A DNA stretch of 64,000 nucleotides, from NCBI GenBank assembly GCA_964036045.1, contig OZ038380.1, forward strand, positions 122,158,899-122,222,898, in the 5' to 3' direction. A program made the position numbers and the translations under genes. The notes under the pieces are model-generated. The model ran no database searches and was not told the origin of the DNA. It saw only the letters and a list, made by a program, of their open reading frames with translations. Source of the stretch: Eutreptiella sp. 'Long Island Sound 2002' (taxonomy: Eukaryota; Euglenozoa; Euglenophyceae; Eutreptiales; Eutreptiaceae). Positions 1-64,000 of this stretch are shown one piece after another; the first letter of the stretch is position 1; the number at the start of each line of letters is the position of its first letter.

Positions 1-1497
1 TGGGTGCTCCCCCTGTACCCCGCCACTCCTGGCTGGGGTGTGCGGTGTGGGTAGGTGTGTTTGGGCTCGGGTTTCAGCTGCGCCACGCCACCCCTAGCTG
101 GGGTGTTGGGCTGTGCGTGTTGGTGTGCGTGCTCCCCCTGTGCCCCGCGAATCCTGGCTGGGGTGTGCGGCGTCGGTGTGCGTGTTTGGGCTCGGGTTCG
201 GGCTGCGCCCGCCACTCCTGGCTGGGGTGTTGGGGTGTGTGTGTGCTGGTGTGCGTGCTCCTTATGTACCCCGTCACTCCTGGCTGGGGTGTGCGTTCTT
301 GGTGTATGTGCTCGGGCTCGGGTCTTGGCTGCGCCCCGCCGCTCCTGGCTGGGGTGTTGGGGTGCGTGGGTGCTGGCGTGCGTGCTCCCATTGTACCCCG
401 CCACTCCTGGCTGGGGTGTGCGGTGTGGGTGGGTGTGTTTGGGCTCGGGTTTTGGCTGCGCCCCGCCACTCCTGGCTGGGGTGTTGGGGTGCGTGGGTGC
501 AGGCGTGCGTGCTCCCTCTTTACCCCGCCACTCCTGGCTGGGGTGTGCGGTGTGGGTTGGTGTGTTTGGCCTCGGGTTTCGGATGCGCTCCGCCACTCCT
601 GGCTGGGGTGTCAGGGTGTGCGTGTTGGTGTGTGTGCTCCCCCTGTGCCCCGCCACTCCTGGCTGGGGTGTGCCGTGTGGGTGTGCATGTTTGGGCTCGG
701 GTTCGGGCTGCGCCCCGCCACTCCTGGCTGGGGTGTTGGGGTGTGTGTGTGCTGGTGTGCGTGCTCCTCCCGTACCCCGTCAATCCTGGCTTGGGTGTGC
801 GTTCTGGGTGTGTGTGCACGGGCTCGGGTTTTGGCTGCGCCCGACCACTCCTGGCTGGGGTGTTGGGGTGCGTGGGTGCTGGCGTGCGTGCCCCCCTTTG
901 TACCCTGCCACTCCTGGCTGGGGTGTGCGGTGTTGGTTGGTGTGTTTGGGCTCGGGTTTTTGCTGCGCCCCGCCACTCCTGGCTGGGGTGTTGGGGTGCG
1001 TGGGTGCTGGCGTGCGTGCTCCCCCTGTACCCCGTCACTCCTGGCTGGGATGTGCGGCATGGGTGTGCGTGTTTGAGCTCGGGTTTCGGCTGCGCCCCGC
1101 CACTCCTGGCTGGGGTGTTGGGGTGTGTGTGTGCTTGTGTGCGTGCTCCTCCTGTACCCCGTCACTCCTGGCTGGGGTGTGCGTTCTGGGTGTGTGTGCT
1201 CGGGCTCGGCTTTTGGCTGCGCCCCACCACTCCTGGCTCGGGTGTTGGGGTGCATCGGTGCTGGCGTGCGTGCTCCCCTTATACCCTGCCACTTCCGGAT
1301 GGGGTGTGCGGTATGGGTGGCTGTGTTTGGGCTCGGGTTTTGGCTGCGCCCCGCCACTCCTGGCTTGGGTGTTGGGATGCGTGGGTGCAGGCGTGCGTGC
1401 TCCCCCTGTACCCCGCCACTCCTGGCTTGGATGTGCGTTGTGGGTGTGTGTGCTCGGGCTCAAGTTTTGGCTGCGCCCCGCCACTCCTGGCCGGGGT
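1..1497. repeat. Minisatellite, about 121-bp unit made of two 60-bp half-units
   Basis: The core ccactcctggctggggtg recurs about every 60-61 bp, roughly 24 times. Half-units alternate between a 'gtgcgg...gtgtttgggctcgg' type and a 'gttggggtg...gtgcgtgctcc' type, so the higher-order unit is about 121 bp. The array runs off the left edge and decays after about 1,490. Long open frames exist here on both strands only because the unit lacks stop codons; I do not treat them as genes. Confidence 0.93.
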
Positions 1498-3655
1498 TCG
1501 TGGTGTGTGGGTTGGCTGTCTCCTGGAACCTGTTCCTGTGCCGTGGTTCCCGTTGCGTTTTGTGCGCGCTGCCCGGGTTTGCGGCACCCGGTGGCCGTTG
1601 TTGCTTGGCACCCTCCCTTGTGCCTTGGTTGTAGCCTTCGGCGTGCCAGTCTGACGTGCCTGGTGGCCCGGCGTTGGTGCGCGGCGCCTCGTCCGGTCCG
1701 GTCACTCTCGGTGCTCCAGTTGGCTTTTTCGTCGCCGTGGTGCCTTTCCCCACCCCGGGGGCTTGCGCCCCCGGCTTTACTGGGGGGATGTGCGGGGCAC
1801 GCAGAGGCCGGCCAATAACGGGGCTCATTGTGCCTGCCGCTGGCCCCTGCCGAGGCAGGGGCGCTGGGCTCGCTCCGCGCCGTACCCGTTCAAGGCCCAA
1901 CGATGTGGTTGTCCCTGGCGGGTCCCTCCAGCGTCGGTCTTGGGCTGCGTGCGCTGCGGTGTTCTGCGTGTGTGGACCTGGTCACTGACGCGTCTGGTTT
2001 TCTCGTACCGCCCGTCTTTTGACGAGGGACTCGGCCGGTGCACTGGGGCTGTTTCGTGTGGACGCCGACACCGCCCCTTTCGGGTCGGAGGACGCCACGC
2101 CCGGGTCTCGTGCGTGTGTGCGTGTGCGTGCTTTCCTGGCCGGGTTGGGCGGGCCGGCCTCCCGGGCGCGCTCTGGTGCGCCTCACCTTTTCCTGTGGAC
2201 TTTCTTGTTGCTCTCTTTGTCCGCTCGGCCCCCTCCGGGCTGGCGATGCCCTGCTTGTGTTGTTTCTTGGTTTTTTTTTCCTTTCCTCTCCTGCGCCCCC
2301 CTTGTCTCCGGCGTTTCGTGTTTTCTGGCCCTGGGTGCCTTGAACCTTGGCGTCTTGTGGTCCTTCCCTCCCCTCTCCTTTGGTTGTCTTTTTTTTTTTC
2401 TCCCCCCTGCGTGGTTGTTTGTTTTTGGTTTTTTTTCTTCCGGGTTTTTTGCCTCTTCTTTTTTTTTTTCGTGCTGTGCTGGCTGTGTGGTGCCGGGCTG
2501 GTGTGTCGTGGGCTGTCGGGCGTGTTGGTGTGTGTTGTTGTGGGCCTTGTGCTTCGGCGGGGGCCGGTGTGCGCTTGCGCTCTGTTGTTCGGTGCCCCTT
2601 GCCTGTGCCTCCCCCTTTTGTTTTGTTGCCTCTTGTGTTGTGTGTGCCCGGTGGCGCCGTTCTGGCGGCGTTGCTCTTCCCCTTGCTGGCTCTGGTGGCT
2701 GCCGTGTGGTGTTGCCCGCCAGTCCCCTCCGGTTTTTGTTTTTTTTTTGCGTCGGGTTTGTGCTGGTTGTGCCCCCCGGGCAGCTGGTAGTGCTGTCCTG
2801 TGTTGTGGTTTGTCGTTCGTCGTGTGATGTGGTGCTGCGGTCTGTAGTGTGTTTTGTGTTGTGTCCGTTGTTGTGTGGCGTGCTTGTGTTCTTGCGCCGT
2901 GTTGTGCTGGGTCGTGTTGTGCTGTTGTTGTGGTGCGTTGCTTTCGTGCGTTGCTGCGTTCTCTGCTTGTTTTGTTTTTTTGCGTTGTTCCTTGCCTTTC
3001 CGTGGTGCTCCGGGCTGTCTCTGTTTCTGTGCTCTGCTTGTGCGGTGCTGTGCTGGTGTGCCTGCGTCGTTGCTCTCTGTGCGCTGCTCTCTTGCCCCTG
3101 TGGCGCTGGCTGGTGTTTTGTGTTGTTGTCTGTTGTGTTTGCGTGTTGGTCCTTGGGTCTGGCTGTCTTCTGTTGTCTCCTGGTGGGTCCTGGTGGCTCC
3201 TGGTGTCCTGTTTCGGTGGTGTGCTGTGGTGTGTTCCTGGGTGCCGTGCTGCGCCCTGTTGCTGCGCGTTGTGCCGCCCGGCGTTGTGTGGTTTCGTTTT
3301 GCTCTGTTTGGTGCTGTCGTGTGGTGTGTCCTGTCGCTGTCTGTCGTCCTGGGGTCCTGTGACTTCCGGCTCTGTGGTTTGTCGTGTCTCGCCGTGCTGT
3401 GTGTGTTTTGCTGTGGTGTGTCGCTGCGTGCTGTTGTTCGCCGCCGTGCTTTGCGCCGTGTGCGTCCCCGGGTGTCGTGCTGTGCGTTCCCTGTCCTCTC
3501 CTCCCTGTGCGGTGTTGCTGTCAGGCCGTGCTCTCCCCTGGTGCCCTGGTCCCCTGTGCTGTGCCCCGTGGTGCTGTGCTGCCGTGTGGTGCTGTGGTGT
3601 CCCGTCCTGCTGCTTCGTTTGGTTTGTTTCCTCCCTTTGTTTGGTTTCTCCTACT
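1498..3655. other. Low-complexity GT/CT-rich, strand-asymmetric DNA without a supportable gene
   Basis: The + strand is dominated by T, G and C with words such as tgtgttgtgctg and long T runs. Open frames on both strands (including 647 codons on the minus strand, 3,768-1,825) have simple H/T/Q/R/K or C/V/L composition that follows base composition, and none shows a domain. No RNA gene or promoter can be supported. Confidence 0.75.
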
Positions 3656-4820
3656 TGAAAAACCGCTGCAAAATTTGTTAAAAAAATATTATTATTTTTT
3701 TGAAAATAAAATAAATTATACACTACGCAACGGACGCACACTCGCACACTTGCAGGCAGCAAGACCATGTCTCGCTCACTGCCTTACATGTCACCCCGCG
3801 TTGGTGGCGGTGTCGTGGCTGGCATGCCTTGGTGGTTGCGGTGTCGTGGACTTGACGCCGCGTACGTGCCACCTGCAGCGAAAGGGAGGCGAAAGCGTCG
3901 AGGGTCAGGCACGGGCGGGAGGGGAAGGTACATGGTGAACAAAAGGGGGCGTGAGGGACGAGTTCAGAGGCGCGGCGTGCTACGAAAAATTGTTTTTTCT
4001 GTCTTACGCGTTGCTTGCGAAGCAGTTTTCTCTACGCAGACGGCGTATCAGACGACGGCAGGGACGGCGTTATGTTCGTGTTACCGTTACGGCGCTTACG
4101 GCGCTATTTATTTGTCTCTTTCAGTTCAAAATTTTCGACGTCGTGTTTTAACGCGTTTCGCCGCGCGCTTTTTCCCCTAAGCGTTCCTTCTGCTATTTAG
4201 CTTTATTTTCAGCTATTTAGAAACTTTTTTCGTCGTCTCTTTCTTATCTCTTTATTTTATTCTGGCGCTGAGGACCAGCGCACGCGACGACCGTGCGCGA
4301 CTGTGGTGCACCTGAGGGAACTCGGTCACTGGGTGAGATCGGCAGGGGGAGCAAGCCAGCGTGAGGGGCACCACGGCCTCCACAGCTTCAAGGAACTCCT
4401 CGCCCGCACCCCTGACGACCCTGACCATACCGCCCCGGATGCCGCCATGCCGCAGAGTGCATGGCAAACGCTCCTCCGGGACACAGTTCAGGGCCTTCAC
4501 CCCCCTTACACCTCCGAATCCCTCTGTCGGTGGCTCCCAACCGGCTACCCCCGAAGCATGGTACATCGGCAACTGCGTGTGGCGATTCCTAGCGAAGGTG
4601 TGCGGGTAGCCTTCTGCTCAGAATTACAAAAAGACACTTTCTATAAGTCCCGGAATTTGCTTTCACCTTCATCATTTCCTGCATGAACTGCTGACCACGC
4701 TGATCACCGATTTATCATCTGTCGATTTCGCCGAGATCCGAACTCCACAGTCATATACCAGACGACGCGTTTCAAGTCATCTGTGAATCCCAATATCATC
4801 CGTGATCATATACAATCAGC
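3656..4820. other. AT-richer spacer and probable 5' region of LINE NLR-A; no gene called
   Basis: Composition changes sharply at 3,656, with A/T runs to about 3,720. Pyrimidine tracts ending in CAG occur, for example tttgtctctttcag near 4,115. A 127-codon open frame at 4,303-4,686 (+) has no recognisable domain. The stretch lies directly upstream of NLR-A ORF1, so part of it may be that element's 5' UTR, but I could not find the element's 5' boundary or target duplication. Confidence 0.5.
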
Positions 4821-6029
4821 ATGGGCAAAGGAAAAGAACGAGGAGGACTTAAAGCGAGCGGCCATGTTAAAGACCGCATTGACCGCATCAAGAATGAGGT
4901 GAAGACAAGCAACGAAATTGGCCAAGTCCCACGTAATCAGCAATTAAACGAAAGACGACGAACCCAAGGTCAATTTCAAAATGAAATGGAACGTGTCAAT
5001 GAACAACAAGCTTCCAAAGAAGATGAACGAGATCAACAAAGCTCCAATAAAACCAAGAACTCGCAAGAACAAGAGGGAAATCTGACAACTCCGAACAAAC
5101 ATCGAACTCCCCAACGCTCTCAAGGACCATCTCCAAATGGAAAACAAAAGACTCCAAGTAATAGTGGGCCTTCAAACTCTCAGGATATTCCTTCAAGCTC
5201 AACCCAATCCCAACCTTCTCACTCATCGCCCTCATCCAGTTCCTCTCTTGCTCCCACCCTTAACCGACCTAAAGATTCAACACCCAAAGGTAAATACTCC
5301 ACTCCCTCATCCAAACTCCCCACTGACAAAACCTCACTTCGCAAACTACTAGACTCAAACAAGGCTCCACAAACTTTCGACTTTTCTCTGCAAGGCAACA
5401 CACAAGCCTTTTCTTCTCGCCATCACTCCCTTCCCCCGCAAATCATAGCCGAAGAGTGGAACTCTTCCGAAGGCTTCAAAGTCGGCATTTTTATGACCGA
5501 CACACAAAACATTTTTGGAGGTTCCTACACCCCCCTCCTCTCCACTTCGACCACAAAACAAAAAAAGGCTCTCCAACATGCCAAATACATCTCTTGCGGT
5601 GATGGTTTTGACCAAGACAACCTCTCTCTTGTCCTATCCACATCCGCCACACGCACCTTTCTCGCCACCCCACTTTGCACCGACATTTTTGATCAAGACG
5701 CCGAACACAATACCTACAACCATGTCCTCACCCTCTTTGAATCCGTCCACGACCTCGCCTCTAAACAAATGTTCTTGAAAGGAAAAATCTTTCTTCCGGT
5801 ACTCGACGCAAGCCTCTCCCCCGCCGACACCATCATATGGGACTACCGCCCAATTTTGCGAAAGTTCATAAGATACCTAGACAACATTTCCTACATTGAC
5901 ACTTACAAGCCTTTCATTCATGACATCAACAACATCTTTTCTTCAACTCCTCTAAAACAAGCCACATTTAACAACACCACCGGCATGATGATCATAACCA
6001 TTGACACATCCAAAACATACTCTTACTAA
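4821..6029 (+). CDS. NLR-A ORF1 protein (uncharacterised, nucleic-acid-binding type)
   Basis: A 402-residue open frame starts at the ATG at 4,821, the first ATG of the frame, just upstream of a basic, Lys/Arg/Glu-rich N-terminus. Residues about 1-100 are charged and probably helical. Residues about 90-175 are a low-complexity Ser/Pro/Thr/Gln stretch. The C-terminal half (about 190-402) has ordinary globular composition. I see no CCHC knuckle, RRM or other named domain. Its place upstream of a LINE ORF2 and its basic, disordered N-terminus fit a LINE ORF1 RNA chaperone, but that role is inferred from position only. The frame ends in TAA-type context at 6,029, and unexplained coding sequence continues downstream in other frames, so this may be the first part of a longer broken ORF1. 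Confidence 0.6.
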   Translation: MGKGKERGGLKASGHVKDRIDRIKNEVKTSNEIGQVPRNQQLNERRRTQGQFQNEMERVNEQQASKEDERDQQSSNKTKNSQEQEGNLTTPNKHRTPQRSQGPSPNGKQKTPSNSGPSNSQDIPSSSTQSQPSHSSPSSSSSLAPTLNRPKDSTPKGKYSTPSSKLPTDKTSLRKLLDSNKAPQTFDFSLQGNTQAFSSRHHSLPPQIIAEEWNSSEGFKVGIFMTDTQNIFGGSYTPLLSTSTTKQKKALQHAKYISCGDGFDQDNLSLVLSTSATRTFLATPLCTDIFDQDAEHNTYNHVLTLFESVHDLASKQMFLKGKIFLPVLDASLSPADTIIWDYRPILRKFIRYLDNISYIDTYKPFIHDINNIFSSTPLKQATFNNTTGMMIITIDTSKTYSY

Positions 6030-6083
6030 CCACCACCACGCTCCCCAAAGGACCCCGCCACCACCCGACTAAGAGTTGACATC

Positions 6084-7111
6084 TTGAAAAAGCAACTCAA
6101 CGATGGTAGCCGGGAAAGTGCCTACGATTTCATCAATAGATCGCTTCAAGGCAACATGCATGAAAAGGCCTCAATTGCCTCCTCAACGGCTGATTTTCAA
6201 CGACGGCCTTCCACAAACGCCCTTCCCCCATCTCCAAACACCCTCAAGGTGACCAAGACCACGAGTACTTCCGTTTTGACATAGATTGTCACACGGAAGA
6301 GGTCGAAGAACTAGCAACCACACTCCAACAACAACACCCTCTCACATCTCAATCACCAACAATCATTGCATTCCCCTTTGATCTTGCCACCCACCCCGAC
6401 ACCTTTGTTGCCACGCTTCGTAGAGGACACCCTGCCGCTCCACCTCTTGAACTCCTCAACCAACTAACGAGCATCCCAAGAATTGATGAATTTTTGAAAT
6501 TCGCGATAGTCCGAACCAAATATTCCATTCTCTTCCATGTAGACTCCGAATGCATGCCTTCTCCCACCAACTCAGAAATAGGCCGACTCCATTGGTTGAA
6601 CCAACTGCTTTGGGATGCGGGTCTTGTCTTGCTATACCCCAATGGGAAATACACTCCCAACCCCCGCATTCAGCAAGCCAACTCTCAACCCAAAAAGCAC
6701 GTCCTCACCTCTTCCGAGGCCGTGGTCGCCGAGGCACCAGCTGCAACCACCCACATTTCCCTCGCCAAAGCAGCGGCTATCTTCCGCGAAATTGAAAACA
6801 TCATTCCACTCCATTTCTCGTCCATGTCAATTGGAACATCACTCCATTACGAGATCACCTATACCAACGACGACTCTCCAATCATTGCACATGGTCAAGA
6901 AATCACAGGGATCAAATTTTATCAAGGTCAGAACATCAATCTCCAAAAAAAACACTCTCTAATTCACAACAAGCGCCTCACCACCGACCAAGAGCACATC
7001 CATGAATGGTCTGTCATCGAACAGCTCGGAGCTGACTTGGGTGCCAAGAGTCATAAAAATCAACTTCTCACCAATAAACCTCCCAATGCTAAATACACGA
7101 AGCGAAAGTGA
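6084..7111 (+). pseudogene. NLR-A second ORF1-like coding block, frameshifted
   Basis: Coding character continues after ORF1, but in two frames. Bases 6,084-6,284 are in the ORF1 frame. From about 6,236 to 7,111 a different frame is open and more convincing: it reads through an acidic stretch near 6,290 and a block with FLKFAIVRTKYSILFHVDSE near 6,493-6,550, and ends Lys/Arg-rich at 7,111. The switch near 6,240-6,290 implies an indel. I do not recognise the domain. It may be the C-terminal half of ORF1 or a separate ORF between ORF1 and ORF2. Confidence 0.45.
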
Positions 7112-7844
7112 GACCCCACGTCTCCTTCCCTCCACGCATCTCTCTCTCCACCTTCTCAAAGATTATCATGTCAATCTCAGAACCAATTCGCGAATCTCTA
7201 CTTCAACCTGGTTCTCCCCTCCCATACTCCCCCACACCCATGCTTTCTCTCATCACTTAAGTGCGACATCGGCTTCGAGCTCTCCGGTTCCACCGACTCT
7301 AATCGAATCTCTCATCGACATAAATGCGTTTATTGTGTGTCGATCAAAGCGTCCCCTTCACTGCTCTCATTCTAGTTTCTGCAATTCTCGGTATGTTTCA
7401 CAACATCCGTCATTCACATTTTGCACTCGCTTCCGTTGTTCAACTCCCAACTTCTTCAACGCTTGCCACGACTCGCTTTTCACCCTCATCGCGCCTCCAA
7501 CCTCTCTCACAGCTACTCCCGTCACTCTCTTTCCCCACCAACCTCCCAACCCACATGTTCAGGTAAACAATCCCTTTCAATTTCCAAGAACGAACCAATT
7601 TCCGAAAATGAATCAATCAAAGAAACTCTCTAAGGAACGACAAGGTTCTCCTTCACTCGCACTTGCACATCACCACCACACAAACACTAACGCACCACCT
7701 TGCACCCTGCACCACATTCACACGACACAAATCATCACTCCACCTTATTCTACACTCATCGATCACCACTCCGCCACCACCGCTCCACTCTTTGCCTGGA
7801 CTACGATGACAACATCGAGTGCTTCAACATCATTGAGTTTGTCT

Positions 7845-8215
7845 GTTCCCAAGCCTCCTCTCCCAATCACAAGCGCTTCGACATCAAGGAGACTCTCACA
7901 TGTTAACGGTATTTGGATTTGTGTCCCTCATGATTTGATTCCTAACGATTTGGTTCCAAAAAACCGAGGACCTCCTGTTTGCATGCCTCCCCTCCCGAGC
8001 ACAAGCGCTTCGACATCATGGAGACTATCACACGTTAACGAAATTTGGATTGGTGTCCCTCACGATTTGATACCTATAAATTTGGTCCCAAAGCGTCGCG
8101 GATCACCTATTCCCATGCCTCCTCTCCCGAGCACGAGCGCTTTGACATCATGGAGACTCTTACACTTTGACGGATTTTGGATTTATGTCCCCCACATTGA
8201 TATTTCTTTCCCTCT
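7845..8215 (+). repeat. Three tandem 132-bp (44-codon) repeats upstream of NLR-A ORF2
   Basis: The word a(c/g)aagcgctt(c/t)gacatca recurs at 7,871, 8,003 and 8,135, exactly 132 bp apart. It is followed each time by ggagact..tcaca..ttaacg..tttggatt and a ccctca(t/c)gatttgat..cc block. Copies differ at many sites. Because 132 is a multiple of three, each repeat keeps all reading frames. The array ends just before the ORF2 coding region. Confidence 0.88.
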
Positions 8216-11200
8216 CCTGTTCACCAACAACTCGACCTCACACCACGAACACACCCACGCTCGCAATCACATCACCAACACTCTCACTACCCCACCACCA
8301 CCCCCCCGACCCAATCGCCGCCGATCCCAACACCGAGCCTAATGGTGACAACAACAACACCACCAAACCCCCCCTCATTTTTCTTCCTCACCATCCAAAC
8401 ACCACCAAACATCATCACCCAATACTCTCGAAAACCACATTACAGATAACAACTTATAACACTGCCAAAAACATGCACGACATCCAAGCAACCGTCCTCC
8501 ACCAGTTTGACAAAGGAACAGACATTCTCTGCCTTCAAGAAATTCCCTCCAACATTACCCTTGACACCTCCCGTGGCCTCACCACCTTCGAAAACTATGC
8601 CCCCGACAAGACAAGTGGCACTGCCATTATCGTACACAAACACCTCGCTCTGTTTCGCCGCAAAACCCACCACACTAACATTCACGGTTGTCTCACTACC
8701 ATAGACATCACCCTACCGGGATACCCCACATTTCGCATCTTCAATATTTACAAAACCCACATCCAATCACATCAACAACGCCTCGCCCATGTCATCACCA
8801 CTCTCCAGCAAAAGGAACCAATTCACCTCCTCATTGGAGACATGAACACTCACCTACAACCACACTTAGACACCGACAACATCAAACATCCAAAGTCTTG
8901 GCCTTGGCTCTATGATCAACTACACCCCCCAAGCCCAGACACTACCCCCCAGCTACATGACCTCTTCCGATCCCAAAACCCCAATCTCCGCCAATGGACA
9001 AGACCCCGTAACAAACGCCTACCCGACTCTCAATCTGGCATCGATCTCATTATCGCTTCTAGCTCCTTCATTTCCATCTTCTATCCACAAAACACCTTTA
9101 TCAACACCACTATTAATAACTCCGATCACTGTCCCGTCACCTCCACCATTAACATACCTACCAATCCATTAAACATCTACGACATTCCCCACGCAGACAT
9201 CTACTACAGAAAACTTGACAAAGAAGAACACAACAAATTTCTCCAACGCCTCCACTCCCTGGACACATGGACCCAAAATAACATGACCTCCATTCTAAAC
9301 TGTCCCATCGACGAATTAATCAACACCACAAACGACATCCTCTGCTCTCTTGTCAACTCCTACAAGTTGGTCACCAACAAGCATCACTCCCACAAACCTA
9401 CCAAAATCGAAAAGGCTTTCACTCACAAACTCAACAACATCCAACCCTCCACCACTTTAACCTCCAAGAAAGCCAAGACACTTTAACACACCCTGGACAA
9501 ATGGACTGAAAAGAAAAAACGTCCATCCCTAAAACGTCTCCTTCACTCCCTCATTAAAGAACGGGAAATAAAAAAATCTCTCAATAACATCTTAACCCCC
9601 CGCTCCACCACGCCCATGGCCCTATACGATACCAACAACAACCTCACCTCCGACCCCTACTCCCTCTGCGAATCCATGGGCCAGTGCCTCACCGCTTTAG
9701 GAGGACCCCCAGACTTCCAGATAGAACCCCAACTTATCAACTCCCTTATGGAGCTCTCCCCTTCCATCCCTCAGGACGCTCCTCACCCCAAATTCACTGA
9801 AACCTTCCTCAACACCTTGGTCTCAGAATCTAACCCAGTCAAAGCCCCTGGCTTCGACAACACCAACCTATACCTCTTCCACCTTGCTCCCAAACACATA
9901 ACATCTCTGCTCTTTCACATATGCTCCCACTTCATCACCAACCCCATTCCCAAACAATGGCTCACCGCTCGAATGTTCCTCCTCTACAAAAAACACGACC
10001 CCCACAACCCTATCAATTATCAACCCATAGCCCTTCTCCAAACAATTTATAAAATACTCGCCTCATATGCCGCTACCGCCCTGACCTTCTACGCCACCAA
10101 ATATAACCTACTCCACCATTCCCAATACGGTGGAATTCCCAATCACCGCACCACGGACCACATATTCACCATGATCTCCAACATCTCCCTCCACCCCGAC
10201 ATCTACCACCTCTACCTTGACCTCAACAAGGCCTTCAACTCCGTCCGCCACCAAGCCTTATGGCAAATCCTACACAACTACAACTTCCCCAAACACATTA
10301 TTTCTCTCATCCAAAACCTATACTCTCATCCCGCTGACTATCCCACCGTCAACGGCTTCTCTCTCTTTGCCACCATGACTATCAGAGGACTCCGCCAGGG
10401 ATGCCAAATGTCTCCGATTCTTTTCAATCTCTTCATTGACCCCATAATCCGCAAATTCTCTTCCTTGCTCCCTTCTCACACCTTCTCCGCTCTGTTTTCC
10501 TTTTTTGACGACATTGCCCCACAAACTGCCTGCCCCAAAATTCTGCACACTGCACTCTCCTTCCTCTTCAACGTAGGCCCAAAATACGGCCTCTCCTTCA
10601 ACGCCACCAAATCCGAACTCCACGCCCTCAACAATGCTCCTCACCTCACCATCCGCATTTCCTCTACCACCCACTTCAGCACCTTCCATCAACATGGCAA
10701 ACCACACCAATATTACAAATACTTAGGGGTCTTCTTCTTCACTTCTCAACAAAATCAACAAATGTTCCTCCTCCTAAAAAACCTCGTCAACTCCTTCTTC
10801 ACCAACCTCCTTCCTCTATCCCTATCACACACCGAACTCATCAAACTCTCCAACATTCAACTTATTCCTATCCTTGCCTACCGCCTCATCTACAATTCCC
10901 TCCCCAACAAACTTCTTGACACACTTGACCACTCCATTTGGACCAACATAGCATCCCAAGGCAAACTCTCACTCCGCACTCCCAACAAAACCAAATATTC
11001 TCCTCGCCACACTCTTGGTCTCGGCATCACCAACATATCTCACGTTACCCACACTCAAGCCATCAACCACTTTCTTCCGTACACATCCAACGAAGGTCCC
11101 CCCACATCCAATCACTCTATCCAACACACCCTTTTCCACCGCGGCCCAGCTTCTAACCTTCTGCAAGACATGCTCATCACTTCAGCCCACCACTTCTCCA

Positions 11201-12918
11201 TCCAAACACACAACATTCCACACCACAACCCCTGCCAAGTCCGATCGCTTCCACTCAACTCAGCCATCCAAGTCGCCTTCCTCGACCACAACAACGAAAA
11301 TTCAAATCTCTCGTACCCAGGCACAACCAGCCAGCACAATCTCCACTCCACATCAGTCCAATTCTCCGACAACATCTTCGACCTTCACGACACCAACCAC
11401 TTCTCCTTCATCACTCAAAAGGGCAACGAACTCTCTTCCTTTATTACTACCCCCACACATCCAATATGCCCAACCACACTACACGACTTCCCCATCCCAC
11501 ATACCACCACCCTACCAACCACATATTATTTCCAGCGCAAATCCAACCATAATATTCCCCTTCCCAAATTTTCACATCTGGATTATTGGGGCTGTCACGA
11601 CTTACTCAACGCTCTCCAATCCAACACCACCTACTCCATCATCTATACCGACGAATCCGACGACCCCAACTCTTCCAACCCCTCCAGATGAGCCGCAATC
11701 ATCTCCCTTCAACCCAACAACCACACTATCATTACCTCCCCCTCTCCCCTCAAAGGATCATACCCTGCAGAAATCTATGCCATCATCATCTCCCTCCTCT
11801 ACCCTCAACTCACCACCCTCCCCCAACCGATCATCTTCGCCATCGACAACTTGAGCACATGCCTCACCCTAAACACCCTCCTTCACCTTCACTCCCCCCC
11901 CTTCACCACTAGCAACAACTCCTTTGCTCTTTGGTACAACCTCATATGGCCTCTTCTCCAACATCTAAAACACATCACCATCCTATTCACTTGGATCAAA
12001 GGACATGCTGATTTCCCCGGCAATGACGCGGCGGACAGTGTCTCCAAATGGAGCACCACCCATTTCGATTACCTTCTCTCCCCCACAACTTCCACGCAAT
12101 TGGCCATTAACCAAACTCCATTCCCCGGCAAAATAACCTCTAAACTCACGAAGTATCAACTTGCAACCCATCAACACAACAACATTCACCTCTCCCTTAG
12201 TAATCACTTCTTTCTCAAATCCTGGTGGTTCTCCACTTTCACCTTTGAGTGGGTGAATGGCCGCTTCTCGTGCAAGGGCTACCAACACCACTTCATCCTC
12301 AACACCTACCTTTGCCCTCTTTGTAACCATCACCACCCCTTAGACCCCATTACCTTCATCACCGAATGCCACACCAGTAACGCAATACGGAAAAAGTTCT
12401 TCAACACTTGGAGTGGGCACTTCCACAACACCATCATCACTTGGTGGGCCACCGCTTCCAAAGGCGACCGCCGCAACTTCATCCGCACCCTCATACCCAA
12501 CACACTCAGCAATCAATTACGCACACCCCCACCAAACACAACCTACTACTCCAACATCAAATCTCTTCGTCAAGCCCTAAAACATCGACAAAAGCCTCTC
12601 ACCACCCTCCTCAACGAAACCAAACAATGGCTCATCGACAACCCCATCTCTAACCTTCATCAGTTATCTCCGACAGCCACCTCTAACCCCTGGAACGAAT
12701 CTTTTTCCATTTACAGCACATCACCCACCGCTCCCCACCTACTGCACTTTCCATCCCCTATCAACAAGGAACCAACCAACAAACAACCTCACTCTAAACG
12801 CCCTACCACAAAACCGAAACCCCCAACCAAAACATCAGCCGTACAACTTCAACACTTTCCGCCTCAACCACTACACCCTCACATCATCAACCGCATACCT
12901 CCTCCAAATGACACTTGA
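8167..12918 (+). pseudogene. NLR-A ORF2: endonuclease-reverse transcriptase-RNase H polyprotein, two in-frame stops
   Basis: One reading frame is open from 8,167 to 12,918 except for TAA at 9,484-9,486 and TGA at 11,689-11,691. Endonuclease motifs in order are ITTYNTAKN, DILCLQEI, GDMNTH, SGIDLII and SDHCPV (about 8,440-9,140). RT motifs are YQPIALLQTIYK, LDLNKAFN, GLRQGCQMSPILF, FFDD and YKYLGVF (about 10,010-10,740). RNase H follows, with YTDES near 11,645, AIDN near 11,840 and KGHADFPGNDAADS near 11,998-12,035. A C-terminal finger CPLCNHHHPLDP...C and a WWATASKGDRRNF block close it. The TGA sits where related RNase H domains have Trp, so it looks like a TGG-to-TGA mutation. The true start is unclear; the Met at 8,167 is simply the first in frame. 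In a live copy the product would nick DNA and reverse-transcribe its own RNA there. Confidence 0.9.
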
Positions 12919-12984
12919 CAAATGACCTCAAGTCCCATCTCTCACCTCCAGCGCGTACACTCGCTTCACCAGCGGCACTCTCGT

Positions 12985-13385
12985 CTTGTCAGCCAACAGC
13001 AAACAATCAGCAACCAACAGCCAGCGGCCAGCAGCCAGCAACCAACAGCAAACAACAAGCAGCAGCAGCAGTCAGCAGCGAGCAGCTAGCGACCAACAAC
13101 CAGTAACCAGCGGCCAACAGCCAACAGCCAGCACATCAACCACCCACCGCCTCCCTTCCACAGTAAGACACTTCCAGCGACAACAACAGCAACCAGCCAG
13201 CAGCAAACATCCAGCAACCAACAGCCAGCGACCAGCAGCCAGCAATCAGCAGCCAGCGAAAAGCAGCAGCAACAATCAACATCCAGCACCCAGCAGCCAA
13301 GAGCAAACAGCCAGCAAACAGCAGCCGCCAAAATCCACCAGCACGCAGCCAGCAACCAACAGCCATCTGACACATCAGCCTTCAC
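12985..13385. repeat. CAGCAA/CAGCCA-type short tandem repeat after NLR-A
   Basis: Imperfect copies of cagcaaccaacagc and cagccagc fill this stretch. It starts about 70 bp after the ORF2 stop of NLR-A and may be the tail of that element or an older microsatellite it landed beside. The long Gln/Ser-rich open frame through it is compositional. Confidence 0.8.
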
Positions 13386-15680
13386 CCGTCACCCACCCAC
13401 ATTATAGGACACAACACCGTCACCACACTGCACCACACTGCACCACTGCATGCACAGCTCTGCGCACCAGGAAACCTTACCGATCCATTGAGTCTTTTTT
13501 GTTTGAGCCATCAATTGTAATTTTCCTTTTCTTTTTTTTCAGGACCATTCAGGCAAGAGCGCAAGACTTGAGCAGAATGAAAGGGCTTTGTACTTTAGTA
13601 ATTCTCAGATCAGCTACAGGGCCCCAGACTGCCTTCAGGCAAGCCAGATTGTTCACGTTCACCAAACACCAGCCCCCGCACGGGGTGACAGGGGTACACC
13701 CACAAAGGGAGACACCGAGAACGGTACGCCGCCAGAACCAAAGCCACCACAGCCCAGGCGACGACCCTGGACGCATTCCACAGCAGGAGCCGCCACACGG
13801 ACACAGGAATACTAACACCGGGGGAGGGAAGGGGAAAGGGCCACAATGGCGGGGACAGGGAAGGACACAGGGGCAGGATGAAGGGCAAACACCAACGGGA
13901 GGGGAACACACAAAGCCTAGGGGGCCGGCACCAGCCCAGGCACCACCGTCCACGGGCGGAAGAACCCCAGAAGACACGGACCACCACCACAGCAAGGCAC
14001 AGGCCCCAAGGGGGAGCTACCCCGCGAACACGTGTCCGTCTCGCCCGGCCGACCAGCCCACCCAGGCGAGCCGCAACGCCAACCAGGCGGGGCACTCCCA
14101 CCACGCCGAATCACACCCACCCGCCGCGGGCCAACCAGATAACTCAACGCACCACAGAGCCCCCGCACGAGCCCCCAGCGGCCAAGCCGCCAGCCTGACC
14201 CTCGCCGCGATTACCACGCGCGGGACAAGGGAGTACAGAACAGACTAACCTACGGAACGCTAACCAACGGGCTAACCCAATAACACGGCGTCTCACCCTG
14301 GTAGTGGGGAAAAAACAGCCACCAGCACAAAACACCCGAACACAGCGACCTGCCACACACTAACCGTCAGCCTAACACACCGGATCACAGAACGCAAGCC
14401 AAGAGGCAGCATCCACCACACCCGCCAGAGCAATCCCCCCCCACCCCCCCACCCCCCCCCGAGGACACCCGTTGTGACGCCGGCTGAACCAGACACATCA
14501 CCCTCCCCCCACGCTCACAACGGCCCGCCCGCATAAGCCACCACGGGCCAAGGGACAGTTAAACCTGCAGAACACCGACACTTGGCACAGGGACGGGGGG
14601 AACACCCGGCAACTGCATCCCCAGAGAGGCACCCCAGCCGCCGCCGGTCCCCTGGATCCCGCGCGCTCCAGAGATCTGGCTGACACAACCGCCCAGTTGG
14701 AAAGGCCAGAGCCTGACCCCCACCCAGCGGGACGGACCGCGCGTGTACGTAAACCACAACGCACACAGAGCCGGGGCACACAGAACACGGCGACACGCCA
14801 TACCACGATCCACAGTCCCGTTGGTAACACCGTCCAGCAACCGGTGCATGCACCAGCGAAGTAAGGGCAGAGGGATGATGAGGCAGAACCCCCCGCCCCA
14901 AAAAAAACGGGGGGAAGGCCCCACCCACAAACGAGCAGGAAAATGCCAGAACAGGCCATAGGGGGAGCCCTCCGGACCCCACTATGACAAAACCACCAAC
15001 GAGGCGAGGCGGGGGGCAGCAAGGGCGACAGCCACAAACCAACGAAGGCGAAGAAACACCCCACCAAGTGAGGCAAACCCCCCGGCCAGGCAGGAACAAG
15101 GACAGCAGCCACAGAACCCATTGCTAGGAAACCACGAGACCACCCCGCCCATCTTTGCGACAGGCCCCAGCCAGCGAAGACGGACCACAGCGGCCACAGG
15201 TTCACAACCAAGCCACACCAAAAACCACCCGAGGCAGTCCAGCACCCCCCCTCCGCCGGGGAAAGGGCGAACCACCGATCACGGGGCCAGGGACAGAGCA
15301 CAGACCGCCGACAAGGGAACAGAGCCAACAAAACTGACACAAACGGTAAGGCCCGAAAAAAAAAGCGGGGGGGCGGCGGCCAAGAAGACCACAACCGGAG
15401 GGGACAAGCGGCTACCCACCCCAGCACAGTGGACGGCAAGCACCAACTGGCCGCAACGAGGAGCACCACCCACATTGGGCCCCACCAGAGCAGGCAAAAC
15501 AACCACCCACGACAGCCACCAACTGGCCGCAACAAGAAAGAACCGGAAGCCGCATCCACAGGATCCCCTGTGGCCCACAACCAACGACAGGTCCCAAGGA
15601 GGAAGGGCGGGGCAACACCCACGAGGACCACCTTCACACGGGTTGGACCACCGCGCCAACCTCAACGTACGCCAACCCAC
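13386..15680. other. CCA/GGC-rich low-complexity DNA, no gene supported
   Basis: A pyrimidine-rich run ending in CAG (about 13,496-13,542) looks like a 3' splice site, but no exon can be defined on either side. The rest is ACC/GGC-rich; open frames on both strands have simple composition and no domains. A C run interrupted by A occurs near 14,427-14,460. Confidence 0.6.
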
Positions 15681-16090
15681 ACCCAAGGAAGCCACCGAAC
15701 CACACACCACAAACCCAAGCCAGAAATGGCAGGGTACGGCGGGGACCTGCACCCAAACGCACATGCCACAAGCCCCGCCAATGCAGGTGAGGTTACGTCC
15801 AAACCCATGGCCACACACAAAACGCAAGCAGCGGCCCAGAAAGGCAAAAACCGAGCCGGAAACTGTACCCACACACACCCACCACCAACCCCGCAACCGG
15901 TACCAAAACGCACACACCGCGGCACCCAACCAGGAAAGGCGAGATAAACGCAAAACCTTCACCCACGCGGACGGACCGCACGCCCCGCCCAGGAATGACA
16001 CAGAGGGCGCAAAAGCCCGGACCCGAGCACACACAACACGGACCCTAGCCAGAAAAGGCGGGACAACAGCAAACTCCAAACCCAAAAGCG
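15680..16090 (-). repeat. Diverged, inverted relatives of the left-edge minisatellite
   Basis: On the minus strand the words tgccatttctggcttgggtttgtgg and gtgtgtgggttggc match the tail of the left-edge array (1,480-1,520) with substitutions. Related (c/t)ctggctagggt-like cores recur at about 60-120-bp steps up to the Ty3 LTR. I call them the same family in opposite orientation, much more decayed. Confidence 0.5.
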
Positions 16091-16129
16091 CGCCTCACAA
16101 CAGGAGTAAGCCCAGTGTCCGGAGCCCGG

Positions 16130-16626
16130 TGCTTTCAAAATCTTCCATCATCTCCACTGTTGTAATGCTGACTTCAAAACCCGAGTTTAGGATCTTTTGA
16201 TTCTCTTGCTTACAACCAAAATTTTGAACTGCACTATTGAAAACCACGACGGTCGAGGACGGTAACACAAAGTGATTGCACTCAAAGCTCAGAAGCTGTT
16301 ATCCACGAACTTCAGCAATTCATCGGCGTTGCTCGTCAACAGAAATTCATTATGAGATTGGCAAACCCCCTGAAATGCACAACGGTCTCATAAATGCAAA
16401 AATTCAGAAATTCAGCAATGTGAACAATCACAGAACTCGCTGCAAAAATTCAGAAATTCAGCAATGTGAACAATCACAGAACTCCCTGTCTAAAATTAAT
16501 GGAACCAAGAGCGTGCCGTCAGAAATCCTGAAGTATGTCGTGCCAGCGTCCGCGGCGCTCAGCCGATCTGTACTGCAATGTCACTCCTGCCAAGGACAGG
16601 AGCATGCCCTAGCCCTGCCAATCACA
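16130..16626 (-). repeat. 3' LTR of the Ty3 element
   Basis: This aligns along its length with 50,182-50,632. It begins TGTGATTGGCAGGG at 16,626 and ends GAAAGCA at 16,130 (minus strand). It is about 46 bp longer than the other LTR because the aaaattcagaaattcagcaa block is duplicated internally (about 16,398-16,490). Confidence 0.93.
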
Positions 16627-16635
16627 CCCCCCACC
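16627..16635 (-). other. Polypurine tract of the Ty3 element
   Basis: GGTGGGGGG on the minus strand directly abuts the TGTGAT start of the 3' LTR, the place and composition expected for the plus-strand primer. Confidence 0.75.
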
Positions 16636-17294
16636 AAGACTGAGCATCAGTGGATGCCAGCCACAAAGGCAACTGAGAGGCAGTGGCGTCAGAAGGGGCT
16701 GGATGAGGCCCTGGCTGTCGACAGATGCAAAACCCAAAAACAGATATGAACTAATTACATCAGGCTGCCCATGCATGCCAGCTTCCATCCAATACGGAAT
16801 TCTGAAATTGGAAACCTGAGACACACAGGCGCAGAGATATGACGATGGGCAGGCAGAGAGGGCAACTAGCTGACTGATGGGTGGAATAACAAAGCACAGA
16901 CAATAAGCAGAAAATGAGAGAAGGCAACATGTCAAGTACTCACCATGGTAACCAGCTCCACCGCAGGGACCTACAACACAGGCCAGGCACACAAAAAAAC
17001 GAGAGAGGATCCAAAAGGCAGCCGGCTAATGGACGTCAGACCAGTCTACTTGAATTTTATGACGGCGATTATACTGTAACCACTTATCCGTCAAGTAATG
17101 CACAAACTGCGAAGCAGGCTCCTATGTGGGCTGCTCAGCTCCCTTCCAATGAACATGCCAGAACAACCTCTTCTTACCCCAACGGCGGGGATCCGGACGC
17201 CTCTAATGGCCCAATATTTCCTGAACCACCCAGCCATCATCCACAGAAGGCGCAACAATGTCAGCATGATACTGCAGTGGCACCTTGTCACCAG
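16636..17294. other. Ty3 region between integrase and 3' LTR, no gene seen
   Basis: No reading frame with retroelement character is found between the integrase C-terminus and the polypurine tract. It may be 3' untranslated sequence or decayed coding DNA. Confidence 0.5.
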
Positions 17295-18260
17295 TGAGGA
17301 ACCTGACGATAGGGCTTCAAAGTATCAATGCTCTATACACGGGAACCCTGGGGGGTAGCCACCAAATAACGATTACCCCCTTCCCACGGGAGAATCTCAT
17401 ATGGGCCCTGCCAGATTCTCTTCAGCTTGTCAAAGTTTTTCTGCTCTGCCTTCGGCAAATCACGCAGCCTAACCCGATCACCCATATACCCATATACCAC
17501 ATACCCCGTCACCCTGGCTTAGTCTGCTGGCAAACATGGCACGCATCACAGTGTGCCTTGACAGACTTATACAAGTCATCCTGGGTCATACTGGGCACAG
17601 AGAAACGACGACGCACCAACTGATACATCTTTTCTATCCCCCCATGCACATAAGTATGGACTGCCGCGATGACCCGTGGAACCAGAGCAGCAGGCACCAA
17701 TATCTTGCCTGCGAAGCGCAATATATTTCCTGAAATTACATGCTGAGGTAAATACGACCTCCAGCAAGCCTGATCAGAGGAGACAGCAGCATATTTAGCT
17801 GCAAGGTCTGCATCGGACGCATGAATTTCAGCCGAATCCTCAAACAAGATAGAGACGTTGGCAGCCAATTTAGGAACTCGGCGATCGGCAGGTTTGCCAC
17901 TCCTGCGAGAAGCAACAGGCAGATCTTCGCAAAACAGAGCATCTGGACAATGCACAGTGGATGCAGCAAAGGCACTGGGGGACCAACCCGGACTGCAAAG
18001 CTGTCTCTGTAGTGCACGCATGCGTTGAGCACGTGGCCGTGAGGTACGATCCCCCCCCACAGACCCGACCAAACGCCGCACACGACGAGAAAACTGCACT
18101 TCCGCATCAGCCCACTCCCTGTCAGCCTGCTCGTCACGCTGCCATCCGGACAAATCATCTCCAGTACCATGGATACTAATATCAGGCGCTGCCTGACGTG
18201 CCGGATAACTCCAGCGCAAAAGAATGTCGGGGGCCTGGTGATCCTCACCTTTGACATAGA
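17295..18260 (-). pseudogene. Ty3 integrase with the catalytic core deleted
   Basis: The N-terminal HHCC zinc-binding module is present: H...H in AAVHTYVHGG and C..C in HCDACHVCQQTKPG, about 17,515-17,640. Directly after TKPG the sequence jumps to a typical integrase C-terminal module, with GDRVRLRDLPKAEQ and KRIWQGPYEI (about 17,360-17,500). The D,D-35-E core, normally 150 or more residues between these modules, is missing, so a deletion of several hundred bases is inferred at about 17,515. A TAG near 17,357 interrupts the C-terminal module as well. In an intact element this enzyme inserts the cDNA. Confidence 0.82.
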
Positions 18261-18760
18261 TAACCTCTATGTCAAAGGTGGAGAAAAACTGATGCCACCG
18301 CCCCCTCCTGCCGATGGGTCCAGCTAATGTGTCCAGGTGCTCAGTGTGTCACTGCTGCAACGATTCATGATCAGTGCGCACCTGCACCTTGACGGGAGAA
18401 TTACGCAGCCGATTGCGGAATTTAAACAACGTGGCGACAATCGCATACGTTTCCTTCTCTCTAATGGACCAGCCACGCTGTCCATAACCCTCCCTACCCT
18501 GCAGCTTGGGAGAAAAAAATGCCATGGGCGCAGATGGCCAGTGGACCCCATCTGCTCAATGACCCCCCCCCCCATACGTGGAAGAGTCACAACGCAAATC
18601 AAAAAGCTGGCTCATATCGGCCTGATGCAACACCGCACCATCCCTGAAGCGGATTTTCAGCTCTTCAAAGCACCGCTTCATCTCCTCCGTCCAGAAAATC
18701 TCATTTTTAGCCGCTGCCGCCGCCTGCGGGGTCATTTCTGGGACCGATGCCATCTGTTTT
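18200..18760 (-). pseudogene. Ty3 RNase H domain, frameshifted
   Basis: Downstream of the RT thumb the minus strand reads EIFWTEEMKRCFEELK (the usual Ty3 linker), then FDLRCDSSTYGGGGH with the first catalytic Asp near 18,610. After an indel in a C/G run (about 18,560) a second frame continues with WSIREKETYAIVATLFKFRN, a TDHESL block and a FDIEVIYVKGEDHQAPDIL block near 18,220. These match the RNase H of Ty3 elements in order. It degrades the RNA strand of the RNA-DNA hybrid. Confidence 0.8.
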
Positions 18761-19144
18761 TTCTCATCTTTTTATTCCCTTTACGCTGCTTCTTGGTGAC
18801 ATCGAGACCCTTCAACGACTCCATCAGGGGGGCAGGCAACTTCGCATACCCGCGCACATAAAGGGCATACCATTGGGTAAACCCCAGAAAGGCCTTCATG
18901 TGCGTGGGCGTGCGAGTGGACTGCCATGTCCAACGCATGACAGCTGCAGTTTTCTCCGGATCTGGTGCCCTACGTCCTGTCATGAGAACATGCCCACAGA
19001 ACTTGACCCGGGTTGCAAATAAAACATATTTATTCGGCTTAATGCTGAGACAATAACGCCTCATGATGGAAAAAAATTCACGTAATTGGGCATAATGATC
19101 TAGAAGGCACCTGTCACTTAATGGATCATCCAAACTCACCGGAT
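18732..19144 (-). pseudogene. Ty3 reverse transcriptase, C-terminal part
   Basis: This continues the RT begun at 37,947-37,281 after the NLR-B insertion. It reads through the shared TSD in the same frame and carries the thumb: LREFFSIMRRYCLSIKPNKY, VKFCGHVLM and KAFLGFTQWYALYVRGYAKL. The RT-to-RNase H linker follows. Insertion of NLR-B directly after the YIDD-containing palm therefore split the enzyme. Confidence 0.85.
19128..19144. repeat. Left target-site duplication of NLR-B (17 bp)
   Basis: atccaaactcaccggat is identical to 37,264-37,280. In the minus strand it encodes part of the Ty3 RT, and the RT frame is continuous across one copy. Confidence 0.93.
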
Positions 19145-19413
19145 TCAGATCCGGTGCAAAAGCCTCTTACACTTAGTGAGAAGGTCCGCCTGACGAACTC
19201 TCAGCTGGTCCCAGCACTCGCCTACCGCTTAATCACCCACTCTCTTTCCCCCAACCAGCTCGAGAAAGCTTCAGTCACTCATCTGGGCGGGAGTTGCGTC
19301 TCGAAGCATCACACGTCTAGTCTCCCCCAAAGACCGTTTTGCGGCTCGCCCAAAGGGAGGGTTGGATACCCACATGTCCTACACCATGCAGATGCCATAC
19401 CACGCCGTCATGG
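19145..19413 (+). pseudogene. NLR-B RT C-terminal fragment (upstream exile of the split ORF2)
   Basis: LSEKVRLTNSQLVPALAYRL matches the NLR-A stretch LSHTELIKLSNIQLIPILAY. A one-base shift at about 19,262-19,272 moves the homologous frame; thereafter it reads SLIWAGVASRSITRL and MPYHAVM up to the GLR-1 junction. The final HAVM continues in frame at 35,276-35,290 on the other side of GLR-1. Confidence 0.85.
19400..19413. repeat. Left target-site duplication of GLR-1 copy 1 (14 bp)
   Basis: ccacgccgtcatgg is identical to 35,276-35,289. It directly abuts the (gtttgag)n tail of GLR-1. Confidence 0.93.
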
Positions 19414-19436
19414 GTTTGAGGTTTGAGGTTTGATTT
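19414..19436 (-). repeat. GLR-1 3' tail of TCAAACC heptamers (copy 1)
   Basis: On the minus strand the element ends AAAATCAAACC followed by two further heptamers, the last one incomplete, directly at the TSD. Copy 2 ends in the same way at 46,735-46,756. Short tandem tails of this kind mark LINE 3' ends made by target-primed reverse transcription. Confidence 0.85.
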
Positions 19437-19470
19437 TGCGGGTACTAGACGCCTTTCGGCCCCGGGGGGC

Positions 19471-19489
19471 CACCTGGTCGGGCCAGGTG
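19471..19489 (-). other. Conserved stem-loop near the GLR-1 3' end (copy 1)
   Basis: CACCTGG-CCCGA-CCAGGTG on the minus strand forms a perfect 7-bp stem with a 5-nt loop, about 35 nt from the tail. The same hairpin is at 46,681-46,699 in copy 2. It is a candidate RT recognition structure, inferred from position and conservation. Confidence 0.75.
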
Positions 19490-19718
19490 ATATCCTCCCC
19501 ACCGGGGCCTAGTGGGGGGCCCTCCAAGACGCACCTCCTGCCTGGTGGCGGAGTCCCCCGGGTCCACAGAGCTCGGAGCCCCGCCCTTCCCCGGCGTCCC
19601 CGTTTCGCCACTCCCTGGTCGGTGCATCAATTCGCAGCCGTGGCTGCGGGCGCTTACCCACTGCGTCGCCCCCCTAATGCGTGGTCGCCCGGGGCGCCGG
19701 CGCCCCCGGGCCCGTGCT

Positions 19719-19735
19719 ACTGGCTTGTCGCCAGT
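19719..19735 (-). other. Second conserved stem-loop of the GLR-1 3' UTR (copy 1)
   Basis: ACTGGC-GACAA-GCCAGT on the minus strand is a 6-bp stem with a 5-nt loop, identical at 46,435-46,451 in copy 2 and surrounded by well-conserved sequence. Confidence 0.65.
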
Positions 19736-20989
19736 GGGACCCCCTTGGGCTGGCGCGGAGGCTGCCTAGCCTAGGGGTTGGGGCGTGGCGCTGTGCGTCA
19801 CTACTGCCTTGGCGGGTGCAGTGCCCCTTCCGTGTGTGCCCGGCGCTCGCGGCCGGTTCGGGGGGGGTTCGGGCCGGTGCCTGGTGTTGTGTCTCCCCTT
19901 CTTCCCCCTTCCCGCCCCGCGTGTTCCGCGCTGCGTGTGGCGGGCCGTCCCGTCCGGGTGTCCCTTACCCTCGCTCGCTGGTACGCCATTCCATGCGGTC
20001 TGTGCGTTCCGCGCGCTCGGTCCGGTTGCCCTTCCGGTAGTCCCCGCGTGTCCTTTTCGTGTGTGTGCGCTCGCGCTCTCGCGGTGTCCGCTCCCCGCTG
20101 GGTGGTTTGGCGCGCGCATCTCGCGTGGTCCCGGCACTGGGCGCTGGTAGGGCCGTTCCACGTGGTCCGTGCCCCTCCGCGTGTCCTGCCCCGGTCCCGT
20201 GCTCCGTCTGGCGTGCTTGGGGGGGGGCGGTCCGGTCCCGGTTCCCCCCTACTTGGCTTGGGGTTGTGGGGGCGGCGGCAGGGCGTCCCCGGGGGGGTGC
20301 CTTCGACCGTTGCGTGGGGCGTTTGGGGTCTTGCGCTCCTCCTCCCCCGACTGCCCGTCCACTGGGTGGGCTGTCGGGGTCCGCGTTGTGGGTGCGGGCG
20401 TGCGGTTGTGGGGGCCCCGCTCTGTTCCCGTGGGGGGGAGAGAGGTGTCGACTTGGTGTCCAGGCGCCGGTCCGCCGGATTCCCATGACGAGCCCGATGC
20501 GCACGGAGCTTCGCTCTGCGGGTTGCGAGGGGGGGTTGGGGTGACCGTGGCTGGAGTGGTGCACCAATGTTCCGGTTCATGGCCCAGCAGAGCACCCCTA
20601 CTGCAGGCTTACACTTAGCACAGGGGGAGGGGGTTGCGGGCGCGTTTGTTCTGTGACCCGGGTGCCAGTGTATCTCAGAAGGCAGCCGCCCTGGAGGTAG
20701 CGCACCCGGCGCGCGCCGCAAAGGAGCTGGTTCGATCCCCGTGATCGGTGGTCTCCCACCGATCCCTTCGAATACCGGACGAGGCCTCCCGTCGACCTGT
20801 TCGAGTACAGGTGACGGTGCGCACTGCTGCAGGGGTGGGTGGCTCCCATGTGTTTTGTTTTTCCAGGGTGGGGGGTAAAACGAACGAGACCTCCACCCGA
20901 TCCACCGGTATCGGTGGTGGTGCGAGCTGCTGGAGGGGGGGGTGGTTCCCACGTCGCCAACTAGAGAGCTCTACGTGCAGGGATCCCAG

Positions 20990-21066
20990 GAGCACCAACG
21001 CCTGGGATCGAACCCCCGCACTGGACGATTGAAGACCGACGCTCTCACTACTGGGCCGCATGAGTC
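20990..21066 (-). other. tRNA-like stretch with Pol III B-box match
   Basis: The minus strand has GGGTTCGATCCC, an excellent B box. About 38 nt upstream is TAGTGAGAGCG, which resembles an A box with one mismatch. The intervening bases do not fold into a convincing cloverleaf, so I do not call a tRNA gene. It may be the head of a tRNA-derived SINE. Confidence 0.3.
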
Positions 21067-21217
21067 TCTTACGCGACTTAGGGGTGCCGTCGGCTATGAA
21101 TCCAGTCCCGAGGGCGGGGCTGTGCGTTGTGAAGCGTGTTGCGCGTGCCGGGAGGCCCCAGTCTACGTGTACGGGGCCGGGACAGGGCCGGAGGGGGCTG
21201 GGTGGGGTGCAGCACCA

Positions 21218-21385
21218 TCGGATCGCCGACTGACGTGCACAGGGGTAAGAGGCGGACAGTGGCACCGCCGGACCGCCGACTGACGTGCACGGGGGCAGGA
21301 GGCGGACAGAGGCACCGCCGGATCGCCGACTGACGTGCAGGGTGGAAGAGGAGGGACCGCCGCACCGTCAGATCGCCGGCCGCCG
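21218..21385. repeat. 50-bp tandem repeat, about 3.4 copies
   Basis: ga(t/c)cgccgactgacgtgca recurs at exact 50-bp steps (about 21,222, 21,272, 21,322), each followed by a ggcggacag(t/a)ggcaccgccg-type half. A fourth partial unit follows. Confidence 0.85.
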
Positions 21386-21639
21386 CGCCCCAGAGCTGGG
21401 GATGTCCCGCCGGGTTGCCGATCCGCCCGTTGGGAGGGAGAACAGGGGAAAACAGGCCACCACGGCCTGTGCCTGCGTTTGTACACCCCCTCCCCGTGGG
21501 ATGCCCCAAGGTTGACACGCCATCTCTGAGGCGACAGGGCACTGCCTAGCGGTGTAAGCTCCGGCTGACAGGGGCGGGCTGGGGGGGGGGGGGGGGGCGT
21601 GCGCCGTTTCCTCCGGCTGTGCGGCCGGGGCGGGGCCTG

Positions 21640-23850
21640 TAGGGCGGGGGGTCGCTCTGCCTCTTTCCGTCCCTCTGCCTTCCCTGGGCAGGCAACAAAG
21701 CGGGCGTCACTGGCATCGTGCTGTCCATGGGGGGCGTGGCCCCCCATACCACTCCGGTTCGTGTTCACCCGGCTTCTCTGGGTACGATCTGTGCGGCGTC
21801 CCGGTGCGCAGGCGTGGGCCCACTTGTTCTTCGCGGCCCCCATGTGAGCCGGCGGCTGGAGCGGGGGGGCGGGTCACACTCTGGCTCCCCTCTCGGGTGG
21901 GGGGGGCCCATCCCCCCTGCCTCGGGGGGTGGGGGCCGGGGCCCCCGCGGCTGGCGGGCTGGTGGGGGGGCGGGGGGGGGGGTGTCGCGGGGCGGCCTCC
22001 CTGCTCTCGTTCCGGGCGGCGGCCTGCGGTACTCAATCCTGGCCCTCTCCGTGTCGCTGGCGCGCTCCCTTCCGGCGCGCGCGTGCGGTCGGGGCTGAAG
22101 TGCCGCCCCGGGGTGGGGGGGGGTGAGGGGCGGCCCGTGGACCGCTCCCCTGGGGGCCCCAGCTGACCTGCGAACCCCCCCTCTGTCACCTCGGAGTGGG
22201 CTGTGGTTACGGGAGGGTCATGTGGGGCGTGGCCCCCTTCGTGTTCCGTTGTGCGCGTTGCTGCGGCACGCCGGTGTGGGTTCGCGGGGGTAGGTCCAGC
22301 CGCCGTTGCCCTTACCGCGTCGCCGTTCCTCCTGAGGGTGGGGGCGCCCCCCCGGCCCTGGGGGGGCGGAGGGCAGCGCCTGTGGCTCCCCAGCTGGGGT
22401 GGGTGCGGGGGGGGGGGTAGGGGGGGCCGCCCCCCCGCCCGCTCTCGGGCCTGCGTGGGAGGGGGGGGGGGGGAGTGGGGGGGGGCCTTTGGTCCCCTGG
22501 CGATGCCTCCTGTCGGCCAAGGGGGGGGGGGCGGCTTGGCAGTCCTGGCCCCGGGGGCCAGCCATCGGCCAGGGGGTCGCGCCCTTCCCCCGCCCCCCTC
22601 TACCGAGAACCGGATTCTCGCGTAGGCCCTCTCCGGGGCCCCTCATCCCCCAGCCGTTGTCGCGCGGCGCTGGCCGGCCGGGGGTGGCCGTGAGGGTTAG
22701 CGGTCAGTGGTTAACGGGCTGCGGGGCAGCAGGTTTCCCCCCGCGATTGTTGTCTCCGCACTCCCTCCCGCGGGAGGTGGCGCGCCGCTTTCCCTGGGCA
22801 GGCAACAAAGCGGGCGTCACTGGCGTCGTGCTGTCCATGGGGGGCGTGGCCCCCCATACCACTCCGGTTCGCGCCCACCCGGCTCCTCTGGGCACGATCT
22901 GCGCGGCGTCCCGGTGCGCAGGCGTGGGCCCACTTGTTCTTCGCGGCCCCCATTTGAGCCGGCGGCTGGGGCGGGGGGGCGGGTCACACTCCGGCTCCCC
23001 TCTCGGGCGGGGGGGGTCCATCCTCCCTGCCTCGGGGGGTGGGGGCCGGGGCCCCCGCGGCTGGCGGGCTGGTGGGGGGGCCGGGGGGGGGGGGTGTCGC
23101 GCTGCGGCCTCCCTGCACTCGTTCTTGGCGGCGGCCTGCGGTACTCCTTGCTGGCTCTCTCCGTGCCGCCGGCGCGCTCCCTTCCGGCGCGCGCGTGCGG
23201 ACGGGGCTCAAGTGCCGCCCCGGGGTGGGGGGGGGGTGAGGGGCGGCCCGCGGACCGCTCTTCTGGGGGCCCCATCTGACCTGAAACCCCCCCTCTGTCA
23301 CCTCGGAGTGGGCTGTGGTTACGGGAGGATCATGTGGGCTGCAGCCTCCTTCCTGTTCCGTTGTGCGCGTTGCTCCGGCACGCCGGCGTGGGTTCGCGGG
23401 AGCAGGTCCAGCCGCCGTTGCCCTTACCGCGTCGCTGTTCCTCCTGAGGGGGGGGCGCCCCCCCGGCCCTGGGGAGGCGGAGGGCCGCGCCTGTGGCTCC
23501 CCTGCTGTGGTGGGCGCGGGGGGGGGGGTTGGGGGGCCGCCCCCCCGCCCGCCCTCGGGTCTGTGTGGGGGGGGGGGGGGTTGGCGGGGGCATGGCAGTC
23601 CTGGCCCCGGGGGCCAGCCATCGGCCAGGGGGTCGCGCCCTTCTCCCGCCCCCCTCTATCGAGAGCTGGATTCTCGCGCAGGCCCTCGCCGGGGCCCCTC
23701 ATCTCCCGGCCGTTGTCGCGCGGCGCTGGCCGGCCGGGGGTGGCCGTGAGGGTTAGCGGTCAGTGGTTAGCGGGTTGCGGGGCAGCAGGTTCCCCCCCGC
23801 GCTCGTTGTCTCCGCACTCCCTCCCGCGGGAGGTGGCGCGCCCTCGTACG
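21640..23850. repeat. Two tandem copies of a 1.11-kb unit in the GLR-1 3' UTR
   Basis: ctgtccatggggggcgtggc occurs at 21,721 and again at 22,831, an offset of 1,110 bp. The whole unit matches, including ggttagcggtcagtggtta near 22,695 and 23,750. Copy 2 of GLR-1 has the unit once (around 43,985-45,500, opposite strand). Confidence 0.92.
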
Positions 23851-23932
23851 TCGTGCCATACCGTGGGGGGGGCGCGGGTCGGGGGACCCAGCCCCCCCCC
23901 CCCCAAATCTCCCGTACCCGCCGTCTGGGCCT

Positions 23933-26201
23933 TCACCTGCGCCGCCGCTTGTGTGGGGGCTGGGGCTGCGGCGGCGGCGGGTTGTGCCGGCGGTAGCGCC
24001 AGTGGGCGAGGGCGCTACGCAAGGCCCGGGGGAGCCAGTTGTTGGCGTCCACATCCGTGACCCCTTCCAGGAAGGCCGGCCACGTCGGCTCCCTGTCGGG
24101 CCACGCCGCCCGGATCACTGACCTGAGGACCCTCTCTTGGTCCTCTGGGGCGGCCCACCCCCCCGGGGGTACCTCTCGGTTTCCTCCGTCCCTCCGGAGG
24201 AGCACGGCATCGAAGGGCCGGTTCCGCGACCTCCTGGAGGTCCCCTGGTTGGCCCAGCACAACCACCCGTACACTTCCCCCACCAGGGGGAGGCTCTCCT
24301 CCCCCAGCGGGTCCGGGACCGCGCCCCAGTCCCGGTCCCATGGCCGGCCCTCCTCCGCCCCCCGTGCCGGCCCCCCTCGCTGCCCCTGCGCCTGCGGCGC
24401 CGATGCCGCGCCCCGTCCCCCCTCCGCCGAGGCCATCCGCGCCGGCTCTGCCCTCGGCGCGGGGGGGGCTTGCTGGTGCTGGTGTCGTGGGGGTAGGGGG
24501 GGGACGAGCTCGCCGGCGTCAGGGTCGATGTTGTAGAGGTGGTGGTGGTGGTGGTGGTGGTGGTGGTGGGTGTGGTGTGCCGGCATCTGTTGGATGCCGG
24601 GGGGGATGCACCTCACCGGCTGCACGTCCGGCTGCGGGGGCGCTCCGCCCTCTGCCCCCCTCCCTTCGCCCCGCCCTCCTCCCTGGGATCCCATGCCCCG
24701 TCCCGACTGTCCCTTGGGGCCCGCGGCGCCCTTGCCCTTGCCCTTGGGTCCCTTTCCAGCCCCCTGCCCGTGTCGCGGGTCCCGCCTCCCGTCCCCCACG
24801 CCCTCGCCCGCTCGCTCTCCCAGCCCCCCTCGTCCTGCCCCCTGCCCCTGGGTTCCCTTCCTGCGCCCCTGAGCGCCCTTCCCGTGCCCTGGCCCCTCCC
24901 CGGCCCCCTGCCCATGTCGCGGGTCCCGCCTCCCATCCACCACGCCCTGGCCTGCTCGCTCTCCCACCTCCCCTCGCCATGCCCCCTGCACCTGGGCTCC
25001 CTGCCTGCGCCCCTGCGCGCCCTTCCCGTGCCCTGGCCCCTCCCCTGCCCCCTGCCTGTCGCGCCGTCCGCTGCTCCCCTCCCCCCCGCCGCTGCGCCCT
25101 TCCTGGACCACTCGCCGGGCGTCCAGCTGCCTTTGCAGCTGCGGCAGCGTGACGCCCGGCGGCGAGCGCTCGCACGTCGGGGGGCGGACGTGCCGCTCCC
25201 GCCCCGGGAAGAAGGGCTTGGGGGGGAACGGCTTGGGGGGGCTGGTGTGGGTGTGGGTGGGGTTGGCGTGGGCGCGGTACTTCGCGGTCTCCCTGCCCAC
25301 TGCTGCTGCTGCGGCGGCCGCCGGCGAGGCGTCCGCGGCCCGTGCGGGGTTCCTCCCCCGCTTGCGCGGCGTGCTGGGGGTCGCGGCCGCAGCCCCTCGC
25401 GCGCCGTCCTCGCTCTCCTTCGCTGCCGTGGCGGCCGCTGACGAGGCGCCCGTGGCTCGTGCGGGTCCCGCCGGGGCCGCGGTCGCAACCCCTCGCGCGC
25501 CCTCCTCGTTCTTCTTTTGCTGCCGCGGCAGCCGCCGGCGAGGCGCCCGTGGCCCGTGCGGGGTCCTTTGCCCGCGTTCGCGGCGTGCTGGAGGTCGCGG
25601 CCGCAGCCCCTCGCGCGCCCTCCCCGCTCTCCTTCGCTGTCGTGGCGGCCGCCGACGGGGCGCCCATGGCCGCGGTCGCAACCCCTTGCACGCCCTCCTC
25701 GTTCTCCTCTGCTGGCGCGGCGGCCGCCGGCGAGGCGCCCGCGGCCCGTGCGGGGTCCGTCGCAACCCCTCGCGCGCCCTTCTTGCTCTCCTCTGCGGCT
25801 GCGGCAGCCCTCGGCGATGCGTCCGGCTCCTGCGCCGGGGCTGCCCCCCTTGCCGGCGGGGTGCCGGGGGCCGCGGCCGGGGCCGCGGCGTGGCTCGCCG
25901 CGGTCTCCGCTTCCTGCGCGTCCGGGCGGGGCGGGGCGGCGGGGGCGGCCGTCTCGGCTGGCCCAGGTTCCCGGGCCGGCGGCGGCGGCCCGACCAGCAC
26001 CGCCGCCTCCGCCAGCCTCCGCTCCTCGCGCTCCGCAAGGGTCTCCCCCGTCCACTCCGGGGAGGAGACGGGGGAGCGGGAGCGGAACCGGCGGTGGTGG
26101 CGGTCGTCCCGCTGGGGGGACCTATCGGAGTCTGCCATCACTGTCACTCTGGTAGGCATGCGTGGTGGCAGGCGCGCCCTTCCCTCTACCCCCTGGTGCA
26201 T
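23933..26201 (-). pseudogene. GLR-1 ORF4 (Ala/Arg/Gly-rich linker plus conserved C-terminal GGW domain), copy 1
   Basis: The ATG at 26,201 overlaps the ORF3 stop (TGATG). The N-terminus has RDDRHHRRFRSRSPVSSPEW, an Arg/Ser-rich stretch. Next come degenerate Ala-rich repeats of about 100-115 bp (25,280-25,900), basic Gly/Gln/Lys repeats of about 142 bp (24,700-25,060), a His run from a CAC microsatellite near 24,540-24,570, and a compact C-terminal domain (about 24,340-23,960). That domain has LVGEVYGWLCWANQG, FDAVLLRRDGGN, PPGGWAAPEDQERVL and ALAHWRYRRHN, and ends in TGA at 23,933. The N-terminal and C-terminal parts are in different frames; the shift lies in the repeats and is at another place in copy 2, so it is decay. 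I know no family with this domain. GLR-2 has a homologue. Confidence 0.75.
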
Positions 26202-27434
26202 CAGTGCCGTGCCGTGGGCAGTGCCGTGTGGTGTTCTGCGGAGGGGAGGGGGGGAGGGGGTGGGGGGCCGGCTGTGGCGTCAGCCCCGCACGGCCGGGGG
26301 CCCGCGGCCATCCACCGGCATTGGGAGGGGAGGCGGGGGAGCCACGCGGCCCACGCGTCGCGCCACAGCTCCCAGTCTGGGGCGGGGCCCAGGGCCCTGG
26401 GCCCCCGGGGGTCGTCGAGCGGTGTCGGGGGCAGCCGCACCAGGTGGACCCCCGTAACGGCGGTGACCTCCTGTGTGCGCAGGAAGGTGTGTACTCCGTC
26501 CCGCGCCGCGGGCGCCGGGAGGGAGGCACGGGGTACGGGTGTTGCCCCATAGAGGTGGGTGGGGGTGATCCCCAGGATCCGCCCCGGGTCCCCGCGGGTC
26601 GCGACGACGAGGAGGAGGAGGGGGGTGCCAGGGCACTCCTGCCAGAGGACCTGCCCCCTGTGCTGGGCACCCCTGGTCCTGGAGAGGGGGGGGGACAGGT
26701 CTGGGTTAGCCCAGCCGCGGGGCGCGTGCGTCGCCGGTGGGAGGGCGGGGCACCAAGTGGGCTCCCTGGGAAACGTCTCGTAGACGACGGCGTACGGGGG
26801 GGTGGGCCCGGTGCCGTCGTACACCGGGTTGGTCGGCCGGGGGCGGGCGGACGCCTCGTCCGCGCCTTCCACGAACACCGTGACCTCGCCCACCTCCAGG
26901 TCCTCGTTCGGTGGGTGTAGAAGGTGGAGCGCCGCATCCAGCTCGGACACTCCTCCCGGGTACGTGGCCCGCGCCTGGTTCAGGTACGGGGCCGCGTCCC
27001 CGGGGTAGCGCGTCCTGAGGGCGTGCAGCAGGGCTGGGGCGCTACTGCGGAGGGACATGGCAGACCCCGCTCCCGTCAGCCAGAGGGTGTCCCCCATGGA
27101 GAGGGGCCGGCCCGACCGATTGGACTCGCGCCACTCCATCCAGTGCCCGTAGAGGGCCGCCTCCGGGCTGATGAGCCCCTGGCCGGATGGCGTTCACGAT
27201 CCGGTGCATTGCCGGGAGCAGCGTAGGGGCCCCTGCTCCGTTCAGGGCGCGGACGGCCGGGAGGGCGGTCTCGTTGAGGAAAGCCCTCGCACTGCCCTCC
27301 AGGTCAGACCGTGCGGCAGCGTGCGCTTCGTGTGCCTCCGCCACCGCGTCCGCCACCAGGCCCCGGACGGCCGCCTTCTGCGCTCTGCGGCGGGCCCTGG
27401 TGTGCCCCGGCCCATCCCCCCGTCGGCGTGGCAT
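26201..27434 (-). pseudogene. GLR-1 ORF3 (uncharacterised, about 410 residues), copy 1
   Basis: This starts at the ATG at 27,434 after a 40-bp gap from the polyprotein stop. The first 85 residues are in one frame (Arg/Ala-rich, then LNETALPAVRALNGAGAP). A one-base insertion at about 27,181, shown by comparison with the intact copy 2, shifts the rest. The remainder carries SMGDTLWLTGAGSAM, GGVSELDAALHLL, LLVVATRGDPGRILGITPTH and GVHLVRLPPTPLDD, and stops at TGA 26,203-26,201, overlapping the ORF4 start. No family is recognised. Conservation in copy 2 and, distantly, at 54,155-55,280 shows it is a real gene of the element. Confidence 0.78.
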
Positions 27435-27473
27435 GGTGCTGCGGGCTCTGCAAAGGGCAGCGGCGGGTGGGGG

Positions 27474-29093
27474 TTAGGGGGCGAACACGTGCGACAGGTG
27501 CGCAACAGATGTGGGGTCCCGCAGGTGCACGTGGATCCACAGAAGGGCAGCGCCCGCGGGGCCCGCTTGTTCGTGCGAGGGGGTGTGTGCCCCCTCAATG
27601 CGCCGGCGCAAGGCCTCCTCCTCTGTGCGCCTGCGCGGGCCTGCGGGAGGTTCGGGCCAGGGGCACGCGGCTACCTGGGTGCACCGCGCGCACCTGTTGG
27701 CGCCTGTCGACGCTGTGGAGGACACCGTGTCACATTCTCCACAGAGTCGGCAGGTGTGTGGGAGGTGGGAGGGCGGCGACCAAGGGTCGAGATGGCGGAG
27801 CCAGAGGTCGTCCCACCTCTGTCGGAGGGGGTCCCAGATCTCCAGCAGGCGGGCGTGGACGCGGCGCCGGTAGTCCTTGCCAAGCATCTTCCGCTGGACC
27901 TCCTGCCACGTGTCACCGGGGAGGATCCCGTGGTCGTGGAAGGCGGCGATGAGGTTGTCCCACGTCGGGCGGGGGTGCCCCTGGGGGGGGCTCACCATGT
28001 AAACGTGGCGCCCGGTGAGGTGGGGCATCAGCGCGTCCCATTGGCACCCGTTCGCGGTGTCTCTGTGGAGGAGGGCCAGCAGGGTGCCGTCCGCGACTGC
28101 CTCCCACCCCACTCGCAGCCCTTCGCAGCCGTCCAGCTCCTGGCGCAGCGCGGCTGCAATGCCGGTGGGGAGCATGAGGAGCAAGGGCCCTTGGGTGTCG
28201 CCCAGCCGGGACAGGGCGTCGTCGTATACCGGCCCCCGAGCTTTGAAGTGCGCCACCGTGAGTTGGGTGGCCCCGTCCTCTGGGGGGTGCCACCGGACGG
28301 TGGCCGCAGCGTGTCCCCACGTGCGTATCTCCGTAGCCCGGAGCACGTTGGCGGTGTGAAGGACGATGCGGGGCGGGACGGGTGTCCTGACGAGTGATGA
28401 CACGTCCCCAGTCCATCCCGTTTGCGGCCCCGGGGCCGCCTGCAGCCATTCCCCCGTCGCCGCATCCCACGGGTGGTCAGGCCCCGCCCCGCGGATCATG
28501 GTGGGTCTCGGCCGGGTGTCCGGCCCCCACCACCGGAGCGGGATGGCGGCGTATCGTTGCGCAGGGGTCTCCGGGGCGCGCGTGGCGGCGCACCAGCGGC
28601 TCCACTCCCGCGCCCACTCCTCCCCCACGATGCGGGCCTCCCATGCGGTCATGGAGCCGCGCCCGATGATCCACGGTGGGAAGAGGGCGTCTTGTAGGTG
28701 CCTCGAGAACCCCCCCGGCAGGTCCTGGTACGGGTGGGGGCTCTCTTGGGGCGGGCACTCCAGAGTGCCATTCACAACACGGAGGGAGGCTACGAAGTCC
28801 TTGTCAGGGCGCGGGGGAGGGGGAGGGTGGTCGCCCTCCGCCTCAGTGAGGCACCGGTGCGCCCGGGCCGCCGCGCTCTGGGGCTCGCGGAGGAGTTGCT
28901 CCAGCCGGTGGTTGCGAAGCTCCCACGCGAAGTCCCCCAGCCGGAGCATGTGGTGGAGGAAATCGTCCACCGAGGTCCCTCCCGGCGGGTCGTATCGGGT
29001 TATGGCGCGGAGCTGCGCCTCCGCGTCCTCGGGCACCAGTCCGGAGCAGAACACCTCCGTCCACGTGGCGCCTGCGGAGCGCCACGAGGCCAC
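27474..29093 (-). pseudogene. GLR-1 polyprotein, C-terminal extension with zinc cluster
   Basis: This continues the polyprotein frame after an in-frame TGA at 29,096-29,094. About 540 residues follow to TAA at 27,476-27,474. The start has a WTEVFCSGLVPEDAEAQL block; the middle is unremarkable globular sequence; near 27,690-27,755 lies a C-rich module, CRLCGEC and 14 residues later CARC. The end has GAALLWIHVHLRDP. The same three landmarks occur in the same order in GLR-2 (51,620, 52,020-52,140, 52,370-52,430). Typical LINEs end soon after RNase H or the finger, so this is an additional module of unknown role. I looked for a restriction-like endonuclease signature and could not make a convincing match. 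Confidence 0.7.
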
Positions 29094-31142
29094 TCACAGG
29101 GCCTTGTCCCCAGGTGGGAGGTGGCGGGCCGCCTCGTGTACCGTCTGGCGGTAGTGGGGCCAGAGGAGCCGTGAGTGGGTGCAACCGACGTGCATGTGCA
29201 CCGGGGTCTCCTCCGGGCCGCCGCAGAAAAGGCACGGTTGTGGGACGATGGCGACGCCGGAGAGCCGCTCCTTCCGGACGCGGAGCCTGCGCTGCACCGG
29301 CGTGTGGCCGTCTCGGGCCTGCAGCGCCCGGCGGTTGGTGGCCGCCGCGGTGAGGTCCCGGGCGTGGACGTAGGCCGTGGCGTGGGCCGCGCCCAAAGGT
29401 GTGTGCCCCGGGTGCGTCAGCGCATGGTCCGTCTGCGCCCGTTGCGCGACCTCGCCGAGCACCCGCATCGTGGGGGGCCGTAGATCGAGATGGCCGTCAC
29501 GGCCGGCGACAATGAGTTGGGCGTGGCCAGGGTCCGGGGGCGTGTTCTGCAAGACGGTGTCCTGCGACGCCGCCCAGTCCGCCTTGTGCAGTAGGGCGTC
29601 ACTGTGGTGCGAGGTGGCTCGGACGTACCAGAACTGGTGCCCGGCGTGTTGCCCCCGCGCGCACAGGCCGTCCCGGAGCCATCTCAGGGGCATCTGGTTG
29701 ACCACCTTCGCTGCGCCTGCGGGGACCCCCGTGGTTTGCTCGCGATCGGCGTGCCGCAGGAGGTGGAGGATGACTTCGGCGTCCACCGTGTGGACCCATG
29801 GTCTGTGTGCGCCGTAATGTAGGGGGAGGGAGGCGGCCACCCCCTCCCCGTCGGGCACCGTGCCCCAGAGGGCCACCGCCCACGTGCGGGTGAGGTCGGC
29901 GGCGAGAGCGACGCTGGTGGCGTGTTTGCAGGGCCCGCCCCCGGACGCGTCAGAGGAGGTGTGTCCCCAGGCCTCCGGGATCCAGTAGTATCCGGTGGGG
30001 CTGAGCCACCCCGCGTTGAGGTCGGCGGAGTGCCACCGGACGTCGGGGTGGCTGGGGGTCAGTTGGTCCACGCTCAGCGCCCTGGTGTCGCCTGGGCTGA
30101 TCGCCGGGTGGTCGTGCAGCCGGATCTCCGCTCCGGCGACCGTGCTTGCCCAGGACCGTAGCGCCGTCACATGTTCCTTGAGCCACGCCGGGCCCCCGCG
30201 CTGGTGCACCACCAGGTGTCCCGTGTCCTCCGGATGGTCCTCCAGCGCGTGCACCGCCATGTGTGGGTCGTGCGGCACCCCCGTAGCCACCAGCAGGGCG
30301 GTGCCACGGGGGAGCCCACGGGGTTCGGGCTGGCCTGCCCCCACTTGCACTATTACCCACTCGGCCCGGAGCTGCGCTTGTCCCGTCGCTTGGGTGCATT
30401 GGTCGTCCGTGGTCACCAACCACAACGGCGTCGGCGCGTGGGGCCGGGGGCGTAAGGGCTCTGGCCACGCCACGTCCGCGTTAGGCTCTTGGTGCTCGCT
30501 TTCCGCGAGTACGTCGCGGAGGATGTACATGAGGGCTGCTGGCAGGTGGTACGCCGCCTCCCGCGTGGGGGGGGATAGGCCGTCCCGGCGGCGGTAGCCC
30601 CCGACGTGGAGGTGCAGGCCGTCCGGGGTCACCCGTGGGCCGGTGTGGGCGTCCTGCTTAGCCCTCGTGGGGTGGACGAGTCTCAGGCGGGGGTCCCGTG
30701 TGCCGGTGGTGTGGAAGAGGTAGGCCAGGGCATCGCGCCACCCGGGGTGGTTGGTGGGCTCCTGCTCATGGCGGCAATAATGGAGGTGTTTATCGGCGCA
30801 TTGGTTGAGGCACTCCCGCACCGCCGTCGGCCACAGATCGTCGTTGTCGGGGAAGGGGTGGCGTGGCCCGTGGTGCCCATGCCACGGCGTTGTGTGTGGC
30901 ACCGTCAGGCGGCACGTGTCGTGGTGTCGCAGCTTGGCGGTGCGCAGCGTGACCATTTTGCCTGGCGGGGACTGTAGTTGGACATGGGCCGCCCTGGGGC
31001 ACGCAATGGGGTTGTACATCCCCACTCCCAGGGCGGCCAGGGCCCGGGGTATGCGGTGGACCCAGTCGCCTCCCGCCAGAGTTGCGAACTCTGGGACGGG
31101 GTAGTGCACCTCGGGACATATTCCGTGCGCGCCGGCTATCTC
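29094..31142 (-). pseudogene. GLR-1 polyprotein, RNase H and zinc-finger region
   Basis: This is in the same frame as the RT C-terminus, entered after an in-frame TGA at 31,145-31,143. After a region of about 380 residues without a named domain comes a degenerate RNase H: SSDASGGG (first Asp, about 29,941-29,967), TVDAEVILHLL (about 29,780) and HHSDALLHKADWAAS (about 29,570-29,600). A finger CLFCGGPEETPVHMHVGC lies at about 29,185-29,240, the spacing seen after RNase H in many LINEs. The segment ends at TGA 29,096-29,094, with coding sequence continuing in the same frame. Confidence 0.75.
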
Positions 31143-34129
31143 TCAGAACATCTTGGTGACCTCGGCGCGCACGGAGGTTGCGCGGTGGTGGACGAGTGTA
31201 CCCACGAGGGCCACCGCTGCTTGCTGGCACCGCGTGGGCACCCGTGTGAGCCCCAGGGTCCGGTCATCCTGCAGGCTGTCCCGCGAGGAGTCGAAGGCGT
31301 ACCGCGCCCTGTCCTTCGCGACCTGGACCCTGATGTGGTCCAGGTGGCGTGCAGTGTCGGAGTCATCGGCGATGAAAGGGGCGACGTACTGCGTCACCCC
31401 CCCGAGGATCGCCAGGATGACGTCCTGCACCACTTTCGGTGGCGCGAGGGTGTTAAGGCACCAGTGGTGCACTGCCGCCAGGCGTAGCCGGTGCTTGCGC
31501 TGCAGGGAGAACTCCCCGTCCGGCTGCAGCTGGAGTCCCAGGTAGGGGACGGAGTCCGCCGCTGGTCCCCAGTACCACGGGTTTTCCAGGTGGTGGCCAT
31601 GGCGCACTTGCGGGGGTTGAGCTCCATGCCCATCATCCCCAGGTACGCGGCCACCGCCTCAACGCCCTCGACGAAGTGCTGCAGCGTGTGGGCCACCACC
31701 AGCAGGTCGTCGATATGGGCCTGGATGAGGCCGTGCTCGGCCCCTCCCGGCGGGCGCAGGCGGTGCCCCTGTGCCCTGAGCAGGGGCTCCAGGAGGAGCG
31801 CGTACAGCAGGGGGCTCTCGGGGTTGCCCTGCCGGACGCCGCGTAGCATGTAGACGGGCTGTGTTAGCCCGTGTGCTGTGACGATGCGCAGCCTGGCGCA
31901 CGTGTGGAGGAAGAGCAGGAGGTCAATGACGTCCGGCGGCACGGAGAGGTGGCGCAGGATGAGGTGGAGGGCGCCGTGTGGGGCGGTGTCGAAGGCCTTG
32001 CGGGCGTCAAAGGAGAAGACGTAGTTGGGCCTTCCCCGCTGGAGCTGCCTCTGCGCCATGAACAGCGGGGGGCCTGTGTTGGAGCCAGGGAGGGCCCCCT
32101 GCTGCCAGTCGCTGACCACCCCGTGCCGTGTGAGCACCTCCGTGATGCGCTGGGTGAGGGGGCCCGTGAGCAGCTTCATGTCCAGCTGGCCCAGGGCTAT
32201 GGGCCTGTAGTCGTCCAGTCTGGCAGAGCCCGGTACCTTGGGGCTGAGCCAGATGTGCGCGTCCCTCCAGTGCATCGGCGGCGGGGCGCCGCGGAGGATG
32301 GCCCGGTAGGAATGGACCAGGTGCCACTGGACGGGTGCCGGGAGGGCCGTGATGAAACGGGCCTCCACGTGGTTAGGACCTGGGGCCTTGCTATCGGCCT
32401 TGTCCAGGGCGGACTTCAGGTCCTGCATGGAGTACTGCTGGACCTGTGTCCAGGCCCCCTCAGGGACCCGGGGGACGTGGCGGCCGAGGACCGCCTGGAA
32501 ACCCAAGAGGTCCACCGGGCGTTTGTCATACAGTTCTCGCCAGATGGCGCGAACTGCGAACATCACGTCGTGGGCCTCCGTGAGGAGCGTTTGGGTGTTG
32601 GGAACCCGCACGTTCCAGAGGCCTGACGGGCCTGGGGCCTCTACCTCTATGGCCCCCCGCACGGCTTTCCACCGCAGGGCGATGTCGGGGGCGTGGCGGC
32701 GCCAGAAGTCCTTGATGGCGCGCTTGCGGTCTGCCGCCAGGAGGGCGCGGAGCTGGCGAATGTCCTCCTCGAGGGCGGCTGCTTGCCTCTCCAGCTCCTC
32801 CTGTAGCTGGCCCTGCGTGGTCGGGCGGAACCCGGGCGACACACCCTGAAGCTCCTCCGTGAGCCTGAGCGCCGCCTCGGACCGGATGCCATGCCTGGCC
32901 GCGTCCGTCTCGTACGCTGTAGGGGCGCGCGCTGCCAGGGTGTCATAGCGGAGGACCGCTGCCTGGAGCTGCTTTCCGCTCTCCGGGAGGTCCCCCTCCG
33001 CCGGGTCCGTTCCCGCCGGAGACGGCTGCCGGCGTCCCACCACGCGCGCCAGGGCGTCATGCGTCGCGTGGAGGTGTTCGAACACCTTGTCCACCGCGGC
33101 CGCGGGCATGGACCCGTAGTCGTGCTGCTCTGCGGGACCCAGCCAGGGCGCCAGGGAGGGTTCATCCTGCGCGGCGGCGACCGCCGCCCACAGGCAGTGT
33201 TGGACGGGCGCGGCCTCGGCGTCGTACGGGAGGAGAAGGCCCTCCGTGTGGCAGTAGGGGGTGGGCATCGCCGCGCGCCCCGCTGCGCTGAGGAGACCAG
33301 GCAGGGCCAGGCGGACCGGGAGGTGGTCCGAGCCGACCACCTGGGGGTGTGCCATGCCGCGGGCCCAGACGCTTTCCCGCAGGGACCACGGCAGGAGGGG
33401 CTCGCTGACCAGGAAGGTGTCCACCCTGTGCTGGGACGGGTGGAGCGTGGGGGTCATGTCCTCCTCGCCGCCTGCCGCGGCCCTTCGGAAGCCGCAGGCC
33501 TCCCAGCCCGCTCGGAAATGCTCCGTGGCCGTTTTGGCGGGGACATCCATGTAGATGTTGGTGTCGCCGGCGATGACCACCGGGTGCCTCCCGCCGAGGC
33601 TGCGTGCCGTGGCATACATTTGTATGTCGGCCCAGAACGCCGCCCGTCCCGCCCACGGGGAGCAGCCTGCTTGCGGCCCGTGGACGTTGATGAGGGTGAG
33701 GCCTCCCCCGTCCGTGCGGATCTCCAGGGCCGCGGCCTTCCCGGGGACAATTTCCGTGAAGCTGAGCACCTCGTGCTCCGCCACGTACTTGCTGCTGACC
33801 GCGGTGAGGAGGCCCCCCCCTCTCGAGGTGGAAGTGGCTCCCGTCTCCGCCAGCCGGCTGCTGAAGTAGGCGGTGTACCCCTTGTCCCGGAGCGCCGCGG
33901 CCACGTGCATCTCCTGCGCCCTGGTGGCGATCCCCGTTTCCTGGAGCATGATGGCAAAGCCCCCCTCCTGGGGCAGCATGCCGGTGATGAGGTGCTCCTT
34001 GTCGGTGCAGGCCGCCGTCCCCCGGCGCCGCCGGAGTGTGTCCCGGAGGGACCGGTCTGGCGGCACGAGGCCGTTGCGCAGGTTCCACGAGAGGAGCCAC
34101 AGGGCGTCGCCCGTCGTGTCCTCCTCGAG
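31143..34129 (-). pseudogene. GLR-1 polyprotein, endonuclease and reverse transcriptase
   Basis: The frame opens at 34,129, directly after ORF1. Endonuclease motifs in order are LLSWNLRNGL, IMLQETG, VIAGDTNIYMD, HRVDTFLV and GSDHLPVRLAL (34,100-33,300). RT motifs are DYRPIALGQLDMK, SFDARKAFDTAPHGAL, GVRQGNPESPLLYALL, HIDDLLVVAH (instead of the usual F/YADD) and MELNPRKCAM (32,230-31,600). A one-base loss in an A4 run at 31,582-31,585 shifts the frame; VPYLGLQLQPDGEF (RT motif E) then continues to TGA 31,145-31,143. In a live element it would nick the target and prime cDNA synthesis there. No ATG lies between the ORF1 stop and the first endonuclease motif. Confidence 0.9.
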
Positions 34130-34133
34130 TCAG

Positions 34134-35078
34134 CTATCCCGCATCGGCAATCGCCGGGTTCGCCGGCGCCGCCAGGGCATCTGGGTGCGCGGCATCCGCT
34201 GAGCCCGTTCCCAGCGGGGCCCACAGGGGGGCCCAGGGGACCGGGGGAGCCAGGGGGGCCAGGGGGGCCAGCCCGGCGGGGATGGACATGGACCCTGGTG
34301 GGGCCGCACCGCCGGCCCCTGGGGCCGCTCCGGATGCCTCCTCAGCTTCATCTGCGTGGTCAGCTGCCTGGGGCGGGGGGCGCCGGGTGTACGGGGCGTG
34401 CCACGGGGATCTCCGTGCTCTCCCCTGCAGGATGTTGGCGGCCGCCTCCTTGTCGTCCGCCGGGGCCGCAGCCTGCACCGCGTGCCACGCCAGGTGTTCC
34501 AGCATTGCCCCGCTGGTGTAGTACTTGTCCGCACACAGGGGGCATTTCGTCGGCTCCGTGGCCCCTCGCGCCGGGGGGAGCGGCACTGACTTCCGAATGG
34601 CGCCCTCCGCCGCTGGTTCGAAGGGCAGGTTGGCCAGCGGCACCGTGTGTGGTGCCAGCGTGCGGCCCGGGGCCGCCGCATCGAGGGCCCGCGTCGCGGG
34701 CGCGGGCCCGAGGCCTCGGATGGCATCGCGCTGCGCGTCTGCTTGCAGCCACGTTTGCCAGTGCGTGGAGCCGATTTGGCGGCCGGGTTTGCCCCTCCAT
34801 CGCAGGTCGTGGAAGGCCTGTAGCCAGTGGTACACCGTGGTCGGGACCGCCAGCTGGAGCTCCAGGTCGGCGGCGTGCGCCGCTGCCGGCCACACTCCCG
34901 GCCTCGCCGCCCGGGCGTTGTCCTTCAGCCTGACCTGGAGCAGGAGGGCGTGGTGTTCACCCTCCCGCAGCGCCTTGATGATCATGCGGGTGCAGTCTGC
35001 CACGCGGATCACGGCTTCGGGCCCCGGCAGGCGTTCGGGGTCGCAGACGACGATGTGCGCGTCCGCCGGGCTGAACAT
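34134..35078 (-). CDS. GLR-1 ORF1 with C2H2 zinc finger
   Basis: 314 residues start at the ATG at 35,078, which follows an in-frame TGA (35,081-35,079) without a gap. A perfect CX2CX12HX3H finger, CPLCADKYYTSGAMLEHLAW plus His, lies at residues about 185-206 (near 34,470-34,530). The C-terminal third is Ala/Pro-rich and disordered. A C2H2 finger near the N-terminus is typical of LINEs that bind a defined DNA target; here it is in a separate ORF upstream of the endonuclease. It ends at TAG 34,136-34,134, immediately before the polyprotein frame. Open sequence in the same frame upstream of the TGA reaches the element's 5' end, so the true ORF1 may be longer. Confidence 0.7.
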   Translation of the reverse strand: MFSPADAHIVVCDPERLPGPEAVIRVADCTRMIIKALREGEHHALLLQVRLKDNARAARPGVWPAAAHAADLELQLAVPTTVYHWLQAFHDLRWRGKPGRQIGSTHWQTWLQADAQRDAIRGLGPAPATRALDAAAPGRTLAPHTVPLANLPFEPAAEGAIRKSVPLPPARGATEPTKCPLCADKYYTSGAMLEHLAWHAVQAAAPADDKEAAANILQGRARRSPWHAPYTRRPPPQAADHADEAEEASGAAPGAGGAAPPGSMSIPAGLAPLAPLAPPVPWAPLWAPLGTGSADAAHPDALAAPANPAIADAG

Positions 35079-35275
35079 TCAGACCACCCACTGTCGGTTC
35101 TGCTGTCCCCGTTGGGCCACCGCCAGGGTAGCTGCTGGGCGGGCGTGCGTGATTGGCCCCGCGTGGAGGTCCGGGACGTCCGTGGCCCTGATGGCGTCTC
35201 CCTGCCACGCGGCCCGTAGATGCTCCTCCTGGTCGGGGCTCCACACCAGTGTGGGGGGGTTGACCCACCCCGGTT
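35079..35275 (-). pseudogene. GLR-1 ORF1 upstream frame, possibly the 5'-truncated start
   Basis: The frame of ORF1 is open from the element's 5' junction to TGA at 35,081-35,079, with plausible coding composition (NPPTLVWSPDQEEHLRAAW). Being open to the very junction suggests that this copy lost its 5' end on insertion. The TGA is followed at once by ATG, so it could equally be a start-stop junction. Confidence 0.45.
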
Positions 35276-35289
35276 CCACGCCGTCATGG
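35276..35289. repeat. Right target-site duplication of GLR-1 copy 1
   Basis: ccacgccgtcatgg is identical to 19,400-19,413. It lies in the NLR-B coding frame. Confidence 0.93.
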
Positions 35290-37139
35290 ATTACTCCCGC
35301 CCCTCTCACTTCCAGCTCGTCCCTGAATTTTTGCGCCCTCAAGAGACCATCCTGGAACCCCGAGCGCCACCGCACAACGCACACGCACTGGGAATCAGCC
35401 AACACGGCCATCTCTTTGCTCTGCAGGCACAACACTACCTAGAGAAGAAGTCTCTCGACGAGTGGGGATGCCACGATGCCGCGGAGGCACTAACCAGGCC
35501 GCCGACCCCCGGCCTACAGCGGGTGTGGCTATATTCCGATGGCTCCTCCGGTGAGTCCGGCCATGCAGCCGCCGCCACGGCCTTTCTACCCGACAGTACA
35601 GCCAGAGTCCTATGCCTATCCTCACCGCATCCCTCTTCTCTGGGTTCAGAGTTCTGGGGGGCGGTAGCAGCCATTCGCTGGATCCACAGGGAACGTTCCC
35701 AATACGAATTATGTTTGTTGATTGACAACGAACAGGTGGTGTCCACCCTCCAGAAATGCCAAGTCTATAGGCCCAGCCCGTTCCAAGACGACACATGGAC
35801 CGTCGCCGTACACAGCGCCCTACTTCTCATCACCAACCCCCTCCACATCATGTGGATTAAAGGTCACGCCAATTTTATTGGCAACGAAATCTGCCACCAT
35901 TTCTCTAAATGGGCAGCTCAGAGCCTGATTTTTACCCCAGACCTCCCCCCCCCCCCCCCCCTGGGTTCAGTGGCGGTACACCACCTGCCTGTCCTCCACA
36001 AGTTTAAGGTGCAGCAATTCCGCCACCTATTGCCGCAGCATTCCCATAACAACATAGCGGTCGGCCCCAGCTTCAGCCTGTACAATAAAGCTTCCTGGTT
36101 TTTGTCCCTGTTTTTCAAACTGGCGTCCGGGTGCTACAATGTGCACGGGTACCAGTGGAGCAACATGCTTCACGACTACCACTGTTCCAGGTGCGGACAG
36201 CACCATCCCTTCGACCCTGTATCCTGCCTGGCCTTCTGCAAAGCGTTAGACCAGCACGTCCAGGCATACGTCTCTTCCTGGGGGCCCCTTTTCAGCCCCA
36301 TTGTCCTGCACTGGTGGCTCTCTGGACCCTCAAAGGCTGACCGCAGGAACTTCATGAGAACTCTGGTACCTAAGTCCCTATGCTCCTGCCTCTCCCAGCC
36401 AATCCTGGGCTCCACTCGCGCCGAGCAAAGGGCCATGCTTGGCCTAGCCCTGGAGGAACGCGTAAAGCACCTGGACAAGGCTGTCCACCAAGCACATGAC
36501 TGGCTGTGTTCGAATCCTCTCCCTCGGGACCCAATGCTTTGGGCGCACCCCTCCGACCCTCTCAACCCGCTCACGGTTTCGCACGGTGCGTTCAGTACCT
36601 CCATCCACATGCCCCCTCGGACCCGCCTCGTATACCAGCACCCCCCCACTCTCCCCAAACACGCCTTAAAAAAAACGTCCAAGCCAGCGTCAGCCAAAGC
36701 ACAACCAGCCACTCGCCGCGCGCCAAAAAACTCCAAACGCCTGTCCAGCCGCGCATCCGCACCACGCCCCCCCCCCCCCCCCCCCTCGGCCCTGCCCCGT
36801 CCTCCTCAGCACTCACGCCCACGGCCACCACAAAAACGCCATCGATCACCACAAACCCATCAGACCACAATCGTTTGGGCGCCCCCGAAGCGCGCCAAGA
36901 CTGCTCTCCCTCTCCCACCCCCACGCTCCAAGGCACGCTACCGTCAAACACGCCTACCTCTCCCCTCTAGGCCCACCGCTACTAGGTGCCCCGGTCTGTC
37001 TGCCCCTGCCCCCCCCCACTCCATTGCCTCCCGAGACATCCGAAATTTTTTCCGCCCATCCAGCGACCTTGTGTCTCCTCCTCTGGACCCCTTCAGCCCT
37101 CTGCCCCTTCTTGAAAAGCCCCCCCCCCTCACAGGGTAA
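35290..37139 (+). CDS. NLR-B ORF2, RNase H and C-terminal zinc finger (5'-truncated, open)
   Basis: This continues the split NLR-B frame with no stop for about 615 codons. RNase H residues are visible: YSDGS (35,531), SEFWGAVAAI (35,649), LLIDNEQV (35,715) and WIKGHANFIGNEICHHFSKW (35,855-35,910). Then come a finger, HCSRCGQHHPFDP...C (36,180-36,240), and a LHWWLSGPSKADRRNFMRTL block matching NLR-A. The last 180 residues are Pro/Ser/Arg-rich with C-run microsatellites. It was once the 3' half of a LINE polyprotein; without endonuclease and RT it is not functional, although its frame is intact. Confidence 0.88.
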
Positions 37140-37263
37140 ATCAGCATTCATCTAACCTTACCATCAGAGCAACCGTGTACATATCTTAATATGTTGTTGT
37201 AAATACTTTCATTTGGGGACTTCAGCCCCAGAACAAGTTGATGCGGTTAAGAACATTCAAAAA
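37140..37263 (+). other. 3' UTR and A-rich end of NLR-B
   Basis: 124 bp lie between the ORF2 stop and the TSD. They are AT-richer than the coding part and end in a short A run that merges with the TSD. Confidence 0.75.
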
Positions 37264-37280
37264 ATCCAAACTCACCGGAT
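37264..37280. repeat. Right target-site duplication of NLR-B
   Basis: atccaaactcaccggat is identical to 19,128-19,144. Confidence 0.93.
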
Positions 37281-37962
37281 CCGGATTCTCCTTATCCGCG
37301 GTCTCATGACATACATCATCTATATACGGACCCGTCCCATACTTACGGGTACAATCCCTAAAACACCAACTCACTAACCTCTGGTATGCCGAGGAGGCCG
37401 TTTTAAGGCACATCGGCAATACCCGCCACTCGTACAACCCCCACGGTGTGACGAAGGCCGTCAGTGGCTGGCCCCCAGGGTGGAGATGCATCTGATGGAA
37501 CCCGTCTTCTAAATCGAAGACGGAGCACAGTGCATTGCCACTCTGACGTGCCACCATGTCCTCGATCACGGGCAGGGGATGTGCATCATCAGAGATGCAG
37601 GTGTTCAGGTACCTATTGTCGATAACCAGACGCCATTCGTTGACGCCTGGTTTCGGGACTATAAATGCCCGCGCACCCGGTTCTGTTTCCGATGTGCTCA
37701 GCATACCTTGGCCATCAAACTTCGGGATCAGCGAACGGAACGCGGCTTCCCTAAGTCCCGCTAACCTAATTGGGCTGCATTTCTGCGGCCTTGAACCGTC
37801 CTTCAGTTGAATCCTATGCATAGAATGCGGACCCCTGATATCGTCAGGAACTTTCTGAACACTAGGAAAAGAGAAAACATCAGCGAACTCCTTCTCCAGC
37901 TGTTGCCTGTACTGCTGACAGAGGGAATCCAGCTTGTCTGCTTCCACAGCACCCCTAACAGA
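37281..37962 (-). pseudogene. Ty3 reverse transcriptase, N-terminal part with YIDD
   Basis: This frame (running 37,947 to the NLR-B junction) carries the Ty3 RT palm: AFIVPKPGVNEWRLVIDNRY, HPLPVIEDM, CSVFDLEDGFHQMHL (catalytic Asp near 37,515), TAFVTPWGLYEWRVLPMCL and YIDDV near 37,312-37,325. All three catalytic Asp are kept. The enzyme is cut by NLR-B just after YIDD and continues at 19,144. Upstream the same frame is interrupted by TGA at 37,965-37,963. Open sequence to 37,222 is read-through into NLR-B and not part of the gene. Confidence 0.9.
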
Positions 37963-38829
37963 TCAGGTGTCCACGGCATGATACCGGAAGCAGTGTGGGT
38001 GCAGCATACGCAAGCGTTTAGCCGTCAGCTGCGCTGACCCATCCGTACCCTCAGGACACTCCCCCGGCTGGACATCATCCCATGCCATGTTGGGTCTATC
38101 AGGACCCCGATCACAGCAAAAAGCATCAAATAACACCACACGTGTGGTCACCCCCTTCTGCTGTGGGTACTGCCAACCCTCGCAATCCCCAAAAATGAGC
38201 ACCTGATGGGGTATGTCCCACCAGTCTACTGCCACCTCTCCCAAGGACTAAAACCACCACTTGCATTTGTCGACTGGGATCAGGGCTACCCCTTTGGCCT
38301 GATCGACCAATATTTTCTGTACCACCGGACCGCACTGGGCCCTTGGTGCTTCTACCCACAGCAGTGAATCCGACCAACACTGTTTCCATACATTAGCCTG
38401 AGGACCCTTTGAAGGAGGCGGGAAAGAGGTCCCCCCCGCCCTAGAAAACAGTTCAGAGATGGACTTCCTATCGTTGGACAACCCTGCCGATGAAAGAATA
38501 TCCTCACGAACAGACGGATGCAACACCGCCCTATGTCTGGGGTAAACATATTTTGCTGTCATGCGAAGTGGTCTCTTGCGGGCAATCAAACGGGCAGCTG
38601 CAGACCTACCCTCGGATGACTCCCTATGTCGAGGAAAACGGGTAGTAAAATAATCATTGCGTACTGAACTGACAGTCAAACCCCTTGGAAAGCAGTGGAT
38701 CAGGGCTTTCAGGAAGAGCTGGACCCACTGTCACAGGCACGTTGGAACTGACAAAGTCACACGGAGAGGCCGTCCAAGCCCCCCATGTGTCTGTGAATAT
38801 ACCCAGCCTGCAGCAAACAAATCAGGAGG
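37963..38829 (-). pseudogene. Ty3 pol segment between protease and RT, with stops
   Basis: The pol frame continues with TAG at 38,250-38,248 and TGA near 38,738 and at 38,832-38,830. Recognisable sequence includes DILSSAGLSNDRKSISELF and a WWDIPHQVLIFGDCEGW block. I do not know a domain here. It is the stretch that links the protease to the RT fingers in Ty3 elements. Confidence 0.6.
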
Positions 38830-40209
38830 TCAGTCAACTTCCGCAGTCACAGAGTTATGTACAGTATCATCGTCAGACTCGGATTCCAAGTCGGAAATAC
38901 CATCAGACTCACAGTCCGATTGGTCAAACTGAGATCGCCGCACAAAGTCAGGAGGCGGCAAAGAGGCAGAAACATTTTCACGGGAAGCGGCAGTGGTCCG
39001 GGAGTTCGCAGATATCGTACACGGGCAGCAGACTCCAGCGTTCAAACAGGAAGGTGACGCTGGTCGAGGAAAATCGGGATGAAAGGGGACTGCCCAGGCA
39101 CCTCGCAGCCGCAACTCAATGCATCGGTCCACACACTGACACTCCCCGTCACACTTACACGAACCCGAAGTAACCATCTTCAACGAATATGTCTCTCTGG
39201 TAATACTTGATTCTCCCGATCTCGGAATGGAACCCCACAGCTCTGTGGAGACGGTATTTCCATATAACGAAAGGAAAGAGCAAACATGGCGCCAGGCAAG
39301 CATACATGCAAACACAAATGGGCTATTATACAAAAATGATGACCCTTGGGTTGTCCTGAGTCGTTCCAAGACCTTGGCAGCTAAATCGCACGGGGAAGCC
39401 CCTGGCCTGGTCAGCGGCAGGACCGTGTCCAGGATACCCTCAAGGTCGTTATCCGTGACTGACTCAAAAGCAGAATGTGTCATGCATGCGCACCGTTGCT
39501 CACCCCCTGTGGTCTGGTCCACAGCTGGCACTGAGACCGCCTCCACGGAGGATACCTGTACTGACTGTGTCTGGCAGTCACGCAGGCAATCTGCAACAGG
39601 GTCTACACACAACCGATATGCTTTTAAAAAGAGGTAGCCTGCCACCAAGCCCCCTTTTACGTCGGCCGTGTACACAAAGGCTCGTTGACACTGAATATGC
39701 TCCACAGACCCTAAATGGTCTTTAACAGGGACAGTAATGTCCATCACCGCACCTGTGGTCCCACCTTTCACAGAGTTACCCTGAATGGAATCTATGTTAA
39801 GTGGGCAAGGCGCTGTAATTAATGTTCCCTCGGGAAAAAAATCAATTGCGGCCAAAGCATAGGCCTCACAACCATCATCAGGTAACAACCTGACCTGACG
39901 ATCGCATCCAATACAGTCCTGAAATCGAATGAGGGCAGGAACTACCAATTCAGTGGCACTGCCCTGCACCTCCTGTGGCTGACGAGCTGTAACCCGCGCC
40001 ACCTTGGTACGACATGATGTCTTGTTTCCCGCACAATCTGGAGATGCTGGGCATGCTGGGACCTCCAAACAGGACGAGCGCACGTTAAACACATGCGACC
40101 CGGCCGGCTCATTTACAGAACGATGCCCCACAGGTGTCATCGGAGTGGGAGAAAGGGCCAGATCAGTTGTCTGTCCCACATGTCGTACACCACAATGAAT
40201 CACTGGCAC
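38830..40209 (-). pseudogene. Ty3 pol N-terminus with aspartic-protease-like domain
   Basis: 459 codons follow the gag stop TAA at 40,224-40,222 in the same frame as the second zinc knuckle. Residues about 98-200 look like a retropepsin: RQVRLLPDDGCEAY (active-site position near 39,879-39,868), LNIDSIQGN, a beta-rich middle, and GGLVAGYLFLKAYRLCVDP in place of the usual ILG-hydrophobic hinge. The active-site triad would be DDG rather than the usual D(S/T)G, which may be decay. The C-terminal part is Cys/Ser-rich with an acidic end (DCESDGISDLESESDDD). The protease would cut Gag and Pol during particle maturation. Confidence 0.65.
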
Positions 40210-40263
40210 CCTCCGACTCTGTTACTTCTTGTCGGAGCCCTTGCCTTTACCCTTGCCCTTGTC

Positions 40264-40761
40264 CTTGCCGTCACCCTGTTGCTGACCCTGACCCGCATTC
40301 TTGGGATCATTCTAAGGCGCAGGCTTGGGATTCGGTTGGGGAGCCGGTTTACCTGGAGTCTCACAATCTGCCCAGAGCTTGGGCTTAGGCTTGCGCTTAT
40401 TCTTTCCAGGCGCGGAGGTGCGATTCTGTGTGGGACACTGTTGAGCTCTATGTTCAGAAAGCCCACACCATCCACAATTCCCTGAATTGATATGGTCAGC
40501 TAGGCTAGACATCAGGGCATCAAAAGCTCTAAACTTCAACTCGGACCAGGCCTCGCATCCTGCTTGTGCGCTTGCTTGCTTGCTTACCTGCTTGTGCCCT
40601 TCTAGCAGGACACTGCAGGGAATCATGGGTCGGGTCACTGGAGCCGCATTTTGTGCACACTCGTTTGGCTGGTGTGGGAACTGCACTGTTTCGCTGGGCC
40701 TGTGTACGAGCTGTAGCTTTCTCTTTAAATGCTTGTTCACGCCAAATCATTCCCAACAGCA
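40264..40761. repeat. Left copy of the 498-bp duplication flanking GLR-1 copy 2
   Basis: This matches 46,757-47,257 along its whole length with about 27 differences by my count (about 94-95% identity). It starts cttgccgtcaccctg exactly where the GLR-1 tail ends in the right copy, and ends where GLR-1 copy 2 begins. It contains the Ty3 gag zinc-knuckle region. Confidence 0.9.
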
Positions 40762-40762
40762 C
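40312..40762 (-). pseudogene. Ty3 gag zinc-knuckle region, left copy
   Basis: Two Cys/His knuckles lie in two frames: CTKCGSSDPTHDSLQC (CX2CX6HX4C, variant, near 40,640) and CGWCGLSEHRAQQC (CX2CX4HX4C, canonical, near 40,450). A (AAGC)4 microsatellite between them at about 40,570-40,590 is a likely site of the shift, and it is the same in the right copy. A basic tail (KGKGKGKGSDKK) precedes TAA 40,224-40,222; TAG lies at 40,314-40,312 in the same frame. Zinc knuckles package the element RNA. Confidence 0.8.
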
Positions 40763-41839
40763 CTCAACGAGACCGCCCTCCCGGCTGTCCGCGCCCTGAA
40801 CGGAGCAGGGGCCCCTACGCTACTCCCAGCGATGCACCGGATCGTGAACGCCATCCAGCCGGGGCTCATCAGCCCGGAGGCGGCCCTCTACGGGCACTGG
40901 ATGGGGTGGAGAGAGTCCAACCGGTCGGGCCGGTCCCTGTCCATGGGGGACACCCTGCGGCTGACGGGAGCGGGGTCTGCCATGTCCCTCCGCAGCAGCG
41001 CCCCAGCCCTGCTGCACGCCCTCAGGACGCGCTACCCCGGGGACACGGCCCCGTACCTGAACCAGGCGCGGACCACATACCCGGGGGGAGTGTCCGAGCT
41101 GGATGCGGCGCTCCACCTTTCACACCCACCAGACGAGGACCTGGAGGTGGGCGAAATCAGGGTGTTCGTGGAAGGCGCGGACGACGCGCCCGCCCGCCCC
41201 CGGCCGACCAACCCGGTATACGACGGCACCAGGCCGACCCCCCCGTACGCCATCGTATGCGAGGCGTTCCCCAGGGAGCCCACCTGGTGCCCCGCCCTCC
41301 TGCCGGCGACGCACGCGCCTCGCGGCTGGGCCCACCCAGACCTGTCCCCCCCCCTCTCAAGAACCAGGAGTGCCCACCACAGGGGGCAGGTCCTCTGGCA
41401 AGAGCGCCCTGGCACCCCCCTGTTCCTGCTCGTCGTCGCCACCCGCGGGGACCCGGAACGGGTCCTGGGGATCACCCCCGCCCACCTCTATAAGGCAGCA
41501 CCCGTACCCCGCCCCCCCGTCCCGGCGCCCGCGGCGCGGGACGGGGTACACACCTTCCTGCGAACACAGGAGGTCACCGCCGCTACGGGGGTCCACCTGG
41601 TGCGGCTCCCCCCGGCACCACCTGACAACCCCCAGGGGCCCGGAGCCCTGAGCCCCGCCCCACACTGGGAGCTGTGGGACAACGCGTGGGCCGCGTGGCT
41701 CGCCCGCCTCCCCTCCCAATGCCGATGGAAGACCGCCGGCCCCCGCCCGTACAGAGCTGACGCCACAGCCGGCCCCCCACGCCCTCCTCCCCTCCCCCCC
41801 GCAGAGCACTGCACGGCACTGCCCACGGCACAACACTGA
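40762..41839 (+). CDS. GLR-1 ORF3, copy 2 (frame intact, 5'-truncated)
   Basis: About 358 codons are open from the element's truncated start to TGA 41,837-41,839. They read LNETALPAVRALNGAGAP, SMGDTLRLTGAGSAM, GGVSELDAALHLS, LLVVATRGDPERVLGITPAH and GVHLVRLPPAPPDN, matching copy 1 closely but without its one-base insertion. The stop overlaps the ORF4 ATG at 41,839 as TGATG, as in copy 1. No known family is recognised. Open sequence upstream of 40,762 is antisense Ty3 gag and not part of it. Confidence 0.8.
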
Positions 41840-43826
41840 TGCACCGGGAGGTAGTGGGAAGGGCGCACCTGCCACCACGCATGCCTACCAGGATAACAGT
41901 GATGGCAGACTCTGATGGCTCCCCCCAGCGAGACGACCGCCACCACCGCCGGTCCCGCTCCCGCTCCCCCGTCTCCCCGGAGTGGACGGGGGAGACCCCC
42001 GCGCAGCGCGAGGTGCGGAGGCTGGCGGAGGCGGCGGTGTTGGTCGGGCCGCCAGCTGGGCAGCCCCGGGCGGCCTTCGCCGACACCGGGCCGTCGACTC
42101 AGGAGCCTGAGCCGGCCGAGGTGACCGCCCCTGCTGCTCAAGCAGCAAGCCCTGCCGCCCCGCCCCGGGAGGCGGCTCCAGACGCTCGGGGAGCGGAGAC
42201 CGCAGCCCCAGGGAGCCACGCCGCGGCCCCGACCGCGGCCCCCGGCACGCCACCGACACGGGGGGTAGCCCCGGCGCAGGAACCGGACGCATCGCCGAGA
42301 GCTGCCGCAGCCGCAGAGGGGAGCCAGGAGGGCGCGCGAGGGGTTGCGACCGCGGCCCCGGCGAGCCACGCCACCGCCTCGGCCGGCCACGCCGCGGCCC
42401 CCAGCACGCCACGAAAGCGGGGAAAGGACCCCGCACGGGCCACGGGCGCCTCGCCGGCGGCCGCCGCAGCAGCAGCAGTGGGCAGGGAGGGCGAGAAGTA
42501 CCGCGCCCACGCCAACCCCACCAACACCCACACCAGCCCCCCCAAGCCGTTCCCCCCCAAGCCCTTCCCCCCGGGGCAGACGCGGCTCGTCCGCCCCCGG
42601 GCGCCCCAGCGCTCGCCGCCGGGCGTCACGCTGCCGCAGCTGCAAAGGCAGCGAGACGCCTGGCGCATGATCCAGGAAGGAGGGGACGGCGCGCAGGCAG
42701 AGCTGCGTGCCAGCCACGGGAGCGCGGAGCGGGGGAAAGGAGGCGACAGGGGAAGTGCCCAGGAGCACGCGCAAGGAGCGGGCCAGGGCACGCGCGGCAG
42801 GGAACAAGGGCGCAGCAGCGGAGGGGGACAGAGCGCGGGCAGCGGACGGCGCGACTCAGGGCAGGGAGCTGGGAAGAGGCCAGGGCACGGGAAGGGCGCG
42901 CAGGGGCGCGGGCAGGGCGCCCAGGTGCAGGAAGCGGAGCGAGGGATGGTGGGCGAGCGGGCAGGCCAGGGCGCGGGTGACAGGGGGCGGGACCCACGGC
43001 ACGGGCAGGGGGCCGGAAGGGGGCCCAAGGGCAAGGGCAAGGGCGCCACGGGCCCCAGGGACAGGCGGGACGGGGCATGGGAGCCCGGGGGGGAGGGCGG
43101 GTCTGAGGGAGGGGGGCGGGGGCGGGGCGCCCCCGCAGCCGGACGTGCAGCCGGTGACGTGCATCCCCCCCGGGATCCAACAGATGCCGGCGCACCACAC
43201 CTACCACCACCACCACCACCACCACCACTTCTACAACATCGACCCCGACGCCGGCGAGCTCATCCCCCCCCGACCCCCCCTTGCACCGAGAGCGGAGCCG
43301 GCGCGGATGGCCTCGGCGGGGGGGGGGGCGGGGCGCGGCACCGGCGCTGCAGGCACAGGGGCAGCAGGGGGAGCCGGCGCTAGGGGCAGAGGAGGCCCGG
43401 CCGTGCGACCGGGACTGGGGCACGGTCCGGGACCCTCTGGGGGATGAGGCCCTCCCCCTGGTGGGGGGGGTGTACGGGTGGTTGAGCTGGGCCAACCAGG
43501 GGACCACCAGGGGGTTGAGGAACCAGCCCTTTGATGCCGTGCTCCTCCGGAGGGACGGAGGAAACCAGAAGGTACCCCCGGGGGGATGGGCAGCCCCAGA
43601 GGACCACGAGAGGGTCCTCAGGTCAGTGATCTAGGCAGCGTGGCCCGACAGGGGGCCGACGTGGCTGGCCCTCCTGGAAGGAGGAGCGGTACTCCGCATC
43701 ACTGACGCGGACGCCGACAACTGGCTCCCCTGGGCCTTGCGCAGTGCCCTCGCCCACTGGCGCTACCGCCGGTGCAACCCGCCGCCGCGACAGCCCCAGC
43801 CCCTACACAAGCGGCAGCGCAGGTGA
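41839..43826 (+). pseudogene. GLR-1 ORF4, copy 2
   Basis: The ATG at 41,839 is open for 514 codons (to 43,383), covering the RDDRHHRRSRSRSPVSPEW start, the Ala-rich part, KYRAHANPTNTHTSPPKPF and the Gly/Gln/Arg repeats. The His run (CAC microsatellite, 43,199-43,229) is in a second frame and the GGW domain in a third (43,281-43,826), with LVGGVYGWLSWANQG, FDAVLLRRDGGN and PPGGWAAPEDHERVL. A TAG at 43,632 interrupts the domain. The end AGG TGA at 43,824-43,826 matches that of copy 1. One basic repeat is missing relative to copy 1. Confidence 0.75.
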
Positions 43827-46756
43827 CGCCCCAGACGGCGGACGCGAGAAAGTGGGAGGGGGAGCTGGGCCCCCAGACCCACGCCCCCCCCAGGATACTG
43901 CGTGACGGAGGAGCGCGCGCCACCTCCCGCGGGAGGGAGGGCGGAGACGACGAGCGCGGGGGGGGACCTACTTCCCCGCAGCCCACTAACCGCTGACCGC
44001 TAACCCTCACGGCCGCCCCCGGCCGGCCAGCGCCGCGCAATGAAGGCGGGGGGGACGAGGGGCCCCAGCGAGGGCCTGCACGAGGGTCGGACTCTAGGTA
44101 GAGGGGGGCGGGGGAAGAGTACAACCCCCCAGCCGACGGCTGGCCCCCGGCGCCGGGACCGCCAGGCCGCCCCCCCTTCGCCGTCGGGGGCGGAGCCAGA
44201 GGACCAGAGGGCCCCCCCCACTCCCCCCCCCCTCCCCCTCAGGCCCAAGAGCGGACGGAGGCAGACCGAAGAGACGGCTGCCCCGCATCCCCCCCGAAGA
44301 GGAGGCTGCACCCGGGGTGCGGAGGCACCGCGGCCCAGGCAAGCGCCCGCACTCCCTGCCCGCTGCCGGCCGACGGCGGACCGGCGGCGCCCAGGAGGGC
44401 GCAAACGAAGCGGCCCCTTCAGAGGCTGGCCCGGGGAAGACGGGGGCGCGAACCAGGGCGGGGGGGTTCCCCCTCCCTCCCTCCCCCACCCCCACCGCAC
44501 TGACCCGTTGGCGGCCGACCAGGCCGCGCCAGACGCCCGCGGCCACCCGGCAACCCCCACGGCACGAGTATACCCCGGGGGGGCACGCCAGAGACAACGG
44601 ATCGCAGGCCGACGCCCGACGGGGCGGGGGGACGGAGGGCGCTGGGGCAGCCCCCCCCCCCCCCCCCCCCCCCGCACCCCCGCCCCAGCTTGAGGGCCAC
44701 AGGAGCAACCCTCCGCCCCCCCGGAGCCCAGGGGACGCCCCCCCTCCCCCAGAAGGGACCGCGATGCGGGAGGGGGGGATGCGGCTGGACCTGCACACCG
44801 CCCGCCCCAGCGCCCCCAGCCGCCTGCTCCCGCGGGGGTCGCGGCGGACGGGCAGGCCCACACCAGCGCGCCGGAGCGGCGCGCGGACCAAGCCTGGGGG
44901 CGGCGCACGGCGGCGCACCAGAGCAGTATGGAGGCCGCGCCCCCCATGATGCCCCCATGACCAATGACCACTCAGGGAGGGCAGAGGGGGGGTTCAGGTC
45001 TGGAGGGGCCCCCGGGGGAGCGGTCCACGGGCCGCCCCTCATCCCCCCCCACCCCTGGGCGGCCCCGCGACCCCGTCCGCACGCGTACGCCGGGGGGGGG
45101 TGCGCCGACGACAAGAGGGGGGCCAGAGTAGCAAACCGCGGGCTGCCACCCAGAGGGGGAGCAGGGAGGCCGCGGCGCAACCCCCCCCCGGCCCCCCACC
45201 CCCCACACCGGCCCGCAAGCCGCGGGGGCCCTGGCCCCCACCCCCTAAGGCAGGGGGGATGGTCCCCCCTCCCCCCGCCCGACAGAGGAGCCGGAGCGCG
45301 GCCCGCCCCCCCGCCCCAGCCGCCGGCTCCCACAGGAACCGCGGGGAACAAGCGATCCCGCGCCAGCGCGCCAGGACGCCGCACAAATCGCGCCCAGTGA
45401 AGGCGGGCAAGCACGAGCTGGAGTGGTATGGGGGGCCACGCCCCCCATGGACAGAACGACGCCAGTGACACTCGCTTTGTTGCCTGCCCAGGGAAGGCAG
45501 AGGGACGGAACGAGGCAGAGCGACCCCCCGCCCTACAGCCCCCCCCCGGCCGCACAAACGGGGGGCACGGCGCACGGGCGCCCCCCCCCCCTCCCCCCGA
45601 GCCCGCCCCCCGGCACACGAACGCCACAGACCTGCCCCACGGGGGGCGCACAGCCCCAAGCCAGGTAGGGGGACGGCCCCCAACCACCCCCGCGGCACGC
45701 AGCCCCCATAAAGCGTGCAGGCCAAGGGGACAGTGTTGGGTCCCCACAGCCACACGCCCGCGCCCACAGCACGTGGGTGGCGGACCCCAACAGCCCGCCC
45801 AGTGGGCGGGCAGTCGGGGGAGGGGGAGCGCCTGACCACAGACGCCCCTCGCAACAGTGGAAGGCACCCCCCCCGGGGACGCCCTTCCGCCACCCCCACA
45901 ACCCCAAGCCAAGTAGGGGGGCACCGGGACCGGACCGTCCCCCCCCCAAGCACGCCAGACGGAGCAAGGGACCGGGGCAGGACACGCGGAGGGGCACGGA
46001 CCACGTGAAACGGCCCTACCAGCGCCCAGTGCCGGGACCGCGCGAGGTGCGCACGCCACACCACCGAGGGGGGGGTGGGAGCGGACGCCGCGGGAGCGCG
46101 AGCGCACAAACACGCAAAGGGCACGCGGGGACTACCAGAAGCGCAACCGGACCGAGCTTGCGGAACGCAAAGACCGCGTGGAATGGCGTACCAGCGAGCG
46201 AGAGTAAGGGACACCCGGACAGGACGGCCCGCCACACGCAGCGTGGGAAACGCGGGGCGGGAAGGGGGAAACGGGAGAGACACAATACCAGGTACCGGCC
46301 CGAGCCCCCGGAACTGGCCGCGAGCGCCGCGCACACACGGAAGGGGCACTGCACCCGCCAAGGCAGTAGTGGCGCACTGCGCCACGCCCCAACCCATATG
46401 CTAGGCAGCCTCCGCGCCAGCCCAAGGGGGTCCCACTGGCGACAAGCCAGTAGCACGGGCCCGGCGGAGCCGGCGCCCTGGGCGACCACGCATTAGGGGG
46501 GCGACGCGGTGGGTAAGCGCCCGCAGCCACGGCTGCGAATTGATGCACTGACCGGGGAGTGGCGAAACGGGGAAGCCGGGGAGGGACGGGGCTCCGAGCC
46601 CTGTGAACCCGGGGGACTCCGCCACCAGGCAGGAGGTGCGTCTTGAGGGGCCCCCCACTAGGACCCGCTGGGGAGGATATCACCTGGCCCGACCAGGTGG
46701 CCCCCCGGGGCCGAAAGGCGTCTAGTACCCGTAAAATCAAACCTCAAACCTCAAAC
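43827..46756 (+). other. 3' UTR of GLR-1 copy 2
   Basis: This is homologous to 23,932-19,414 of copy 1, without that copy's extra segment of about 1 kb and with one 1.11-kb unit rather than two. Stem-loops lie at 46,435-46,451 and 46,681-46,699. Long open frames on both strands are due to GC content and are not conserved with copy 1. Confidence 0.75.
46681..46699 (+). other. Conserved stem-loop near the GLR-1 3' end (copy 2)
   Basis: CACCTGG-CCCGA-CCAGGTG, identical to copy 1 (19,471-19,489), about 36 nt upstream of the heptamer tail. Confidence 0.75.
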
Positions 46757-47257
46757 CTTGCCGTCACCCTGTTGCTGACCCTGACCCGCATTCTTGGGAT
46801 CATTCTAAGGCGCAGGCTTGGGATTCGGTTGGAAAGCCGCCTCACCTGGAGTCTCACAATCAGCCCAGAGCTTGGGCTTAGGCTTGGGCTTAGGCTTTCC
46901 CGGCACGGAGGTGTGATTCTGTGTCGGACACTGTTGAGCTCTAAGTTCAGAAAGCCCACACCATCCACAATTCCCTGAATTGATACGGTCAGCTAGGCTA
47001 GACATCAGGGCATCAAAAGCTCTCCGCTTCAACTCGGACCAGGCCTCGCATACTGCTTGTGTGCTTGCTTGCTTGCTTACCTGCTTGTGCCCTTGCAGCA
47101 CGACACTGCAGGGAATCATGGGTCGGGTCACTGGAGCCGCACTTTGTGCACACTCGTTTGGCTGGGGTGGGAACTGCACTGTTTCGCTGGGCCTGTGTAC
47201 GAGCTCTAGCTTTCTCTTTAAATGCTTGTTCACGCCAAATCATTCCCCCCAACACCA
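46757..47257. repeat. Right copy of the 498-bp duplication flanking GLR-1 copy 2
   Basis: This starts at cttgccgtcaccctg immediately after the TCAAAC tail. It contains the same gag region as 40,264-40,761. Differences include loss of the knuckle His (CGWCGLSELRAQQC) and a 3-bp longer C run near its right end. Confidence 0.9.
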
Positions 47258-47975
47258 CTCGATGCACCATAAGCCAATCAAATTTATGACTCGTCTGCCG
47301 CTCAATGCGATAGACTTCGTCCATCTCAGCTTCGCATCCACCATGAGTCAGCAGGTAACGCGCAAAACCTTCCCTTGGTCGCTCAGCAGTGATGGGTCGG
47401 GCGCGCTGACCATTCACACACCACATGATTACCCATTGGGTATGCCCATCAACCGTTTTGGTTATGGGGGGAAGGGTAGATTCCCATTTATCACATAAGT
47501 CACCACGGTCTTCTTGGTGTCGTCCACGCACCATTAAGTCATCCCAAATGTATGTGTAATCCCATTGAAGATATATATGCAATGCACCATATATTTCCTC
47601 CCTCTGATCAGGCAAAGCAGAAAGAAGGGTGTACACCATTACTGAATCCGGGACACGAGGAACCCAATACCCAGCAAAAACATCCCAAGCCCGTTTGAAG
47701 GCGGGAGATGTTGGGGGCTGTCCCTGATCCTCCATCTTCCACGTGCGGCGCTTAAGTTTGTCTCTAATATCTTTCTTGGTGTCGCCATCTAACAAGTCCT
47801 CATCACGTGAAATAGATAACCAAAGGAGATTCTTAGGACCGGGGTTTTGCAGATCCTCCTCATTCAGCAAGGCAGCAGCAGCTGGGTGTTCGTTTACATA
47901 ACCCTGCAATGTTTCCTGTTTCTCCATAGCCTCATTTGAATGCAGGGCGAAGGCAGCAAACGACCAACAATCCAA
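47013..47975 (-). pseudogene. Ty3 gag, C-terminal part with zinc knuckle
   Basis: About 320 codons are in the frame that starts after a shift at a T6 run (about 47,972-47,977). They contain helical capsid-like sequence (NEEDLQNPGPKNLLWLSISR, KRAWDVFAGYWVPRVPDSVM, REEIYGALHIYLQW) and near the end the knuckle CTKCGSSDPTHDSLQC (about 47,110-47,160). The middle (YLQWDYTYIWDDLM) is typical of Ty3 Gag capsid segments in composition, though I cannot align it to a named family. The last 240 bp overlap the right duplication copy. Confidence 0.75.
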
Positions 47976-48832
47976 AAAATCTTATCAACGGGTATATCGC
48001 AAATGGGATGCCTCGTAAATAATTCAGTGTTCCCAATCGCCAGCGCCTCAAAAGGAGGATGAACACGCAGAAATTGCGGATTCTGAAATTGTGACGGTAC
48101 ATCCCGTTCGGGAGGCGTTATGACCACCACCTGTCGGACCAAAATTATGATCCGTTGACCGCTAGGGGGATCAAGATATGCGGAGGAGGAGGGCTGAGAT
48201 ACCTTTGGAACCTCATCGCGCGGATTTTCCTCCTCGGGATTCCACTCCTTCCACATATCCACTTCTGTCTCGACCTTAGAAAGGCAAGAGAGAATGGCTG
48301 ATACATGGGGAAAAGAAGAAATGCAATCACTCAGACTATCTACAAAAACGTGGCTCAACTCTTCACAAATTGACGACCGAAGGTGGTTTAAATATTCTTC
48401 AACCGAAGAGTGAATACCCTTCGGCGCCTTACCAAATTCTTCCAAAGTGAGTTGAACCTTTGAGTGGCAGGTACTTAATGCTTCGACCACTTGTTGAGGA
48501 AGTAGATCGATCGTAGGACCCAGGACTTGGGATACGGGAATATGTCTAACAAATTCCTCCAAAGAAATTTTATCCACGCGTGTGACCAAGGCTCCTAGGT
48601 TTCCCATGGCGACCTCCAACTCACTCCGCATACCTTGGTGAGAATTCTCTAAATCATTTTGGCGTTGTTGAATTGCCTTCATCTCACGTGTTGTCACATC
48701 ATTCTTTTTTTGAATTACTCCACGGAGTGAACCTGTATCTGAAATGGATTGCGAGTATGCTTCATGCAGTGGACCAACGAGAGATTCGAGAACACTCACA
48801 CGGGAAATTAGTTCACCAACAACATGATTCGA
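47976..48832 (-). pseudogene. Ty3 gag, middle part
   Basis: This is the same frame as the gag N-terminus, after an in-frame TAA (48,835-48,833). It continues heptad-rich helical sequence (RVSVLESLVGPLHEAYSQSI, EMKAIQQRQNDLENSHQGM) and then a less ordered region, until the frame is lost at the T6 run near 47,975. Together with its neighbours Gag would exceed 1,000 residues. Confidence 0.72.
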
Positions 48833-50182
48833 TTAGCCACCTACATCACTCACATGTGGTGTTGGTGGGATTGGGGGAGGAAGCTTCTCCAATAATCCCA
48901 TTCGCACATTAAGACTTGCTCCCTCACCTTCCACCTTGGACATTCTCAACCTCATGCCATCGTATTGGGACAAAGAATGCTTGATGGATCGCAAATGAGA
49001 TTCCAACTCTCGAACCTTGTTCCCTATCCCTTGAAAAGCAGAACATTCTTGCTTGAAATCACGCAATTGATTCTCCATTGAATCGATTCTCCTACTCCAA
49101 ATGTGTGCTGAAGCCACTTTGGGCGTAATATCGTGAATTGGTTTTTCAACCCTTTCCAACCGTGAAGAGATTAGCGAGGCCGGAGGGGAAGAGTACAAAG
49201 AATCAACCCTCTCCTCTAAAGTACAGATTTTCATCCTTGCCATGTCCAATTGCTGCAAAAGACTCGAAACATCATTGGATCCTTGTAGCAATTGTAATTG
49301 AGAGTTCAACTGTTGTTCAACCGCGGATATCTCATTGGCTATGGCCAAACTAAAAGAGGATTGAATTTGCGCAACACCATTATTAAAAGCAGCTTCCATG
49401 GCATCAATGCGCGAAGAAAGAGAATTAGACATCGTAGAGAAAAGATCTCCACCGGATTGACTATTCGCATGCGATTGACTAAGCAACTCCATTTGTTGCT
49501 TCAACGTCCCCATTGAATCGGACATATGTTGAGCTAATGCCAAATTTTGATCGTTGCCTTGTTGTACTTGATCGACTCGTTGATGTAGGGACTCATGATG
49601 GTGTTCAATGCTCATTAACCTTTGAACACGACCTTCCAATGCTCCCATATAGCATTGGGTTAATTTTTTTAATAAGAACATCTCCTCTAGGCCTGCGGAA
49701 TGCTTCTTGAGTGAGGGAAGGATTGAATTTTGTAGGAGGTTATCAAAGCCCCCCATGAACTCTTGAGAGTTCTCTTCACTCTCCATCAACCTACGGACTC
49801 TATGCCTCCCTTTCTCCACACATTGCCGGTGATGTGGAAGGTGTTCAAAGGCTTGAGAAACCTCTCCGTGGTTATGTTGTGCCAGGAAAGTCGTGAAGCC
49901 AACTACCTGTTCAATAACCGACCCAAAGGCCTCAATAGCCTCATCATGACTCTCCAATATTGAGAATGGATCATGTTGTCGAAGTTTGGTTTCTCCCAAG
50001 GACGGATAGGGCATTGGTTGGGGAGTATTGTTCTCATCAAAATGGGGCTCTTTCGGCGGTACTACGCTCAGAAGCATATCTGGATCAGACTTGTCCTTTT
50101 TGGGAGTGTACATTACCTCTTCCTTCAAGAACGAAGGCGCCGGCCTCGTACGGTAAGCAAGAGACTTAGTCTGTGCTACCAT
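48833..50182 (-). pseudogene. Ty3 gag, N-terminal coiled-coil part
   Basis: 449 codons run from the ATG at 50,182-50,180 to TAA 48,835-48,833. The ATG straddles the LTR/primer-site border (last LTR base A plus TG of the primer site). The frame is also open upstream through the LTR to about 50,320. Residues about 150-440 are long heptad-repeat helices rich in Leu, Gln, Glu and Ser. Such a long coiled coil in front of the capsid is unusual for Ty3 elements, whose Gag is often 250-400 residues. The stop at 48,833 may be decay, because the frame simply continues beyond it. Confidence 0.75.
50164..50181 (-). other. Primer-binding site of the Ty3 element
   Basis: TGGTAGCACAGACTAAGT begins directly after the LTR end GCA. 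The first eight bases match the complement of initiator-tRNA-Met 3' ends of the type ...TGCTACCA, so initiator Met tRNA is the probable primer; later bases diverge. Confidence 0.75.
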
Positions 50183-50632
50183 GCTTTCGGAATCTTCCAT
50201 CATCTCCATTGTTGTAATGTTGACTTCAAGACCCGAGTCCAGGATCTTTTGATTCTCTTGCTTACAAGCAAAAATTCGAACTCCACTATTGAAGACCACG
50301 ACGATCGACGACGGTAACACAAAGTGATTGCACTCAAACCTCAGAACCTGTTATCCACGAAGTTCAGCAAGTCATCGGCGTCGCTCGTGAAAAGAAATTC
50401 ATAATAAAATTCGCAAAAGCCCTGAAATAGGCAACGGGCTGATAAATGCGAAAATTCAGAAATTCAGCAATGTGAACAATCACAGAACTCGCTGTCTAAA
50501 ATTAATGGAACCACGAGCGTGCCGTCAGAAATCCTGAAGTATGTCGCGCCAGCGTCTGCTGCACTCAGCCCATCTGTACTGCCCTTTCACCTCTGCCAAG
50601 GACAGGAGCATGCCCTAGCCCTGCCGATCACA
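50182..50632 (-). repeat. 5' LTR of the Ty3 element
   Basis: 451 bp, TGTGATCGGCAGGG ... GAAAGCA, aligned with the 3' LTR at 16,130-16,626. It should hold the promoter and polyadenylation signals; I did not identify individual boxes with confidence. Confidence 0.93.
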
Positions 50633-51054
50633 CCCGCGCACTGAGGCATCCCGTGCCATGCAGGTGACCCCGCCAAACGTGACTCGGAGCCCGGGAGTAG
50701 GTCTGCATCCTAAGGCCTGCAGTGCATTGGGACTCAGGGCCGAGTGTGCGACACCCAAGCACCTCAGAGCCCAAGTACCAAGACCACGCCGCTGGCATGC
50801 CTTGGGAACGGGATACCCCAGGAGGTCCGGTGAACCCTTACGGTTCCGCTCAAAGGAGGGGACGTACGCAAGCACGGGAGCACACCCTCCGGGCGTGACA
50901 CGTTCCTCACACTGGCAGCGATTAGCCCTCCTGGTGTTGCCCGGGGCCGCTTTGTTCGGGGCCATCAGTCAGGTGTAGCAGGATGTAAGCTGCCTCCCCT
51001 CTTCATGCGCAGAGCCTCTTTCTGTACGTCACAGCGGCGACGCCAGGGGGAACC
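50633..51054 (+). other. Flank between Ty3 and GLR-2 with a short unknown coding trace
   Basis: A 106-codon open frame (50,658-50,978) contains RSKEGTYASTGAHPPGVTRS, which resembles RAKEGACAPTNGHMWVHPPG encoded at 58,600-58,660. The function is unknown. Otherwise nothing is recognised. Confidence 0.4.
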
Positions 51055-53077
51055 ATGGGGCGCCTCTTCACGACCGAGTGCACCTACCTATCTACCTACC
51101 CACCTACAGCACCTGCTGCCAATTTCCTCCAAGACACAGCCCCCGCACTGGGTACCCTGGGATACGCCATGAATAGACACAAACAAACAGTATCACTACC
51201 CGGTACCAATCCAACAACTTGCCACCACACTAGGCCACCCGCCGAACACCGAGCTCCTACCACGCCTCCAGCACTCGGTCAGTACCCCCCTCTACGACGC
51301 TGCCCTGCGCCGGATAGCCTCCCAGCGCACCTGCAAAAGCCCCGGCTATACATCGCCTCGAGCAGCTACCACTCCTCAGCCAACACTACCGATGGTACAC
51401 ACGCCGCTCCGACTCCATCCCCGTAGGGTACACCAAGTGCATCTGCTACCACCCAGAGGACGATACCTGGGACCGCTTCAAGACATGTCCCCCGTACCGG
51501 GGGCTCGACACCGTCACCGACTGGAAGCCAGCCAACACCACCACAGAGCACGCCTGATGGCCGACATGGTCCCCGACGGGCCAAAACCTCACCTCCATCC
51601 TCTGGCACGCGGAGGTGCTCGAGGCGGTCCAAACGGGGCTTGTCCCCCCCGCCGTCTACACCCTGCTGCACACCCACGCGGACAACGCCCAGGCCACGGC
51701 ACCACACATGGAACGGATAGCTGTCACCAAAGCGCCCACGCAACTCAAGTACCGCACGCACATGTACCTACAACAGGCAGCCACCTTACCCCCAAACAGA
51801 GCACACCCAGCGCCGTAAACTCCTGTTCTACCAACCGTAACGCCCCCTCCAACGACCTACCACCTGGTCCGCACATCATCCACCGCACACAACACCGTTG
51901 CGACATGCACAAGCACCACAAGCACCACACGCACGCCCGCCAGCATGCGCACTTGGCAATGCAGCATGCCTCACGCCACCATCCGTCCACAGGTACCGCT
52001 AACCGCCGGCCACCGCATGCCCCCTCTGCGTACGCAAACGGCTGCCGAAGACGGCCCTGCCCTGGTACCCGAGCAACTGGTTCTGCCTAGGGGCCGCACA
52101 CCGCCTCACCCGCTGCCCTCACTGCGGGGAACTCCAACCCAACCACTGCACGCAGGCCGCGACCCCGGCTGCAGCCCTCCCCCGCCAGCAACCCCAGTTT
52201 CTTCGTTCCCCTCACCAACAACCTTCAAGACTACCTGGTAGGACATTACGCGGCAGACCCGGCAAACCACACATTGGCCATCGCCATGGCCACGGGTGAC
52301 ACGTCCCTGCACTCCCCCCCCCCAGGCCGCCCCTACGCCACATTGGGGGTGGCCTAAGCTTAGCAGGCCGCCACATCCTCCTCGCCCTCTACCTCCACCA
52401 CCGCGGCCTGCACCTCCGGGACCCATGCCTCGCAACCCCCCACATAGCAACCCCTGCACCGGAGGCGTGGGCGGAGACGGCACCGGAGGAGCTGGCACAC
52501 TACCTGCGGTGCGTCTGCCGCCGGTTCAACAACGCTTTCGGCCGGCAGAAAGGAACACCCTACCTCCTCAGCAAACTCCTCTACCGAGCACAAGCCCCCC
52601 CCTCCCAACAGGCTAAGGCCCTCTGAGGGCTGGACGTCCTTTCGAGACACCCAGTTACCCGCCGCCAGCAAAGCCGCCGCCACACAGATGATCCCCGTGG
52701 ACCAACGCGCCTACGTCAGAGACCTCGAGACATGCCTCAGAGAGGCGCATCGCAGGCAGACCAACGCCCCGTCGACCCTACGGGGACAGGGGGTGCCACC
52801 TGCCCCGGACGCCCGCAACACCAAGAAGGCCAAAATGGGCCAAGGAGCCCGCGAAAGCGCCCGTCAACAGGGGGCGGTGCCCCAATGGAGACTCGGGTCG
52901 AGCCGCACCGCACCAACCCACTTTCAGGGCGGCCGGCAGCACTCTCCTCAACGCCCACGGCCACCCCCGTACCGCGGCAACCCGGCCCTGCACCAACACC
53001 ACCCGGCGCACACCGCACAGGGACCGCGGCCCTCACAAATCGACGCCGCACAGGGGCCGCCGGTTGCGCAGGGCTAG
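51055..53077 (+). pseudogene. GLR-2 polyprotein C-terminal region
   Basis: Landmarks, spread over all three frames, parallel GLR-1: a finger KCICYHPEDDTWDRFKTCP (about 51,430-51,490, with Trp in the usual His position); HAEVLEAVQTGLVPPAVYTL (51,610-51,670; GLR-1 has WTEVFCSGLVPEDAEAQL); a double CX2C cluster CPLC...CPHCGELQPNHC (52,020-52,145); and ILLALYLHHRGLHLRDP (52,370-52,425; GLR-1 has LLWIHVHLRDP). The end is basic (MIPVDQRAYVRDLETCLREA from 52,688 and onward). Several frameshifts and stops make it a relic. Confidence 0.65.
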
Positions 53078-54154
53078 GGAACGTGGTACCACCAGTAGCG
53101 CCAGCACGCCCCCGCCACCCCCGACCACGGCCTCCCGGTGCCCCAATACTATAGCCACCCGCACAAGTTCCATCACCACCAGGCCCTATCACAACCGGGG
53201 TCCGCAGGCTTCCGAGCGGCGCACTGGACGGCACCACACCGTCACGTGTACCACTGACACACCTACCACCACCACCAGCCCATGCCATGGTCCCCTCCAG
53301 TGCAATGGGACCACACGCAACCGGCAAACAGTCACCACCACCACGACACAGCCCAGCTCCACCTGCCGCACCCACAACACAGGCCCATAATGTTCTGTCC
53401 GCCATGTGCCCCCATAGGCACACAAGGGGCCCTGCAGGCGCACTACCAACACCAAAGCCAACATGTGCCAGCGCCTGGGACGCACAAGGTACCCCATCAC
53501 CACCTGCCGCCCCCCCCAGCCGCACCTGCTGCCTGCAGGCACCGCCCACCAACAACTGCCTGCCGCCGGCGAACCGCAGTCCTACCCAGAAGCCGAGGCA
53601 GCCATCTCCCACCTCGACACCAGGGCCAACCAGGGGCCGCAGGACACGCCCGACGCACACACACACAACCTACAAGGTCCGGGCAGATGCCCAGACGCCC
53701 AATCTACACAACACACACCCACACCACCCACCCAGCCGCAGCCCCTGCCCGCGAGCACCACCCACCAACAGCCGCCCGCCGCCGGCGAACCGCAGTCCCA
53801 CCCGAGATCCCAGGCAGCTATCTCCCACCTCAACACCACGGCCAGCCAGGGGCCGCATGACCCGCCCGACGCCCGGACACACCGCCCAAAAGGCCCGGCA
53901 AGACACAGGGACGCCCAACCTACACAACACGCACACCCAAATGACCCTGCGCCCCCCCCCCCAGGTCCCGAGTACCAACTCGCCACAGACAGGCACCCAC
54001 TGTCCCCCACCGCCCCCGCCCCCCGCCGACGCGCCGGTCCGCGAACCTCCCGTCCCGCGACCACCAAGATACACTGCTTCACCAGAGCCCGCGAACAGCA
54101 GCGGCAACCAATCTCCCCCCCTGCCCACCCCGCCGCCCTTCCCACACGCAGCAC
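53078..54154. other. CCA/CAC-rich low-complexity stretch inside GLR-2
   Basis: A Pro/Thr/His/Gln-rich composition is seen in all forward frames. A block with ccagggccaaccaggggccgca recurs about 240 bp apart (53,618 and 53,860), a diverged tandem repeat from about 53,520 to 53,900. By position it spans the polyprotein end and the ORF3 start. No domain. Confidence 0.55.
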
Positions 54155-55280
54155 CACCAGCTGCCGCACCGGCGCGAAGCTGCCGCCACCTTCGTCCTCT
54201 ACAAATCCCCTGCGGTACAGCAGCACCTCCAGGCTGTGGACGGGCACCAGGAGATGCTGCCGCTCCGCACGTCTGGCACCACCCAGCCCTTCCGGGCAGC
54301 CACCCTCGTGCAGGCGGCCACCCTGGGCCAAGGCGACCAAGACTTCCTCTTCGACGCCTTCCTCCACGTCGCCCGACACGAGCGCCTCCTGCTCGCCACC
54401 CCCAACAGCAAATGCCTGCCCCCCCCAGGAGACCGCATCTGGGTGCCCCCGCTCGACTGGGGGCGGCACCTTGTCGGAGATTCCCAGCCCGAGCGTGTGA
54501 CCTCTATGCGCCACATCCGCAAACACAAGCCCACCATGGCCCACCACCCGCCCAGCGCCAACCCAGCCAACACCATGGCATGGAGAAGGAGGACGTGGGT
54601 CGACCGCGTGGCCTCCCTGAGCAACTTCAGGGACCACGTCCATCCCGACATCCCGACCCCCACCGACCGCCAGCCGGCCCCCTCCACGTACATGATCCTC
54701 ATGTACAACCGCCACTAGACCCTCTCCATCACCCACTACCACGCTCAAACCGACACCTGGGTGTTCTGAGGCACCTACTCCCTCCTCCGCGCCAACTACA
54801 CCCCCCCCCCCGCACAGCCCCGGCCCCGAAACGCACACGGGGGTGGAAGAGCCTGAGGACCCCCAGGTCCGGGACATGTGGGTGCAGAGGTCCCTGGATA
54901 CGCTGCTCTCCATCCGCAGCGGCAACCAGGGCCTTGGCAGGGCGATGTACTGCCTTGCAAAATGGACCCAACGGTCCTGGCAGATCCCGGCCCACCACTG
55001 GACATGGAAGGTCACCCTCCGCCCCCAGCAGAGGGAGGCCCCCCTGAGCGGCACCGGTGCCACACCCCCACGCCCCACCACCATGCAGCTCTGCCCGTTT
55101 AGAATGGCGGCCCGCCTCAAGAGCCTGCTCTGGCCGGGCCCGGACAGCCCCACCGAACACTACCCTCACCTCACCGAGGAGGACATGCCCGATATCCAGC
55201 CAGCCCCCTTCAGAACCCTCAACTGCCTCCAGCAGTCAGACTCGCACGTCCTGGAGCAACTGTTGACCCCGCCCGGGTAG
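54155..55280 (+). pseudogene. GLR-2 ORF3 homologue
   Basis: The frame near 54,170-54,716 reads ATFVLYKSPAVQQHLQAVDG, FDAFLHVARHERLLLATPNS, LPPPGDRIWVPPLDWG and PSTYMILMYN, the counterparts of FLNETALPAVRALNG, SMGDTLWL and PPYAVVYETF in GLR-1 ORF3. Stops are TAG at 54,716 and TGA near 54,768. After a shift, 54,843-55,280 continues with DMWVQRSLDTLLSIRSGNQG, LAKWTQRSWQIPAHHW and MQLCPFRMAARL. The match is at low identity but keeps order and spacing. Function unknown. Confidence 0.65.
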
Positions 55281-55399
55281 TTCACCAACCAGCGCATCCC
55301 AGACAAACTCCACGGCACCACCGAGCGCCAGACATCACACAGCTCACGGCGCCGGCACCTGCACGCACACAGGACGCAAGGGAAAGCGCGCGGGCACAC

Positions 55400-57140
55400 C
55401 CGATGCCGGAACCCTCACCCTCACCCTCCTTGCCCACAGGACCCAGCAGCCAGCACTCGCGTCCTCCACGTCCGTCTCCTCCGCCTCCGCATCCTCCCAA
55501 TTCAATTCCTCCACCTCATCCACCGGCGCCTCCCGCCCCGACTCCACAACTTTCACCACCACAACCACCTCGTCCACCTCTGGCACCACACCCTCACCCA
55601 GCACAAAACCCCCCCGACCGCGGGCAATGCAAGCCCCGAAACCCGTCCCCGCTGCCAGCGCCCCAACCGCCACCAAAGCCCCCGCAGCCCCACGTTCCGC
55701 CACCAGCAAAGCGGGGCGGCCCCAAAGGGCAGTTATTTTCACAGTGTATGTGGATTGGCCTTGACAATGAACAACCTTTTCATCAGTTTGCCATGTTCAA
55801 TATATTGGGGACCCTGTACACTAAACTGTACAATCAAAAGATCATGGCGGATCAGCACGGGCTACGCCTTGTTTCTGCCATCCCAAGAATGGGACAATGT
55901 GGACACAGAATAAAACCTGGCAGAGAACCCGACATGCATTAAAAAAAAAGCGGGGCGGCCGCAGCGCACCCCAGCAGCCGCAGCGCAGCCGAAGCCCAAA
56001 CCCGCCACCACGCCACAGCCCAAACCTCAGCCCTAACCAAAGCCCACTGCCAAAGAGCAACCCAAACTCACCGCAGTACTCCAGCCCAAACCCACCGTCA
56101 AACCTAAGCCCAAGCCCGAGCGTGGCGCCAAGCCGGCAGCGCAGGCCCAGCCCCCCACGACATCTTCTACGACCCCCAGCCCCTGCCGCCAAGAGCCGAG
56201 CAACAGCAGCGCCGGGCCCAGCGCCCCGCTGCCATCACCCACACCGCCGCCACTACCTTCGTGGCGGAACACGCCACGGCAGAGGCGCAACGCACCGCAT
56301 CCCCACACCACCCAAAACCCATGCCCCGGGCCCACAAGAGACCCCCCCCCCGCCCGGGCCGGAGCAACATCAAGGGCAGCCAGTGGCGCCCCGAGCCCCT
56401 TACCAGCCCCCTGTGTCTCCCCACGTCCATCAGTGCCCCAGTACTGCCACAGACCCCCGCCCAACCCCGAGGCAGAGTCCATATCCACGTGTCCACGTGT
56501 CCGCGTACGCCCACGCCCCGCGAATCCCCCACACACCCCCAGCGCACAGAACTATGAGGACTCCCCCGGGCCCACTGTCGCCGCCGGTTCTCACGAGCCC
56601 ACCGCGCGCATCCATGCCCACACCCACGCCCAAGGCCACGGACCCGCCCACGGACTGTGGTGTCAGCGCTGGCCCCACAGGCAGCTGTGGCAGCTGCAGA
56701 AGCAGGCCGGGGCGGAGCCTTCCCTGACGCGCCTGTTCCACCGGCCCCGCAGGGAGTTGACGGAAAACCGTTGGATCCGGCCAGCGGGGGGATGGATGCC
56801 GCAGGACGCATAGGAAGCCATGCTGGCCAATGCGCTCCATCCCCAGGGAGTCCATCCCCGCCAGCTCCCCGCAACCCAGGACCCCCCGTATGTCCTCAGG
56901 CGCCTGCGCCAGACCCTCCAGACAACGCACAAGGAAGGAAAGGGCCTTTGGGACATCAGCCCCAAGCCCACCCCCACACATGGACACCCCCTCACCCGCG
57001 CAAGCGCTGACGCACGGATACTAGCGGCACGAGCACCGCCCCGACTCGCAGCACCCCAAGAACCCCGCACGCCACTCAGCATTACATGCCTGTCCCCTCG
57101 CCCAGCAACGGCCCCGCCTAACCCCGAAGGGGGTACTTGC
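55400..57140 (+). pseudogene. GLR-2 ORF4 homologue
   Basis: A Pro/Ala/Lys/Ser-rich N-terminal region (55,400-56,560, many PKP, PPP and KPKP words) is interrupted by a small retrocopy. It is followed at about 56,640-57,010 by the C-terminal domain: WPHRQLWQLQKQAG, LTRLFHRPRRELTENRW, RPAGGWMPQDA, then TAG at 56,812, and EAMLANALHPQGVHPRQLPA. GLR-1 has RDGGNREVPPGGWAAPEDQE followed by RVLRSVIRAAWPDREPTW. The shared GGW core with similar flanks places this as ORF4. Confidence 0.62.
55722..55946 (+). mobile_element. Small poly(A)-tailed retrocopy inside GLR-2
   Basis: About 225 bp of much lower GC content lie between two copies of aaagcggggcggcc (55,708-55,721 and 55,947-55,960). They end in an A run, with AATAAA about 30 bp upstream (near 55,909). 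These are hallmarks of LINE-mediated retroposition. The source could be the 3' end of a host mRNA or a short element; the open frame WIGLDNEQPFHQFAMFNILG is suggestive but unidentified. Confidence 0.85.
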
Positions 57141-58130
57141 TGGGCCACGCCCAGGTCACGCGCCGACAACACTGCCCGCCGCCGCAGGCCGCCAAACCAA
57201 GAGGCCCCGACTCCGGGCCGCTAACCGGTCCAGCCCGCCGGCCACAAGGCACCGCAAACCGCCGCAGCCCGCACCCACCCTGACCAGGCCAGACCGCGCC
57301 AGAGGCAACCGACCGGCTGGCGACAGCGCCCAAACCTACCGGCCAAACCGCCGAAGCCCAACGACCACACCCAGCATCGCCCCCCGCAGTGACTCTTCCC
57401 CGGGCCCTGCCGAACACCGCCACCGAGCGACGCGCCGGGGGCCTCCCAGAGGAAGCGGCACGAAACAAGAGCACCTGAACGCCAACGCACATGCCGAGGG
57501 GCACTCACCACGCCCAACGGTCTCCAACCCGTGCCCAAAGCCATCAAATCTGCCTAACCCGCCAAAGCCACGTGACCCGCCTGTCACGCCCACAAGCCCC
57601 ATCCGAAGCTTAACAGAGTCAGCAACCGCTGGACGCCAACACACACGCCCAGGGACACTAATGATGCCCGACAGCGCATAACCCTCCGAGCCTGACCCAG
57701 CCCACCAAACCAGAAAGGTAGCCGGAAGCCACACCCGAAGCCATCCAAACCGCCTAACCTGCCAGATCCACCTGACCCACCAGCCACGCCCACGGGCCCT
57801 GCCCGTGGCTTAACCGAGACGCAAAGAGAGCAGTAGCGCAGCACTGCCGAGTTGCTCGTCGTGGTGTGTGATGCCGGATCCTTCCCGGTGGTCGCACCCC
57901 AAGGGTGTGGCATGCGTGTCATGATGTACACGGGCGCGGGTCAGTATGGGTCCGACCCGGTGTGCAACTACCCGTGCCTGTGCCTGTAGTGTTCGCGCGT
58001 CCTGCACCACATTTCATCTCTTTTCAAAAAAGGGTAAAAAAAGACAAAAACAGAACCAAAAACGACAAAAAAGAACAAAAAAAGTGGGGAACCCCGAAGA
58101 AGCTGCCAACACCACGCACATACCGCACAC
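57141..58130. other. Probable GLR-2 3' UTR and flank; no gene
   Basis: CCGCC/AACC-rich sequence to about 57,830. Two near-repeats, cgcacatgccgaggggcactca (57,487) and cacacgcccagggacactaatg (57,642), share flanks about 155 bp apart. An A-rich stretch (58,024-58,083) follows. No frame with a domain. Confidence 0.5.
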
Positions 58131-58250
58131 TACGCGCACGCCGCTGAGGAAGCGCCAAGTGGCCATTGACACCGCGCACAGAACGCACGGCAGGCCCACA
58201 CCGGTGAACAAACGCCAAGGGGGCCCCAGACAGTGCAAGCGAGTACGCAC
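58130..58250. repeat. Short array related to the 80-bp minisatellite of 61.96-62.5 kb
   Basis: Two units with (a)gcgccaagtggccattgacaccgcgcacagaacgc and acgccaagggggcccc match the gccaaggggccat...cacacacaacac unit further right. Confidence 0.6.
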
Positions 58251-58840
58251 CTAGCACAGCACATGGACAGGGAACAACAAACCGCACCCCAAGGGTCGGA
58301 CGCAGTTGGGCGACCCAGCCGATACGCCGGGCCAGTAGCAGGAGCGGTACTCCAAGGCCGCTGGTCTGAGACCAGCAAGGGTGCATCGCAGACCATGGCA
58401 AACGTCACCCAGAGCCATGGAAACCACCGGCAACAGGTGAGCCGGCACGCAGTCCAGGAGGGGGTGGCCTGCGAAGCAGCGGGGCCAGCCAACTTGAGCC
58501 AAAGGAGAGAGGCGGACGTACCGTAGACTGGCGGGAGCGATACCCCCTGTGCTGAGAGACACTCCACACGGTTGGGCAGCGCCCCAGAGCTGTCGCGCAA
58601 AGGAGGGGGCATGTGCCCCTACCAACGGACACATGTGGGTACACCCTCCCGGCTGGGACACCTGGACCGGGTTGTTGCAACACTGGCTTCCCAAGCACCT
58701 GCGGGAGCGGCTCAAGAGCCACCTGACCTAGGGCCGTGGGAGGGACGGGATGTCCCCTTGGTATGACCTTCTTCCTGCCTTGTCAAAGGAGGCATCCCGA
58801 GCTCCCAAAGATACCTACATACCTACCTCATGAGGCTGTG
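58251..58840 (+). other. Unassigned region with a 61-codon coding trace
   Basis: An open frame at 58,549-58,731 contains RAKEGACAPTNGHMWVHPPG and GLLQHWLPKHLRERLKSHL, related to the trace at 50,830-50,940. A common repeated element is likely, but none can be named. Confidence 0.35.
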
Positions 58841-59560
58841 ACGGGGATGGCTGTGCATCTTGGCGGCTGCGTTAGGCTGGCTGTCGATGTGGATGATCAC
58901 CAAGGATCAGTGTGTGTGGGTGTGCATGTTTTGGCGGATGTTGGTGCCAATGCTGACATGCACACAGGCGACGGGAAGGTGGGGGGGAGGCAGGGTGGTA
59001 GCCCGAGAGTTGATGTTGGTGTTTGTTTTTTTGTGGCAGCAAGTGAAGGTGCTAGGTTGTCTTTGGCTGTGGAAATGGAGGTTGGCGTGGATGTAGATAT
59101 TGGCATGGGTGATGGTGTGGGGCTCATTGCCTATTCGGGTTTGTATACTGGCGTGCCAGTTTGTGTGAAGATAGGGCAATTTCCGGGGCTTGGCATGCCG
59201 TTGTGCGTGTGAGTGTGCATGATGGCTTAGGTGTGGGGGTCAATGTTGGCGTGGCTGCTGGTGTCTGAGACAGTGACGTTGAAAGCCACTCTGAAGCTGT
59301 TGGTATTGGTGTGTACGCGGATGACGTTGCTGGGCTTAAGCTGGAAGTGGGTCTGTTTGTGGCTGTGGGCGTAGGTTTGAGATCGGGAATAGCGGTTGGT
59401 GTGGATGCCGGTCTTGGTGTGCGTGACAATGTGGATATTGGTGATGGTGTTAGTGTCTGTGTCAATGACTTAGATGGTGTTCGGGCGGGCAGGTCCACCT
59501 TTTTGGATAATGGTGTGGCTGAGGGTGCAAATGTGGATGACTTGGTTGCTCTACCACTGC
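58840..59560. repeat. Cryptic GT-rich repeat (gatgttggtgtgg-like words)
   Basis: Words of the type g(a/c)tgttggtgt.g recur in multiples of six bases, giving Val/Gly/Asp-rich frames on the + strand and Thr/Pro/Ser-rich frames on the minus strand. Homogeneous composition and absence of a domain argue against a gene. Confidence 0.55.
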
Positions 59561-60490
59561 ATGCGGAAATGGGTGTGCATATTCCCGGGAGCCCCCACCC
59601 GGATAGCTGGGAGGCAGAGTGCAAAAAAATGGGTGTGCATGCGGGTCTTTATCTGTGTGACAGCGCTAGTGGGGGCAGCCTGGCAGTTCTGGGGCTGTTT
59701 TGCCATTGCTGAGGTATCCGGGTGGCGTTGCTGGCGTGGTGCTGGCCAGGTTGGGGGCTGCTTGTTTGTTGTGGTTGGGGTAGCAGGCATTCCTGCTGCC
59801 GCGAATGCTGCCAGGTGTGGGGGCTTGGTCTTTGCTGCGTATGGGGCAACCAGAGAAGTGGGTATCTCGCAGTTTTTCGGCATCTGGCCCGTCTGGGCGG
59901 CGCAGGGCCCATGTCCATGCAGGCACAGGCAGGGATCCTAGCCGGCAAGCGCTGGGTTTAACGCAGGGTCCGCGCACACCCATAGGGACGGAGGGCTACT
60001 GCATTCGGCTGCCACTGACCGGGCGTCAGCTGCCGTTATTGCTGTGCAGTGTGCTGTGGTTTGTGCTTCCGTGTGGTGCTGTGTGTCTGCCCTGCCTTGT
60101 CTGTCTGTGTTGTGCGCTCTATGTGCGAGTGTGCCCTGGTATAGGTGCGAAGCCATATCACTCTTCCTGCCGTGCCCGTCTGGTGCTGCGGGGAGTGTCC
60201 CCGTCTCCTGCAGTGTCAATGTACAGCAGAGAGCGGGGTTTGGTGGGGGTTGGGGGGCGGTTGAGTTCCCTGGCTTTGTTCTGCACCCCTTCCCTTTGGC
60301 CGTTCGTTTTGGGGGCTGCTTTTTATCCGGGGTTTGCTTCATCTTCAATGCCAACTGCTTGTCATCAAACAGATGCTTTCAGGGAGTCTTTTGTTTTTGA
60401 ATCCCTTGGTATCACCACTACACTGTCTGCAGTCTGTTTTGTGCGACCAATCTTCAGCATTGTCTGTGAACAACAACGAATTGAACTGCA
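59561..60490. other. No gene recognised
   Basis: Mixed composition with a CT/GT-rich block (60,030-60,200) resembling the 1.5-3.6 kb region. Open frames lack any domain. Confidence 0.45.
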
Positions 60491-61300
60491 TCACACAACC
60501 AATTTTTGTGGGTAGTCCATCTCCTGATTGTACTTGGAGTGCAGTACATTGTTTGCAGCTCCCATGGTACTCGCGTTGTCGTACACTATTGTAGCACGTT
60601 GGGGGTCAACATTCAAGGACTCATAGCCCTTCTTTGCCTCAGCGAGCTTTCTGGCCACATAGTTAGCATCCTTGTTAAGCATTTTGGAATACTCGGCATT
60701 AAGCATTACTGTGCCCTTCCCGCAGGTAGTGGTGGACTTCAGCACGAAATCACTTCTGACATTTGACCAAGCATCACTGCCCACTGTTTTGTAGTCAGCG
60801 TTTGTGAAGCAATTGGTGAACACCTGTGACATGAGACTGTCATATTTAGTGTCCATCATCCTCTGAGCAATTTTGTTGGGATCAGGTATGCACCAGTTCC
60901 AAAGTCCAGGCACAATGTATTGTTCATACATAATGAGGAAGGCATCCAAATCCGGATCATCACTGAGATGAAAGGGTAGTCCAGCATGAAACATGAACTC
61001 GCTGGACTGTTTATCAAGATCAGACCTTCATCTTTGTCTCCATTTCAGCTATGGATGTATGCTTTTTGCCGGTTGCACTCTTCTGTTCAGCACGGTCCAG
61101 CAGTCTCCTCTTCAGATCACCTTTTGCCGCTTTGGTCTTCAACAGTGCCTTCTGCTAGTCCTCTTTTTCGTTCCTCGGCACTACCGTCTCATTAAAAAAC
61201 AGCGTAAGGAACAGATTAGCAAGCAGCCACATTTTGGTTGCCACCTGCTACATGCTGTTATGCACAACAAGGGGCACTTAGGTATTGTCATGCTGTAGTG
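60491..61300 (-). pseudogene. hAT-type transposase fragment (DUF659-like region)
   Basis: The minus strand from 61,020 to 60,491 reads FMFHAGLPFHLSDDPDLDAF, VPGLWNWCIPDPNKIAQRMM, DYKTVGSDAWSNVRSDFVL, ARKLAEAKKGYESL and ATIVYDNASTMGAANNVL. These match the pattern of hAT transposases with a DUF659 segment: the GxPF...FL block, the D-x-W-S/T-N motif with the first catalytic Asp, and the YDNAS/N-MxAA block with the second. Upstream, to about 61,300, a basic helical stretch (KRRLLDRAEQKSATGKKHT) is in another frame. The C-terminal dimerisation region is absent and the frame ends at 60,491. Relic. Confidence 0.75.
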
Positions 61301-61639
61301 CAACAATTGCATGTCCAATCATTGGGGCTTTTGACGGCATCTAGACACTTCAAGTGTTTCTCCTCGGTGGAGGATTTCATAATGATGGCTGCACGAAAGA
61401 GAAACCGAGCGGGAAGGTAGGAAGAAGAATAGAACACATGGATGTGATAGGTGTCTAGAAAGTCCAACCAGACCACCGCTGGTGGGCTGCAACAACTGGG
61501 TGAGGTTGCGAAGCCGCTGGTTATGGAGAGCAAGCAGTCTGTATCTGCATGGCTTGGCGCAGAAGATCTGAAAAACACCCAAGTAGGAACATCATGTTTC
61601 AAAGAGATGTTATCTATTTGTAATAGTTACATGTACTCG

Positions 61640-61730
61640 CAAAATGTCACCTGATGTCATCACCCCGGACATCATTGATGACGTCATCAGGTGAGATCAT
61701 TCATGATGTCATCAGGTGACATGTGACATC
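61640..61730. repeat. Cluster of TGATGTCATCA-type palindromes
   Basis: cacctgatgtcatcac, cattgatgacgtcatcaggtg and catgatgtcatcaggtgaca occur within 90 bp. Each centre is self-complementary and the outer copies are inverted to one another, so the stretch can fold back. It lies about 340 bp upstream of the hAT fragment and may be remains of its terminal or subterminal repeats. Confidence 0.65.
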
Positions 61731-61959
61731 TACTTCCTTTCTTTCCCGAACAAATGTTGTGGTTGTACATTCGTCGAAAGAACTCATGCATACAAAGAAA
61801 GCGGCATTCTCTGGAAGCGCATTAAAAGTAAACAGGACGAAGACTAACAACAGAGAAAATGACTGCACATTGGTCGTTTATGTTTGTGTTCGTTCCTTGG
61901 TTCGTCCGTTCGCTCATTTTCCAAATGGAATGAACAAGCAATTTTTGTTAATTGCAACC

Positions 61960-62530
61960 CTGGCCAAGAGGCCATGGCCACCACACACACAACACATAAA
62001 GGAGACACTCCAGCCACCAGCAGGGCACAAGCGGTGAACCTGTGCCAAGGGGCCATTATGACCGCATGCACAACACACAAAGCACACACACCACCGGGGA
62101 GCACAGCTCAAGCAGTGAACGAGCGCCCAGGTGCCATGGATACTGCACACACCACGCACGAAGCAAACACCATCCACCAGCACGGTACACGCAGTGAATG
62201 TGTGCCAGGGAGCAATGGACACCGCAAAAACAACACAAAAAGTGCAGACACCACGCACCAGCACCGCACAAGCGGGAAATGGGGTGCACAGACCTATGAA
62301 CACTGCAGACACACCACAAACATCGACAAAGAGCAACCACCACCACGGCACAAGCGGACAACGAGCGCCAAGGGGCCAAGGACACCAGATGCACGACATA
62401 AAAAGAAGACACACCACACACCACCGCAGCACTAGCAGTGAACAAGCGCCAAGGAGCCACGGACAATGCACGCACAGCACAGCAGGCTTCACACCAACCA
62501 CGGCGCACACGCGGGCAGGCGGGGAGGCAC
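61960..62530. repeat. 80-bp minisatellite, about 7 copies
   Basis: The word g(c)gccaaggggccatgg recurs at about 61,963, 62,044, 62,125, 62,204, 62,284, 62,367 and 62,447, giving a period of 79-82 bp. Each unit continues with a cac(a)cacaca run, a caccagca(g/c) word, and a gcacaagcggtgaa(c) end. Confidence 0.88.
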
Positions 62531-62589
62531 CCCCGTCCCACCTGGAGAGGGCTCATACCGCACTGTATACAAGGAAAGCAACCCCATGT

Positions 62590-63275
62590 CCGACACCGCC
62601 TGCAACGTAAGCCGACGCCCAGCCCAGTCCGCGGCTCCCGTGAGGTCCACCTCTTCTTCCGGGTCTTGTTTGCATCGGGGCTTGAGCCCTCGTCCCCCAC
62701 GCTGGGCTTTGCGGGCGGGGTATTGTCTAGCGGGGTCGCGGATCCATGGGGTGTAGCACGGGTTCTTGGACTCCGTCCAGGGTATCTTCCAGCCTCAGGC
62801 GATGTAGTGTCGGGTCAGCTTCATACCCTTGTCGTAGTCAACTGGTTTGACTCCAACCATGGTAAACTTTGCCGTTTGGTTGAGCTGCGCTTCCAAGATT
62901 GACGAGAACCCCGCACTGAACGTGTCGTGGAGATTGCATCTAGGTAGTCCCACGTCCACCTTCCTGCCGGAGGCTCATGGATTTCCTGCCAGCCCACCCA
63001 TAGTGCCATGGGGAACAAGTAGGGCTCCACCTTCTGTGGCGCGCACCCTTTTTTCTTGGTTGCACCTTCCGCTCCGTTGGCAGCCTCTGCCGGTGCTGGA
63101 GAGGCGGCGGGGCTGTCCAGGATTTGCGGTAAAGGAGGAGGGCTAGCGAGGAAGGCACACAAAACCTCTGCAATGCTGGGGAGGTTCAGTACGTGGCTGC
63201 GAACCCCTGCCCATTGTTCCCGAATTGCAGACTGCGGGAGTGAGGGGCAGTTCGCTCCATAGTGGCAGAACAACT
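62590..63275 (-). pseudogene. Unidentified minus-strand coding remnant
   Basis: One frame (63,273-62,940) reads REQWAGVRSHVLNLPSIAEV and VGWQEIHEPPAGRWTWDYLD. A shift near 62,925 leads to FSAGFSSILEAQLNQTAKFT and VGVKPVDYDKGMKLTRHYIA. After a TGA near 62,802 the same frame goes on with GWKIPWTESKNPCYTPWIRD. Composition and codon choice look coding, but I know no family. It may be another transposon protein. Confidence 0.4.
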
Positions 63276-63746
63276 GAAGGCAGGAAGGCGCATGCTACCT
63301 TGTCCTGGCATCCCCGTCCAATTGTGGGGATTCACTACAGCAGGGAGGCTAGTGCGGCGTTGGTGGGGGAGGGTGTTGGTGACCTAGGCTGGAGAGGGGA
63401 ACTTGGGGCCCGGAGTGGGGCTGCCGCCCAGGGGATTTTTTGGGAAACGGGGATGGGACGGCAAAGGAGATGTTGGACGCAACTCTACCGGCCTCAGGGC
63501 TTGCCACAGCCCTCCTCAGCACAACAGCAAGGTCATCAACGTCAGGCACCTGGGCCGAGGTGAGGACCCCGGCGGCGAGCATCACCAGCACCAGCACCAA
63601 GAGTTGCAACGAGCCGGGCGGCTGCACCTCCAACGAGGCCCGCAACGCACTGCGCACGGCGCTCGTGAATGCAAGCGGCCTGGATCAAAGACTGTGGAGC
63701 CTGGCCGTGATGGAAAGGAGGGGGGGCAGGGAACAAATGAAGCCCT
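63276..63746. other. Gap between two minus-strand coding traces; nothing assigned
   Basis: Open minus frames (for example LQLLVLVLVMLAAGVLTSAQ near 63,560-63,600) occur but are not convincing. Could be an intron or decayed coding DNA. Confidence 0.3.
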
Positions 63747-64000
63747 TTAGCTTAACGCCTTCAGCCCGCCGCTGCGCAGCGGCCGCCTGTTGGATTTGCT
63801 GCGGGGCGTGGTCCCGTTCACTGCAAACCAGGTCCTGGCGAACTTGAAGGACATTAGGTTGTCTTGCGCACCGCGCAGCTCTTGCTGGTGGGCATTGTAC
63901 CGCTCACGCAGTTGGGCATACTCAGTGGAGTAGGCAGACACGTCCACGTCCAGGACAAACAGCTCACCTGAGTGTGAGGTACTGGGCCGGGCAGACCCAA
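63747..64000 (-). CDS. Unidentified minus-strand frame running off the right edge
   Basis: The frame reads from the window edge through GELFVLDVDVSAYSTEYAQL, RERYNAHQQELRGAQDNLMS and FKFARTWFAVNGTTPRSK to a stop at 63,747. The amphipathic, Gln/Arg-rich helix suggests a structured protein. It lies in the same orientation as the remnant at 62,590-63,275 and may belong to the same gene or element. No family is recognised. Confidence 0.4.
   Translation of the reverse strand, partial: GSARPSTSHSGELFVLDVDVSAYSTEYAQLRERYNAHQQELRGAQDNLMSFKFARTWFAVNGTTPRSKSNRRPLRSGGLKALS

Follow-up and report, generated by a model that had tools for sequence, protein, structure and literature searches.

The question raised by this locus is whether an insertion within the window (the whole 64,000-nucleotide stretch of Eutreptiella sp. 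DNA that was analysed) represents a single LINE with an unusually large coding capacity. LINEs have one or two ORFs as a rule. We conclude that the insertion probably derives from an AP-endonuclease-type non-LTR retrotransposon that is ~14 kb in length when intact and has three ORFs, encoding proteins of ~314 (ORF1), ~2,230 (ORF2) and ~1,100 (ORF3) amino acids. Neither window copy is undamaged, and we know the intact element from predicted proteins, not from DNA.

Copy A (19414-35275, minus strand) is a full-length but inactive LINE that ends in a (TCAAACC)n-type tail and carries frameshifts and in-frame stops. Exact 14-bp target-site duplications (CCACGCCGTCATGG) lie on its 3' side (19400-19413) and its 5' side (35276-35289), bearing out the single insertion described in a first-pass annotation of this DNA. 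Excision of copy A and joining of the flanks restores a continuous 676-codon frame that is similar to another LINE. The 5' UTR is ~197 nt in length (35079-35275, minus strand). Copy B (40763-46755, plus strand) is 5'-truncated within ORF3 and has the 3' terminus of copy A. It is bounded by 501-bp direct repeats (40262-40762 on the 5' side and 46756-47256 on the 3' side, 472/501 identical), which we interpret as a target duplication of exceptional length. An LTR element was considered and rejected because these repeats were not found beside copy A. Thus, the two copies lack LTRs, have target-site duplications of 14 bp and 501 bp and share a common 3' end, as expected for LINEs.

A 3' UTR of 4.5 kb, as annotated previously, is present in copy A (19414-23932, minus strand), but it is swollen by a 1.1-kb tandem duplication (21677-23842, minus strand; 88% over 1113 positions) and by ~1.1 kb of extra sequence. 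The latter stretch (20434-21570, minus strand) corresponds to 112 nt in copy B and includes a segment that appears tRNA-like (SINE-like) by eye. No tRNA was identified in the window, and Rfam gives no match there at gathering score. The 3' UTR of copy B is only 2.9 kb; thus, by our own sum, the undamaged element is about 14 kb.

Relatives are predicted proteins from public contigs, and 230 such proteins were retrieved. The three protein searches scored only the ~7,990 candidates sharing most words, and one protein search lists 120 of 145 matches. Scans with one relative, P0122, gave no pattern match in viral contigs and 27 pattern matches, none of them a relative, in genome contigs (records of the window's own genome were possibly excluded from both).

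ORF1 (34134-35078, minus strand; 314 codons) contains one C2H2-type motif, C-x2-C-x12-H-x3-H, which was read by eye and agrees with the C2H2 ORF1 reported initially. ORF1 runs into ORF2 in 4/230 retrieved proteins. The 5' part of ORF2 (31397-34129, minus strand) encodes an AP-type endonuclease and a reverse transcriptase. Exo_endo_phos (PF03372) is matched at 1.4e-9, above the Pfam cut-off, and the SWN, QET, GDTN and SDH endonuclease motifs are present; the N-terminal location of the endonuclease is that of an APE-type LINE. Among PDB sequences, the endonuclease matches exodeoxyribonuclease III only at E 0.047. RVT_1 is matched at 3.6e-20, also above the cut-off, and a family profile matches 10 PDB sequences (by name R2, LINE-1, reverse transcriptase-like protein and RNA-directed DNA polymerase). 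A frameshift occurs near 31.6 kb, and the last ~70 codons of the 31397-34129 frame are out of frame. The next frame (29094-31658, minus strand; stops at ~31143 and ~29094) encodes an RNase H-like region and a zinc knuckle.

The RNase H-like segment includes five candidate catalytic residues, D-E-D-H-D, with plausible spacings (35/21/58/10), and these are kept in 16/18, 15/17, 17/18, 17/18 and 17/17 of the proteins matching the surrounding pattern. Pfam gives no match to the segment up to E 1. Of the domains of the polyprotein proposed previously (endonuclease, reverse transcriptase and RNase H), the first two are supported above Pfam cut-offs, and the third is a candidate with fitting motif spacing. 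The zinc knuckle scores 16.4 bits against zf-RVT, below the 27.5-bit Pfam cut-off. The ~2,218-codon frame proposed for the polyprotein is not open in copy A, but ORF2 and its tail form a single 2,181-residue frame in P0122, from MLPQ onward. P0122, which matches at 95% over 100% of the part used in the search, stands for a cluster of 438 members; cluster members here may include several assemblies of one genome. An ORF2 start of the form M-T/A-GDALWLLSWN is found in four proteins (P0019, P0031, P0097 and P0125). The ORF2 frame of copy A has no ATG before 33,979, i.e., none ahead of the first endonuclease motif.

The ~540-residue C-terminal extension of ORF2 noted in the first-pass annotation is present as 539 codons (27474-29093, minus strand), and in P0122 it is in the same frame as the rest of ORF2. 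This tail has no match in Pfam (E 0.1), including to an SF1 helicase following zf-RVT, or in NCBIfam (E 1) or PHROGs (E 1). Its best match to PDB sequences is at E 0.26, and its predicted structure has a mean pLDDT of 35. The composition of the tail hints at an extra nucleic-acid-binding or nuclease domain. One specific form of this idea, that the tail holds an endonuclease of the restriction-like type and thereby gives the element two endonucleases, as in Dualen/RandI, seems to us quite improbable. P0122 has a single match to R-P-D-x14-E, which we take to be a restriction-like endonuclease motif, at 1737, 124 residues past the zinc knuckle, and both R-P-D and E are kept in 8/10 proteins matching the surrounding pattern. 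However, the motif arises in 10% of shuffled tails (3% when only the 200 residues past the knuckle are shuffled), and the family profile matches R2 structures across the reverse transcriptase only, not across their C-terminal endonuclease. In addition, Pfam identifies only the reverse transcriptase, the endonuclease and the sub-cut-off zf-RVT in P0122, with no protease or other domain.

The region following ORF2 was initially assigned two additional ORFs, ORF3 and ORF4, which we treat as the halves of one ORF3. The first half (26201-27434, minus strand) has a frameshift near 27.18 kb and ends in a TGATG stop/start overlap. The second half (23933-26201, minus strand) is RS-rich and Gly/Arg-rich, with a His run and a KRRRR end, and is broken by indels. 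In copy B the first half (40763-41839, plus strand) stays open between the truncation point and the TGATG overlap that copy A also has; the second half (41839-43826, plus strand) is broken by indels, with the terminal stop placed as in copy A.

Both halves are under constraint in the one pair of copies compared. NG86 dN/dS for copy A versus copy B, calculated for chosen segments with codons containing gaps or stops dropped, is 0.45 for the ORF3 half (bootstrap 0.30-0.68) and 0.60 for the ORF4 half (bootstrap 0.43-0.87). The values below 1 anticipated for both are thus found, in a single copy pair rather than in full-length open copies. The pooled ORF4-half value omits copy B 42324-42388, 42716-43124, a few bases round 43318 and all sequence after 43683, because frames shift or repeats misalign there; within the pool, the middle segment (42389-42715) alone gives 1.24 by NG86 and 0.92 by YN00. 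GC content varies among codon positions in phase with the ORFs, though less strongly across the ORF4 half, and shows no such phasing in the 3' UTR (segment 24650-23936 is left out of this result).

It is extremely improbable that the extra ORFs are parts of a very GC-rich sequence that happen to be open without coding, although long chance frames are common at such composition. In 500 random sequences modelled on the same stretch (76% GC) by a first-order Markov chain, the longest frame has a median of 374 codons, a 95% point of 605 and a maximum of 817, and the longest real frames are 734 codons in copy A (part of it in the wrong frame) and 540 in copy B. Open-frame length is weak evidence at 76% GC, so the case for coding is built on dN/dS, the phase of the indels and the conservation seen in relatives. 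The pooled dN/dS minimum falls in the proposed frames (shifted frames give 0.77, 2.08, 1.10 and 0.88), and the first five indels between the copies in the ORF4 half are all multiples of three (3, 36, 21, 9 and 6 nt). Later indels in this half are mostly non-triplet (277, 1, 2, 1, 1, 1, 1 and 32 nt; also 54, 6, 3, 24 and 15). Finally, a conserved protein cluster with 171 members exists; it includes P0158 (1,104 amino acids), which spans both ORF3 halves in one frame.

A continuous in-frame junction between the halves occurs in 11 of the 22 proteins that have the ORF4 start anchor among the 230 retrieved. Because the halves are joined in frame in relatives, the element likely has three ORFs, not four, and the two additional 3' ORFs annotated previously are not upheld as separate genes. 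Alternatively, ORF3 and ORF4 could be separate genes, with ORF4 translated by termination-reinitiation at TGATG and the fusions being products of poly-C slippage. The TGATG overlap and the out-of-frame, unfused junction in both window copies are consistent with this explanation, as are P0200, P0210 and P0221, which follow the alternative frame ahead of the junction, and P0223, which begins at the ORF4 ATG. We consider it unlikely, given that the 11 in-frame junctions are clean and include the largest junction-spanning cluster (that of 171 members), that fused junctions occur in both RVT- and RIT-MADS subtypes, and that the junction consists of consecutive prolines whose number varies. The idea that the 3' block (ORF3 plus the 3' UTR) came from an independent element or a captured gene, and was attached to the LINE in one copy, is highly improbable and largely refuted. 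Copy B comprises only this block, but a start inside ORF3 is expected for 5' truncation, and ORF2 runs into ORF3 in 4/230 retrieved proteins, from contigs of differing size. Neither an ORF3/ORF4 insert confined to one copy nor copies ending after the polyprotein, the outcomes that the first-pass annotation had set against its own interpretation, were seen. The common 3' end, the ORF2-ORF3 adjacency and dN/dS below 1 support its view that the 3' coding region is part of the element, as is the ORF2 extension. A single protein, P0138, places a piece of ORF3 ahead of a piece of ORF2, which speaks against this arrangement.

ORF3 has no match to any family searched, and the predicted structure of its first half has a mean pLDDT of 30. 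RSRSRSP, the eight-His run and KRRR are present in 12, 27 and 30 of 79 ORF4-half proteins, respectively. A profile search with ORF3 matched 73 PDB sequences at E <=1 (best 0.00074). We judged these matches to be spurious (His-rich constructs) because the listed stretches (60 of 73, starting at profile positions 847-901) begin at or just ahead of the His run.

By analogy with established LINE biology, we predict that ORF2, with its endonuclease, reverse transcriptase, RNase H-like domain, zinc knuckle and tail of ~560 residues in that order, cuts one strand of the target and uses the nick to start reverse transcription of the element RNA (TPRT), and that the closely spaced ORFs are translated off one RNA via stop/restart. 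With less certainty, the composition of ORF3 suggests that it would act alongside ORF1 as a second protein for RNA packaging, with a nuclear role. Its first half is presumably folded, whereas the second, RS-rich and Gly/Arg-rich with a KRRRR end, would be disordered; the protein would coat the 14-kb RNA and carry it to the nucleus. A broader proposal, which we regard as possible yet doubtful, is that the element represents a new ~14-kb LINE lineage that acquired two functional parts for which LINEs have no known counterpart, a new-fold ORF2 domain of ~560 residues and ORF3 as a second RNP protein, its halves fused or split by poly-C tract length, and that integration can use widely spaced second-strand cuts (the 501-bp target duplication). 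The 3.3-kb third ORF and the 1.7-kb ORF2 extension have been kept through apparent large-scale amplification, which implies that both help in copying. The element may show, as an experiment of nature, which abilities a LINE RNP can gain in long-RNA packaging, nuclear entry and target choice, and it is a size extreme for the completion of target-primed reverse transcription.

The I group of LINEs has the order endonuclease, reverse transcriptase, RNase H and zinc knuckle, and some members have a short-repeat tail instead of poly(A). Dualen/RandI elements include a cysteine protease domain. The element described here resembles the I group in domain order, as far as its candidate RNase H goes, and in short-repeat tail, and differs in length, C-terminal tail and ORF3. 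PMC4640811 covers the distribution of RNase H in the I group (I, R1, Tad1, Loa and others) and describes the AP-type endonuclease, reverse transcriptase and RNase H of Dualen/RandI in one very long protein. To that extent the arrangement is shared, with an RNase H-like candidate in the element described here, whereas P0122 has no protease match in Pfam, and a restriction-like endonuclease is represented only by RPD-x14-E, at the 10% level by shuffling. PMC5563155 describes TRAS/R1-type LINEs whose ORF2 has endonuclease, reverse transcriptase and zf-RVT followed by a C-terminal SF1 helicase, and Jockey-like elements with a helicase ORF that overlaps ORF2. These TRAS/R1-type LINEs and this element have in common an added C-terminal domain after endonuclease, reverse transcriptase and zf-RVT. 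In this element, however, Pfam identifies neither a helicase nor any other domain in the tail, and there are in addition an RNase H-like region and, downstream of ORF2, an ORF3 of 1,100 amino acids. Bdelloid LTR retrotransposons and Athena elements carry captured, family-specific ORF3s, several with recognisable enzymes (PMC5408684). They are alike in having an extra ORF3, but belong to other retroelement classes, and ORF3 here has no recognisable enzyme. In the part of the open literature available to us we found no description of this element, which may nevertheless have been published, for instance in Repbase or subscription journals. The reverse transcriptases of human L1 and R2 (PDB 8sxt, 8gh6 and others) are homologous to that of ORF2, with sequence similarity across the reverse transcriptase only, and the element differs from both in domain order and in its extra ORFs.

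The oversized LINE is real and most likely contains three ORFs. Its full-length but inactive copy (copy A, 19414-35275, minus strand) is bounded by 14-bp identical direct copies at 19400-19413 and 35276-35289. Copy A is one clean insertion, most likely in the ORF2 of another LINE, because its flanks, once joined, restore a single LINE-like frame of 676 codons. The right part of this frame matches RNase H (Pfam 1.5e-4, 22.4 bits, below the cut-off of 25.8), and its left part, judged by eye, resembles the post-RT region of LINEs. The target (19233-19413 and 35290-37136, plus strand) looks like the ORF2 of another LINE, with the insertion point upstream of its RNase H.

ORF1 (35078-34134, minus strand) has 314 codons and one C2H2-type motif. 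ORF2 opens at 34129 on the same strand and matches Exo_endo_phos (1.4e-9) and RVT_1 (3.6e-20) in Pfam; its last stretch (29093-27477, minus strand) is the extension of the first-pass annotation, a tail that follows the zinc knuckle. In copy A, ORF2 has a frameshift near 31.6 kb and stops near 31,143 and 29,094, and the ORF2 protein cannot be made by this copy. Among 230 predicted proteins of relatives from three protein searches (the listed ones all from 'ena'), P0122 (2,181 aa, 438 members) holds ORF2 in a single frame, tail included, with 95% identity across the whole searched part; the C-terminal half of P0122 is represented by P0123 (1,115 aa, 1,049 members). Member counts may contain several assemblies. 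The start of P0122 is called 46 residues downstream of the M-T/A-GDALWLLSWN start found in P0019, P0031, P0097 and P0125, so that a complete ORF2 would measure about 2,230 aa. The RT is homologous to those of R2, L1 and another LINE in the window (25% over 284 positions for the last). For the RNase H region, Pfam yielded nothing at E 1 or below (HMMER filters discard most matches above 0.1). Candidate RNase H-like positions in P0122 are D1357, E1392, D1413, H1471 and D1481, with spacings (35/21/58/10) similar to those of E. coli RNase HI; among proteins matching the surrounding pattern they are kept in 16/18, 15/17, 17/18, 17/18 and 17/17, respectively.

The first-pass annotation placed the 3' ORF region within the LINE. 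In the two copies read as DNA, neither outcome that it named as refuting this (a separate element, or copies ending after the polyprotein) was seen. The 5'-truncated copy B (40763-46755, plus strand) starts within ORF3 and shares the exact 3' end of copy A. More than one ORF is spanned by 9 of the 230 proteins, as a rule via frameshifts: ORF1-ORF2 by P0014, P0015, P0035 and P0065, ORF2-ORF3 by P0128, P0135, P0141 and P0148; the ninth, P0138, is rearranged.

The proposal of two separate extra ORFs, ORF3 and ORF4, fared less well, since 11 proteins join both in frame and P0158 (1,104 aa, 171 members) runs from the ORF3 start via a proline run through ORF4 to a C-terminal KRRRK. The ORF4 start anchor occurs in 22 of the 230 proteins, 13 of which also hold the ORF3 anchor; the junction is continuous and in frame in 11 of these 13, lost in P0213 and preceded by the other frame in P0200. 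Without the ORF3 anchor are nine proteins, of which P0210 and P0221 have the other frame upstream, P0223 begins at the ORF4 ATG, and six begin past the ORF4 start and are uninformative on the junction. Both window copies show the unfused phase, with a TGATG overlap at the junction, and two ORFs with coupled translation are possible. The two halves are most likely one frame; a single ORF3 with a slipping poly-C tract is the simplest reading, and the four-ORF version most likely reflects decay of copy A.

Open-frame length by itself is little proof in such GC-rich DNA. In the ORF3/ORF4 region, copies A and B share 87% identity across 2,976 aligned positions. With the proposed frames, NG86 puts dN/dS at 0.45 in the ORF3 half (bootstrap 0.30-0.68, from 357 codons) and at 0.60 in the ORF4 half (0.43-0.87, from 420 codons in chosen segments); the shifted frames yield 0.77 and 2.08 in the first and 1.10 and 0.88 in the second. 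The YN00 dN/dS in the proposed frames is 0.067/0.244 and 0.101/0.224, respectively. The middle segment of the ORF4 half (42389-42715 of copy B), taken alone, shows no constraint (NG86 1.24, YN00 0.92). Each of the first five A/B indels in this half has a length divisible by three, whereas 8 of the 13 later ones do not. GC is phased by codon position in ORF1, ORF2, the tail and ORF3, more weakly in the ORF4 half, and is flat in the 3' UTR.

Neither the tail nor ORF3 matched Pfam, NCBIfam or PHROGs families. Searches of PDB sequences gave nothing below E 0.2 for the tail or 0.07 for the first half of ORF3, and predicted structures of both were uninformative. The PDB matches listed for the ORF3 profile begin at or just before its His run and were taken as spurious. 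ORF3 may have an RNA-packaging or nuclear role, in view of the RS- and Gly/Arg-rich composition, the His run and the basic end of its second half. A restriction-like endonuclease in the tail is weakly hinted at by a single RPD-x14-E match, which 10% of shuffles also hold.

The 3' UTR of copy A spans 4.5 kb, including a 1.1-kb tandem duplication, and has a 1.1-kb stretch versus 112 nt in copy B. With the 2.9-kb 3' UTR of copy B, an intact element sums to about 14 kb. Within the extra stretch of copy A lies a tRNA-like segment (~20985-21061, minus strand), perhaps a SINE, with a GGTTCGATCCC-type box; ARAGORN found no tRNA in the window.

A 501-bp direct repeat (40262-40762 and 46756-47256, 472/501 identical) abuts copy B exactly at both ends; several of the mismatches between its two units group into multi-base changes. 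We read this repeat as the target-site duplication of copy B; its length is far above that usual for LINEs, and a tandem duplication already at the site before copy B is possible. Copy B is located among probable Gypsy-type LTR remains (17512-18348 and 37225-47981, minus strand; Integrase_H2C2 9e-13, RVT_1 4.1e-15), which include a CCHC gag-like frame recognized by eye, without a Pfam match. A further LINE-like element in several frames (9487-12915, perhaps from ~4806, plus strand) carries RVT_1 (9487-11688, 8.9e-27) and a weak RNase_H match (11692-12915, 0.00038, below cut-off). A tandem array occupies 4-1512 (127-bp unit, 11.9 copies; 382-bp higher-order unit, 4 copies), and a weak DUF659 match (60494-61027, minus strand, 0.0021, below cut-off) is perhaps a hAT-type transposase remnant.
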